64,000 nt of DNA from Platanthera guangdongensis (lineage: Eukaryota > Streptophyta > Magnoliopsida > Asparagales > Orchidaceae): contig CM077162.1 of NCBI GenBank assembly GCA_039583875.1, positions 163,949,826 through 164,013,825 of the forward strand. The letters run 5' to 3'. Shown piece after piece: positions 1 through 64,000 of the stretch (its first letter is position 1; every line of letters starts with the position of its first letter). The translations under genes and the position numbers were made by a program. The notes beneath the pieces were generated by a model. That model was not told the DNA's origin and did not search any database. It saw nothing but the letters and a program-made list of their open reading frames with translations.

Positions 1-1694
1 TCTCCACGCTAGTGTTTATCAATGCCTCCAAAAGGCTTACCTCTACCCTGTTTGGCAGATGGGAGAGGAAGATCACCAAGCCATCCAAGGCTTCACCCTC
101 CTGAAGACCTTCTGAGAGCACCAGGGTCGTAACAGCCGCTCCTCCACCCCCAGAAAAAGTTCCTTCCACCACCACCAATCCTTCTCCTCCTCTACCTCAA
201 CAACAACAACAACATCAAATTCATCTACCTAAAATAACTCCATCACCAGTTCACTCTCCAGTTCCTACTTCACTAACTCACCAACAACATCAACCCACAC
301 CAGCATCAACCCCAGTTCCATCCCCTGAGCACATCACTCCACCTCATTCTCCACTTCCCCCTCATTTAATTACCACACACCCTGACACATTTATCTCCTC
401 CCACACCTTCAATGTACTGTTTTCTCCACCATATCCACCAACAACAGTTCCCCTTTCTACTACTGCTACTCCCTCTATTCCTATCCCTCCAACCACTCAA
501 AATGACATTCCCTCCACTGCTCCTGACTACACACACACACAGATATGTCCAGTGTATTCTCTATCTGTTCAAATTATGGTCATCACACTCCATACTCCTC
601 CACTGCTCCAGAATCTCTTTATCTCAACTTCTCTGACATTGCTAAAGACCTGCTAGCATTCATCTCTCCCACCCTTACTAAGCTTCTAACTGATGCTGTA
701 GCTCCCCTTACTGCTTCCATCACATCTCTTTCTGCCAAAATTACTGCCTTATCCCCTGTCCCTTCTTCTGGGGGACTGGCTTCAGGACCCCCTAAAAACC
801 AGTCAGGGGGAGATGCTTCATGATGAAGAAGCTCCAATGGTGACAGCAGCAGCAGAAGCATTAGAAGCATCCACAGATTCTATAATGTCAGATTCTTCAG
901 AAGAAGCAGCCAATCCTACTGAAATCATTGATTTAATTGACTCTGACTTAGATATGGATGAGTCAGTTATAGCTGAAATTACTACTGTTGGTAATTATAT
1001 TATAAATCCCACAGATAATTTGAATTCTTTATTAGATTCATTCAATTTTGTCTACAGAGATATTCTACCCAGCTTTTTTTATCAGCAATCCTTGGATATA
1101 GTTCCATACACTGCACCAATAAGCCCCGCAGTTGCCAAGCAACTTAAGGCTTGTCTTGTAGTAACAGAGCCACAAAGTGTACAATCCCCTTCCAAGGATA
1201 CTTCTTCTTCAGAAGCTATTTCAACTCCAACATACAAGATGGATGACAGTCCTCTACCAGATCTGGATGAGATCATTATGGCAGATATAGAACAATAAAA
1301 TTTATTAGCTGCTGAAAGTATTGCTGAAATAGTTGCTCTAGCTCTTCCAGAATCTCAAGCACAACCTCAGGCTGAAAAGCAAATTTCTAAAGATCTTCTG
1401 AAAGCTCTTAATTATCTATATGACAATCCTCAAGGATCTTCTGATGATGAAGATGAGGATGATGATTCTAAAGATATCTCCTCTGCCAAGAAGAAAGTCT
1501 TAAATAAAAGAAAGGCTACTCCCATTGCTGCTCCTAAACCAAATCCCACACATGACACTCCATATTATATCTACAGAAAATCACTCCATATCCTGCGATG
1601 CCAGCTTGGATGTGGCTTTCAAAGAATGAGCAGAAAGCTAGAAAGAAAAGCAGGAGGTACTCTCCTCCCCCTCCTCAAAGAAATTGGAGAGGTT
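1..1694 (+). pseudogene. C0: 3' extra ORF fragment of a Sirevirus-like copia element
   Basis: This is a broken copy of the ORF that follows pol in C1 (29666-38892). At the left edge, frame 3 reads a segment ending INASKRLTSTLFGR, the same block as INASKRLTCALFGK of C1. A Pro/Ser/Thr/Gln-rich stretch follows (about 140-640). Next comes an acidic stretch with a good frame at 813-1298, and then a basic tail with KKK and KRK clusters (about 1480-1660). Stops and frameshifts near 113, 650 and 800 break it. The homology stops at 1694, where the truncated G1 LTR begins. Sireviruses are known to carry an ORF after pol that is often called env-like. I see no signal peptide or clear membrane segment here, so the env label is not supported by this copy. 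Most residues are low complexity, so function is unknown. Confidence 0.75.
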
Positions 1695-2318
1695 AAAGTG
1701 AGTCCATGTCATCAGGATCGGGTCAAAGTTGGAGTGTCATGTCACAATTGGTGTGCGCACGCTTTTCGGTGCATGATTTTGCTTGATTTGACCATGGGTT
1801 GACTATTTGTTGTCAAAATTTCCTGAGATCACTTCTATTGACTTTATATTGACCACATGAGTCCAACACCACTGAATGGGGTTGAATCGTAGTTCATTTG
1901 GCAAAAGTCCAAAATCTACGCGTCGCATTGTGCTAAAACAGTCAAAATGTTTATATTCGTCATTAAGCACCGGATTGCGACGTTATGAGTTCCGATGTAC
2001 TTGTATGGTTCATACGAGGCCACATGAACTGACAGAACTCAAATCAGAGTTCTCTAGGCCGATATTCAAAATCTTGCTCTTGTGACGTCTTACCAGAAGT
2101 GATCACATCCACCATATGACCTCAGGGTTTAACGGAACAAGTTCTGACATGCTCATATTGACTATACGAGGCCACAGGAACTGACAGAACTCAAATCAGA
2201 GTTCTCTAGCTTCATTTACAGCATAGGGTTACCTTTACCGGGTCACGGGTAGGGGTTCGGGTCACTTATATTGGGCCTACTAGGGTTCTGGTGGCCCAAT
2301 AAAAGTCACGATGTTACA
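1695..2318 (-). repeat. G1 truncated 3' LTR
   Basis: About 624 bases match the first part of the G1 5' LTR (about 10985-11609) nearly base for base; both contain the run gagtccatgtcatc and the CCCAATAAAAG block. On the minus strand it starts TGTAACATC at 2318. The other roughly 3.8 kb of the LTR is missing, and the sequence changes abruptly to C0 at 1694/1695. The start here still has TG, whereas the 5' LTR copy begins TA, a simple transition. Confidence 0.85.
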
Positions 2319-3061
2319 ATACAATAAAAATAAAAGGGTTTTCGTCCCCGAAACTTTGCTCGAAGTAGTGGGAAAAAGTAACATACCTGGGGAAAGAGTT
2401 CTGGGTGCTTTTATCGGACGAGTGCTTCAGGTTCCCACGTATACTCATCTTATCCGCAGTTTGACCATAATATTTTTACCATTGGAATGGTCTTGTTATG
2501 CAGGTTCTTCACTTTACGATCTATGATCCCGACTAGTTCGAGTTGAACGGATCTGTCTGACCGCAGTTGTACTGGTGGTGTAGGTAGATGTTGCTCTGGT
2601 TTCCGGAGGACTCGTCTCAAGGAGGAGACATGAAATGCATCATGAAGGTTTCCCAGTTCTAGAGGCAGTGCTAATTGATAGGCAACAGGGCCAACACATT
2701 TTATCACCTGATAGGGGCCCAGGTAGCGGGGATCTAGCTTCTTTTGCTTCCTCAGCCGGGTGACACCATGCATGAGCTTGATTTTTAGGAACACCATCTC
2801 TCCTATGCGGAACTCCACCGGTCGGTGTTGTGCATCATAATATTTGGCTTGTCGGATATGCGCCTCTCGCATCTGTTCCTGGATTAGCCATATTGCCGTC
2901 GTAGTGTCATCAATGTATGCCACTCCTAAGGCTTCTGGGTCCTCTTCCTGTGCCCAAGTCAATGGGGTTCGGCAACTCCTCCCATACAACGCCTCGTATG
3001 GGGACATCTTGATGCTGGCCTGGTAGCTGTTATTGTAAGAAAAGTCAACCAGAGGTAACAA
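2319..3061 (-). pseudogene. G1 integrase C-terminus and chromodomain
   Basis: The 203-residue open stretch (3061 down to 2450) holds the end of the integrase core (MSPYEALYGRSCRTPL), the GPY/F-type module (LDPRYLGPYQVIKCVGPVAY, residues about 110-130, then LHDAFHVSSLR), and a chromodomain start (VGIIDRKVKNLHNKTIPM). A stop follows WSNCG. The frame continues past it as DEYTWEPE, the usual chromodomain motif, so one nonsense codon cuts the chromodomain in half. In chromoviruses this domain directs integration toward marked heterochromatin. The 130 bases from the end of the ORF to the LTR are non-coding. Confidence 0.85.
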
Positions 3062-3932
3062 CTATTCCCACAGCTCATTATGTTCTATTATGCATAGTTG
3101 AAGTAGATCCTCCGTTGTCTGATTTGTTCTTTCTGTCTGTCCATCTGTCTGCGGGTGGAAAGCGATGCTAAAAGCCAGCTTGGTTCCCAAGTATGCCTGC
3201 ACTCTCCTCCACTCCTTAGATGTGAAACGCCTGTCAACGATTTGACACGATGGACTTTGGTACCCCGTGGAAATGGACAACTTGCTCTATGAAAATCCTG
3301 GCCAGAATATCAACACCGTCTCCCTATCGATTTGGAATTAATCGGGCCACTTTTGTGAGTCGATGTACAATAACCCATATGGAGTCATTTCCGGCATGAG
3401 ATTGAGGTAGGCCGTGAACAAAGTCCATGAAAATGTCCTCGAACTTCCATTCGGGTATAGGCAGGGGCTGCATCAGACCTCTCGGGCTGCGACATTCAGC
3501 TTTAACCCTTTGGCAGGTTTGACATTGGGCCACAAAGTTGGCAACGTCCTTTTTCATCCCAGGCCAATAAATGGTCCGGTGCAGGTCCACGTACATTTTA
3601 ACCACACTAGGGTGAATAGAGTATCTTGACAGGTGGGCTTCTTGTAGAATTTCTTCGCGAATTCCTCTGATAGAGGGAATAAATATGCGATGCCTGAATT
3701 GTAGAATTCCGTCGTGTAGATTATAATCCTTCTGCGCTCCATCTGACAGAGATTGAATGATCGGAACCACCTCTAGGTCGATCTTCTGAGATTCTCGTAT
3801 CCGTTCACGGATGTTGCATTGGATCTCCATCCAATACATGTGAGACTTGTATTCTTCCGGATCTCTTAGGGCGATCAGGGTAATTTCTAAGTCTATTAAA
3901 GACTGGAACAGTTCCTTAGGGATTTGCTCCAT
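3062..3932 (-). pseudogene. G1 integrase, N-terminal zinc domain and core
   Basis: Two open pieces (3932-3324 and 3280-3062) make up most of the integrase. The first has the HHCC zinc domain (a His-x5-His pattern in HLSRYSIH, then CQTC) and the core start (IFMDFVHGLPQSH). The catalytic block that normally reads VDRL is VHRL here. The second piece carries the region before the last catalytic Glu (FHPQTDGQTERTNQT). About 45 bases between the pieces contain stops and a shift. Integrase joins the cDNA ends to host DNA; this copy is dead. Confidence 0.88.
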
Positions 3933-3953
3933 CCAACTCCCAGCTATCAGAGG

Positions 3954-4592
3954 CTAGCGACTCAAGCCGTCAGCGAATTTATTAGTTTTTCCAGGGTGAT
4001 ATTGGAGAGCGAAATCATAGTCGCATAGAAATTCCAACCATCGGTGCTGCCAAAGATTCAGCTCTTTTTGAGTGAAGATGTATTTGAGGCTTTTGTGGTC
4101 GGAGAAGATCTCAAATCTTACCCCGTATAAGTAATGCCTATATATTTTAAGGGATAACACGACATCACCCAATTCTAGATCATAAGTTGCGTAATTTAAT
4201 TCATGCGGCTTCAATTGACGAGGTGTGTAGGCAACCACCTTGCCATGCTGCATCAGGACTGCTCCTAATCCTTTCAGGGAGGCAACAATGTAGATCTGGA
4301 ATCCCTCGGTTCCTGTGGGAATCTTAAGGGTTGGCGTAGAGGTTAACCGCTTCTTCAATTCGACGAATGCGGTCTCACATTTCGGTGTCCATCGAAACAT
4401 AACATCCTTTTTGGTGAGGGCAGTTAGGGGTAAAGTAATTTTGGAGAAGCCTTCTACGAACTTCCTATAATATCCGGCAAGACCAAGAAAACTTCGGATA
4501 TTTGCCGCTATCCTGAGTGGTGGCCAATTTTGCACTGCCTGGATCTTGGTCTGATACACTGCTACCCCTTTCTGGTTTATAGTATGGCCCAA
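3954..4592 (-). pseudogene. G1 RT end (thumb/connection) and RNase H
   Basis: The 212-residue stretch starts in the RT connection (FLGLAGYYRKFVEGFSKI, about residues 35-52) and runs through RNase H (FQIYIVASLKGLGAVL, FEIFSDHKSLKYIFTQKELN, and a C-terminal HPGKTNKFADGLSR). The first catalytic Asp, normally in a CDAS-like motif, reads VAS, so the active site is damaged. The later SDHKSL and ADGLSR Asp positions are still visible. It is separated from the upstream RT piece by a stop near 4600. Confidence 0.88.
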
Positions 4593-4601
4593 GAATCCAA
4601 C

Positions 4602-5358
4602 TTATTCCATCCAAAACTCGCACTTACTGAATTTGGCGAAGAGGGAGTGTTCTCGGAGTTTTAGTAGCACCATCTGCAGGTGCCTAACATGGTCTGCCTT
4701 AGTATTTGAGTAGATCAAAATATATTCAATGAAGATGATCATGAAGCTGAAATCAGTCCTGGGAATGTCTTCTTCCCGGATTCGAAGCTGATCATAGCTT
4801 GACCTCAAGTCCATCTTGGAAAACACGGACGCACCTTGCAATTGATCAAATAGTTCATCGATCCTAGGGAGGGGGTATGTGTTTCGTATAGTAAGCTTAT
4901 TTAGCTCCCTGCAGTTTATGAATAGACGTAATGTTCCGTCTTTCTTCTTTACGAATAACACTGGGGCTCCCCAAGGTGTGGAACTGGGGCGGACAAATCC
5001 GACATCTATTATCTCCTGTAATTAAATCTTTAACTCAGCCAGTTCTCTTGGGGCCATTCGGTAGGGTGCCCGTGACACCAGCCGTGCTCCGGTCATGAGC
5101 TCGATCTGGAAGTCGACCTCTCGCTGAGGTGGCAATCCTGGGAGGGACTCAGGAAAAATGTCCAGGAAATTGCCCACCACCGGTACCCTGGCAAGTACGA
5201 GTTTTGTCCTCCATTTCGAAGTAGATAAGGTATACCTCATTTCTCTGTCGGATAGACTTAACCATCTGCGCAGAAGTTAAAAAAATACACGAGACCGAGG
5301 GTAAACCTGTCAACATAACGTCCTGGCCATTTTTGTTCTGCAGGCGGACCTCTTGCAT
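4602..5358 (-). pseudogene. G1 reverse transcriptase, internally deleted
   Basis: Overlapping open pieces (5358-5149, 5240-5022, 4961-4602) cover the protease-RT linker (FLDIFPESLPGLPPQREVDF) and the RT fingers and palm ([22 protein letters not shown], then [15 protein letters not shown]). After IPRTDF the sequence jumps to [12 protein letters not shown], which replaces the usual YVDD/FIDD box. The palm segment usually found between them, roughly 60 residues in chromoviruses, is missing, and the catalytic Asp pair reads EY. The element therefore could not have copied itself after this change. Confidence 0.87.
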
Positions 5359-5382
5359 TGAACAATTTATTTTTGCCTTATG

Positions 5383-5649
5383 TTAGGCTAGCCAGTCCAT
5401 TCCCAGTATAATATCGAATACAGTTATTACCAGGATGGTTGCGTAGACCTCAAATTCTACTTCTCCTAGCATCGCCTGGAACAAGCATTTTTCTGTAGAT
5501 GTCATATCTGATCCATCCGATAAACAGATTCGTATAGCTAGCCCAGTTGTGCGGATAACGTTCTCTCTTGTTGTGATAAATTTGTAGGACACAAAGGAGT
5601 GTTTCACTCCTGTATCAAAGAGGGTCTTGGCGGAATGTCCTCCTACCAA
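5383..5649 (-). pseudogene. G1 aspartic protease
   Basis: The 88-residue open stretch has the retropepsin layout of chromoviruses: a FDTG motif near residue 11 (ALFDTGVKHSFVS reads as TLFDTGVKHSFVS here), a middle strand region, and the end motif FDIILGMDWLA. The catalytic Asp-Thr-Gly is intact. The frame then stops. The enzyme would release Gag and Pol proteins from the polyprotein. Gag lies upstream (higher coordinates) and RT downstream. Confidence 0.85.
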
Positions 5650-5939
5650 CAGGATTCCGGATGATATAGAAGTATATGTATCATATAACTAATATACAAG
5701 ATGTACGCATACATGCATAACCTGTACATAGCATAAGTAGCAACATCTGATATATTCTATCGCCTAGTATATATACCTATCACTACATCAGGGGGCTAGT
5801 CCGTGCTACAAGTCCAGTGCGTAGGTCTCCAAAGTCGAGAACGGCCCTGCTGGCCTCTCCTGCCAGCTCTACCTCTGCGGCCTCTCTGGCCCTGTCCCCG
5901 TATGGGCTGCCTACCCTATACTGCTCCTAGTCCTGGCCT

Positions 5940-6960
5940 TCCTATTGCCTATGGGCAGAAAGCCCTCATATGCCCTGGCTGCTGACACAAGAAATAGTTC
6001 CCTGCGAAGGGAACATCACATCGGACCACTAGCGCGGGCTGCGGTGCCGGAGCTAGTCTGATGTCCTGCTGTGGGGCTAGGGGTGCTGGTGGTGCTGGTG
6101 GTGCTGATGGGCGCCTGTAAGGCAGTCTACGGCGTATCTGCCTGTGCTCTCTATCCTATCAGTGGGGAGCAGTTCCCATGTATCGTCTCAGATCTTGAGG
6201 GGCATCGACCTGTCTTCTGTGCTGCTGGGCTACTATCCACTGGTCCAACTCAAGTGCTGCTACGTGAGAGGCTATGGTTTGGAAGGTAGACTGAGAGATC
6301 ATAATCAGAGCCTGCCTCAAGTCATCATGTAATACCCGGTAGAAACAAGAAGCTCTATCTCTGTCGGAGGCAGCCAAATTTCTGGCAAAGCATGCCAAGT
6401 GTATGAACTCTCTCTCGTACTCTGCCACTGTGCGGTTGCCCTGTCAAATGTGCAGGAATCTCTCTTGAAAAGCCGCTCGGTCTGCATCTGAGATGAAGAA
6501 CTCTAGTAGAGTGCCAGAGAACTCCCCCCAAAGGATCGTGCTCAACGGTCGTCCTCTAAAAGTAAAGCGACTAGCTTCTCTCCACCAATCCTTAGCGTAT
6601 CCTTCTAATAAGATCACCACTAGAGAAACTGCAGCCAATGCTGGGCACATCATTCCTACCAGCAACTCCTCCACACGCTCCACCCACCCCTCTGCATGGA
6701 TGGCAGTCTCTGTACCTCTAAAAACAGGCAGCCTCAGTCCTCAAAAAGTCATTAGTAAATCGGTAGGTGCCATCATCTCTCGGGGTGGTTGTGCCAAGGC
6801 TATCTAAAAAGTGGCCAGAATGGCTGTCAATATCTGCCCAAAGTCAGTCTCGGCAAACAGTATAGCCGCGGGGGCGACCAGGTCTAGATGTGGGGTGGCA
6901 GGAACATATACTCTGGAAGAGGACCCTCGTTACTGTACTCTGGTATCTAGAGGAGTAACA
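5940..6960 (-). pseudogene. G1 gag (capsid and zinc knuckle)
   Basis: Two open pieces (6683-6444 and 6428-6159) form a Retrotrans_gag-type capsid: LEGYAKDWWREAS, WGEFSGTLLEFFISDADRAAFQERF, then MAEYEREFIHLACFARNL and a long helix region. Near 5950-5990 a degenerate nucleocapsid knuckle reads CQQPGHMRAFC, with the His and last Cys kept and the first Cys lost. The segment between capsid and knuckle (about 5990-6160) is Gly/Ala-rich and broken. From 5650 to 5940 I see only decayed gag-protease linker. Confidence 0.8.
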
Positions 6961-7176
6961 GAAAAAGTGTCAGTACTTTGCAAAAGTAGGGAAAATTTAC
7001 AAAAATGACTGACGAAGCAGAAACATCGGAGTACGGGCATACTAACATACAGTGTAGAATCCCTAAGCCTCTACACTAGTATCCACCAGGCTTTCGCTGG
7101 AAGGTTCGTCCCGAACCGAGGAATGAAGCGAGGGACGGGGGATTATTGAGACTGCTACACAAGGACGAGTCGTGAT
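6961..7176 (-). other. G1 untranslated leader
   Basis: This is the sequence between the primer site and gag on the minus strand. It has no long frame on that strand. It contains a short C/G-rich stretch (CGTCCCGAACCGAGG near 7108) and nothing else I can name. Confidence 0.5.
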
Positions 7177-7188
7177 GGCTCTGATCCA
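7177..7188 (-). other. G1 primer binding site, initiator tRNA-Met type
   Basis: On the minus strand this reads TGGATCAGAGCC, two bases after an LTR end in ...TCACA. The plant initiator-Met primer site is TGGTATCAGAGCC, so one T is missing. It sets the left edge of the 5' LTR at 7191. Confidence 0.75.
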
Positions 7189-8574
7189 TTTGTGAGATCC
7201 CCCCCCCCAACTTTTATCTGGGTCGGGCCGGGGGAATCATACTGCCCAAGGCATCCACCCAGGGATCCTTAAGGGGAAACGACCCACTCTGCTAAGCACT
7301 AGTTGGCTGCCTTGCTCGGCTTAAATCACAATATTCACATTACATCATAGACATATGCGGGAGCATTAATAGGAAAAAAGTACGACATATATCTTCATAT
7401 ATAAGTACACGATCATAAGGCCATAACCTAGGTATATATATAAGCCCGCAGGCTGTAAAAGTACTCCACACAACTCCTCACTCTCTCTCCCTAATCAGCT
7501 CATCGGTACTCACGTCTCGAAATTATGCAGACATCGGGGGTGCTTCTGCACGCGTATTCCTATATACTGGCGCAATCTCTTGGGGCAGCGGGTCACTACG
7601 ACGCTCCATTTCCTATGAATGGTTATGAAAAAAACTGTTAGTCACAGAGCTAAGTGGCATTAAATTCCCTCCCCGGATCCATATCCTGGAGACGAGCATA
7701 CACACACCCAGCAGAATAAGGTTACTGAAGCATGAGAGAGTTAGCATAATATTTCATAATTTAAGCTAGGATCAACAATGGCAATGCAGCATAATATAAC
7801 CAAAAATAAAATAGCAGCAATAACATTTGTCATAATACGGGTTCCATCGACACATCAGGTATTTGCAACCCGTATCCAATCGCAGGCATTCATAGCTGCG
7901 TACACACACCGCAGGCATTCACAGCCATACCATACACCCTATGTCAACATAAAATGGACCGCTTTTGTTCCAATAGGGTAGCGAGCCCCGTGGGCCTCAA
8001 CGATGTGGCCGTCGGTGATAGTGGCCAGTCCTGCCACTTCTGGAGGTGGTCGCACCGCACAGCCCAGGCCCTAGCATACATTCTCGTGTACTCTTGGATG
8101 TGAGCGACATCCAGTGATTTAAAATTTTGGCCGACCAGAGGAGGAAACCCGACGGGGATAACATGAAGGAAGGTCACCCGTGGTCCTTGTCCCTTGGTCT
8201 CCTTGGGTCGTCGAACTTTCTGCACCGATACGAACGGTCTGTGGAAGTGACTGAGCCGCCACCATTTACCGCAAGCCATTCACAAGAAATTATTCAAACA
8301 ATGATGCTAATATGCACTGGGTCTGTGGCGGTCTGCCCTACTATACTTTATACTTGAGGCAATGATGCTCAGCTCAAATTTCGACAAGGAGCGTGGGAGC
8401 ACTTTATTTGAGGCTAAACCTAGAGGAATACCTCAACTCTGGTTATCCCCAACTAATGCTTAATCTCAACAAACTACGGCATGTTAAAGTATGATCCGTA
8501 CTTATAATAGAAAATTACAGTAAATAAAGTGCGGTAATTTAAGCTGCTGATAATAAACGCTGCTTAATAAGACG

Positions 8575-8925
8575 TGACCAGTATGGAACTGAAATAGTAC
8601 TAAAATAAAAGTAGAGAATTGAAATGAACTTGACTAGTACGAAACTGGAGTGGTACTGAATTAAAAGTACCGAATTGAACTTGACCAATACGGGAGTGGA
8701 GTAGTTCCGAATAGAAAGTACTGAATTGAACTTGACCAGTACGGGACTGAGTAGTATCGAATTAAAAGTACTGAATTGATCTTGACCAGTACGGGACTGG
8801 AGTAGTACTGAATTGAAAGTACTGAATTGAACTTGATCAGTACTGGAATTGAGTAGTACTGAATTGGAAGTACTGAATTAAATAGAGGAAATGGACCAGT
8901 GCAAGACTGGAACAAACATAAAGAA
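8575..8925 (-). repeat. About 51-bp tandem repeat in the G1 LTR
   Basis: Six to seven imperfect copies have the pattern gaattgaacttgaccagtac plus a variable end. Each good copy holds CCAGT-acggg-ACTGG, a 5-bp stem with a 5-base loop, and a CpG in the loop. Copies differ mostly by transitions. An open frame on the minus strand (8915-8661) is only the translated repeat and is not called as a gene. Confidence 0.8.
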
Positions 8926-9639
8926 GAAGGTTAGTAGTTCAATCACTCTATTCACGATGCTTCAGTTCCATCTCCGTTCTCAGGAGGTTTCCTTGGGTTT
9001 CACCCATTATTGAGATCCGATAACAATTCAGTTGCGCCCTCTTAATTATAGCTTAATCGGATCGGGGTTTATTATGAGTTACTTCCTTAATAATCATCAA
9101 GAATAATCTTGTAATGCACCACTCAGATTCTTATCTTCTGAGCGTGGCAGATTTACCCGAGGGTTGAGGCGCTCGACGGGTTCACGAAATCTCAAGGCAC
9201 ACGGGGCTCTCCTCGGCCACTCTCGTTGATAAGACAATTTGAATTAATTCCTTAATTTAGAGAAAAAATCTCGCGCTCCAATTTTCATTTTCGAAGAAAA
9301 TTGAGCGTAATAATTTCCGTGCGCAGCTTTGGGCTTTAAGAAATTGAGGAAGAATCACTTTTGATCTCTAACTTCTCAAGTTTTTATACCACCTTAAAGA
9401 AGGTCTTATTTTAGCTAAGAAAAATTTTCATAATTTTTTGGAGAGATTTGGGTCTTTAATTTGGTCAAATAGATTTTATTTGGGACTTTAAAAATACCAA
9501 ATCGACTCCAATAATTTACCAAACTTTTGTGGTGATAGTTCTCATTATGAGGGACATTTTTCATGTTGACCAATTTGCCCCAAGAGGCTCCAATTGTTTT
9601 CTAGATTTTTCTCAAGGTTCTGTTAATTTATATGGTCTA

Positions 9640-10370
9640 CAGATAGCCATATCATCTTGATCCCGCGGTTGAGATCGAGCCGGACCAGAGAAATTAGCCT
9701 TCTGTCCCCACAGTGGATCGACCACAGATCCGCTGTGGGGGGCGCTGATGCTGAGGCATGGGCGGGATTTAAGATGATCCCGGCCATCTGATCCCTATCA
9801 GGGATCAGACGGCAGCTGCTGTTCACCGGCAGCAAGCAGCCATACTTGCTTCCACCATCAGCGAGTCCTCGCTGGGCACCGGCGCTGCCACCGATCTGTT
9901 CGTCGGGGGCCATCGACTTCCTGGGTGGTGGCCCAGCGTCCTGCCTCCACCGGCCACCGCCTGGTTTGGCCAACCCGAGAGCAGGGTGGCGGTATATTTG
10001 GCCCCAGCACCACTGCGCCACCCCACCTTCTCACGGTTGAACCCAGCCCCAGAACCAGCCCCGGTTGGCATGCCAGTGGTGGGGCTCATCTCCGGTGGTG
10101 GTCCGACAAACATTCGCCACCAGCCGCCGGCGGAGATAAAAACAGAGCAAATACTCTGCTCTTCGGGTGCCGCCGGAGGGGTGTTTTCCGGTGGCGCCCT
10201 GACTTTCTCCCCATCGGAAAAACATCCCAGAGTTGTCTAGCATTCCCCAGCACCACCACTAGTGCGGGGGAAAGGCTAGCCTCCCTAAAGCTGCCACCCG
10301 ACCTGAAGCAAGGGTCGGGTGGTGTCGGCGGTGCTCCGGCCGTCGGAGGGTCCATGTAGCTCGTCAAAGA
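9640..10370 (-). other. GC-rich leader segment of the G1 LTR
   Basis: This segment is clearly richer in G and C, and in CpG, than its surroundings. It starts about 190 bases downstream of the LTR TATA box on the minus strand, so it probably belongs to the transcribed leader. Overlapping ORFs of 60-144 codons occur on both strands, as expected by chance in GC-rich DNA. They show no domain, so I do not call them genes. Confidence 0.5.
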
Positions 10371-10555
10371 TGAAGGGAAGGAGGAGGGGAGAAGATTCTA
10401 ACTGAGGATGAGGGGCTTGGGAAGGTCTAGTTTGATCTGCCATTAAAGGTGGCAGTGGTTGAGCTTGAGGGTGGTGGTTTTCGGCGAGGGCAGCTCCGGC
10501 AAGGGGGCTTTGATTCCATTTGGGTTGGTGTGGAGGGATGAGAGCTGGGCAGTGC

Positions 10556-10563
10556 TTTTTATA
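10556..10563 (-). promoter_or_regulatory. TATA box of the G1 LTR
   Basis: The minus strand reads CTATAAAAAGC, a textbook plant TATA box, about 1.05 kb into the LTR. A pyrimidine-rich start region follows (CAGCTCTCATCCCTCC). It would separate U3 from R. Confidence 0.6.
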
Positions 10564-10743
10564 GGCCGAGGAGGGTGTCCATCCCTCCCCCTAGTCGATG
10601 TGGGATCAACTCCCATGAGGGGAGGAAATTCTACTCCTACCCTCCACTTGGCCGGCCATGTGGCATCTCCTGAGAGGTCAAGTGTAGCCAAGTGGGAATT
10701 CCTTGGGCTTGCCTTAAGTGGGCTTGGGTTTAGAGAAAGGAGA

Positions 10744-10746
<3 letters not shown>

Positions 10747-10787
<41 letters not shown>
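10747..10787. repeat. (GA)n microsatellite
   Basis: An uninterrupted GA run of about 40 bases sits in the U3 part of the G1 LTR. On the element strand it is CT-rich and lies about 190 bases upstream of the TATA box. Confidence 0.95.
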
Positions 10788-10790
<3 letters not shown>

Positions 10791-11609
10791 TCTTGGGCTT
10801 TTGTCATGGGCCCATTTAACCATACCTTGCTAGTCTAGGTGACTTAAGGAGTGAGAGGGGGTAGAGCCTTAGCCATTAGTGAAGGGTAGGTGAGCATCTC
10901 TTTGAGAAAACAAATCCAAAAATTTTATGTTTTAGGGGTTTCACTAAGTCAACCATGGGTTGGGTCCCCCATGTGGGTAAAGTTCAAAGTGAGTCCATGT
11001 CATCGGGATCGGGTCAAAGTTGGAGTGTCGTGTCATAATTGGTGTGCACACGCTTTTCGATGCATGGTTGTGCTTGATTTGACCATGGGTTTACCATTTG
11101 TCATCAAAATTTCCCAAGACCACTTCTGTTGACTTTATATTGACCACATGAGTCCAACGCCACTGACTAGGGTTGAATCGGAGTTTGTTTGGCAAAAGTC
11201 CAAAATCTGCGCGTCGCATTGCGCTAAAACGGTCAAAATGTTTATATTCATTGTTAGGCACCAAATTGCGACGTGATGAGTTTTGATGTGCTCGTATGGG
11301 TCATACGAGGCCACAAGAACTGACAGAAATCAAATCGGAGTTCTCTAGGCCGATATTCAAAATCTTACTTTTGTGACGTCTTACGAGAAGCAGTCACATT
11401 CACCATATGACCTCAGAGTTTAACGAAACAAGTTCCGACATGCTCGTATTGACTATATAAGGCCACAGAAACTGACAGAACTCAAATCAGAGATCTCTAC
11501 CTTTATTTCCAGCCTAGGGTTACCTCTTCCGGGTCACGGGTAGGTGTTTGGGTCACTTTTATTGGGCCCACTAGGGTTCTAGTTACCCAATAAAAGTTGG
11601 GATGTTATA

Positions 11610-12990
11610 GTATGCACTGCACAATCATGACTCAACATGTGGTCAGTCATTGCATTTTTGATACTACTAGAATCTTTTCCAGTAATATGAACCTACTCAA
11701 CATGACCTTGTCATGTCAAATATTGCTTCTATATCTCCCGCATATGTATTGCCACACATATCTCCCCCTTTCTGTCTTCTTCAATAGGCATATCTATTGA
11801 GGGAGTAAAAAATATCATGGGAGAGATTATCTCTTGATCCTAGACAAAGTCCTATGTTGATATTATTATGGAAATCATCCTAGTGATCATTCTACTTGAT
11901 TAGGAGTCATACCTTCTGTGTTGATACATTTATACAACACAACACTACAACATTTAAGCTTGCTGCACACATAGTTCCACTTGCTAATGTTGTATTTGTA
12001 GAATCAGCATCCACCTATTGTGATATCATTGATACACCACTTCACTGCAACCCCCTTGGCACTTGAGTGACCCAGGGATCTTGAGCTGGCTGCTATCTGT
12101 TCCTCTTCTCACGATCTCCCCCTTAGTTCGTGCATTGTCCTTAAGACAAACTGATCAGTAGTTGTGACAGCTGATCTACTGCAGCAGCTACCTGCTCCCC
12201 CTTAACTGAGGCATCCTTTATCAGATTCCTGGTAGACATACTAGTCTATGCCAGTCTTGGATACCACTTGATGATCTTTATAGACTTGATATTACATCAA
12301 AACTAATCTTCCATTGATCTGATACTAGATTTATAGCCACTATACACAACAACTCCCTTGCACCTTGCACAGTCTCTTTTTGCTAAGCAAGATCTTCTCC
12401 CCTTCTTTAGTGACAGACTTGCCTTAGGCTTAGGCTTTCAGATTAGCAGTATAATAGTGTTAAGCCCACTGAGTACCACACTTGATCACCACTTGATCAA
12501 TCCCTTCTTGGTTTCTGAATAGACAGGGAGGAGCTAGTCTGTTTTGTTTCTTTTCTCCCCCTAGATGATTGCAGATAATACCATTAGTGCAGCTGTCAGC
12601 TTTCACTTCTCATGAGGCTGAATGTTCTCCTGCAGCTGCTTACTGCAGGTTCAGATGATATATAATCTTGAGCATACATTTCTCTTCAAGTTTCCTCTAA
12701 AGAGTCTAATAGTTGATGATACCACTTGAGAAACTTTTCAACCGAGCATTATGTGCTCCTTACTTGCTGCGCTCAAAAGAGCTACCCGTGCTTTCCTCAG
12801 AGATGAGTACTGCCTACTTGTCCTTTCCAAATTTGCTGGTGTGGCAGCAAGACTTTGTCCAACCAGACATTCCTCCAGGCTGGATCCAGCTGGTCTTTGC
12901 CCATGACTTGTTCACCTTATCCTTCTTTAGGAATGCACACAACATCCTTATCCTTGGGGGAAGAACCATAGGATAACTTCCTTGTTCCAC
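11610..12990 (-). other. S1 non-coding filler replacing pol
   Basis: No pol motif can be read here. The segment matches the S2 interior (about 20480-22700) in several blocks, for example acagggaggagctagtctg (12524 and 21976) and gtgcattgtccttaggacaaa in S2 with one change in S1 (12135). It holds repeated copies of a word like the primer-site junction (accacttga at 12263, 12488 and 12721). Its presence in both copies means the pol loss is older than either insertion. One 87-codon plus-strand ORF (12713-12976) is without domain. Confidence 0.6.
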
Positions 12991-13060
12991 TCCAAGTTCT
13001 GGAACATCTTCTGTCCAAGTGCCACATGGGGGATGGCCACTTAGACTAACATGAAAAACA
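12991..13060 (-). pseudogene. S1 protease active-site remnant
   Basis: The minus strand reads WHLDRRCSR, where copia protease normally has a W-x-LDSGCSRHM-type motif. The catalytic Asp remains, but the Ser and Gly of the D-S/T-G triad are Arg-Arg. S2 has DRG at the same place, so the Ser-to-Arg change is shared. Confidence 0.75.
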
Positions 13061-13099
13061 AAATTATCTTACCTTAGGATCCCAATAGGTATTGGGTCC

Positions 13100-14853
13100 T
13101 AGGTTCCTGTTAGCCTGAAATCTGACTTGCCTACCTGCAGAATTTCTGACAGGTAGGCTAACTCTTGCTCTAGACATAAAAGGATTGTGCCAGCAAACTA
13201 GGGAAAAATGCCCACCTTACCACAACACCGACACTGATGAATATTATATTTTCTTTTCTGAGCAGGTCTTGCAGTGTGGTTAACAACTGACTGAATATAA
13301 GGAAGATGAGCAGCAACTTTCTTCAGGTTCCTTTCAGTAAGGATATGACTGAAGGTCATTCTTCCAGCATGCTTCTTTGCTTGCCCTAAATGGTATTCAT
13401 AGTTGTCTTCTTTGCGGAAGGTAACATGTTTATATCATCAGAATAAGCCAAGTTAGGCTTACTGGTAGACTGAACCTTGGTCTGAGTCCTTGCTAGATGG
13501 GCTTGAGTGAAAGCCACTTCCTTTCCCTTATGAGTTGGGGATGAGGCACCAAATATAAATGGTCCAGCATGGACCATTTGTACTTTTTCATGGGGAGCCA
13601 TAAAGGCACCCATTCCCCTACTCTTTCTTCTTCCATTGGAAGATACTCTTGTATACTTACAAACAAGAATTCCCATTCTCCCAGTGACCATGCATGAAGC
13701 CTTGGTCATACCTATGAGAAGTGAGGATTACCTTGTGAAAGGTTGACTGTGGCACTACATGAGCTTTGCCTTTTCCTTTGGAAAGATCAACTCTTGTGCT
13801 TCCCTTGACTACCAACTCCTTCTTACCCTTTTGAGAGGAGAAGGACTCTATCAAGGGCAACACAACTTTAGGCTTGCTGAATTCATACATAGTCCTTCTC
13901 TCCTTTAGGAGTTTCTCTTCAAGATCTAAAATGATCTTATCCTTATGCCTTATGGTCTCAATTTAGATGATTGAGATGGCCTTCAATTGGCAGACTTCCT
14001 TCATTTTCTGATCTAACAAGGATGCTGTCTCAGACTGCTGGGTAGTATCTAGCTAAAGAGAGATAATCTCCTCAGCCTGCATCTTTGCCAACTTCTTACT
14101 TCTTCTCAAAACATCCAAGATTTTACCATACTTGTCAATCAATTGATTGACATCTACCGTAGATTCAGAGTCATCTTCATCCCTGGATGAGTATGCATCA
14201 GAATCTGGACTGGTCACATGACCTGAGCAATAAGAAGAACTTGACAGAAAATGTACCTGATCTTGACCAGGCTAATCCTGGCAGGATTCTTCTTCTTCTA
14301 TCATGGCAATTATCCCATAATAAGTGCAGTTATCTTCTTCTTTATCATCCACCTCTGAATCACTTTCTAATTACGACAGAGGGGCCCTGATCACCATTCT
14401 AGCATCTGGACTATCTTCTCCTACTGCAACAACTTCATTATTGGTAGAAGTAGCAACTAGCCCAATGTTGGCTTCTTCTTCTTCTTCTTCAGACTCTGAA
14501 CCACTATCAGAAAGACTAACTTCCTCTATCCCTTCCATGTAGCCAATGAGACAATCCACATCTCTTTGGATGTCTTGTAGTGGACTACTCTCATGAGGGT
14601 TGAGTCATCTATGACACTTATTATGATATGTTGTGCCCTCTTGTCCATAAATGCCAAGTTGATTTCATCTTCAGACATCTCTGCATAACTCTTTGGGGTA
14701 TGGATGCTTACATCTGATGTAGAGACCCTCATGGTAATGAAGGGTACTTCTTGAATTGAAGCCAATACTCTAGGATCACTGTCTTCCATGATCTGCCTGA
14801 TCCATTCTTTCCATGTCCCAAAGTTCTCCTTGCTGCATACTTGAAGGTCCATT
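13100..14853 (-). pseudogene. S1 gag
   Basis: The N-terminus (14852-14526) reads KENFGTWKEWIRQIMEDSDP and MDKRAQHIIISVIDDSTLM, the UBN2/DUF4219-like Gag start of Sireviruses. An acidic Ser/Glu-rich stretch (14559-14371), a coiled-coil-like part (about 14150-13900) and the pieces at 13890-13657 and 13709-13386 follow. Near 13230 a C-x2-C knuckle (CRCCGK) has lost its His. The frame breaks several times. Gag would form the particle and hold the RNA. Confidence 0.8.
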
Positions 14854-14953
14854 GGGCTTCACTCCTTATGGTTCTCTTTTGAACCCACCAATGGTAACCT
14901 TTTAGCTATCCTTTGAGTTCTACTCAGACTGTTAAGTCCTTTTTGAGTAGCTT

Positions 14954-14966
14954 GGCTCTGATACCA
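14954..14966 (-). other. S1 primer binding site (initiator tRNA-Met)
   Basis: The minus strand reads TGGTATCAGAGCC, an exact match to the plant initiator-Met site, two bases after the LTR end ...TTTCA. Confidence 0.92.
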
Positions 14967-15006
14967 CTTGAAATTCTTTAATTCAAGGATAGCTAAATCA
15001 CCTAGC

Positions 15007-15021
15007 GGGGGGGGGGGGGGG
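15007..15021. repeat. Poly(G)15 / poly(C) run near the LTR end
   Basis: Related LTRs end with a short C-run before CTAGG (S5: 59359-59364). Here it has expanded to 15 bases, probably by slippage. Confidence 0.9.
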
Positions 15022-15279
15022 TGAATAAGTCTTTGAACTTTCTTAGAACTTTTTGTTGTTTACTGATTAAATGTCCTAGAGCTTGTCCTCAATACCTGCA
15101 ATATAAAATAAGAATAAGAAACACATCACAACACACAAGTATTTATAGTGGTTCCCCAATTGGGTACATCCACTTTCCCTCCCACGTATCCAACTATCTT
15201 GTTGGACCATGCGCAAACTCCTCCAAACTTCTCCTAAGAGCTTACACCTCAGATCCCGTAGGATCTCCAAGTCTCCTCT

Positions 15280-15850
15280 AAGACTCACTTCTCAGCCACA
15301 AAGGCCTACACTCAGTGGTTAGCAGACCACTTACCTCAGGATGTTAAACCCTACACTCAGTCTGGGAGGACAGCCTTACCTCAGATCCAGAAGGGATCCT
15401 ACCTCAGAGCTCTGTAGTGCTCCTACACTCAGTGACCCGCAAGCCACCTATCTCAGCCTTATCTCTACAGCCTATAGCTAAGGCTTTTTCATCCCTATAA
15501 CTTCAGGCACAAGGCCCTACTATCAGAGTGCTGCAGCACTCCTACAGCTCAGTACCCCTCCAGGTACCTACCTCAGTGCTCCTCCAGGCACCTACCTCAG
15601 TGCCCCTCCAGGCATCTACAGCTCAGTGACAAACTTGTCACCTACCTCAGGCACAAACTTGTCACCTACCTCAGGCACAAAGGCCCTACACTCCGAGAGC
15701 AGCACTCTCCTACCTCAAGCAATTAAGCCCTATAACTCAGATCCACACATGTATCCTACCTCAGTACCCCAGCAGGGCACCTACAGCTCATTGACTAAAT
15801 AGTCACCTACAACTCAGATTTAGGTAAATTGAATCCTATAGGATGAAGGA
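15280..15850 (-). repeat. U5 array: constant word plus variable mini-hairpins (LTR-a)
   Basis: About 20 units. On the plus strand each is a constant CCTACCTCAG (or CCTACACTCAG, CCTACAGCTCAG) followed by 10-16 bases that pair with themselves. Perfect examples are GTGGT-tagcag-ACCAC (15315-15330), GATCC-agaag-GGATC (15384-15398), GAGTGCTGCAGCACTC (15526-15541), GTGACAA-ac-TTGTCAC (15626-15641) and TGACTA-aa-TAGTCA (15792-15805). The stems differ from unit to unit while the constant word is kept. It lies downstream of the U3 array in the element sense, in what should be transcribed R/U5. Confidence 0.85.
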
Positions 15851-17119
15851 GGGTTGTTGTTTATTCTTGACACAAGAGATATATCTCTAAGTCAAGATTC
15901 TTGACTGAGATAGACTCAATCCAACTATAACTACAGGAATTTATTCCCTGAGTCTCCCTTCACTGAACTAAGATATACTTAGTCCTAACTACTTCCACAG
16001 CAACAAGTAATTACTTGAGCTGGAAGTTACTTGCAAAGGAATTTTCTGCCTCTTCCTGAATTGAGACTGAATCTCAGCCCTAACTACTTCTTCACAGTGC
16101 CAGGGATTTTCCTTCTGGTCAGTGAAGTTACTATAGCTAATTGCTGCTACCTGAGCTGAGAAAATCACAGCTCTAACTTTGCAGATTGGAATAGCTCTAC
16201 CACTTGCTCCTTCCGGGCTGAGGTGATTCAGCCCTAGATTTGACTCCCGAGGAATAGTCCCCTGAGTCATCCTTCAGCTTCTTCAAGCTTTCTTCTCTTC
16301 ACAGCTTCCAAATAAAGACCTTCAGGTGCTTGTGTTGCTGGAACTTTGAAGAGCCTGCAACAAGGGTCGACCCTTAGCTGCTACCTTTTCCCTCAGAGAA
16401 AATACTCTGAACTAGCTTGCTGGTGCAGGTGACAATAACACCAGCTATCTTGCTGTTGAAGGTCTTGATCCAACAACTATCTTTCTCTCTGTCTTGTAGA
16501 CTTGAGCTTCATATTATTTAGCTCCACAACAATGGCGGAGAAGAAGAACTAACTTGATTTATTTTTCCTGAAGTCTCCTTTTCCTTTGTATGCCTCTTTT
16601 CTTTTATTGATTTTGACCCAACGGCTCTTTGAGCAGTTGACCCCACATAATTAATGGCCTACATTAACTTGCTTTAACGCCAACTGCCATACATTAGGTC
16701 TGCGATAACATTTGTCGCATACTGTACCCATCCCAACACTAATTTGAATTTTGTTGACTTATTGACTTGCTAACGTCATCAGCTGTGGACTTAGCCAAAA
16801 ATCAAACACTATTAGCATAGGCGTTGAGTGAATAAGCATCACTCAACGCCAAAACACTTACACAGATTTACTGTCTTATGACATTGAGTGAGTAGCCTTC
16901 ACTCAATGCCAAACTACTTAGAATAAAAAACTATTTCTAGGCGTTGAATGAATCAGCTTCACTCAGCGCCAACTTGCTTATTCAGCTATCTGCTCCTTGG
17001 AGTTGAGTCTGTGAGCATCACTCAACAGCAAACTACTTATACAAGATTCTGTCTTCACTAGGCGCCAACAGCGTTGAGTGAGCAACCTCCACTCAATGCT
17101 TTTTGCCTTAACCATTTTT

Positions 17120-17400
17120 CTGCTTAACTTGTCTCAGCGCTTTCTTATTCTCAGCTGAGACAAAAACTTATCTCAGAGGTTATGCTGAGACTAACTCTTG
17201 TCTCAGTGGTTGTGTTGAGACTAACTCTTGTCCCAGCAATTTTGCTGAGACCAACATTTCTCTCAGCGCTTTTGTGCCGAGACCAACACTTGTCTCAGCG
17301 ATTGTACTGAGACTAACTCCTATCTCAGCGGTTTCTTCTCAGCAGTTTCAATGCTTTCATCTTATCAGCTGAGACTGTCTTCTATCTCAGCGGTTTCTTC
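17120..17400 (-). repeat. CTGAGAC/GTCTCAG hairpin sub-array
   Basis: About seven units, each around 40 bp. A perfect unit is 17185-17206: CTGAGAC, 8-base loop, GTCTCAG. Several loops are followed by CAGCG, again with a CpG. Confidence 0.82.
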
Positions 17401-17534
17401 TCAACGCTTTTGTATTGTGCTTCTCAGCTATCTCGATGCTTTTGCCTTAGGCAAAATATTTCTGCTTCTATAGCACTGAGAGCATTGAGTGTGTCTTCAC
17501 CACTCAATACTTTTTGCCTTATACCAATTTCTGA

Positions 17535-17735
17535 ACTTAGTTAGACTAACTGAACTGCGTTCGACGAATGACAAGCTCAGCTTGATGAACTATGAACTTA
17601 GTTTGACGAATTCTCTAAACTGAGTTCGACGAACTCAGAGTCTCAAACTCTGAACTTAGCTCAACGAATGGTGAGCTCAGCTCGACGAACTCTGAACTCC
17701 GTTAGACGAATTCCTAAACTGAGTTCTACTCACAG
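17535..17735 (-). repeat. TTCGACGAA / CTGAACT word block in LTR-a
   Basis: This block contains repeats such as GCGTTCGACGAA, GAGTTCGACGAACTC and CTCAGCTCGACGAAC. The same core word (TTCGACGA) builds the arrays of C1, G2 and G3. I saw no copy of this block in LTR-b. Confidence 0.8.
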
Positions 17736-18042
17736 CCTTTTGATGTATGACATTGAGTGTGTCTTCATCACTCAACGCCTGTGGACTTAGACATATTTCT
17801 GTCAGCGTACAACATAGGTAAGAATTTACCTGACTTGGCCACGTAGGCTACTTCCTGCCTTTCCAGCATTTTCACTTTGTCACCAACTATCACATCACTT
17901 AGACAACCTGTCTAGACTTGTTCCATGGAACATCCTGCACATGATGAGCTTAAACAACATCAAATACAACTATGCTCTTAGTGTTGATGGAGATGTCTCT
18001 TCAAATCCAATCTAGGGAACATTGTGGGCAATGGACCCAACA

Positions 18043-18345
18043 ATTTCCCATCGAGTTCAAGTGATTTGGTCTACTTTGTCTTAAATTAATTTGGGATCAA
18101 TTTTAGACTTCTTTTAAATCTCTATTTTAGTTCGGATCCTCTCGTGTTGGTTTTGTAAATGCTTGCGGGTAAATCTAATTTGAATTGCTAATTGTCCAGA
18201 TCGGATAGGTCCTATTCGCTTGAGCAAACATTGGCACATAGCCTTTTGTTTAATCTCTAAAAGGGGTAGCGACCCTTTTTTTGTGTTGTTAAATTGGTTG
18301 AATCATCATTAGAATTTTAGAGAGATTCCGTATGTTACAAATCTA
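18043..18345. other. Unassigned 300-bp segment between S1 and S2
   Basis: This is AT-rich sequence with no frame longer than about 60 codons and no match to any other part of the window that I could see. It starts exactly at the outer end of the S1 LTR (18042). It may be the original target of S1 or part of an older unrecognised element. The border with LTR-b (about 18345) is soft. Confidence 0.4.
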
Positions 18346-20298
18346 TTTTTAAATTGTTGAACCCAAGAGCACGTAGTTTAATCCGCCAGAACTTTTGGCA
18401 TGCATCAGATTCAGCCCTAACTTTTGCTTCACTGCATCTAAAAGATGTTCTTTGGAACTGTACAGCTGGAACTGTGAATACCTGCAATAAGGGTTTCTCC
18501 CTTTGCTGCAACCTGAGCTGAGTTAAGGTTAGCTCTAACTTCTTTTGAGAAATCTCAGACCTTGCTGGTGCAGATGAAAATATCACCAGCTATCTTGGAT
18601 CGGCTTCAGATCACTTACAGCTAGGTAGGACCTGATGCTCCTTCTTACTCAGAGATTTTCTATGATCCTGTTGTTGAAGGAGTGTATCATAACAGCTATC
18701 CCTTGATGGCTTTCAGATCTGCTGCAGCGTGCCTCAGGCCTTAGCTGCTTCTACTTCCTCAGAGAATATCTCTGATCTTGCTGGTGCAGATGAGAATAAC
18801 ACCAGCTATCTCTTAGAAATCTTAGATCTGAAGTTTGAACTTCTTCTCCAAAGCTCAGCAACAATGGCCGAGGAAGAAGACGAAGTCCAGACCTTTTTCC
18901 CAAATGTTACTTTCTTCAATCTCATCTCTTCTGTTTCTATTCCGCTAATCAACGACTATTTTGACCGGCGAACCCCACTGAAATTGATTACTGCAACTTT
19001 GCTTTTACATTAATTACAGTACTGTAGGCAAGCGGCTACATTTGTCGTGTACTGTAGCTTTACCACAACATATTTGAATTTTGTTGACTTGTTGACTTTG
19101 CTGACTTCACCATCTGTGGACTTAGCCAAAATCAAGCATCATTAGTATAGGAATTGAGTGAGTAAGCTTCACTCAACATCAAAACACTTAGACATATTTC
19201 TATCTATCTCAGGCGTTGAGTAAACAAGCTTCACTAAACGCTTTTGGCCTTAACTAATCATTATGTCACTAGGCATTGAATTAACAACCTTCACTCAACG
19301 CCAAAAAACTTATAAAGTTTTTCTATCTTTAGGCGTTGAGTGAGTAAGCTTCACTCAATGCCAAAACACTTAGATAATCTTTCTGTCTCTAGGCATTGAG
19401 AGCATTGAGTGCACTCAATGCTTTTTGCCTTAGAAATATTCCTGCTTCTCTAGTGTTGAGTGTGGTGAGTATGTCTTCATCACCGAATGCTTTTTGCATT
19501 GGTTAGACTTTCTTTTACTAGGCATTGAGTGAGCCTTCACCACTCAACGCCATATTACTTAGGCAGATTTTGTCACTTGACATTAAGTGAGTATGCTTCA
19601 CTCAACGCCGAACAACTTAACCGATATTCTTCTGTTATCGGGCGTTCTGTGAAATCATAGTTGCTGACTGACTAAGGTTCAGTCAACATTTTTTATCACA
19701 TGGCATTGAGTGAGTAAGCTTCACTCAATGCATGTGGACTTAGTCAAATATCAATACAGATTTTCCAAGGCATTGACTATCTGAGCAATACTCAACGATT
19801 TTGATGCTATGGCGTTGAGTGAATGGACTTCACACAATGCCTGTGAACTTATCCACATATCTGCATGTTTCTCCTTAGGCTTTGACTACCTCAGCCCATT
19901 TCATATCATTTTGTTGTATCGCATTGAGTGAGTAGACTACACTCAATGGTTGTTGACTTAGCCACTTTTTTGTCTAGCTAATAGTTAGGCTTAGACTAAC
20001 CAAGCTATACTCAATGCTTTTACTTACCTGGCGTTGAGTGAATAGACTTCACTCACTCATGTGGACTTAACCGAATTCATGTACCTGGTGTTCAGTGAGC
20101 TTGCTTCACTCAATGTCTGTGGACTTAGGAAAATTCCTACTTGTCCAGCATGTATCTTTATGTCCACTTGTCTAACCATGTTTCAAGGAACATCCTGCAC
20201 ACATTGAACTTGAACTATATCAAATACAATTATGCACTTAGTATTGCTTGGGATGCCTTCTTTAAATCTAGGGAACATTGAGGGCAATATTCCCAACA
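18346..20298 (-). repeat. S2 3' LTR (LTR-b), truncated
   Basis: Right edge: minus-strand TGTTGGGAATATT at 20298, next to a polypurine tract. Matches to LTR-a include the gaattttgttgacttgttgac block (19075 and 16745). The far (U5) end of the LTR, including the variable-hairpin array, is missing. It carries the longest run of U3 hairpins (19148-20118). Confidence 0.82.
19148..20118 (-). repeat. U3 CpG-hairpin array of LTR-b
   Basis: Around 16 units of the GGCGTTGAGTGA / TCACTCAACGCC hairpin at about 60-bp spacing (for example 19332-19362, 19520-19550, 19577-19607, 19700-19729, 20030-20060). Between the units lie short A/T- and pyrimidine-rich spacers, often ending CTTAG or ACTTAG. The CpG at each stem end varies between CG, CA and TG across units. 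Confidence 0.88.
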
Positions 20299-20312
20299 AT
20301 ATCCCCCTATTT
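20299..20312 (-). other. S2 polypurine tract
   Basis: The minus strand reads AAATAGGGGGATAT directly before the LTR start TGTTGGG. C1 has the almost identical AAATAGGGGGAGAT. This is the plus-strand primer of reverse transcription. Confidence 0.88.
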
Positions 20313-20929
20313 GAAGAAGTCAAAACACAGAAATACTAAGAAGCATATCACAATGAAACATATTAATTAACTGCTGGTGCAAGTAACACTTGAATCACCA
20401 GCCTACTAGTTCAATGTGCACCCTCCTTACACTAGCCTAGTAGAACCACTTTCTTGATAATGTGCATTGACTCAACTTGGCTAATATGTAGTCATTACAT
20501 TCCTCAAACAACTTGAATACTTCCAAGTAGTATCACTTCCCTTCCAAGTATTTCCTCTACCTTCTCCCCCCTTCTGGCTTTTTCAATAAGCATACATCTA
20601 TTGAGGGAAGAGAAGGATCATGGGAGAATCTTACTCTTGGTCCTTTTGACCATCATGCACAGGAAGAGTTGATTGCTTAGCTTACTTTGATACAAGTGTA
20701 TTAACACTATATTTCAGTGAAACTAACATTATTTCAGCTGATCTCAGTGAAATTTAACCTAGCAAGTTAAGGTTATTAACTGCTAACTATTTATCTAACC
20801 TTGTTTAAAAGATATGACAAGTAGGGAGATAGACTTCAACATGAATCTAAATTAAAAATATAGACTTGTAGATCTATAATCTGAAATACTTAATGTGCAT
20901 GAGTCATACAACATTAAATATTCCCCACT

Positions 20930-21130
20930 TTACTTTGAAAGACTTAAACTTAGTCTCTTCCAATAACTTTGTGAAGATATCAGCACCTTGATTGTCAGTG
21001 GGGACAGATTCAAGGACAATGTCTTCATTGTCTACATGTTCTCTTACAGCCTAGTTATTTAATTTCTAGAAGCTTAGTCCGGCTATATGAGACAAGAATA
21101 TTAGCAATAAAAATTGCACTGGATGAGTCA
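20930..21130 (-). pseudogene. S2 RNase H C-terminus remnant
   Basis: One minus-strand frame reads an ESVPTDNQGADIFTKLLEETKF-like end (here split: ESVPTDNQGADIF, then TKLLEETKF), the usual copia RNase H finish, preceded by a decayed SAIFIA region. From 20313 to 20930 there is only 3' untranslated sequence. It contains the pyrimidine block ccccttctggctttttcaat (20570), shared with S1 at 11764. Confidence 0.75.
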
Positions 21131-22780
21131 ACTGTAAGGGTGAATGACTTACCTTGAGATTGTAGTCCACTTGTTGATGTTGTATCCTTAGAATCAGCAT
21201 CCTCTTATGGTGATACCATTAATACACCACATCACTGCAGCCCCTTGACATTTGAGTGGTCCATTGATCCACTTGATCTAGCTGTTGTCATTCATCCCCT
21301 TGAGCTAGTGTCACACCTCCACATTTTATGACTTCATCAGAGACAATTATAGTCAGAGGGGAGCTAACTGTTCTTGTTCTCCTGCAGCAGCACTGTCTCT
21401 TCAACAGCAGTGGTCCATCTAAGATTCAGAGAAGATTGTGATAGTGTCATAAATAATCTTCTCCTTAGTCTGTGCATTGTCCTTAGGACAAACTGATCAT
21501 CAGTTGTGACAGCTGATCCACTACAGCAGCTGACTGCTCCTCTCAATCAGGAAGCAAATTCTGTTCCATCAAGTGCTGGACTTGCTCCCCATCAACAGGA
21601 GCACTTTTTATCATCATCTCTCCGGCTTCAGTTTTCTGATCAGCAGCACAAGACTGTTCAACCCACTGAGCACCATCTTGAACATCACATTGATCTGCCC
21701 TTTTGATCACCACACTGGATACCATAGAGTCCTTCTTGAATAGGTGGAATGTTGTCTGTATACTGTTCAAGACCCAATGATCTTCATGCATTGGCAAGCC
21801 AAACATCATTCTCCCCCTTGATCATTGCTTTCATCCTTGATCATGGACAATTACCACTCCCATAGTGATCATGCCACTTGACTGGATATCATATCTCTTG
21901 AATTGATACCACTGATACAACTCTCCTATACCACTTCAAACCACTTAATGAATCCCTTCTTGGCTTCTGAATAGACAGGGAGGAGCTAGTCTGGCTTGAT
22001 TTTCTTCTCCCCCTAGCTGATTGCAGATGATACCACTGGTGCAGCTGTCAGCTTCCTCTCTTCATAAGGCTGAATTTTCTCCTATAGCTGATGGACGTTG
22101 AGACCACTTAAACCTTGAGTGATCTTTCCTTAAACCATCCTTTCATTTTGATACCAAGTCTTTCTTTACACTGCAATTCCCATAGGAATATGCTGACTCG
22201 TATCACTAATAGCTTTAGCAAATCAGCTGTTCTTGTGAACTTGCACACTCACAACAGTTGCAGTCATCTGAATAGTCTCCCTCTCATCCCCAGTATTGTC
22301 CATAGGGACATTCTGAAGTTCGGAAGTATTCTTCTGATCTTTTTGGAGTTGAAGATTCTCAGACACTAATTCTTTAGACTAGACTTTAAACTTTCCAGAC
22401 TGAACTAGACTGTATTGGCTCCCCATCAATAATTACATAGATCCTATCCATACTACCCACTAACTTGGACATCCTTTGTTACACGTTCAGATGATATTGA
22501 AACCCGAGCACACTTCTTTTCTTGTTTCCACAGAAGTACCAGACACTGAGGAGGCAACTACACTTTGTCCCATCACTCATACATCTTGAAATTTAATGGA
22601 TAGATTCAGCTGGTCTTCATCCATGACTGTGCACTTGTCCTTCTTCAGGATTTCACTCAACATTCTCTTCCTCTTAGGTAGTAAAAGAAGTAACCTAGAT
22701 GGTATATTTACCCATCTCCAACTGCACGACTGCAAATCTTTGGTCCATTCCTCCCGGGTGTATCATCCTAAAGATAGCCT
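21131..22780 (-). other. S2 non-coding filler replacing pol
   Basis: This segment corresponds to 11950-12990 of S1 and holds no readable integrase or RT. Short plus- and minus-strand ORFs of 60-88 codons (for example 21543-21809) have no domain. Repeated ccactt words again resemble the LTR-primer-site junction. Confidence 0.55.
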
Positions 22781-22965
22781 TCTTATTCCAGTCTTAAGTC
22801 TGGAACATCCTCTGTCCAAGTACCACATAGGGGCAAGAGCACTTTGACTATCCTGCAAAATAGAGTTTATCTTACCTTAGGACCCCAAAATGAATTGGGT
22901 CTTAAGTTCCCGTTAGCAAAAACATGCACATGTCTAGCAATATTAGTTCTGTCAGGAAGATTTAC
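22781..22965 (-). pseudogene. S2 protease active-site remnant
   Basis: The minus strand reads WYLDRGCSR, with the Ser of the copia D-S-G site replaced by Arg, as in S1 (DRR). The segment upstream, with GTCCTAAGGTAAGAT at about 22867-22885, also matches S1 (13064-13085). The sequence ends at the G2 LTR. Confidence 0.72.
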
Positions 22966-23454
22966 TATAACGCCCCCGATTTTCTGATGTTATTATTTGG
23001 TTTGTCGATGTCATAATTATGACGTCCGGGTGTTACCCCTTTTTTATTTTGCTGACAACCAGTTTATCTAGATTTTGGGATTCTTATGGGTTGGAATGTT
23101 TTCCTTGATAGATGAGGTTTTGAGGCCTTGGTCTTGTCCAGTTTTGTTGTGTTCTGATCATTTTGGAGTCTCGACACATGTTAGGATCCATGGGAGGATT
23201 TTCTTTGCTTGTGAGAGCATTTGATGTTGTGTCTCAAGAATGGTACGTCAAATTCTAGAGTTGTGGTTGCGGTTGAATTTGTTTAATTCGACACGTTTGG
23301 GCCTCTATTTTGAACTCATATTTCCTTGTTCAACTATTTGAATCTGATTATTTCTATTGTTATCATGCATGCTATATGCCTTATTCTAATTCTTGGTTAG
23401 CCCTCCTTTTGATTCTCGTGAAGCCCCCTGTAGGGTTAATTTTTTTTGTAAACC

Positions 23455-23905
23455 TTAAGCGTTCGACGAAATCTCTAGGCACTATGCAGAATTTTTGTTC
23501 CTTGCATTCGACGATTTTCGAACTAAGTTCGACGATCGGGCCTTGAGTTTGACGAATTTCGAACAGAATTCGTCGAATGTGTTCTTGCCTTTGTGCTCAA
23601 CGATCTTTGAGAAGATTTTTATTCTTCCTTCTATTCTCAAGAAGCCCTTGCTTGTTCTCGAAAAATGCTTCTCAGTTCTCGGGAATTGTAGCCTTGTTCT
23701 CAAGAACTGCCTTCTTATTCTCGAGAACTGACTTTTCGTACTCGAGAAGTGCTTCTTTGTTCTTGAGATCTGCCTGGTTGTTCTCGAGATGTGCCTAATG
23801 TTCTTGAGAAATCACCTTTCTTTCTCGAGAAATCATTCATTGTACTCAAGAAACCTGCACCCACTTGAGTAATCTATTCCCCCTTTCTTTCTTCTCGAGA
23901 AACCC
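23455..23905 (+). repeat. U3 palindrome array of the G2 LTR
   Basis: The first part has TTCGACGA words (23461-23600). The second has at least 12 copies of TTCTCGAGAA or one-change variants at about 20-40-bp spacing (a perfect one is 23718-23727). Variants replace CG by CA or TG. It lies 490-940 bases into the LTR and directly upstream of the TATA stretch. Confidence 0.85.
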
Positions 23906-23964
23906 CGTTCAGCCGATCCCGGGTTGTTTTTCTTAAGTACTGATTATCCTAATATTACCCTTAG

Positions 23965-23974
23965 TATATATATA
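23965..23974 (+). promoter_or_regulatory. TATA stretch of the G2 LTR
   Basis: TATATATATA lies about 60 bases after the last palindrome. A pyrimidine-rich stretch (cctacttcttatttcctcc) follows at the expected start distance. Confidence 0.5.
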
Positions 23975-25943
23975 CCTACTTCTTATTTCCTCCTTCATTT
24001 TGACCGAACTTTCTGTTCATCTCCTGAACTCGAGTGGCATGAGCGAGAGAGAGAGTTTTTCTGCTATCCTTTTGGTGTCCACCAACGGTGCTCCAGTGCT
24101 CGAAATCTTCAACCAAATATAGATCCGGAAAGCTCTCAACGAGAGATACGCCATCGTGGTAAAATATTCCCCTTTCCTTCAGACTTTCTCGCTAGGGTTT
24201 TTGTCCCTAACCTCTATTTTAGCTATTTCTTGTTTGATTTTGACTTGCCTCGTCTTCTTTAGCCCCGATTTATGACAAGGAGCGATTCGGAGAATTTTTT
24301 GGTAAAACCAAGGCAAGTGATGGTTTCCTCCTTCTCTTCCTTTCTTTACCCCGATTTGCAGGAATTTCTAACTTATTGTTATCATGATTATTAATTAATT
24401 TGCTGATTTTAATGTTGTTAGATCTTCTGTCTAATCCTATTCATGATTTTCATGTTCTTGATTTTGCTATCAAGCCCTGTTAAATGTTATATGTTTTGAT
24501 GATGCAGTTTATTCCACTCTTTTTACCGTTCCTCAACTGTCATGTAGAATGTGTTAGAGTTTATTTAGGATTGTAAATTCTTCCTAAAGGTTGATCAACC
24601 GATTCAAATCTAGAATTGTCTAATAGAATCCGATGTGCCATGGTTGTCATGAGATTTTTATCATTGTTTTTTCTTTGTGGCGATGTAGTGGGGCGAGACA
24701 AGCCGCCAGGCATAGGTAGGGTTGTGGTGGGCCTCCGAGCTCTAAACCCGGGCCGTTATGTAGTTTTCCTTCCTGGTTTTCTTCGTTGAGAGTGTTATTA
24801 GTGGGCAAATCCACCGTCACAACATTTGTTCTCCCTATTAGTACTTTGTGGTGCTCTACGAGGTTTTTGGGCATTTACAGTGTATGGTGGAGTATCAGTC
24901 TCCCCCGCAATTAGACAGATAAATTGTCTTCGGGGTTAGGCAACCAGCCCGTTTTGGTTTTTTGGTGGTGTTGACCACAGGTGGCTAATGTGGTTTGTTT
25001 CTCTTCCTGATGATTTAATCTTGACCTTTTCCCCTTATGGTCTTGTGCATTTGGGGTGTTGTTGTTACACATGACGCTTCACGTAAGTGTTCCCTTTTTA
25101 CTTTTGTACCTTAGTGTTGTACTTTATTTAAGTGTCTTTCCTTTGATCTTGGGTTGGTACCCCTTGACTTTGTTTACTTTTGGCTTACTTCCTGTCATCA
25201 CTTGTACTTTCTTACTGAGGTGTTCTGTCTTTAGAATGCCTCAGGTTCAGAGCTGTTGCTTATTGCGGTGCTGGTTTTGGAGTTCTTAGGTAGCAGAGTT
25301 GGCTGTGGTTTTTGCCTCGCCGTAGCGAGGTAGTCTGTTGTTTTAGCTTGTTTTACTAGTTCAGACATAATTTACTTTATGCAGGTTCGTGTCAGTTTGT
25401 TGATGCCCACAGGATTGTTATTTTTGGAAACTTGCTAACTGCTTAGTTTTCTTTCTGTGGATTTAGATTACTTGCTCTCTGGGATGTTTTATGTTAGGAT
25501 TGCATGGTAGGTATTTTCAAGTACAAACACCACTATTTTTACCTCATGCATCACACGCTTTTAAAATGCTAAATCACTATATTTAATGACCGAAAAAAAT
25601 CTACTTTTAGTGCTATTATAAACTTAGAACTTACATACCATGAGGCGTCCTCCGGGAACCTCTATCTCTTGTAGGATGACTAATCTGATAAAAGAAGTAT
25701 TTTTCGCAGCGTTTAACTACTTTTCTTGTGGACTAGATGAGCCACTAAGCTGAGGGATATAGCTAACTACTATACTTAAACTGATTTTACCTCTAAATAA
25801 CTCAAATAATCTTTCTTTATGGTTAAGTAGGAGTTTGCCTGAGCATCTGTAACTATCCCCTGCTGAAGTGGCATCATAATGAGCATTTATTTTCTTACTC
25901 TGATACACCTTTATTGGCGTTGAAAAATGTGGGTTGTGACAGT

Positions 25944-25956
25944 TAGTATCAGAGCC
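25944..25956 (+). other. G2 primer binding site (initiator tRNA-Met)
   Basis: TAGTATCAGAGCC differs from the canonical TGGTATCAGAGCC by one transition and sits two bases after the LTR end. Confidence 0.85.
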
Positions 25957-26614
25957 AGGTTGGTTTGACAAGTTGGTCGAACCAGCCAATCTTGTTTATG
26001 TTGTTTCCCTTCATTCATTTGCATACACACACCGATGTGTCATCAGTACGTCTTAACCGATGCATAGTCACTACACTCATAGAATGATAAGAAGTATACG
26101 GGGAATATTATGTAGTATGAGATGCATAATATGTGTTTGTATATGGATCCACCATTGGAGGCAACATGTGACAGTTATGTAGTATGGGATGCATAATCAT
26201 CATCACATGAGTGCACATTAACACGTTTTATTTTCTCGTTGCATGCGATGTTGTGTAGTATAGGATGCATAACATTACATGTGTACGCCGCTCATGCATG
26301 CATTAAGGCCTTTTTAGAATGCATAGCACTGCATACATAACATATCATTGCATATGCACGCCTGCTAAGTTAAGGTTTACATGATGACACATGTACACAC
26401 ATGATTTTAAAGAAGAATAAAAAATTCATGCATTCATATCATAGGCACATGAGTAAATAGGATGAGAGGATATCATCCTAGGTGGGACATAACATCATTA
26501 TAAAATCCCAGAGCAAGTTGCAGCATAAGCAAGTGTCTTTAAGTATGGTCTGAACTAGTTGTGTGGCATAGTTGTAAGCTTGGATTTTGATGAGTTGTTC
26601 GTTGCCTTTTAGAA
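25957..26614 (+). other. G2 untranslated leader
   Basis: This leader contains repeats of the word tatgtagtatgggatgcata (about 26110-26275, four copies) and many gcatac/catgca words. No coding frame is present. Gag starts at 26615. Confidence 0.6.
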
Positions 26615-27715
26615 ATGCCGCCAAAGCGTCCAGTGATGAGGTCGACTCCCCAGTCAAAGGGTGAGTCATCGGGTGATTAGAGTGAAGCATTGATCGAGAG
26701 TCTGCATCAGAGCAACGAGGCTCTGTCGAGGCAGTTAGTTACGATGCAGTCACAGATTCAGTCCATGTTGTCTTCCACTCCCGCGCAGCAACCCTTAGCG
26801 CAAGATTCTTCCGCGGGTCATGTCGTACCTACTGATCCTGTGCCTCTTGTGCCCCTAATGATGTTACTACCAGAGAAGAACCATATATTGTATTTCCAAT
26901 AAATGAGACCTCCCACTTATGACAAGAGTGTCGACTTTATGATTTTTGATGATTGGATCATCACTATCGATGAGATGTTCATGTATTCGGGGATTGTTGA
27001 AGCATAGAAGGTAATGATTCCGGCCTATTAGCTAAAAGACCTGACAAAGACTTGGTGGATTCGGGAAAAGGAGAGTTTGAAGGAAGGATGCTCTTGGGAG
27101 TCCTTCAAGAAGATGCTTAAGAAGTTTTTACCCTCGATCGAGCAGGACCGTCTGATGAATAATTTACTGCATTTGAAGCAGAGACAGCTCACGGTGAGTG
27201 AATATGAGATTGAGTTTAGTAAGTTGAGCAGATTTGCTCCTGATATGGTAACTTCGGAGGCAGGGAGAGTGAAGCGCTTTCTCGGAGGATTAAGAAGCGA
27301 TGTCCAATAATTGGCATGCACTTATAGAGCCGAAAGCTATGATGAGACAGTGGAAGCCGCTCTGAAGATTGAGTCGATTGAGAACGCCAAGAATCGAGGC
27401 ATTGTAGCGAGAAAAGAGAAGAGGAAAGGTGATGAAGATGGGAGCTCCAGGGCATCTAGACCTTCTTCGAAGAAGAAAAGTAAGGAAGTATGTAGTTTCT
27501 GTGGTCGATTCGGCCACCCTTACGAAAGGTGTTTTAAAAGGAATTCCACCCTGAAGTAGTAACAGGTGCTCGCCATCCAAGGTGCACCCAAGGGAGATCT
27601 GGTGTGCACGTACTGTACAAGGAATGGTCATGACGTGAGTCGCTGCTGGATAAAGCATAAGAATTGCTGCCAGTGCGGGAAGAAGGGGCACCTGGAGACT
27701 TCATGCCCCCAAGCT
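26615..27715 (+). pseudogene. G2 gag with three zinc knuckles
   Basis: One frame runs from ATG 26615 with no frameshift but at least seven stops. Capsid motifs are WWIREKESL, WESFKKMLKKFLPS and LTVSEYEIEFSKLSRFAP (27050-27250). Three canonical CX2CX4HX4C knuckles follow: CSFCGRFGHPYERC (about 27491), CTYCTRNGHDVSRC (about 27607) and CCQCGKKGHLETSC (about 27667). Most stops (for example TAG at 27006, TAG at 27030 and TAA at 27308) sit where C-to-T or G-to-A changes of Gln or Trp codons would create them. Gag would package the RNA; here it is dead. Confidence 0.85.
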
Positions 27716-27939
27716 TAGGCTCCACTGCAGCCTGCCCCACTTCGAGCTCTGCCGCTGCCACTAAGCGAGGACAAAGGAAAGGGAAAGTTGAATGTGGTGG
27801 TCGGGGAGGAAGCTTAGACCTCTATACAAGTGATATCAGGTTATACCCTAGTTTAAATTTTATTCTCTATTATTGCCCTAGTTTTCATTCGTTTAGTTAT
27901 ATATGTTACGGTTTTAGGGGGGTTTAAGGTACGGAATAG

Positions 27940-28341
27940 GTGGGCGCACGTTTTTTCGATTCGGGGGCCACCTATTCCTTTGTGGCGCAAAGTTTCGTAG
28001 ATAAACATCGTTTGAATGTGGATCAATTAGGAGGCTCCTTCAATGTCAAGCTTCCCTCTGGTGATTCAGTGATATCTAATCAAGGGATTCAGAGGTGCCC
28101 TATTTATTTAGGCGATTTCCTAGCCTTTGCGGATCTGATAGTTTTGGATCTGGCTGATTTTGATCTGATTTTGGGCATGGATTGGATGTCTAAGTATGAT
28201 GCGGTCATCCAATGCAAGGAAAAGAGACTGGATTTCAGGATGGATAATGACCAACCTATAAATGTCTATGGTTTTAAGGACAGTGTTTCCCCTATTATTT
28301 CCGCGGTACGCGCTTGTCGTGCTATAAAGTTTGGTTGTTAG
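27940..28341 (+). pseudogene. G2 aspartic protease
   Basis: The 133-residue open frame has ARFFDSGATYSFVA (catalytic Asp-Ser-Gly, residues 5-7), a middle strand region and the end motif FDLILGMDWMSKYDAV. It is in a different frame from gag because of a shift near 27950. From 27716 to 27940 I see a decayed Gag-protease linker. The Asp-Ser-Gly is intact. Confidence 0.88.
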
Positions 28342-28460
28342 GCATTTTTGGTTTCTATTTCTGCCTTGGAAACTGCTTTTGTTACACCACATCTTGAGGA
28401 TATCTCAGTGGTGCGAGAGTTTCCAGATGTTTTTCCTGATTATCTTCCAGGACTTCCTAC
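28342..28460 (+). pseudogene. G2 start of reverse transcriptase
   Basis: After the protease stop the frame continues as a typical linker (VREFPDVFPDYLPGLPT), the chromovirus sequence just before RT. It then breaks at 28460 into copia sequence. Confidence 0.82.
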
Positions 28461-29165
28461 GCTGATGAACATGAGAAACCTGTTGATCAGACAACATATA
28501 GAGCAATGATTGGCTCTTTATTGTATCTTACAGCTAGTAGACCTGACATAATGTTTGCTACATGCATATGTGCTAGATTTCAAGTGAGCCCTAGAGAGTC
28601 ACACCTAACCTTAGTAAAAAGGATTCTCAGGTATGTAAAACGTTGTCCAAATCTAGGTCTCTGGTATCCAAAAGATTCAGCATTCAACTTAACTGGATTT
28701 TCAGATGCTGATTATGTTGGATGCAGAATAGACAGGAAAAGCACCAGTGGAACTTGTCAGTTTCTTGGTGACAGACTTGTCTCCTGGTTTTGCAAGAAAC
28801 AAACATTTGTGTCAACTTCAACTACTGAAGCTGAATATATGGCTGCAGGTAGTTGTTGTTCACAAATCTTGTGGATTCAAAACCAACTCCTAGACTATGG
28901 TTACAACTTAGAGAAGTCTAAAATATTTTGTGATAATACCAGTGCTATTTCTATAGCACAAAATCCAGTCCTTCATAGTAGGACAAAACATATAGAAATT
29001 AGGCATCACTTTCTAAGGGATAATGTTGAGAAAAATAAAATTGAACTTCAATATATCCCAACTAATTTGCAAAAGGGAGATATTTTCACCAAACCCTTGG
29101 ATGAAAAGAAACATACATTCTTCCTGAATCAGTTAGTAATTTTAGATGGAGGAAGTCTAAAATAA
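28461..29165 (+). pseudogene. C1 RT end and RNase H
   Basis: The frame reads DEHEKPVDQTTYRAMIGSLL, then LTASRPDIMFATC (the RT connection), then RNase H with SDADYVGC (first Asp), STTEAEYMA (Glu), FCDNTSAISIA (Asp) and the end QKGDIFTKPL. All expected RNase H residues are visible, and the 219-codon stretch from 28506 has no stop, so this piece is well kept. In copia elements RNase H lies at the C-terminus of Pol and removes the RNA strand. It lacks its upstream RT palm because of the G2 junction. Confidence 0.9.
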
Positions 29166-29239
29166 TATCCAAGATTTTCAAAAATTATAAAAATGATCAA
29201 GACTAGGCAAACATCTTAATTTTTCTAGTGTATAAGAGT

Positions 29240-29530
29240 GTTTCTGGTCTCTGAACTGCGCTCGACGATTTTTCCCCCAATCGCTGAACGGAGATCGACG
29301 ACTTCCGAAATCGTCGACCAGAGTTCAGCGCTTCTCAGATAGTGCTAAACTATCTTTCTCAGGTCAGCGATCGTCGTGCGGAGCTCGATGATTTTGTTTT
29401 CTGAACTATCGTCGAACGGAGCTCGACGCTCTCCAATATCATCGAACAGAGATCGACGCTATTGATGACCTTTCAGTTTCCTTTAGAAGCCCAGATCGTC
29501 GAACTGAGTTCAACGATCTTTCCTTTTCTG
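29240..29530 (+). repeat. Internal CpG-hairpin array before the C1 3' ORF
   Basis: Words CTCGACGATT, ATCGACGA and GTTCAGCG repeat in both orientations. The best structure is 29282-29330: outer arms CGCTGAAC/GTTCAGCG (8 bp) and inner arms TCGACGA/TCGTCGA (7 bp) around a 9-base loop, both perfect, with symmetric 5-base spacers. GATAGT-gctaa-ACTATC (29338-29354) is another. The same words form the array of the C1 LTR (39440-39740). Confidence 0.87.
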
Positions 29531-29543
29531 CATCGAACCCTAA

Positions 29544-29550
29544 TATAAAA
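29544..29550 (+). promoter_or_regulatory. Candidate internal TATA box for the C1 3' ORF
   Basis: AATATAAAACTC lies just after the hairpin array and 116 bases before the ORF start. The following 100 bases are pyrimidine-rich, like a plant 5' leader. The position, array then TATA, copies the LTR plan of S5 and G2. Confidence 0.5.
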
Positions 29551-29650
29551 CTCATTTTTCGGCCGTCGTTCTCCCTTTGTGCTTTCATACTTTCTACAAA
29601 TTTTCTCTTTCCATCCAAACTTCTCTACACTTGGTCGTTTGTTTGTTCAT

Positions 29651-29660
29651 TTTTTGTAGG
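29651..29660 (+). promoter_or_regulatory. Candidate 3' splice site before the C1 3' ORF
   Basis: CATTTTTTGTAG|G, a T-rich tract then AG at 29658-29659, ends six bases before the ATG at 29666. This would allow the ORF to be read from a spliced RNA. It is a sequence match only; no donor is assigned. Confidence 0.4.
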
Positions 29661-31873
29661 AATCAATGACAGTCTCAGTTGCAATCCTGGCCGCAATGAA
29701 ATTTGATGCAAGTTTTGATATCGATATGGACTCTCTCAATAACAGCGATCAAATTTTCAAAGATATTCTGGAACTTTTCAAGGAACAAAAGCTAGTTACC
29801 ATAATGACTACCAGGATCAAATTAGCTCCAGATGAGATCAAAGAATGGGTGTATACTACCCACAATCAGGATCAGAATACAGTGGTTGGAACAATCTCAG
29901 GAACCCAGGTATCCCTAACACCTGGTGCCTTGATAGAGGTTTTTGAATTGAATTCTGGAGAAGATTCTGCTGAACTTTCTGGAGAAGAGTTTTCCAATTT
30001 GCTTGAAAGAATGGGACATTCAGATGCAAACCCTAGCAAATTGCTGAAGAAAAATCTGTCTGTTGAGTACAGATTTCTAGCTGATGTTGTTGGCAAATTA
30101 TTGTTGGCCAAACACTCAGCCCATGATACCATATCCAGGTATCAGCTCTGCTTGATGGGTGCCCTATTGGACAAGAAACAACTGAACTGGGGAGAAATTT
30201 TCTTTGATTTGATTAAGAAGAAGATTAACAAGAATTTTGTTAATTTTGGAAGGATATTAGGGTTGTTTATTCAGAACAGATGCCCTGCACTGCTTGTTTC
30301 AAATGGGATGCACATCAATGCCTCCAAGAGGCTCACATGTGCCCTATTTGGAAAATGAGACAGACAAATTGTGAAGCCCAGCAGGCCTTCTGGCATTTCT
30401 ACTTCAGGCACAAGGACTGTCTCAGTCTCTTCCCCTCAAGTTTCTACCCCTGCAGAAGACTTGCCTGATTCAACTCCTCCTCCTCCACCTCTTGTTTCAT
30501 CTACACCAGTCACATCCACCATCACAATCTCCACCCCATCTCCAACTTCAATCCATTCTCCAATTCCTCCAATAACCACAGAAGAACTCTTCCATCCTCT
30601 ACATCAATACCCTCACCTAGATATTGATTCCTCCTCTCATATTCCATCTTTCAATCTCATAGATGATTCCTATATGGATGATTCTCCCTCATCCCCTACT
30701 GAGCCACCATCTTCATCCACCTCATACCAACAACTACTTCAAGACATAATTGCACAACCATCATTCACAACATCTGTTTCCATTCCATTATCTTCCATTT
30801 CCACAATTCCCATCTCTCAACCATCATTTCCACCATCCACAAGTTCTCCACCAACATATCCTGCTGCCCCACCTTCAATTTATACCTCTACTCAAGTACC
30901 TCTTGAGCATGTAGATCTTCCAGCTCTTGCAGACAGGCTCGATGAGCTGATAGCTCCAAGGCTATCACTCTTGATGGAGGCCTCTTTGGCTCCACTAATA
31001 AAAACAGTTCAAGACCTGTCTGTCAGGCTTTCTTCCTTTCTTTCTTCTCAGGCAATCCCTTCTTGTGGGTGCCTTGATCCAGTTGCCCCTGAATCTAGGC
31101 AGGGGGAGATGCCTCATGAAGTTGAAAGATTACCTGCTGCTGCTGTTACTTCAGTCCAAGCTCAAGCTCCAGTACCTCCAGTTGCAGTTATCATAGTGGA
31201 CCTCAAGTCACTGTTATCAATTTTTGATTCTACCTATTTCAACTATCTTCCAGTCCAGCACACTGCAGTCCAGCAATCTGAAGATCTCTCTAAGGCTATT
31301 GTGCCTATTTCAAGCTGTGACACCAGTTTAATAGATTCTTTTATAAATTCCCTCTATACTGCTGCTCCTTCTGTCTCTGTTGCTCTTACTGCTGCTGCTC
31401 CTACTGCTAATGTTGATATTTCTGCCAGTTTTGATATTGATGTTATTGAGGATATATATATGATAAAGGCACTTATTTTTGAGCCTGCTGTTACTGCTGC
31501 TAATGCTCCTTCTGAAGTTGATTTTCCAGTTTCATCTGATACTACTGCTGTTGTACCTTCTATTTCTGAAAGTGTTGCTTCTGAAAGTTTTGTATCTGAA
31601 TCTGCTGATGTAAATCCTTCTTCCAGTACTGCTTCCACCCCTCTTCCTGCTGTTGCTGCTGCCACTGTTGTTGTCTTTGCTGCCTCTTCTGCTCAGTCTC
31701 AACAACAAACAGATTATCTCAAAAGGATTGATGCATTATATGATAATCAAAGCTCAGATAGTGATCGGTTTAGGACTGATTCAGATGATTCCTCTGCAAC
31801 AATTGCAAGGAAAAGAAAGGCCAGAAGCAAAACAATGAAGAGAGTTCCCCCAGCAAAAGTGAAAGACACAAAT

Positions 31874-31878
31874 GACAC
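31874..31878 (+). repeat. Target site duplication GACAC, left copy
   Basis: GACAC precedes the element start TGTTGAAACC. The right copy is at 38350-38354. A 5-bp duplication fits LTR integrases. Confidence 0.92.
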
Positions 31879-33184
31879 TGTTGAAACCGAAAATCAGTCT
31901 CATGTGGAGTTCGACCCTTGGGGAAGGGGTGACCGTGCACCTACTACCCTCAAGCGAACGATCTAGGCACAAGACTAGGAACACAAGGTACAGACCCAAG
32001 GTCTCAGCGTGGAGGACCCGCCGCATACCCGGAAGACTAACAAACTCTTCCCCTCCCAAAGCCAAGGGCTGAGCTAAGGCACCTTCAGAGGGCTCTCTTG
32101 GCTGATCGGGACATCTGAGGAGGATCTCAAGATCCACTCCTTAACTAAAGGTGCCACCTCGGGTCTATGTAAAATGTTCCCCGCCCGCCTTACTATTGGC
32201 ACAAAACCGCCCAGCAGCCCTACTCTACGCAGCCCCAATTAGGCCGCTAATGGCGGAACTCCGCTATTCTGAAAGGATGACAACAGGCCATCAGGGGCTT
32301 CCCGACATCTATTCCTCGGGGCCCACATGGGGGGGGGGGGAGTGGTTCACGAACACGCCGATCTCCAAAGACAGGAGTAAACTATATATTCACAGAGCAT
32401 CACAGATATGAAAGAATATTACAGGAATATGAATTCCATACTCAGCACGCAGGCCGGCAATATAAACAAAAAAGGCCTTCGAGGGCCGGCACGAGCTCGG
32501 GCTTAAGCCCGTTATTCCCCGCTTGGTACTGCAATACCTGTACGCCAACGTCTCGGCGAGCAGCGGCCAACTAGGCATCGAGCGGCTAACATAAGCGGGC
32601 CAAACATATTGCGCACACCCCCTTTTTGGGGCTGTGGTGTGCATTCCCTGCAAGCGGCTAAATAAACAACTTCCTCGGAGTCTTCTCCGGGAACCCCAGA
32701 ACATCACCAATCCGGCTCACACGTCCGGATGGGCTTCACACAGCATGCCTAAACCCGTACTCACGCTTCCGGGTACTAATGCAATTAACTGCGGGGACGT
32801 ACACGTCAACCCGTCGAAAAGCTCCCTTCCCCCCCACCCGTTGGTGGAGAGGGGCTTCCATGTGAATGTGTAAACTGAGGGCTTCACCTGCCCAAGTAGA
32901 AACATCGTTACCCTTGTCGCGTGCTTGGCGGCGGGGTCGGGAGAGGATCTCCGGGTCGATCCTATTGCATGCGGCCGCGTCGGTGGTCGATCTATACTCT
33001 AGGCCGAGCCTTTATCTAGGTCGAGCCTCGCTCCATGCCGAGCCTCGCTCCAGGCCGAGCCTTGCTCCAGGCTGAGCCTCGCTGTAGGCCGAGCCTCTCT
33101 CCAGGCTGAACTTGCTGCCAGTGGTGAAAAGCTAGGGCTTAGCTCCAGGCTGAACCCCCACTCCAAGCCGAGCCCTGCTCCAGG

Positions 33185-33640
33185 CCGAGAAAAAGGGAGG
33201 GGGCTGGGGTGTGCTGCTCCAGGACGAGAGAAAGAGGGTGAGAGGCGGGGCTCTACTGTTGGCCGAGAGAGAGAGAGAGGGAGGGGGCGGGGCTCTACTA
33301 TTGGCCGAGAGAGAGAGGGAGGGGGCGGGTCTCTGCTGTTGGCAGAGAGAGAGAGAGAGGAGACGTGGCTCTACTGTTGGCCGAGAGAGAGAGGGAGGGG
33401 GCGGCGGCCACGCTGCTTTGCCGGCGACGGGAGAGAGCGGGGAAGGAGGCCGTGCCCTAGCCTGGGCGGTGGCCGGAGAGAGAGAGGGGGCGGGCGGCGG
33501 CTCCAGGCCGAGAGAGATAGAGAGAGAGGACTGGGTTGTCCTCTTCCAGCCGACGAGAGAGAGAGAGGGAGGGGGCGGGGGTGCCGTGCTCCAGCCGACG
33601 AGAGAGAGGGAGAGGGAGGAGATGGAGCTCTCGTGTTCCA
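33185..33640. repeat. GA-rich minisatellite, left LTR
   Basis: Units of about 50 bp with GGCCGAGAGAGAGAG plus GGAGGGGGCGGGGCTCT. The counterpart in the right LTR is 37525-37970. Confidence 0.88.
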
Positions 33641-33794
33641 GGCCGAACCCTAGTCCCGGAAAAAATCCATGCTGCCTCTCTCTTTTTTATCTCCCTCTCA
33701 GTTTTCTTTTTCCACTTTTTCCCCCGCTGTACCCCCCTACCCGCCTCCTCAAATCCCCGCCCCTCCTCCTTTTTCTTATCACATATATCTCTAA

Positions 33795-33850
33795 TATATA
33801 TATAATATATTATATATATTATAATATAATATATAATATATATATATAAA
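33795..33850. repeat. AT-rich TATAAT microsatellite, left LTR
   Basis: An alternating TA/TATAAT tract near the LTR end. The right LTR has a longer version (38122-38203), the main length difference between the LTRs. Confidence 0.9.
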
Positions 33851-34289
33851 TCATAAACCTATGCGCATAAAACCTCCGCACGCACGCACGAGGACCCGCA
33901 CGTCTCCGAACGGGGTCGCACCAACTCGTCGCACAAAACACGCCCCTAGGCTGATATTTGGGGAGGGTCCCACTCGCCCGGCTACAGGGTTGTACACAAT
34001 CCCCGCTCTTTTCGAGCTTGGCACAAGATCGGAAAGAATCATCCAACCCAACGTATCCGTCGAGTGGGAGCCGACCCAAAAAACTTTTTGAGAGAAACTG
34101 AAATCTGCGCTTGGAGCATCAATCTCTCCATGACCTTTCTGAACCTTTTGAATCACTCGATACCCTTTGGCTCACTACTGTTGAATTGCTCTTATACCAT
34201 TACTTACAACGAGTCTATAATTTCTCGTGATATCGTGAAACAACAAAGCCGTATTTTCTGTATCCTCTTGTACACGCTGAGCTATTCCT

Positions 34290-35155
34290 TTCCCCCCAGG
34301 TGTGCCTATAGCTCTGCCAGCTAGTGAGATCCTGACAGCGAGTCTACCCGGGGCTGAGCAGTACTCGGGGTCCCTTACCCCCCAGGCGAGCCTACGGACC
34401 TGCCAGCTAGTAGGAGCCAGGTAGCGGGTCTACCCGGGGCCGAGCATCACTCGGGGTCCTGCGAAAAGTCTCCACAAACCAACCCTTTCCCCCCAGGTGT
34501 GCCTACAGCCCTGCCAGCTAATGAGAGTCTGACAACGAATCTACCCGGGGTCCACTACTACCGCCATCGAGTGACTTCCGGCCCTGCCAGCTAGGTGAGA
34601 GCCTGACAGCGGGATCTGCTCGAGGCCTACGGATGACACCGAGTGACTTCCGGCCCTGCCAGCTAGGTGAGAGCCTGACAACGGGATCTGCTCGGGGTCC
34701 ACTACTACCGCCATCGAGTGACTTCCGGCCCTGCCAGCTAGGTGAGAGACTGAGAGCGGGATCTGCTCGAGGCCCACGGATGACACCGAGTGACTTTCGG
34801 CCCTGCCAGCTAGGTGGGAGCCTGACAGCGGGATCTACTTGGGGTCCACTATTACCTCCATCGAGTGACTTCCGGCCCTGCCAGCTAGGTGAGATCCTGA
34901 CAGCGGGATCTGCTCGAGGCCCACGGATGACACCGAGTGACTTCCAGCCCTGCCAGCTAGGTGAGAGCCTGACAGCGGGATCTGCTCGGGGTCCACTACT
35001 AATGCCATCGAGTGACTTTCGGCCCTGCCAACTAGGTGAGAGCCTAACAGCGGGATCTGCTCGAGGCCCACAGATGACAACGAGTGACTTCCGGCCCTGC
35101 CAGCTAGGTGAGAGCCTGACAGCGAGATCTGCTCGGGGTCCACTACTACTCGAGG
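34290..35155. repeat. 72/75-bp dimeric tandem repeat in the LARD interior
   Basis: Eight tight units start at 34568, 34640, 34715, 34787, 34862, 34934, 35009 and 35081. They alternate between 72 bp (ending GGCCCACGGATGACAC) and 75 bp (ending GGTCCACTACTACCGCCAT), so the true period is 147 bp. More diverged units extend left to about 34290. All share CGAGTGACTTCCGGCCCTGC. Because both lengths divide by three, frames stay open on both strands (+ 34633-35313, - 35182-34835), giving repetitive ORFs with no known domain. Confidence 0.92.
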
Positions 35156-35274
35156 ACTTGACTTTGCTCGAGGTGGAGACATCCTATTTACTTAAGAGGT
35201 GTTGGAGAGTTAATTGCACCGATGCTTTTACAAATGGAGGACGAATTCTTCTCATAAGAGAGACGATCTGGAAG

Positions 35275-35775
35275 TCGTCAAATCGGGAAGCTGGCGTCCG
35301 AGCCTGTTCCTAATAATTCCTCCAATCGGAAGAGAGATGCAATCGGGGGGACATAGGCCGACATGCAAGGAGGGAGCTGATCTCGGCCGTCAGTGCAGAG
35401 GCTCGGTCTTACAATAGCGCTTAAAGTCCTGAGGCATCGTCCCATCATCCGAACTGGGCTATTTAGAAGGAACAGGTCGGCGGCTCGTATCCTGATCTAA
35501 TGACAAAGATCACTTTCCGCCACGCCACTTGTGATTGCTTGGATAGATCGGCCCTTTATCAAATCTGGGAGGTTAGCGTCTAGGCTCGTTCCTGATAATT
35601 CCCCTAGTCGGAGAAGAGGTGCGATCGGGAGGACATGGGCCGACGTGCAAGGGGGGAGCTGATCTCGGCTGTCAGTGTAGAGTTTCGGTCTTATAATAGC
35701 GCTTAAAGTCCCGCGGCACCGTCCCATCGTCCGAACTAGGCTATCTAAAAGGAACGGGTTTGACGTTTGGCTTCT
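35275..35775. repeat. 282-bp tandem duplication in the LARD interior
   Basis: The block with gttcctaataattcc, ggccgacatgcaagg, gctgatctcggccgtcag and aatagcgcttaaagtcc (35293-35480) recurs 282 bases later (35575-35765) with scattered changes. It has no coding content that I recognise. Confidence 0.85.
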
Positions 35776-36224
35776 GGATTCGATCGCGAGGCTAACCCTT
35801 GAAGCCCTCAGAAGCTCGAGGCGAATTGGTAATAAAGAGAAAACTTGACCGCTACTGAATTGCAAGGAAGAGACAACATATTACCGCTAGGGAGGCAACC
35901 CTTTCAGGTCACCCCGACTCCTAATACCCCTCAACTGTTCTCTTACTTGACCTTGAAGATAATAACCTCCAGGTTTATCGTTGATGTAATAAGTGGGGAT
36001 ACATGGGTTTTCATAGGTAGAAGCGCTTCAAATAGGTGCAAATCCTACTCCAAATGCTATGAGATTCAAACAACAGCTATGGGAGGGGACAACTCTGAGT
36101 ATGAGGACCTTACATACAAAGTATCAACGCATGACCCTGGTTGTCACCTGGTTCCACTTCTATAGCCATGACGCTCGCCTGAGTTCTTCTATGCTGGTCA
36201 CACTCCATGCTCACCGCACCAAAA
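35776..36224. other. LARD interior, last unique part
   Basis: This unique sequence has one 106-codon ORF (35845-36165) without a domain. It ends ccgcaccaaaa right before the right LTR, with no purine tract. Confidence 0.5.
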
Positions 36225-38349
36225 TGTTGAAACCGAAAATCGGTCTCATGTGGAGTTCGACCCTTGGGGAAGGGGTGACCGCGCACCTACTACCCTCAAG
36301 CGAACGATCTAGACACAAGAATAGGAACGCAAGGGACAGACCCAAGGTCTCAGCGTGGAGGACCCGCTGCATACTCAGAAGACTAACAAACTCTTCCCCT
36401 CCCAAAGCCAAGGGCTGAGCTAAGGCACCTTCGGAGGGCTCTCTTGGCCGACCGGGACATCTGAGGAGGATCTCAAGATCCACTCCTTAACTAAAGGTGC
36501 CACCTCGGGTCTATGTAAAATGTTCCCCGCCCGCCTTACTATTGACACAAAACCGCCCAGCAACCCTACTCTATGCAGCCCCAATTGGGCCGCTAACGGC
36601 GGAACTCCGCTATTCTGAAAGGATGACAACATGCAATCAGGAGGTTACCGACATCTATTCCTCGGGGCCCACACGGGGGGAGCGGTTCACGAACATGCCG
36701 CTCGCCCAAGACAGCAGTAAACTACATATTCATAAGCATCACAGATATGAAAGAATATTACAGGAATATGAATTCCATACTCAGCACGTAGGCCGAAAAT
36801 ATAAACAAAAAGGCCTTCGAGGGCCGGCACGAGCTCGGTCTTAAGCCCGCTATTCCCCGCTTGGTACTGCAACACCTGTACACCAACGTCTCGGCGAGCG
36901 GCGGCCAACTAGGCATCGGGCAGCTAACATAAGCGGGCCAAACATATTGCACACACCCCCTTTTTGGGGCTATGGTGCGCATTCCCTGCAAGCGGCTAAA
37001 TAAACAACTTCCTCGGAGTCTTCTCCGGGAACCATAGAACATCACCAATCCGGCTCACACATCCGGATGGGCTTCACACAGCATGCCTAAACCCGTACTC
37101 ACGCTTCCGGGTACTAATGCAATTAACTGCGGGGACGTACACGTCAATCCGTCGGAAAGCTCCCTTCCCCCCACCCATTGGTGGAGAGGGGCTTCCACGC
37201 GAATGTGTAAACTGAGGGCTCCACTTGCCCAAGTAGAAACATAATTACCCTTGTCGCATGCTTAGCGGCGGGGCCGAGAGAGGAGCTCCGGGTCGATCCT
37301 ACTGCATGCGGCCACGTCGGTGGTCGATCTCAACTCTAGGCCGAGCCTTACTCCAGGTCAAGCCTCGCTCCATGCCGAGCCTCGCTCCAGGCCGAGCCTC
37401 GCTCCAAGCAGAGCCTCGCTGCAGGTTGAGCCTCGCTCCAGGCCGAGCTTGCTGCCGGTGGTGAAACGTTAGGGCTTAGCTCTAGGCCGAACCCCCACTC
37501 CAAGCCGAGCCCTGCTCCAGGCCGAGAAAAAGGGAGGGGGCCGGGGTGTGCTGCTCCAGGCCGAGAGAAAGAGGGAGAGAGGAGGGGCTCTACTGTTGGC
37601 CAAGAGAGAGAGAGGGAGGGGGCGGGGCTCTGCTGTTGGCCGAGAGAGAGAGGGAGGGGGCGGGGCTCTGCTGTTGGCAGAGAGAGAGAGAGAGGAGACG
37701 GGGCTCTGCTGTTGGCCGAGAGAGAGAGGTAGGGGGCGGAGGCCGCGCTGCTTTGTCGGCGACGGGAGAGAGCGTGGAAGGAGGCTGTGCCCTAGCCTGG
37801 GCGGTGGCCGTAGAGAGAGAGGGGGCGGGCGGCGGCTCTAGGCCGAGAGAGATAGAGAGAGAGAGGACTGGGTTGTCCTCTTCCAGCCGACGAGAGAGAG
37901 AGGGAGGGGGCAGTGGTGCCGTGCTCCAGCCGACGAGAGAGAGAGAGAGGAGATGGGGCTCTCGTGTTCCAGGCCAAACCTAGTCCCGAAAAAAATCCCT
38001 GATGCCTCTCTCTTTTTTATCTCCCTTTCCTTTTTCTTTTTCCACTTTTTCCCCTGTTGTACCCCCCTACCCGCCTCCTCAAATCCCTGCCCCTCCTCCT
38101 TTTTCTTATCACATATATCTCTAATATATATATATATAATATATTATATATAATATATATAATATAATATAATATAATATAATATAATATATATATATAT
38201 AAGTCATAAACCTATGATCATAAAACCTCTGCACGCACGCACGAGGACCCGCACGTCTCCGAACGGCGTCGCACCAACTCGTCGCCCAAAACACGCCCCA
38301 AGGCTGATATTTGGGGAGGGTCCCACTCGCCCGGCTACGGGGTTGTACA
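36225..38349. repeat. LARD right LTR
   Basis: This is a direct copy of 31879-33996 with the same order of sub-repeats. Differences are mostly transitions plus repeat-length changes in the GA and TA tracts. It ends GGTTGTACA, followed by GACAC (38350-38354). Confidence 0.9.
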
Positions 38350-38354
38350 GACAC
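38350..38354 (+). repeat. Target site duplication GACAC, right copy
   Basis: It matches the left copy at 31874-31878. Removing the element and one copy restores the ORF frame of C1 across the site. Confidence 0.92.
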
Positions 38355-38892
38355 TCCATACTACATACTGCATAATTGCCCTATCACAGAACATTGGATG
38401 CAATACTCCAAAAATCAACTGAAGGCTATGAAGAAGAAGAGAAAGTATGATAAAAGATAATCCCAGTTCAATCCTCCTCCTCCTCCTTCACCTGATGCAG
38501 GTGCAAGTGGAAGTTCTGCATTTCAACCTTCTGCCAGAAGCCAAACCTCTTATCAACCTCAAGGAAGATCCCAATACAGAGGAAGTCAATCTAGAGGCTA
38601 CCAGTCTAGAAGAGGAAATTACAGAGGAAACCAAAGAGAATTCCAAGTTTATTCTAAAGGATATTCCAGGCAACATCCTTACCAAAGGGAAGGACAAAGT
38701 TCCACTGATACAACTTCTGGTCCCTTTCCTTATAAGCTAAAAGAACTAGTCTCTTCCAGAGCTCCTCCAAATAATCCTTCAAATAGATATGAGCCTCATG
38801 TTCCATTTGAGGATCCTAAAAATAATCCTACTTCTTGGACAGCTAGGATGAAAGAATTGGCTGCTTTAGATCAAATCAAGAAAGCCAGATAA

Positions 38893-39270
38893 CAAGGGAA
38901 AGATACTTCCAGTATCTCTACTTTATCAGATCAAAGGAAGAAGGAACTTGAAAGATACTCGCCCAACAATTTTTTTTGATTCAGAAAGCTACATGAAGCT
39001 GCATCCAGAAGCTGTAGTGCCCAGGCCAAAGCAACAAACCTCTCTAGGTGCAGCTGATGATAGAAGATCTAAGAAGGAAGCTCTCAATCCCAACAGAGAA
39101 ATAGTACTTATAAAGAGCAAAGAAAAAGAATGAATCTGTAAGGTGATAGTATATTTTGTTTTCTGAACTATCTGAGATAATGTCTGTGATTCTGCAATGT
39201 CTTGTTTGTTGCATTTCTGCCTTGTATGCTTTTATTTTTCCAATGTCTGTAAATAGTAATCCTAACCCAA
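38893..39270 (+). other. C1 3' untranslated region
   Basis: From the ORF stop to the polypurine tract there is a decayed extension of the ORF (Lys/Glu-rich, stops at 38980 and after) and then AT-rich sequence. No gene is seen. Confidence 0.6.
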
Positions 39271-39282
39271 ATAGGGGGAGAT
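39271..39282 (+). other. C1 polypurine tract
   Basis: ATAGGGGGAGAT lies immediately before the LTR start TGTTGGAACACC. Confidence 0.9.
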
Positions 39283-40847
39283 TGTTGGAACACCCTATTA
39301 CTGATTTGGGCAAGGATCACTATGTCTCTTAGGAAACCTGTCTTGACCTCATTGTATAGATCTAAAGGTCAATTAGAATTGAGTCTAAGGGTTAGTATTT
39401 AGGTTTGGAAGCTTCCCTCAAGACCAGAGATTTCAGTTCAGGAGACTAAGTCATTTCGTCGAGCTCAGTACGACAAATCGTCAAACTCCATTCGACGATC
39501 GTTGAGCTCACTTCGACGAATCGTCGAACTCCATTCGACGATCTTTGAGCTCAACTTTAACGAGTTGTCGAACACCATTCGACGATCTTCGAGCTCAGAT
39601 CGACGTTCTTGACTCCAGTTTGATTCTCTATCTCTGAGCTCAGTTTGACGATAGTTGAGCTCAGATCGACGATCTCTGTTTCAATCTAAGTCCAGTCTCT
39701 GAGCTCAGTTCAACGATAGTGGAGCTCAGTTCGACATTTTTCTGAAGAGTTAAACGTTTTTCAAGATTCAAATTCAGACAGTTATGGAATTATTCTCAGC
39801 ATTTATGTCAGAGATCCTGTAGCTGTTTTTAATTAATCTAGAGCAAGTTTCAAGGAATTTTCAAAGGAATGTTTTATTGGACTTTCCCTCAGAAGACAAA
39901 ATGCAGTTAAGGAAGTCATTTATGACAGGAAAACGACTATCTTGGACAGAGGATCATTTCTATTCAGATCAAAGGAATAAAAGATTTATTATTATTCAAC
40001 AACAACAACTTCTGCAACAACAATTCTCTGCAACAACAAGAATTACAACTCTTACAACAACAATCACACAAGAGAAAGAAAAAGAGTTGCAGATATTCTC
40101 AGTCTCAAAAATTCATACAAGAACACCATCACAAAAAAAGGAGATCAACATACTGAAATTTTCAGATCTCTCTTGATTCAAGTGTTCAAAGGCCATCATC
40201 ATTCAAGACTCCAGACACCTCACATTTCAGCTGTTGCTGAAATCATCTTTTGCTGGAGATCAAATCATCTGAAGGCCTATCACCATACTGCAAAGCTTCA
40301 CTTCCTGAACAACTCAAGATCTCAAGGGGAGCTTTGACAACATCCACTATCTTCTCTCTGACTGTTGACAGAGAAGATCATCTCATCCCTTTCTCTCTCT
40401 CTCTCTGCTGTAAAGGGTTTTTCAAACTCCCTTCAAAAGTTTGTGATTGGTTTCTGAGACCTTATCAAAACTCAGTGGTGGCAAGACACCTGATCAAAAA
40501 ATCTGGTTTGGTTTTTGAGCACCTTATCAAAAGCTCATTGGTGCCCAGGACACCTGATCAACTCATCCTGCAGTGGATTCCTACCTAGGGTGTTAGAAGA
40601 GTGGATGTACCTAGATTGATTGGGGAACCACTATAGCTCCTTGTGTCATCTGGTTGCTTGTCTTTCTTTTGTTTCTGGTTGTGGTTTGTGATTGCCTTGT
40701 AATTAGATAGTTGCTGTGTTTGTTTACTTTATTTCATTTGATGCCCTGTTCACTTAGGAATACAACAACAGTTGTAAAAAGTTTTTAGCAAGCACCATAC
40801 TCTATTCACCCCCCTCTAGAGTATATCAGATCTAACTTGCACTTTCA
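39283..40847 (+). repeat. C1 3' LTR, 1565 bp
   Basis: It starts TGTTGGAACACC and ends ACTTGCACTTTCA after the C-run TTCACCCCCCTCTAG, which is typical of Sirevirus LTR ends. U3 has a TCGACGA hairpin array (39440-39740). A later part (40440-40570) repeats CCTTATCAAAA/CCTGATCAA words with small hairpins such as GGTG-cccagga-CACC. A run of CAACAA words lies at 39995-40065. Confidence 0.85.
39440..39740 (+). repeat. U3 TCGACGA hairpin array of the C1 LTR
   Basis: About a dozen GAGCTCAnTTCGACGA words in both orientations. A perfect hairpin is 39521-39541: TCGTCGAA, 5-base loop, TTCGACGA. Decayed copies replace CG by CA or TG. Confidence 0.86.
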
Positions 40848-41153
40848 GACTAACCAAGCTATACTCAACGCTTTTACTTACCTGGTATTGAGTGAATAGA
40901 CTTCACTCAACGCTTGTAGACTTAACTAAATTCCTGCACCTGGCGTTGTGTGAGCTTGCTTAACTCAACACCTATGGACTTAGGCAAATTCCTGACTCTC
41001 TGACATTTATCTTTGTATCCATCTGTCCAACCTTGTTCTAAGGAACTTCCTGCACACATTGAACTTGAACTATATCAAATACAAATTTTCACTTAGTATT
41101 GTTTGGGATTCCTTCTTCAAATCTAGGGAACATTGAGGGAAATATTCCCAACA
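40848..41153 (-). repeat. S-family LTR fragment (first 306 bp)
   Basis: It matches 19994-20298 of LTR-b (gactaaccaagctatactca at the left, cccaaca at the right). It includes two GGCGTTG/TCACTCAACGC hairpins (40889-40918 and 40944-40974). It is cut on the left by the C1 LTR end and ends cleanly on the right at 41153. It may be what is left of the S2 5' LTR, with G2 and C1 lying in between; that is inference. Confidence 0.8.
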
Positions 41154-41760
41154 CCTTTGCTTCTTTTGAGTGACTTTATCTGTTTGCACCTTTTGCCATT
41201 TTCCACTCTAATTGTGCGGTCAGAGGTTTTCTGTCCGCTTTTCTCCCTTTCTCTTGTGGGTTCTTTTTCTCTCTCCAAGAGATCGAATTTTCTTGTCTCG
41301 TCTTTAGGAAGTGCTCATTTGGCCACTGGGGATAAGTGGCTTATTGACTCTGGAGCCACTTCTTACATGACCGACAATTCTCATTTGTTCTCCTGCCTGA
41401 ACAAGCATAATCGGGTATCTCCAGTTATTGTTGCAGATGGTACTTCATCTTTTGTGTGGTAGTGGTACTGTGCAACTCACTCCGTATTTACGGCTTGAGG
41501 ACACTCTCTATGTTCCCACTTTTTAGTACAATTTACCGTCTGTTCATTGTCTCTGCAATAGTTAAACTGCACAGATACTTTTACTTGACGTACTTGTTTT
41601 TTCGAGATTTTGTCTCCAAGGACACGACTGCTACTGGGAATGAGAGTTGTGGCCTCTTCTTTCTTCATAATATCATTGCTTTATCTACTTCTACTTCTCT
41701 TCTACAATGACATATTCATCTTGGACATCCCCCTCCTCACCTCATATACTAACTTCTTCC
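41154..41760 (+). pseudogene. C3 protease and start of GAG-pre-integrase
   Basis: The frame from 41133 reads GDKWLIDSGATSYMTDNSHLF (copia protease with intact Asp-Ser-Gly) and breaks near 41460. Decayed pieces (41456-41710) correspond to the strand after the active site and the approach to the HH-CC domain (DIHLGHPPP-like at 41709-41740, with the first His kept). Confidence 0.82.
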
Positions 41761-42380
41761 AGATCTACCTCAAGGGGAATCCTCTATGAATTGTGAAGCC
41801 TGCAAGCTTGGCAAAAACCTCCGCTCTTCCTTTCCAGCAAGGCAAAGACGTAGTTCTTCATGTCCTTTTGAACTAATCCACTCTGATATTTGGGGTCCCT
41901 CTCCTACTAGCACTATTGTTATAGGTAGCTTGTATTTTGTTACCTTTTTTGATGATTTCTACAGGTGTACTTAGGTGTACCTCTTAAAAGAGCATTCTGA
42001 ATTTTACTCTGTTTACTACCTTTTATAATGAGATCCGCGTAAAGTTTAATGTGCATATTAAAGTTCTTTGTACTAATAATGTCAAAGAATATCCTAGCCA
42101 TCAATTTTTAGATTTTTGTGCAAGTCATAGTTTACTTCATCAAACGACTTGCCCCTGTACTTTGCAACAGAATGACATTGTTGAACGCAAGAATCATCAT
42201 TTCTTGGATGTTGCTCGTAACCTTCTCATACAAATGAATGTTTCATGGTCATATTGGGGTCATGATGTGCTCCTTTCATGTTATCTCATCAACTGTATTC
42301 CCTCATTAATTCTTCAGGGCAAGACCTCATTCTCAATTTTGTACCCAGGAGCCATGCCATTTATTTTACCTTTATGAGTT
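41761..42380 (+). pseudogene. C3 integrase
   Basis: CEACKLGKNLRSSF (the zinc-domain CxxC with basic tail) leads into HSDIWGPSP and FVTFFDDFYRCT (core with its first two Asp) in 41786-41974. After stops and a shift, 42051-42377 holds LHQTTCPCTLQQNDIVERKNHHFLDVARNL, where the catalytic Glu block (usually QNGVAERKN-like) reads QNDIVERKN and is kept. Two frames are needed. Confidence 0.85.
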
Positions 42381-42930
42381 TTTGGTTGTGCAATATTTGT
42401 CCATATACCTTCTCCTGATCGTGACAAACTTTCTCCTCATTCTGTTAAGGGCATATTTCTTGGTTATTGTCTGACTTAGAAAGGATATCGATATATTAAT
42501 CTTCTTCTCCACAAACAATATGTTTCAGCGGATGTTACATTCTTTGAATATACGCCATACTTTTCTCCTGCTTCTTCTCTCTTGCCATCTGATGCTTCCT
42601 CTCCTATACTTATTGTCTCGGCACCTCTTCCTGAGCCACTTCTTTCCACACCTATTCTTGTTACACCGTCTCTTTCTCTCTATACTGCTTCTTTTACTTT
42701 GGATCCATCGATGCCAATTCCCAAGCAAGCCACATCTCATGAGGGTGGATATGCTACTGGAGACAAGAAAGATCTTAATCTTCCCATTTCCCTATGGAAT
42801 GTAGTACAGACATGCACTAAGCATTTTATTGATGTTGTTGTCTCATATGCTCAACTTCTCTGGTTGGAAAGCATTTTTCTCTTGCTATATCTACTAATGT
42901 CACTCATACAACATATCAAGATGCTCTTGT
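42381..42930 (+). pseudogene. C3 integrase-RT linker
   Basis: The sequence reads FGCAIFVHIPSPDRDKL and KGIFLGYC, the conserved copia block after integrase, then a Pro/Ser/Leu-rich variable linker with shifts. The 42520-42804 and 42582-42968 ORFs are this linker in two frames. Confidence 0.75.
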
Positions 42931-43857
42931 CGTCCCTCATTGGAAAGCTACTATGGATGAAAAAATGAAGACCTTAACTAAGAGGAGTACTTGGACTCTT
43001 ATTCCCACACCCCTAGGACAAGATATGGTCGATTGTAGGTGGGTCTTAATCATAGGTATCTTACAAATGGTACTATTGAACACTATAGGGCTAGGCTTAT
43101 TACCAAAGAATTTACTCAAACGTATGGTGTGGACTTCTTTGATACCTTCTCCCCAGTTGCTCGCATCAGCACCATCTATGTTTTTTTTCTCTGCAGCAGT
43201 TAACAAATGCTGGGAGATGTCTCAGTTAGATGTGAAGAATGCCTTTCTGTATGGTAATCTGCAAGAAGTTATTTACATAGAGCAACCTCCTGGGTATGTT
43301 GCTCAGGGGGGAGTCTCAGGTATGCAAGTTATGAAAGGCAATTTACAACCTCAAACAGAGTCCACATGTTTGGTTCAACAAGTTCAGTGAAGTTGTCTCT
43401 TATTGGTTTCACTCGGAGTTCTGCTGATCATTCTCTTTTCATATGCAAGACTACTAAAGACCTCGTGGTTCTTGCTGTCTATGTGGATGATATTCTTCTT
43501 ACTGGTGAACATAAGGAGGGAATTGATTTGGCAAAAAGACACATTCGACAACATTTGGTTATAAAGGGTATTGGAACTCATAAGTACTTTCTAGGAATTG
43601 AGATTTCACGAAAAAGCAACTTTGTGGTGCTTTCAAAGCGAAAGTATGCAATAGATATATTAAAAGAAACTGGTCTTCTTGGGGCGAGGCCTGCTCGTTT
43701 TCCAATGGCTGCTAGTGATGATAAGGGTTGGACTGAGGATTCTCCTTTTCTTTTAGATAGTACTATGTATAGACGATGTGTGGTAAAACTCATATATCTC
43801 TCTGTTTCCAGACCCGATATTTGTTATGCAGTAGGGAAGGTCAGTAAGTTTATGTAA
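42931..43857 (+). pseudogene. C3 reverse transcriptase
   Basis: The pieces 42953-43390 and 43366-43857 cover [17 protein letters not shown], then [25 protein letters not shown] (first catalytic Asp), then LAVYVDDILLTG (the YVDD box, intact), KYFLGIEIS and YLSVSRPDICYAV. A small deletion or shift lies near 43310-43380, and a stop near 43857. The polymerase residues are all present, so loss of function is due to shifts. Confidence 0.88.
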
Positions 43858-44430
43858 GCTCCCAAAGAGTGTCATCTTCATTCAGTCATGAAAATTTTAG
43901 AGTTTGTGAAAGGGTCTCCAGGAAAGGGCTTATATTTTCAAAAGCATAACCATTTGACGATTGAAGTGTATTTTGATGTCAGCTATGCTGATAATAGAGA
44001 AGATAAAATGTCTACATCATGCTTTTGCACCTTCATAAGAGGGAATCTTGTTAGTTGGAAAAGAAAAAAACAGTCTGTGGTTTCCAGGTCAAGTGTTAAA
44101 GCTGAGTACAAAAGCATGACTTCAACAACCTATGTGTTGAAATGGTTGCGAGCACTTATGCTTGACTTGGGGGAAGTCTATGATCATTCTCTTCCTATGT
44201 TCTATGATAACAAAGCCGTTATTACATATCCAAGAGTCCAATTTTTCATGAAAGGAGAAAGCACATTGAAGTTGACTACCATTTCATTAGAGAAGAGATA
44301 TTGAGGAATCAAATCTGCACTCCATTCAACACTTTCAACAAAGAACTGGCAGACATCTTCACAAAACTAGTTTTCGCTTCTCTTTCAGACATTTGTAGCA
44401 AGCTAGGAATGGTTGACATATATGCTCTAG
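43858..44430 (+). pseudogene. C3 RNase H
   Basis: 43888-44304 reads KGLYFQKHNHLTIEVYFDVSYAD (first Asp; DVSYAD for the usual DADWAG type), SRSSVKAEYKSM (the Glu of AEY is kept) and MFYDNKAVI (Asp). It then shifts and ends with ELADIFTKL in another frame (44347-44370) and a stop before the polypurine tract. Confidence 0.86.
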
Positions 44431-44442
44431 CTTGAGGTGGAG
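44431..44442 (+). other. C3 polypurine tract
   Basis: CTTGAGGTGGAG directly before TGTTAGAGCATGA. Confidence 0.82.
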
Positions 44443-45038
44443 TGTTAGAGCATGACGGTTTAGCATACTGGTCTCAGCGGTCTGTTGGTTTGGTGGTTTG
44501 GTTCGCTGGACTGAGAGCTTGGCGGTTTGGCGGACTGGTCTTGACGATATATTGGTTTGGCGATCTAGTGGTCTAACTTGGAGGACAAAGGTATCGGTTA
44601 AGTCTGGCGGCTTGTCTTGATGGACTAGAAGTTTAGCAAGTCCTGACGGTTTTACAAATCTGCAATGTCGTCTTGTCAGTTTGGCAAACCACTATTGTTG
44701 ACCAGCTTCCTGCAGTGCTATCCGGGTGGTTTGTTTACTATAATTGCGGTCTGCTGGCAACCCACAGATACGTTCAGGTGGCAACCCACAGCTGCGGTCT
44801 AGTGGCAACTCGGATTGGTGCTTGATGGTTTCTAGCTAGTCGTGTTGCAGATAGTTCTCCAGCTATATACTATTGCGATTTGACCTATTCAAATAGCATA
44901 GTACTTGAGCTTGTGTTTAGTCCCAAATCATCTATTGTATTCCGCTCTCTCTCCCATTTTCTATAAATAACAGAGCATACATTTGTATTATCTATCTTTT
45001 TATAGCAATAAAACTTGCTTTTATTTAGTCGTTTTTCA
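44443..45038 (+). repeat. C3 3' LTR, about 596 bp
   Basis: It starts TGTTAGAGC. It contains repeated GGTTTGGCGG-type words (44457-44700), a TATA box (CTATAAATAA, 44961-44970), an AATAAA signal (45007-45012) and probably ends GTTTTTCA at 45038. The end is a guess because no second LTR exists. Confidence 0.7.
44962..44969 (+). promoter_or_regulatory. TATA box in the C3 LTR
   Basis: TATAAATA, with AATAAA 45 bases downstream, the normal R-region spacing for a short LTR. Confidence 0.65.
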
Positions 45039-45330
45039 TATGGTTCAAGGGACATCAAGTCGAATCATCTTGATGTTTTTGTACGTTCGATTGTACAATC
45101 TAGTCAATTCTGTACTTAGACATTTTTATATTCTGAAGACATCTGCACGATTTGTTTTGATCCTTCTACACAATCGAATAGATTGTCTGGTCACATCTGT
45201 AAGATATATTTCTGTAAACATCTACATGATTTTTCTTGATCCTTTTGCACGATCGAACAGATTGTCTAGTTGAATATGTACTTAGATATATTTATGAAAA
45301 TGTCTAAATGCTTGGTCTACTCTTTCTTTT
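45039..45330. repeat. Unassigned segment with a 95-bp tandem repeat
   Basis: Two to three copies of a unit containing gatccttntncacnatcgaa, nagattgtctng and agatatatttntgaaaa (near 45120, 45165-45215 and 45235-45295). The words TCGATT/AATCGA appear in both orientations. No coding region or LTR end is recognised. Confidence 0.6.
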
Positions 45331-45510
45331 GGCCACTTCATTTTGTTGTGGAGTTTTAGGAGAAGAGAACCCCATGAGATACCATGCTATTGACAAAAGT
45401 CATGAAGTCATCCGGGGTATTTGGCTTCTTCCTAAGGAAGAAGACCTATGTAAACCTTGAGTGAACATCTACAATCACAAAGGTGTACAACTATCTTCCT
45501 AAACTCTAAA
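45331..45510 (-). pseudogene. Second copy of an integrase-core segment
   Basis: It matches 46110-46380 of S3 (for example ccattttgttgtggagttttgg, here ttcattttgttgtggagtttta) but lacks the middle. Read on the minus strand it is the copia integrase core. It follows the S3 post-integrase region, so the order core, post-core, core is impossible for one element. It may be the missing continuation of S4. Confidence 0.7.
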
Positions 45511-46480
45511 TTCTTTGTGGCTACAGGCAGTATATCAGCAGCTGGCAGTGTTCCAGCAATAACCACAGCATCTTCAGCTACCTCATCTTCTTCAGTTGGT
45601 TGTATATCTCCACAGAAATCTTCATCAGGAGGAGATATCTTGCTTGAGCTGGGCTTGTCATGGATGGACAACTCTTGCAAACTTTGTTCTGTACCTGTAG
45701 TGTTAGGAGGATTAGACCATCCCTTATATATAAGGCTAGTCTCATCAAAAATAACATTCATAAATTCTTCAACAACATGGATCTTCTTATTGAATACTCT
45801 ATAAGCTCTACAATGTGAGTTGTATCCAACAAGAATACCCTCACTACACTTCTCAACAAACTTAGTCAGTTGAGATCTTCCATTATTTAAAATGAAACAC
45901 TTGCAACTAAAGTTTCTAAAATATGGAATTATTGGTTTTCTGCCTTTCAAAAGTTTATAGGGAGTTTTCCCATGGTACTTGTTGATAGAGGCCCTGTTCA
46001 GAACGTAATAGGCTATATTGATTGCCTCAGCCCAGAAATACTCTTACAGTGAGGAATCACTAAGCAATGTTCTACCAGCTTCTTTTATGGTGTCGCTCTT
46101 TCTCACAGCCACTCCATTTTGTTGTGGAGTTTTGGGAGAAGAGAACTCCTGGGATATACCTTCCTCTTGATAGAATTTGTCATTGCACCATATTGAAATT
46201 CTATACAATAGTCACTTCTTACTTTGACTACAACACAATTTAGTTCATTCTAAATGGATTTGACAAAAGTCATGAAGACATCCAGTGTATCAAATTTCTT
46301 CCTAAGGAATAAGACCCATGTAAACCTTGAGTGATCATCTACAATCACAAAGGTGTATAACTTCCCACCTAAACTCTGAATGGGCATAAAACCAAATAGA
46401 TCCATATGCAACAAATAAAAACATCTAATAGAGTTTTTGGAGCCAATGGTATTAATGGTGGCCCTAGTTTTCTTGCCCAT
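45511..46480 (-). pseudogene. S3 integrase and post-integrase region
   Basis: 46480-46250 reads HMDLFGFMPIQSLGGKLYTFVIVDDHSRFTWV (catalytic Asp residues kept), the core. 46249-45951 is decayed core with the VERKN-like region unreadable. 45950-45432 reads RKPIIPYFRNFSCKCFILNNG and GILVGYNSHCRAYRVFNKK, the GKP-type block after integrase, then an acidic linker. The last 80 bases of that frame run into the duplicated fragment. Confidence 0.85.
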
Positions 46481-47060
46481 TTGACATACATGACAGGGGC
46501 ACTCTTTTACACATTTTAGATTAGGACAATCCCTAACTGAGTTTTCAAAAAATAGCTTGCTTAATGTCTTGTAGTTAATGTGAGCAAGTCTCTTGTGCCA
46601 CTGAACACAAAGAATCTCTTTCTCATTTGCTACAAAACATACAGGAGTGGAAGAATTATGACAAATAAAATATAAACAATGGACATTACCACTCCTAGTG
46701 CCTGAGAGAATAGTTTCTAAGTCAACAGACTTTTTTGATTAGACACTTATCCTTGTAGAACTCAATCACATAGCCTAAAACAAATAGCTGGCTTATACTT
46801 ATGAGGTTGTGTTGCAACCCCTTCACATATGTTATGCATGTGATTGAGACTTACCAATGGAAATTATTCCATAGCCATTGGTTACTCCTCTATCGAAGCC
46901 TCAAAATATGACCTTAGGTCCATGCTTCACAGGAATGTAATCCTTGAGAAGACTACTTGTTCTAGTCATGTGCCTGGAACACCCACTATCCAATTACCAG
47001 ATTTGCTTTAGGTTGATACTTGAACTAACCTGTAAGATAAAATTCATATTACCTTAGGAT
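46481..47060 (-). pseudogene. S3 protease and GAG-pre-integrase
   Basis: Near 46966-46994 the minus strand reads LDSGCSRHMTR, an intact copia protease active site with a stop just before it. Downstream, 46500-46640 gives the zinc-domain region (HKRLAH-like, then CPCHVCQMGKK), which joins the integrase core. No long frame remains. Confidence 0.8.
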
Positions 47061-49570
47061 CCCAACTAACTTTGGGTCCTAGATTCTTGTTTGCATTAAA
47101 AACCACATTTCTATTGGGAGCTACTCTAGCAAGAGTGTCTTCCTTTCTTGTGGTACATAGGGATTATGCCAACAATCAATGATAAAGTAACTCACTTTTC
47201 CACAACACCAACACTCAGAAATATTGTATCTTCTCTTCTGAACATTATTGGAAGTTGATGGTGCATGAGAATGTCCATGTTCAGCAGAGAAAGCACATGT
47301 ATTCTTCCTATTCCTTTCAACAATCACTTAGTTGCGTGCTTGACGATAACTATCCTGACTCGACGATATCGTCTTGACAACAACAAATGTTTGCTTGATA
47401 AATGGCATTGTGTCGATGGCATTCAATATTGCTTTGTGAGAGTGCAACCTGCTTTTTCACTAGAATGGGTTGGGAAGATGCCATTTCTTTACCCTTGAGT
47501 GTAGGTGTTAGAGTACCAAAGACAAATGGTTCATAATGATCCATATGAATTTCCTTATGGGGAGCCTTCAAAGCACTCAACCTCATTCCCTTTCTGCCTT
47601 CACAATTAGGTGCACTATTTCCCTTACTGTAGGTGCTTCCATTTTTTCAGTGACCATACATACTATCATGGTCATACCTGTTAGAAGGAAGTAGAACCTC
47701 CTGAAAGGTGGTTTGAATTACTAAAGCCTTGCCTTTTCCCTTAGCCCTAGCTGTAGTACTCCTCCTATTATAACCTACTCCACTCCTGAGTGGAGCATAG
47801 AAGCTATCTATAATAGGTAGCATAATATGTGGCTTATAGAATTTGGATATTAGCATACTCTCTGAGGAGCTTCTCTTCCAAGTCCTTATTGACCTTGTTC
47901 TTCTAAGTGACATTGCTAAATTTGATGATTGTCATCCCTTTTAGTTGGCCGATCTCTCTACACATTTGAGTTAACTGGGGAGCAGACTCAATGCTTTCAA
48001 ATTTTTCCAGCTAGAGAGGAGCAATCTCCACTTCTTGCTTCTTATCAAGATTCTTGCTCTTCTTTACTGCTTCCAGAAGAGCACCATACTTATCAATCAT
48101 ATGATCAAGATCATTATTAGAATCTAAATCATCCTCCTCATTGGATGATGAGGGTGCTTCAAATTCTGCACCTGTCTCATACTCATAATTAGAAGAAGTC
48201 ATGTTTAGAATTATTCCCTCATTAAAAATAGATTCTTCTTGATCATCTTCATCAGTTATGTCCATAAAGACACAACTTTCTTCTTCTTCCTCATTGTCAC
48301 TATCTGTGTGTGACAAGGGAGACCTGATGCCTATCCATGCAATAGGCACCTCTTCTTATTTCTCTTGAGCAAACAGCCCAATGCAGGCTTCCTCTTCTTC
48401 TGACTTAGAAGAGTCTGAGTCATTTTGATTATATTCTAGCTTTTCTCCTTCTTAGCAAGGAAAGTCTTTTCAGACTTCATGCCCTTGTAGTGCTTTTTCT
48501 CAGCAGCAACTGCTTTCTCTTTCCTTTTGACTAGGCAGTCAGCAATAACCTACCTTGGTCTACTGCAGCAATAACAAATAATATTAGAAGAAACTTGTTT
48601 ACTAGTTTTAGAAGAATACCTTCCCTTTGGGGTCCTTCTTAGCTCTTTCAGATTTATGGCTCTCCTTCTTATAGTTGGAGGAGGAAGAAGGACTGCCCTT
48701 CTACTTCTTCCTCCTTATCATCATCTTTTTAAATTTCCTTGAGAATGTAGCAAACTCTCCATCAGTCATAGCAACATCTAAAGTTCTAGATTCAGAAGAC
48801 TTTGACTAAGTCACTTTCTTGGGATGAGACAGGATTCTCTCCTTGTTCTTCCTGGAGCCCACAACCTTTAGGGTCACAGTCTTCTCCTTTTGGTGAGACC
48901 TAACAACAACATCCTCCTCCTTTCTTGCATTTAGCTACATCTCATAGGAAAGCAGCTTCCCAAAAAGAGTGTGGGGAGGAATGTTAGCCAGGTTCCCCAT
49001 CTCCCTGATGACACAAAATTTATTGTCCTAGTCTTTTGTTATAGACCAAAGGAACTTGTTATTTAGCTTATAATTTGTGAAGACCCTTCCAAAAGTCTTC
49101 AACTCATTTACTATTTTAAGGAACCTCTCATAACACCCAGCTATGCTATCCTTGCTACTCTACTTGATGACTTCATACTCATGGTTGAGCTGAGATTTCC
49201 TATCATCCCTTACTTTCTTAGTCCCTTCCATATACACAATAAGTGTACTCCACTTTTTCTTTGTTGTCTGATAGTGAAATAGATTTTAGAAGGTGGAATC
49301 ATCAATTTCACTGACTATTATATTTTTGGCTCTCTTATCCATGGTAACCAATACAATTTCATCCCTAGTCAAGTCAACACACTTCTTTGGGACCTGCAGA
49401 TTAGGATCAATGGTGGAGGCCATCAGGTGAATGAATGGATCCTCCCCAACTGTGATATAAATCCTAGGGAAATAGGCTTCCATGAACATCTTTACCCTTT
49501 TCTTCCATATCCCAAAGTTCTCTTTTCTGTATACGGAGCATTATTGAGCTCAGCTCCTTATGGCTATGAG
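47061..49570 (-). pseudogene. S3 gag
   Basis: The N-terminus (49489-49286) reads RIYITVGEDPFIHL and MDKRAKNIIVSEIDDSTF, matching S1, S4 and S5. 49280-48700 continues as a broken UBN2 region. 48349-48011 is a 112-residue acidic, coiled-coil-like stretch. 47913-47350 and 47327-47121 give the basic C-terminal part with the knuckle CWCCGKVSYFIIDC, where the zinc-binding His is Tyr. A first knuckle near 48550 is decayed (NRPR-x-VIADC-like). Confidence 0.83.
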
Positions 49571-49646
49571 CTGAAGTCATGGTTATTTGACTGAATACCC
49601 ATGTAGGATCTTGGTCAGACTGTTAAGTCTTATTTTTACCAACCTA

Positions 49647-49658
49647 CCTCTAATACAA
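49647..49658 (-). other. S3 primer binding site (initiator tRNA-Met, decayed)
   Basis: The minus strand reads TTGTATTAGAGG, against the canonical TGGTATCAGAGC. It sits two bases from the LTR end (49661). Confidence 0.75.
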
Positions 49659-49660
49659 CT

Positions 49661-51045
49661 TGAAAGATTATTAATGGTAGTTTAAATCACCTAGGGGGTG
49701 AATATATGGTCTTGCAATATTTTGTCTCTATTTTGATTTCAACAAGAATAAGCAGAAGTAAAACACACGTAACCACACAAAACACAACATAAAGATGTTT
49801 ATAGTGGTTCCCTGGGGTATGGGTACATCCACTATCCCTCTATGCTTATCTAGTAGTCTGCTAGACTCAAAAAACTTCTCCAAAACTCGGCTCCAAGAGC
49901 TTACAACATAGATTTCTCAAAATCTCTTAGGTCTACTCCAAGACCAAACATCAGGCTCAACAAACCTGCCTTAGGATCAATAGCCCCATAACTCAGAGTA
50001 TTTCAACTCCTACAGCTCAGAGAACCAGCTAGTCTCCTACCTCACATGGAGATCCTACTTTAGGCACAACAACCCTACCTCAGACAATAACCCTACCTCA
50101 AGAAACTGCCCTACAACTCAGATCTTTCATTAAACCCTACAGATGGAAGTTTGTAAATGACTACAACTAAAGACTCTATAAAATGGACCTTAATGTTTCT
50201 GAGTCTTAAGTTGTCTTTGCTGTGAAAGCAATCTCCTTGAAGCAGCCCCTGATTTGAGAAAGTATTCAGGTAGAGTAGATTTTTGGCTCTTCTTCTTGAT
50301 CTTCTTCTCCAGGAAGAAGACCTAACTGGAGTTGTGAAGCTTGAATCCTCCTTGCTCCATATTAATCATTTCATAGAAAGCTTGTTCAGTAAAGACAAAT
50401 TACACTGTCTCTGGTTTTTAATGATTCAGCAGGATTGAGCAAAGGTTCTATTCAATTGCCCTAACTTTTCCTTTTTTATCCTCATTATTTTTCAACGGTT
50501 GAACGATTAGAAAATGTCCAGTCAAGGTGTGGGCAAGAATGGAATGATCTGACAGGGCTTTATTTGCCACCGCCAAATTTGAAATCCCGCCAATCGTGCT
50601 CAACGGTAACAATTATCCATTCAAACCGATATTGTGTTGAAAATACTTCTTTAAAAATGAATCCTTCCTTCAACATTAAAATCCACCTCTTTTGTGACTT
50701 CTCAGTGATAGTGTCATGAAGCATTCCACGATCAAGTCGATATCGTGGAGAAAAATATACCGATCTCAATGGTATTTTCCTTTAGTGTTGGATCTTGCCA
50801 CTTCTGATGCTTTGGGATGATACTGCCTTGAAACACTCCTTGTTCAAGACGATAATGTCGAGAACACTTCAACTTTTTGAATGATATTACTCCATTTGCA
50901 CTTACACTTCTATAAACCTATTTTAGATACAACAAGTATTTACTATATAGATAACAAAACAAATATACCAACAAATACAATATGCACTTATCATTGCAAG
51001 AGATGCTCTTCAATTCCTAGAATATTATGGGCAATATTCCCAACA
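49661..51045 (-). repeat. S3 5' LTR, 1385 bp
   Basis: On the minus strand it starts TGTTGGGAATATTGCCC at 51045 and ends ...CTTTCA at 49661. It carries a U5 variable-hairpin array (49850-50165). U3 has scattered pairs such as CAACGGTTGAAC and TCGATATCG, but no long array. It is the shortest LTR of the S group. Confidence 0.85.
49850..50165 (-). repeat. U5 variable-hairpin array of the S3 LTR
   Basis: Perfect stems include AGATTT-ctca-AAATCT (49910-49925) and GGTCT-actcca-AGACC (49930-49945). Constant words CCTACCTCA, CCTACAGCTCAG and CCTACAACTCAG separate them. The stem sequences are not those of S1 or S5. Confidence 0.82.
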
Positions 51046-51700
51046 ATATTTAATGCATTTTAGATTAAGTCCATCTCTAACTAAATTTTTAGTGCGTAGT
51101 TTACTAATTGTCTTGTTGTTAAGATGAGCTAATTTCTTGTGGCATTGTACACAAAGAGATTCCTTCTCATTAGATACAAGATAGATAGGAATGGAAGAAT
51201 CAGAAAATATAAATTTAAGCAATAAACATTTTCACTCAAAGTACCCGAGAGAATTGTCTCTAAGTCAATTTACTTTTTGATCAAACACTTATACTTGTCG
51301 AATTCAATGACATAGCCAAAGTCATATAGTTGACTTATGCTTATGAGTTGAGTTGCAACCCCTCTATATAAGTTACTTTTGTAATAGAGACTATGCCATT
51401 GGAAATCCTACCATAGGATTGGTTACCCCTTTATTTGAACCACTAAAGATAACTTTTGGTCCATTTTTCACTGGGGCATAATCCTTTAGAAGGATTCATG
51501 TTCCAGTCATGTTCCTGGAATATCCACTGTCCAAATATCATATAGGCATTTGATTCGCCTTTGGACCTACCTGCAATAAAGAACTAGTTTATCTTAGGAA
51601 CCCAACCAATTTTGGGTCCTTGGTTACTGTTAGCTTTTGGAATAGATTCTTGATTGAAAGAAATATTTACTGAATTAACATCTTTGCTTGAGGTGTTGTT
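51046..51700 (-). pseudogene. S4 protease and GAG-pre-integrase
   Basis: 51222-51060 reads ESLCVQCHKKLAHLNNKTISKL and VRDGLNL, the zinc-domain region before integrase. 51495-51540 reads YLDSGYSRNMTG, where the protease Asp-Ser-Gly is intact and the following Cys and His are changed. Confidence 0.8.
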
Positions 51701-53990
51701 AGATTATACCAACAGTCTAATGCAAAGTTGCCCACCTTGCCACAACACCACACTCATACCTATTGTACCTCCTCTTTTGAACTAGTTTTGGTGTGGGATT
51801 TGTATGCACATGTTTGGAAGAGTAGGCTTTGACATTCATTCATTTCTTTGGCCCACCTAGTTAGCTTTTGGAATATTGAAATGGGTTACACAACCACACG
51901 ATTTCTCTTATGAAGAGGCCCTTAAGGAATGATCTTTTCCTTACCCATGAGTGTTGGAGTTGGGGTACCAAATACAAATGGTCCATAATTTCCCATTTGT
52001 ATTTCTTCATTGGGAGATTTCAGTCCACTTAACCCACTTTCTTTTTTTCTCTCTAGTGAGGGGCATTACTAGCCCCACTAGAGGAGCATCCATTTTTCTA
52101 GTGACCATATATGTTTTCATGGTCATAACTGTTGGTGGCAGCAAAATCATTTGGAAGGTGGTTTGTTGCACTTGAGCTTTACCTTTATTATTCCTTTTTT
52201 ACTTCTACCTAATTTATTGTATCCTACACAACCTCTATATGGTGCAAATAATTTGTCAATTATAGGCAAGATAGTTTATGACTAGGAGAACTTAGCCACT
52301 AGCATCCTCTCATTGAGGAGCTTCTTTTCAAGATCCGTAATAATCTTATTCTTATGACTTATGGTTCCAATATGGATGATTGACATCCCTCTCAATTTGC
52401 TAATTTCTTGGCTCATTTGAGTCATCCTCTCAGATATCCCAAGCATTCAGAATTAGCAAGTTTGAGGGATTCAATCTCCTCAACTTACTTCTTTGGAAGT
52501 TTCTTACTTTTATATAGTGTTTCCAAGAGAGCACCATATTCCTTAACCATATCATTTAATTCACTGTTTGATTCAGATTCACCCTCATCATCAAATGATG
52601 TTCATGCATCTGAATCAACACTTGTTTCATTTTCAGATTATGTTAAAGGAGTTTTAGTGTTTACCTTATCTAGATGAGAGTCATCCTGATCTTCCTCATT
52701 AGTGATAACCATGAGGCCACAACTATCTTCATCTTCTGAATCACTATCAAATAATGATAGAGGAGCCCTGATGCCCACCTTGGCTGCAGGATATTTCTCT
52801 TCTTCTAACAGAGCTCTAAGCCCAATACAGTATTCTTCTTCTGACTTAGATGAGTCAAATTCACTATCACTCTAGCTATTCTTCTTCTTTACTAAGATGC
52901 TCTTCTCATCTTTCTTCTCTTCATATCTTCTCCTCTCTTTTCTTTTAATTGGACAGTGAACAATAACGTGCACATGCCTATTACAACAATAATAAACAAT
53001 ATTAGTAATAAATTGTTTTTTTTATTTAAAGACATAACTATTCCCTTTGGGGTCTTTCTTGGATCTGTCTGAGTTATTGTATGGCTTCTTTTATCTGAAG
53101 ATGGAGGGAGATTTTTCCTTCCATTATATCCTCTTGCTAATTATCTTCTTGAACTGCTTAGAGAACAAAGAAAATTCTCTATCAGTTAGCTTAGCTTCAA
53201 AAGTGTCGGGCTCAGAGTTTTCTATATTTGCATTCCCCTTGGAGATGAAAGGGTCTTCTCTCTGCATTTCCTGGATCTTTCAACTTTAAAAGGCATTGCC
53301 TTTTTCTTGGAGAGGGATCTGATAGCTTATTCCTCTTCCATCCTTGTATTGAGTTACATCTCATGGGATATTAGCTTTCCAAATAGAATATGGGGCTGGA
53401 TATTTGCCATATTTCCCATCTCCGTAATGGATATCTTGATATCTCACTTCTTATTGATGGATCTCAAAAATTTATCATTAAGATCATATTTAGTGAACTG
53501 ACTGTCATAGGTCTTTAGCCCATTGATTATCTTGAAGAACTTTTTATAGCTCTCAATTATGGATTCCTTCTTCCCTTTCCTGAAGGCTTCATATTCCTGA
53601 TTTAGTAGGAATTTCCTATCATCCCTAATTTACTCAATGCCTTCCATATAAAATATCACGTAATCCTACAATTTTTTAGCAGTATTACAATGAATCTTGT
53701 TTTGAAATGTGGAATCATCTATAAAACTCGCAATTATGTTTTTGGCTCTTTTGTCCATTGTGGCCATAACGACCTCATCTCTTGTCATCTTAGAGTTTTG
53801 CTTTGGCACTCTCTTTTTAGCATCAATGTCAGACCTTCATGGGGATGAAAGGTCCCTTTTCAACAATGATGAAAATTCAAGGGTCCGAACTTCCATAAAT
53901 AGCTTGACCCTCTGCTTCTAAATTCCAAAGGTTTCCTTTCAGCATATAGGAAGTTTCATTGAACTCAACTCTTTATAGATCTCACCAGAA
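51701..53990 (-). pseudogene. S4 gag
   Basis: Fragments in several frames: an N-terminal MDKRAKNIIASFIDDSTF-type block (53700-53770), the acidic middle (52560-52860) and a degenerate CWCCGKV knuckle (51735-51770, His changed to Asn). Plus-strand ORFs here are shadows. The order matches S3 and S5. Confidence 0.78.
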
Positions 53991-54058
53991 GTCATGGTAT
54001 TTAGACTTTTTGAAACCTTGAGGATCTTGTTCAGCTATCAAACCTTTTTGAACAACCT

Positions 54059-54071
54059 GGCTCTAATACCA
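54059..54071 (-). other. S4 primer binding site (initiator tRNA-Met)
   Basis: The minus strand reads TGGTATTAGAGCC, one transition from canonical. Confidence 0.86.
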
Positions 54072-54073
54072 CT

Positions 54074-55017
54074 TGAAAGAATAAGGGATGTCTAATCACC
54101 TAGAGGGGATATGTGTTTGGAGTTTTTGATCTTTTTATGATTTTAAGGTTTAACTACCATAGAAAATCAAACACAAATCACAACACAGGAAAATACACAG
54201 AGATTTTATAGTGGTTTCCCAGATTATTAGTACATCTGCTTCCCCTCCACCTATTTAGCATTGTATTATGCTCTTCCAACTTCTTGAATAACTTAGATCA
54301 AAGATCTTACAACTCAGAGTCCTTGATTCCTACAACTTAGGAACACAACAGGTCCCCTACCTTAGATCCACTTCTTGGATCCTACCTCAGGTGCACAATA
54401 GGAACCCTACCTCAGAGTGACACCACTCATACAACTCAGATTCACAAATGAATCCTACCTCAAGCCTTCACAAGAACCTACCTTAGGCTTTAACAAAGCC
54501 CCACACTCAGGCCTTCAACATAACCCTACACTTAGGCTGTCAACACAACCCTACCCATAGATCTCAAAGAGATCTTACACCAGTAGAATTGAATGAGTTT
54601 GTTATGGAAATTTAGACTCAATAAAGATATTATTTTGATGGTTGAGTCTTCTTAGGCTTTTTAGTGAAAAAGCCTTCTTCAGAAACAACACCTGATCAAC
54701 AATAGAATTGTCTTGATAGCAGGATCAATGTTGAACTTCCTTATGAGTTGAAGTCTTCTTGCTCTCTAGAATGAGAGCTTTCTTTGTTCTTAAAGTTTTA
54801 ACTTCTTCTTCTTCTTCAGAATGCTTTCTTTACTGTTGTATTGCTTGTTGACGGCCGATAAGCTCAGCTTTCTAAGTTCACAAGGTTCTATAAGGTTACG
54901 GTTTAATGACCCTCTCTTCTTCTTTTATATCTCTGATAACCTTAATGGTTGAAACATCTGAGAAATCGTATCAAGTCTATATCTTGAAGAGATTGATTTG
55001 ACACTGACTTATGACAC
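54074..55017 (-). repeat. S4 5' LTR, truncated
   Basis: The left end ...CTTTCA at 54074 follows the primer site. The U3 side is cut at 55017, where a gypsy LTR ends. It contains the U5 variable-hairpin array (54270-54585). Confidence 0.8.
54270..54585 (-). repeat. U5 variable-hairpin array of the S4 LTR
   Basis: Perfect stems: GATTC-acaaat-GAATC (54439-54454), GGCTTT-aac-AAAGCC (54486-54500), GATCTC-aaa-GAGATC (54560-54574), plus GATCC-acttctt-GGATC near 54366. Constant words are CCTACCTCAG, CCTACCTTAG and CATACAACTCAG. Confidence 0.85.
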
Positions 55018-57488
55018 TGTCACAACAAGGTGGGGGACAACTACAAACACTCAGACAAGGACAAACTTCTTATCAACTTTATAAAAGACATGTATTTTTA
55101 TGGTTCAAAATGCTATTTGAGTTTAAGGTTCAAGACCATGTCCCTCAGTTTAATAGATCAACTACCACAGATAATAAAAATATAATTGCAGTAAAAAACC
55201 TCTATTTTACCACATTCATTTATACTAGGTGAACGTGAAAACCCAACAAACATGATAATGTGTGCAGTTTCTAAATTTAGTATAAGTAAAAGAAAGGAGT
55301 TTTATATCCATTAAAGTAGGTTGATATAAAGTTAAAAAGATCTATAAGTATGAGTTAAAAATGAATATTTATTTATGTATAAAATAACTTACATGCATCC
55401 TATCATAAATATCCCAAGAGGAAAATACTTCATTGAATAAAATTCTAGTAGTTGCAGAGACGACAGAACAACAGTCTAAAACACAAAAAAATCGTGTTAT
55501 GGGCGCCAACAAACTAACACGAACCCATAACACTTACAACAAAAGTCTGAACTTCTAACACCAAGCAAGAAAAAGGAACCAACCACTCCTTATCTTGGAG
55601 AGGGAGGGAGGAAAAGCCGAAGAAGACTGGTCCATCAACTTGGTCAGCTCTACCTACTATCTACCTGAACCTGAGGCATTTAAAATAAAGAATGCCTCAA
55701 CACAAGAGTGCAAAAGATGACTTAAACATAATTCAAATGGTTTAAATAAGATAAGTGGGTTAACAACCCCACTGAAAAGCTACAAAACCATAGAAGTCAA
55801 TAACATAAGAGAAAGAGAAATGATTAGCTTGGCACAAAGCGGCCATATAAGGAGAAGATTTGCACCAAGTGCAGAAAGGACTCTTTGTGATGTCCTAATA
55901 ATAAATATATATATAACCATAGAAATATCATTGATTAGCTTAAAAAGTGAATCATCCGCGCCATACATAAAATGGTACTGAGGTGGTGGATATTTTTCCA
56001 ACACAAACCATCAGACCAACACAACCAAAGAAACATGCACTGAGGCGGTGGTCCTTTATCCACAACTAACTAAAAAAACCAAATAATAAAGCCACCGAGC
56101 GTAATGATTCACAACAGGCACTAAGGTGGTGGTCATTTATCCACTTCCAACCCAAGTCCAAAATCATAAAGTCGTCAGGCGTGATGGTGACACTAAGGTG
56201 GTGGTCCTTTATCCAATATCAACCAAAGTTCCAATAATAAATCCAAATACAATAATAAATGGGAATAAAAGACCCAAGACTTAGCATCAGATTATCACGG
56301 TGACATAAGGAAAGAAAATCCAGAAATTTCTAAGGGTATACTCAATGAATTTACAGTTCACTTGATGAATTCTGCTAGACTACACGACAACACTCGTTGA
56401 ATCCACCGTTCACTTGCCGAATTCTACTTGGTCTCACGAGTTCACTCGACGAATTCTACTAGACTTTACGAGTACACTCGATGAATTCTACTTGACCAAG
56501 TATGCAAATTACTCGTGAACACTCGACGAATTCGGCTCGGCCTCACGAGTTCTCTCGACGAACTCGGCTAGGCTTCACGAGAATACTTGACAAATCCACT
56601 GTTCACTCAACAAATTCTACTAGACTTCACGAGAACACTCAACGGATCCACTATTTACACAAAAAATTCTACTCGATCTCACAAGTTCACCCGACGAATT
56701 CTGCTAGGTCTCTCAAGTTCACTCGACGAATTATACTAGACTTCATGAGAACACTCAACAAACTTTACTTGACCAACTTAGCTAACTACACGGGAACATT
56801 CGATGAATTCGGCTCGACCTCACGATATTACAAGACTAATTCGGCTAGACTTCACAAGAACACTCAACAAATTCTACTTGAAAAACTCAGCTAACTACAT
56901 AGGAATATTCGACGAATTCGGCTCGACCTCACGATATCACTCAATAAATTTGGCTAGACTTCACGAGAACACTTGATGAATTCGGCTTGGCCTCTCGTGA
57001 ACACTCGACAAATTCTACTTATCCTCTCGATGAATCCTACTTAGATTACATGAGAATACTCGACAAATTTTACATGACTTCTCGAGAGCAGTAGACGAAT
57101 CTGCATAGATCGAATTTTGCAAATCTCCAAATCCAAAATTATGAACACCAAGAAGACAAAACATGTTCCTCTTGGATCTTAACAAGGAAGAAGAGGAAGA
57201 GAGAATAACATTAACAACAAAGCAAGAGGCATAAACTATGAATTGCCACAATTCTTTAAATTTATGGCTTCCTTAGCACACCACGCCATAGATCGGCGAC
57301 AAGAAACTCCTAAAAAGAAAATTCTGAAAGATTTGGGGCACAAATGAGGGTTAGGGCTACTCGCTACAACCCCAAAAATCCATGAAATCAAAAATACTCA
57401 CCGCGCACTCGAAGATCTCAGAGAGAGCAGTCCGAATCTCTACTCTGATGATGATTTCCTGCACTCTAGCTCCAATAACGGTGGGCGG
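55018..57488 (-). repeat. G3: gypsy LTR fragment with a CTCGACGAATTC array
   Basis: The left end (minus strand ...GTTGTGACA at 55018) matches the G2 LTR end, and 55018-55700 matches the G2 LTR (about 25230-25941) in inverted orientation. No primer site lies to the left, so it may be a solo LTR. The right end is hidden by S5. The part 57120-57488, with GTGCGCGGTGAGTATT and a CT-rich stretch, resembles a leader and sits before the array in the element sense, which I cannot explain. No coding region: the plus ORF 56502-56894 is the repeat. Confidence 0.65.
56330..57110 (-). repeat. CpG-word array in the G3 LTR
   Basis: More than 20 copies of ACTCGACGAATTCTACT/GGCT alternate with TCACGAGT/CACGAGAAC words. 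A perfect inverted pair is ACTCGTGA (56511-56518) with TCACGAGT (56543-56550). The core CGACGAA is the word of C1 and G2. Decay is again CG to CA or TG. Confidence 0.85.
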
Positions 57489-57689
57489 TGTTGGGTACAT
57501 TGGACACAATGTACTTGATTTGAAGAAGCCCTTTTAACTCAATGATATACACAAGTGTGTATTTGATGTATGTTTTAGTTTATGTATGCAGGTTGCCTAT
57601 ATCATATTGTTTGGATAGGTGGTTCAAGTCATATTGACAGGTGGACTAAAGAAAGCTGACTAGAAAGTGAAGGAAATTGTCCAAGTACA

Positions 57690-58340
57690 AAAGCATCGAG
57701 TGAAGTCAGCACAGTGTCGAGTGAAGTCAGCACAGTGCTGATTGAAGTCAGCACAATCTACATCTAGCAACTTACATAGCAGAAAAATGTCTAAGTACAA
57801 AAGTGTCGACACACTTCAACTGTGTCGACACCTTTGTAAGGGAAGTGTCGAGACAAGACAGCTAACTCAACATATAAAAGATTCAAAGAACAAGTGTCAA
57901 GACAATACGATTGTCTCGACACAAAGAAAACTGAAAATTATACTAAGTAAAATAGTGTCGAGACAAATCAACTGTCTCGACACAATGAAGGATTAAAGTG
58001 TCGACACCAGCAGACAATAATTTCGATAAAACTAAACTATATCGACACAGTGAATATAAAGGTGTCGACACCAGCAGGCTGGTGTGTCGAGAAAATTCAA
58101 TTATCTCAATACAGTGAAGAAATAAAGCAAGCATAGTAGTGTTGACACAGATGATAGTTATGTCGAGACAAGTCAACTATATCGACACTTTCAAGTTAAG
58201 ATGAAAATTTTTCTAAGTAAAATTGTGTCGAGACTGCTAAGATGTCTCAACACAAGTGTCGAGACACTTTGAACATATCGACACTTATGTTTCTGAAGAT
58301 GTGCAGAGTCAACATAGAAGTGTCAAGACATGTCAGAACT
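57690..58340 (+). repeat. U3 GTGTCGAGACA hairpin array of S5
   Basis: Perfect units: GTGTCGACACA, 7-base loop, TGTGTCGACAC (57803-57831), and GTGTCGAGACA, 7-base loop, TGTCTCGACAC (57955-57983). About ten partly decayed units follow. The stem-loop sizes (11-7-11) are close to the 12-7-12 of S1/S2, though the sequences are unrelated. Confidence 0.9.
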
Positions 58341-58452
58341 GTCACATCAGCTACAATAAAGTGATATTTTAACAGTAACAATTTAAGGAAGAAATTGAAG
58401 TATGATGTTAGATGTTGATGTCATCAATCAGAAATCAGCCATCCACGAAGGC

Positions 58453-58460
58453 TATAAATA
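58453..58460 (+). promoter_or_regulatory. TATA box of the S5 LTR
   Basis: GGCTATAAATAGAGG is a perfect plant TATA box, about 110 bases after the last U3 hairpin. Transcription would start near 58485, so the U5 array is inside the RNA. Confidence 0.75.
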
Positions 58461-58839
58461 GAGGGGTTGTCTGCACAGAAATAAGCAATCAGACAATCAG
58501 CAATTCTCATTCTAAGTACTTCCAAGTCAGGGGAAGGCGACAATCCCAAGGAGGAAGAAGATGAAAGTCTTCAAGAAGATCTTCAGATCCTTTCATCAAG
58601 TGATCAGAAGATTCAAGTGGATCTATTCTATAAATTCTTCAAGGAAATCAAGCCAGTCAACATTAAGAAGATTGCAGATCTAGTTAAGTAACATTTCAGC
58701 TAGCCTGCTTTTCAAGAATCTATCAAGTGCAACTGAATTGAAGAATTTGAATTCATTCAGATAAGTCAGATTATAGTACTCCTGTTTTCTGAAGATTAAT
58801 TTCCTTTTTACATCTTAATTTTGTAAGATCTTCTTAAGA

Positions 58840-59095
58840 TCTGAGTGGGTAGGAGATCTGATCTCTAAGTTATAAGCAAATTTTATAAAGACTGAGATAG
58901 GGTTCTTGAGGGACCTGAGGTAGGTGATTTGAGTGGATCACTGAGTTATAAGCCTAAATTATAAATGCTGAGGTAGGGTTCTTGAGGGACCTGAGGTAGG
59001 AGATTGGGAGAATCTCTAAGGTAGGACCTGTTGGTCTGAGTGTAGGTTTCTTAACAGAACTGAGCTTGTAGGATCTTTGGATCTGAGTTGAAGAG
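58840..59095 (+). repeat. U5 variable-hairpin array of S5
   Basis: In the element sense, constant CTGAGGTAGG / CTGAGTGTAGG / CTGAGTTATAAG words alternate with hairpins such as GAGATT-gggag-AATCTC (59000-59016), GACC-tgtt-GGTC (59025-59036), TGAT-ttgagtgg-ATCA (near 58926) and GATC-tttg-GATC (near 59073). Confidence 0.85.
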
Positions 59096-59399
59096 GAGGA
59101 GCTATAACCTTATCTAGCACATTTCTAGTGAGGAAGAAGGGGGAAAGTCGATTTACGCTAGATAGGGGAACCACTATAAATTCTTTATGTGTTATGTTGT
59201 GATTTGCTTGTGCTTGTGCTGTGTTCTGAGAATTGCATGTGATGTTTTCAGTGGTATAATTGTGCTGAGTTATTGTGAAGCTTATTCATCAAGTTTATTA
59301 TCTGCTGAACATTAAAGTGACAAAGAATTGGCAAAGTATTTTAAAAGACACATATTCACCCCCCTAGGTTTTTATCTACCTATAGGATTAACTTTCAAG

Positions 59400-59412
59400 T
59401 GGTTTCAGAGGG
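59400..59412 (+). other. S5 primer binding site (initiator tRNA-Met)
   Basis: TGGTTTCAGAGGG differs from canonical at a few bases. It lies two bases after the LTR end. Confidence 0.82.
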
Positions 59413-59479
59413 AGGTTATTCAAGAAAGACTTACCAATATGAAAAATATAGAAAATATCAGATCTAATTGCTTCTAAAT

Positions 59480-60972
59480 CTCACAACGAACTCAGCTATA
59501 TGAAACTGCCAATATATACAAAGGATAACTTTGTCATATGGAAGTAAAGAGTGAGATTGTTTATGGAGGCTTCAGATCCAAGAATTTTTGTCACTGTACA
59601 AGAAGGACCATATGTTTCAATGAAGATATCAGTTATAGATACAAATGTTCAAACTCCTAAGAAACTATCAGAGATGACAAAGAATGAGGTGGTTCTTGCC
59701 ATTATGGATAAAAGAGGACAAAATATAATTGTCAGTGCAATAAACAATTCAACTTTTCTGAATCTGGTGCATTATAAAACATCCAAGAAGATGTGAGACA
59801 CTCTCATAGTATACATGGAAGGCACATAAGAAGTAAGAGATGACAGAAAATCTCTTCTCAATCAGCAGTATGAGACATTTTAACAAGGAAAAATTTATTC
59901 TATAAAACTATGTTATGAAAAGTTCTTTATAATAGTAAATGACTTAAGGAATTATGGCAGAGTATTCTCAAATTATGAGCTGAATGACCAATTTCTTAGA
60001 TCCCTAAATAAGAATGGGACATCAAAATTTGTGCTGTAAGAGACATGGGGAATTTGAGAAATATGTTACCCCAAGACTTATGTGGAAAGATATTGTCACA
60101 TGAGCTTCAACTTAATTCTAGAAAAGCTGAAGCTTAATCTGCCAAAAGTTCAACTCAGAATAAATGTGGCCTTCAAAGCAAATACACCAAAGAATTCTAG
60201 AAGAGAAATCCCATCATCACCAACAAGAGATGAAGATATAGATAGCACAGGAACCTATTCTTCATCAGAAGAACTATCAGATGATGAATTGACACTGTTT
60301 ACCATGCAATTCAAAAAAATACTGATAAAAAGGAAGCAATTGTATAAGAAGAAATCATTTGGACCAAGCTCCAATAAAAGCAAAAACAAACATAGAGATA
60401 AATCTGTGGTCTGGTATTATTCTCATCAGAATAAACAATTTAAGACCGACATTATCTGCTTTTGTCGTAATAGGCCTGGGCATATCATTGCTGACTGTCC
60501 AGTAAAAAAAAGAACAAAAAGTCTAAAGAAAAGAAGTTTTATAAATATAAGAAATCAGAAAAGGTTTTGATGGCAAAGAAGCCAAAGACCTTATCTGATA
60601 GTGATACTGATTCAACTGAATCAGAAGAAGAACATGCTGGACTGTTCTCCTATGAAGAAGAATTTATCAGAGAGGCCATATACAAAGGCAAAGACTCCAC
60701 AACTTAATCACACTATGGTGATTTTGAAGAAGATATGGAGGTCAATTTGATGGCACTGTATGATAATCCAGATACAAAAATTGTTGAATTTTAGGATCCT
60801 CGGGTAATCTTTGGCAATTCCTGTTATTCTATAAACTCTGTGCATTAGCCTGTGGATGAACTAGACTCATATGACTTAAAGCTTGATTCACATAAGTCTA
60901 ACCCTGAGACTGAACTGCAGCAGCTCACAGGGAAATTTGGAAAACTACTGGAAGCACTTGTAAAGAGCAAGA
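59480..60972 (+). pseudogene. S5 gag, first part
   Basis: 59551-59796 reads RLFMEASDPRIFVTVQEGP and MDKRGQNIIVSAINNSTF (the UBN2-like start). Stops at 59548, 59794 and several later positions break the middle. 60082-60570 is a 162-codon stretch with an acidic Ser/Glu part (SSSEELSDDELTLF) and a first zinc knuckle, CFCRNRPGHIIADC, in which the second Cys appears changed to Arg. Decayed acidic sequence follows to 60972, where the solo LTR interrupts. Confidence 0.85.
60968..60972 (+). repeat. Target site duplication CAAGA, left copy
   Basis: It precedes TGTAACGCC. The right copy is 62942-62946. Confidence 0.93.
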
Positions 60973-62941
60973 TGTAACGCCCCGAAAATTGTATTTGAGT
61001 TGGTCGCGTAAAAATGGATTTTTGGTGCCTGTATAGGGGTACACGGCCTAGGACACGGGCATGTCCAAGGCCGTGTCTGGCTGGTGTTTTGGTCATTCTC
61101 ATCCCGAGAAGGACACGGCCAGGAACACGGCTGCATGACACGGGTGTGTCATTTGACATGGGCGTGTGACTACCTGTGTCACTACCTGTGTTCAGCAGGG
61201 TCGTGTCGGTTGACGTGGAGGTTATGTGTGACACGCCCCCAGTCACGGGCATGTCAAGGAACCTGACACGGGCGTGTCAAGTGGGACACGGGCGTGTCTG
61301 AGCCTGTGTGAGTCTCTGTGTTCGACGATCGTGCCTGGATCGAGTCACATGACCCGGGACACGGCCGTGTGCCAAGCCATGTTTGGCCCAAGTTTTGGGA
61401 TTTTTGAGCGGATCTGAGCCGTTCATTTTCTTTAAATAAGATCCAACAACCAAGATGGTTTCCTGCTCTGTTAAGGCCGGGAATATGGGAGTTAATCCTT
61501 CATTTCTCTCCAAGGCTTTCTCTTTTTAAGGTGTTTGAGAGAGGAGGAAGAAGAAGGAGGATTCCGGCCACCGGCGGAGCATCGGAGCACCGTTTTGAGA
61601 TCTGAGAACGGATCCGTGGAGGAAAGTTCGTTGCGAAGATTTCCATCCATATAGTTTTTCCACGGCGCCAAAGCGGACTACAAGGGTAACGATTCTCCAC
61701 TTGAGCATGTGAAGCACTTCCTTTCTGCATAGGGAATCCCGCTCCCGCGAGTGTGCGGTGAGTGCGTGGTATTCCTTGGCGTTGACGGGAATAGTCCCCC
61801 TTGTGTTGCATATAGAGTCCGGAATCGAAGTACATGCATAGGCATTGTGTTTGAAGCCTACTCGGACGTGTATTGTCTGGATCGGTGATGTTGCATTTGA
61901 TATGTTTTGTCGGAGAAGACTCCGTGCAATGGCTTTTCGGGTTTTCTACGTGGTAGATTGTAGCAGGGATCCTTGGAGGTTAGCTCCAAGGTGCACCCGG
62001 AAAACTGAGCTGAATCGTTGTTCTGCTAACTTGGCGGTCTGGGAACCGACCTTGAACATAACTGGGTTATGTGATTGTTTGGAAATGGCAGGATCCGAGA
62101 GAATCTTGGCTCGTGTGTACGTCTTAAGGTCTACTACGTGTTGTGAGCAACAGACAAGTGGAATAGGACCTGGGCTATATGGTTTAGTGCGAGAGACCCG
62201 AAAAAAGGACTGGCCGTAGGCATAGTCGGGAGCCTTAGACAGTGGTCAGAAAGGCTAAATACTCATGTGGTTACCATCTTGGGGGTGGTGGTGAAGACGC
62301 TGAAGTGTCAGGATTCACCGTTAATGTACCCTGAGTGCACGAGGTATTTGGCCGTGCGAGCCTACACCTGTTTCGTAGCATGTTTTTATGTAATTGTTTA
62401 GCTAGGCTAATGTTATGCAGGGAAGGAGCACCGCCGTCCCGAGAAAGGGATGGGGTCGTTATAATTTGGTCGGCTTTAGTTGACCGTTGCCTGTTTGCCA
62501 CCATGCAGTGGAATGTTGCTTGCAGGTGCTGCGGAGCCAAGTGCAAAATAGCGGGCTGGAGCCCATGTTACAGTGCTGGCCCTCGAAGGCCTTAGAGAAT
62601 AGTTGTTTTTATTTTGTCATGTGTGGCTGGCCTGCGAGCCGATGTATGTAAGACACTATTTGTTAAGTGAACCATTGTAAGGCCATAAGGCCATGTACCC
62701 TTCAGTGTATTTGATTTTCATTCCTGTTGTGTGGATGTGGACATTCATGATTATGGATTTTAAGCTTTGGGTTCTTTCAACTTTTTAAAAAGCTTCCACT
62801 AGAATGCTCTGTGTAGGACGAGTAGTCTTAATTGGATAGTTTGGATATTCTTATGTAACCCTTCCGATTGTCTGTGGTATATGGCGTCGGGTTCTAGCTG
62901 GACCTTCTATTATATGCCATGTGGCGGATGTGGGTGTTACA
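60973..62941 (+). mobile_element. Solo Ty3/gypsy LTR, 1969 bp
   Basis: TGTAACGCCCCG...GGGTGTTACA is flanked by CAAGA on both sides, with no interior: the product of recombination between two LTRs. U3 has an ACACGGGCGTGTC array (61025-61380), then a TTTAAATAAG TATA-like box (61431). A purine-rich leader follows with GCGGTGAGT (61755), which resembles a 5' splice site. ORFs inside (61845-62219 and others) have no domain. The LTR start is close to that of G2. Confidence 0.92.
61025..61380 (+). repeat. U3 ACACGG(G/C)CGTGT palindrome array of the solo LTR
   Basis: About 15 words such as GACACGGGCGTGTC (perfect at 61265-61278), ACACGGCCGTGT and GGGCATGTCC. Decayed copies show CG to TG or CA. Confidence 0.88.
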
Positions 62942-62946
62942 CAAGA
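62942..62946 (+). repeat. Target site duplication CAAGA, right copy
   Basis: It matches 60968-60972. The S5 gag frame resumes here. Confidence 0.93.
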
Positions 62947-63707
62947 ATCTTGTTAAAGAACAAGCAATAGAAATTACATCACTAAAAGGTCTTGTGTATC
63001 ATCATAAGATGGATACTCAGAAAATTGTTCTTCAAAGTTCTAAGTTGGCAAAGCTAACTAAGATCATTGATGAACAAATCATATTGGTAAAGCATAACGA
63101 TGCAACCATTCAGGAGTTGGAATTCAAACTCCTGAATGGGAAAAGATTAGTACTGCACTTTTCTAAACCTAAAACTTTACTGCCTATTATAGACACCTTC
63201 ACATGAAAACCTGGAAGTGGTCTTGGGTATGTTAAACCTAAAAGAAAACGAGACAAAAAGCTAACAAGACAAAAGGGTCGAGTCATTCCACAACCCGTGT
63301 TTCAGACTAAGGGAAAAGGAACCCAAAAGTCTGGACCAGTTGGACCAAGTTCATATGTGAATAAGAAAGCTATTCCTAATATGCCTGCTCCAAGGAGGTT
63401 TGTTGTAACTGAGAGACAAAATAACCTTTTTGCTCCTAGTCAAAATACAACTGTCAAGTTTGCTGATTCCTGTCCTAAGGAATATCAGCATAAAGTTCCT
63501 TCTATTCCTCCAAAGAGGAGGTATAACAGATATGAATGCTGGTGTTGTGGAAAGGTGGAACACTTTACCTTAGACTGTTGGTTCAATTACACTGTGTCTC
63601 ATATTCAGAAAACATATCCAGTTAAGAAGTTTATAGGTGGTCTCAATGGAGCCACGACTAACAAGAGCCTAGGACCCGAAATAATTTGGGTTCTTAATGA
63701 AGAATAA
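62947..63707 (+). pseudogene. S5 gag, C-terminal part
   Basis: 62947-63206 reads a coiled-coil-like stretch (LVYHHKMDTQKIVLQSSKL) and HFSKPKTLLPIIDTF, then a stop. 63297-63707 is basic and ends with a fully canonical knuckle, CWCCGKVEHFTLDC (about 63538-63579), then ATTNKSLGPEIIWVLNEE and a stop. This knuckle is intact here but has lost its His in S1, S3 and S4. Confidence 0.88.
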
Positions 63708-64000
63708 ATTCTTATTTTGCAGGAATGTCTAAGCACCAGATAAAGACATATCCGGTACTTGGATAGTGGATGTTCCAGATATATGAATGGAATAAAGAGC
63801 AATTTGAGGGAATTTATCCCTATTAAGAATGGAATAAAGGTGATCTTTGGTGGAGCTGACAAAGGAATTACCAAAGGTTATGTTAATATCACAAATGGCT
63901 TAGTCACTTTCACCAAAGTAGCATATATGGAAGGGTTGCAACAAAACCTTATAAGCATAAGCCAACTTTGTGATCTTATCTATGGCATTTTATTCCACAA
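63708..64000 (+). pseudogene. S5 protease start (cut by the window end)
   Basis: The frame reads RYLDSGCSRYMNG (active-site Asp-Ser-Gly intact, 63755-63793) and continues IKVIFGGADKGITKGY, then LQQNLISISQLCD, the usual copia protease end. A shift separates it from gag. Confidence 0.87.

Follow-up and report, generated by a model that had tools for sequence, protein, structure and literature searches.

We found that an LTR on the minus strand of a 64,000-nucleotide stretch of the Platanthera guangdongensis genome (the whole stretch that we analysed, hereafter the window) carries a tandem array in which a nearly constant word alternates with self-pairing inserts that differ from one another. 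Each unit of this array is a hairpin whose foot (GG...CT) scarcely varies, whose stem covaries and whose loop is free. The array makes up the promoter-proximal part of a palindrome-rich U3 cis-region in which the palindromes differ and the pairing is kept, and selection on pairing of some kind has probably been at work.

A word search that allowed up to one substitution located 23 copies of CTGAG(N0-3)NTAGG at 15241-15817, the minus-strand reading of CCTA..CTCAG, six of which are exact copies of CTGAGGTAGG. Separating the words are 21 self-pairing inserts that differ from one another and measure 9-18 nt; a longer one lies near the array's 3' end, and a 17-nt hairpin insert at approximately 15818-15834 opens the array. 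The 21 inserts offer 80 outer positions, and 61 of these form Watson-Crick pairs, compared with a mean of 20.2 (SD 3.8, maximum 35) in 5000 within-insert shuffles. The initial annotation of this DNA had described a constant word with differing self-pairing inserts, and had named equally good pairing of shuffled inserts as the result that would speak against it; the 23 words and the paired positions bear the description out, and the shuffled inserts do not pair equally well. Folded as a whole, the window array is only moderately more stable than its shuffles (z -2.85 sense, -1.38 antisense). Each unit reads 5'-GG, variable arm, loop, matching arm, CT-3', and a linker, GAG-x-GTA, joins one unit to the next. 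We define the foot as the two bases that flank a hairpin at either end (GG and CT). Its second pair joins G with T; this pair varies little from unit to unit and is a wobble in the sense strand. Because the ends of the word can close the hairpins, with a G-C pair and, in the sense strand, a G.U pair, the word is more than a spacer. A CRISPR-like repeat-spacer array was considered and rejected: the spacers of such arrays are acquired from foreign DNA, whereas the inserts here pair with themselves, and related copies have inherited them in one and the same order. The array and the landmarks around it are, in window coordinates:

14526..14858, minus strand: ORF weakly matching copia gag (PF14223; E 7e-4; 19.5 bits, below the curated cut-off of 27)
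14955..14968, minus strand: 5' LTR/internal junction, AGTGG spacer plus PBS TATCAGAGC; a Sirevirus junction as given in the accessible part of PMC2829016
14969..18042, minus strand: LTR with the array, ~3.07 kb, TGTTGGG...TTTCA, both ends read from the sequence
15007..15021, minus strand: polyC tract near the LTR 3' end, like a Sirevirus integrase signal (from sequence and the accessible part of PMC2829016)
15142..15148, minus strand: TATA-like box CTATAAA, 93 bp past the last word in element sense
15241..15835, minus strand: the array, words alternating with hairpin inserts (word search, up to one substitution)
16818..17760, minus strand: near-constant palindrome arrays farther into U3 (from sequence)

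Judged by these sequence features, the element is a Sirevirus-type LTR retrotransposon on the minus strand. Its junction, CA/AGTGG/TATCAGAGC, matches the Sirevirus junction as the accessible part of PMC2829016 defines it (CA/ATTGG or CA/AGTGG, then TATCAGAGC). This junction, the polyC tract and CTATAAA fit features described there and, with the weak copia gag match, agree with the earlier call of a Sirevirus-like LTR. The strict 9-mer junction and two variants of it were found at 2 of 74 loci, namely the window and one locus where the match lies at an unrelated place. Copies with an internal side (L011, L013, L015, L054 and L066 among them) read CA/AGTGG/TATCAGAG, their last base being G and not C. 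Among 32 copies inspected, the LTR end TTTCA was found again in many, runs of at least six C in 15, and shorter tracts in several more; the window tract stops 38 bp short of the end of the LTR, and the mean published for Sirevirus polyC tracts is 21 bp (PMC2829016, accessible part). No copia reverse transcriptase was found in the 17 ORFs scanned, a subset of the window ORFs. Self-comparison of the window returned no second copy of the whole LTR, only patches in a neighbouring related LTR. The latter, at ~18400-20300 on the minus strand, ends at ~20300 with AGGGGGAT-AT/TG, which resembles a PPT and differs from the octamer by a single base; the Sirevirus criterion is AGGGGGAG followed by AT/TG at the 3' LTR, with several PPTs. 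Ty3-type pol pieces at 2450-4601 on the minus strand (RNase H, integrase zinc-binding and Tf2-like SH3) apparently belong to another element.

The placement of the array within the LTR bears on what it could do. TATAAA or TATATA lies no more than 300 bp after the array in 70 of the 78 loci with sufficient flank, the window included, at a median of 94 bp. Since the TATA-like box is downstream of the array in element sense, the array lies in U3 and not in R/U5, where it had originally been put. From the U3 placement it follows that the array would be present once per element RNA, near the 3' end and not in the 5' leader, and the earlier suggestions of 5'-leader and strand-transfer roles lose their basis. 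The downstream flank is common to 83 of 93 loci as one homology group (overlapping loci counted).

Farther upstream in the same LTR, the arrays at 16818-17760 consist of 60-nt units around TTGAGTGA/TCACTCAA and 30-nt units around CTGAGAC/GTCTCAG. Near-constant palindrome arrays of ~60-nt and ~30-nt units also occur at 19148-20080 in the neighbouring related LTR, and in both places the arms seem to alternate between CGTTGAG/CTCAACG and CATTGAG/CTCAATG. Elsewhere in the window, word-plus-hairpin stretches lie at 58892-59090 on the plus strand and at 50000-50140 and 54320-54530 on the minus strand; because their inserts differ, these three apparently represent other families. Other tandem arrays, several of them palindromic and with different motifs, were seen at 23652-23831, 39456-39735, 56408-57015 and 57954-58119, and a tandem repeat with 72/147-bp units at 34508-35149. 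A 2.1-kb block containing 17-nt and 38-nt tandem repeats is present twice at 92% identity (31879-33996 and 36225-38349).

The same units recur across the 4.25-Gb genome, the whole of which underlies the genome-wide counts. The exact pattern of word-N13-word occurs 2860 times and the backwards pattern 0 times. At 90 further loci in this genome we counted 1265 units with 689 distinct inserts. In the 546 distinct inserts of at least 11 nt, 1719 of the 2184 outer-four positions are paired, as against 797 ± 21 when 3' arms were exchanged among inserts of equal length. Chance pairing is ruled out by the shuffles in the window together with the swapped arms at the 90 loci. Perfect 4-bp stems at these loci are of 37 different kinds. 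Related copies carry mostly the same hairpins in the same order, and distant families carry other sets. The arms are tightly linked: with the flanking words fixed, matched units number 3207 (ATCC/GGAT) and 1962 (AACC/GGTT) genome-wide, against 38 (AACC/GGAT) and 29 (ATCC/GGTT) mismatched units, where independent arms would give, from the four totals, ~1230-1240 in each mismatched class. The odds ratio for arm linkage in these units is ~5700. Several different loops occur in AACC units among the matches listed (the first 100 places), which suggests that these units have more than one origin. L005 (overlapping L004), L037 (overlapping L003) and L039 (a 101-base stretch) were excluded, and some counts also leave out L014, which shares 98.4% identity with L013, or L009, the locus of the window.

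Covariation was assessed in family A, which comprises 60 of the 89 arrays with at least eight words, each spanning no less than 60% of the array in the window. The alignment of family A was built without reference to structure, and the tree was derived from that same alignment; the subfamily sets among the 60 copies are A1 (22), A2 (16) and A3 (8). A compensated change was present in at least three copies at 14 of 107 stem pairs, compared with 3.9 ± 1.7 pairs (maximum 11 in 200 runs) under a tree-based null with independent columns, and with 2 to 7 pairs when the partner was slid by one or two columns. Paired cells made up 85.4% of this alignment versus 76.2 ± 1.4% under the null. A looser count of compensated changes in any copy was not significant (31 against 25.5 ± 3.2, maximum 34). 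The initial annotation had read the inserts as covarying, a claim sustained by the excess of compensated changes over the tree-based null and by the genome-wide linkage of the arms.

We found that paired changes are unevenly distributed in time. Changes ending in a Watson-Crick pair account for 28 of 62 on branches with at least three descendants versus 63 of 573 on tips (P 4e-10). This contrast was gone in the slid control at +1 (17/60 versus 153/568 on tips) and weaker at -1 (30/84 versus 139/626). Two-sided changes from one Watson-Crick pair to another make up 6 of the 62 changes on the shared branches, and tips show some as well (12 of 573). Between A1 and A2, 20 of 96 stem pairs differ, nine of them by two-sided Watson-Crick to Watson-Crick change. 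Two LTR pairs of single insertions, L015/L023 and L010/L011, were recognized by their spacing along the contig (12.2 and 6.9 kb), by being ~88% identical across 2.45 kb and by a PBS on one side only. Here 34 stem pairs have changed, none by two-sided Watson-Crick to Watson-Crick change and two by two-sided mismatch changes (9/20 versus 0/34, Fisher P 3e-5). Both insertions are old, as their LTRs are only ~88% identical, and in both the stems simply decayed after insertion. Changes on one arm only in other copies had been named in advance as evidence against a kept fold; subfamilies do change both arms, but many one-armed changes exist too, mostly recent. From the tree, subfamily and LTR-pair contrasts together, we conclude that paired change occurs mainly in transposing lineages and not during decay. 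This fits selection, but it is also compatible with a mutational process during reverse transcription.

We next consider where the unit is under constraint. Relative to tip changes, shared changes are fewest in the foot (ratio 0.060), and the ratio rises through word core (0.173), stem (0.221) and word middle (0.296) to loop (0.332). For G/C sites the ratio of the foot is lower than that of the word core (P 0.001); for A/T sites it is not (P 0.8). The word core in turn is below the loop on shared branches (P 7e-4), and the stem differs from the loop overall (P 0.01), a contrast that loses significance within base classes (P 0.07 for G/C, 0.42 for A/T).

Wobbles offer a view of which strand pairs. 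On tips, new G.U and A.C wobbles are equally frequent (121 and 123), so mutation looks symmetric. One-sided wobbles fixed between subfamilies are G.U at six of six distinct sites (P 0.03 versus tips), two of which fall at pair 5, for which base composition by itself would give 85% G.U. Across 35 insert types there are 11 G.U wobbles and 0 A.C, six of the 11 at the composition-favoured pair 5, and branches with at least three descendants carry seven changes from Watson-Crick to G.U and four to A.C. Genome-wide G.U:A.C counts for two units are 429:295 and 698:462; related copies are included, so P values from these counts would overstate the case. A third unit gave 136 G.U, one side of the comparison only. 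The wobble evidence, from a small sample, leans towards pairing in the sense single strand. RNA folding gives a different picture. For arrays of 15 or more words (the first 48 of 65), the mean pairing probability of unit stems is 0.47 in the antisense versus 0.35 in the sense strand, with sense ahead in 5 of 48 (0.30 and 0.17 in the window copy), which weakens the earlier expectation that the element RNA would carry a row of stem-loops. This antisense advantage probably reflects competition from the G-rich words of the sense strand. Over short range, the two strands fold equally strongly in the 44 arrays computed, the first of 66 (z -4.43 in sense and -4.30 in antisense, with sense the lower in 23 of 44).

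Several explanations could account for these observations, and we rank pairing in the sense RNA ahead of a DNA-level enhancer, a by-product of template switching and an interface with host silencing, in that order. Sense-RNA pairing itself we place somewhat below an even chance. An enhancer, in which the words would be putative host-activator sites and the palindromes dyad or cruciform-prone DNA spacers near the TATA, is possible but doubtful. The array does sit upstream of the TATA-like box in those 70 of 78 loci at a median of 94 bp, as RM boxes do in the accessible part of PMC2829016, although the constant distance may only be shared descent, given the flank shared by 83 of 93 loci. The word core changes less than the loops (0.173 versus 0.332, P 7e-4), and short-range folding that is equally good on both strands speaks for action as DNA. 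In the antisense strand, CCTACC/ACCTAC resembles an AC-element or H-box; ACCTAC is the preferred target of AtMYB61 and the H-box is CCTACC(N)7CT, according to the accessible parts of PMC3669277 and PMC6135729. However, ACCTAC is found in 371 of 1521 words, and because CCTACC is present in only 585 of them, the AC-element or H-box is not the constant part; as a constant feature it was rejected, and it survives only within the enhancer explanation. The length of the word middle also varies between units, DNA symmetry predicts no lean of G.U over A.C, and 37 different stems are hard to square with a single dyad-binding factor.

A mutational by-product would arise if, in reverse transcription or in replication, template switching within quasi-palindromes used one arm as the template for the other, with no selection for pairing; this strikes us as less likely than not, yet it is a strong rival. 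Six of the nine two-sided changes between A1 and A2 are impossible via G.U (five are flips, T-A to A-T for example, and the sixth is C-G to A-T), one unit has three pairs changed between these subfamilies, and template switching is known to create and repair hairpins (PMC8794818, accessible part). Its mark of loop inversion is almost missing here, as only 3 twins were found in 191 inserts, all in one unit type. We set this aside as unconvincing evidence of template switching, and it counts mildly against the process since such inversion is rare in the accessible part of PMC8794818 too. Template switching would also leave unpredicted the conserved foot, the word core and the G.U lean, and mismatches and wobbles persist across subfamilies (A1 and A2 share three G.U pairs and four mismatches). 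That two LTR pairs have no two-sided Watson-Crick to Watson-Crick change after insertion argues against it as well, but says nothing on the reverse-transcription step. Far less probable than any of these is an interface with host silencing, in which the palindromes would be templates of hairpin-derived small RNAs and their diversity an escape from cross-matching small RNAs. Palindrome regions of maize Sireviruses are highly variable small-RNA hotspots (accessible parts of PMC5311732 and PMC10760457), and units most often repeat with a 24-nt period (414 of 1450); yet periods of 20-26 nt are all common, every stem is short, and escape alone should favour loss of pairing.

That selection acts on the pairing and that the hairpins act in the sense single strand are jointly a little less probable than an even chance, in line with the rank given to sense-RNA pairing. 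The hairpin shape would then be useful to the active element, and selection in every round of transposition would maintain it. The hairpins would most likely act in the sense strand, within U3, which makes up the 3' portion of the genomic RNA; there, Gag of the element or a host RNA-binding protein may read the foot and linker and tolerate any stem. Differing stems may also prevent recombination or small-RNA sharing among neighbouring repeats, and template-switch mutation may be the source of the paired changes. The fullest version of this account, a tandem RNA-structure array of approximately twenty hairpins with shared foot and linker and their own evolving stems, read by shape in the 3' U3 RNA, we put forward tentatively and regard as rather unlikely to hold in every part. 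If it did, the roles would be packaging, localisation or translation, and the element would retain a multivalent protein-binding scaffold with little repeated sequence beyond the linkers.

Compared with known systems, the constant word with different covarying palindromes looks like a new form of the palindrome-rich Sirevirus LTR. The tobacco Tto1 LTR reportedly contains a 13-bp cis-element bound by MYB. The resemblance of the array to that element, and to the AC-element and H-box, would lie in the antisense word, which by its sequence has CCTAC, sometimes CCTACC or ACCTAC, in an LTR promoter region; the difference is that CCTACC is confined to 585 of 1521 words. With template-switch hairpins (Monttinen and Loytynoja 2022; PMC8794818, accessible part), the array shares paired changes and multi-pair jumps in stems, but loop inversion, rare there, is nearly absent here. 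Closer are the RM boxes of Bousios et al. 2010, which the accessible part of PMC2829016 describes as clusters of palindromes in Sirevirus LTRs upstream of the TATA, with 8-32 copies per element; one palindrome is repeated in each element at 66.5-100% identity, and 12 of 13 have a CGG-CCG core. The window array likewise has many palindromes in U3 upstream of the TATA, and the upstream arrays at 16818-17760 do repeat near-constant palindromes. In the array itself, however, neighbouring palindromes differ, none of the 37 perfect 4-bp stems counted over all loci has CGG/CCG, and what stays constant is the linker word together with the foot. The LTR is also longer, at 3.07 kb compared with 0.54-1.68 kb in the table of that source. 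The maize Sirevirus cis-region of Bousios et al. 2016, as quoted in the accessible parts of PMC5311732 and PMC10760457, is similar in its clusters of variable hairpin-forming palindromes in an LTR regulatory region. The motif quoted there, CACCGGACNNNGTCCGGTG, is a shared palindrome, whereas a constant word and covarying stems are found here. In titles and abstracts from the open-access literature, outside which most subscription journals fall, we found no report of a near-constant foot and linker with different covarying stems. With a single repeated palindrome, whether letters or fold are kept is a hard question to pose; one LTR with approximately twenty inserts and thousands of genomic units makes covariation, strand bias and post-insertion decay separable. 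The family thus offers a natural test of selection on pairing versus template-switch mutation in LTR cis-regions.
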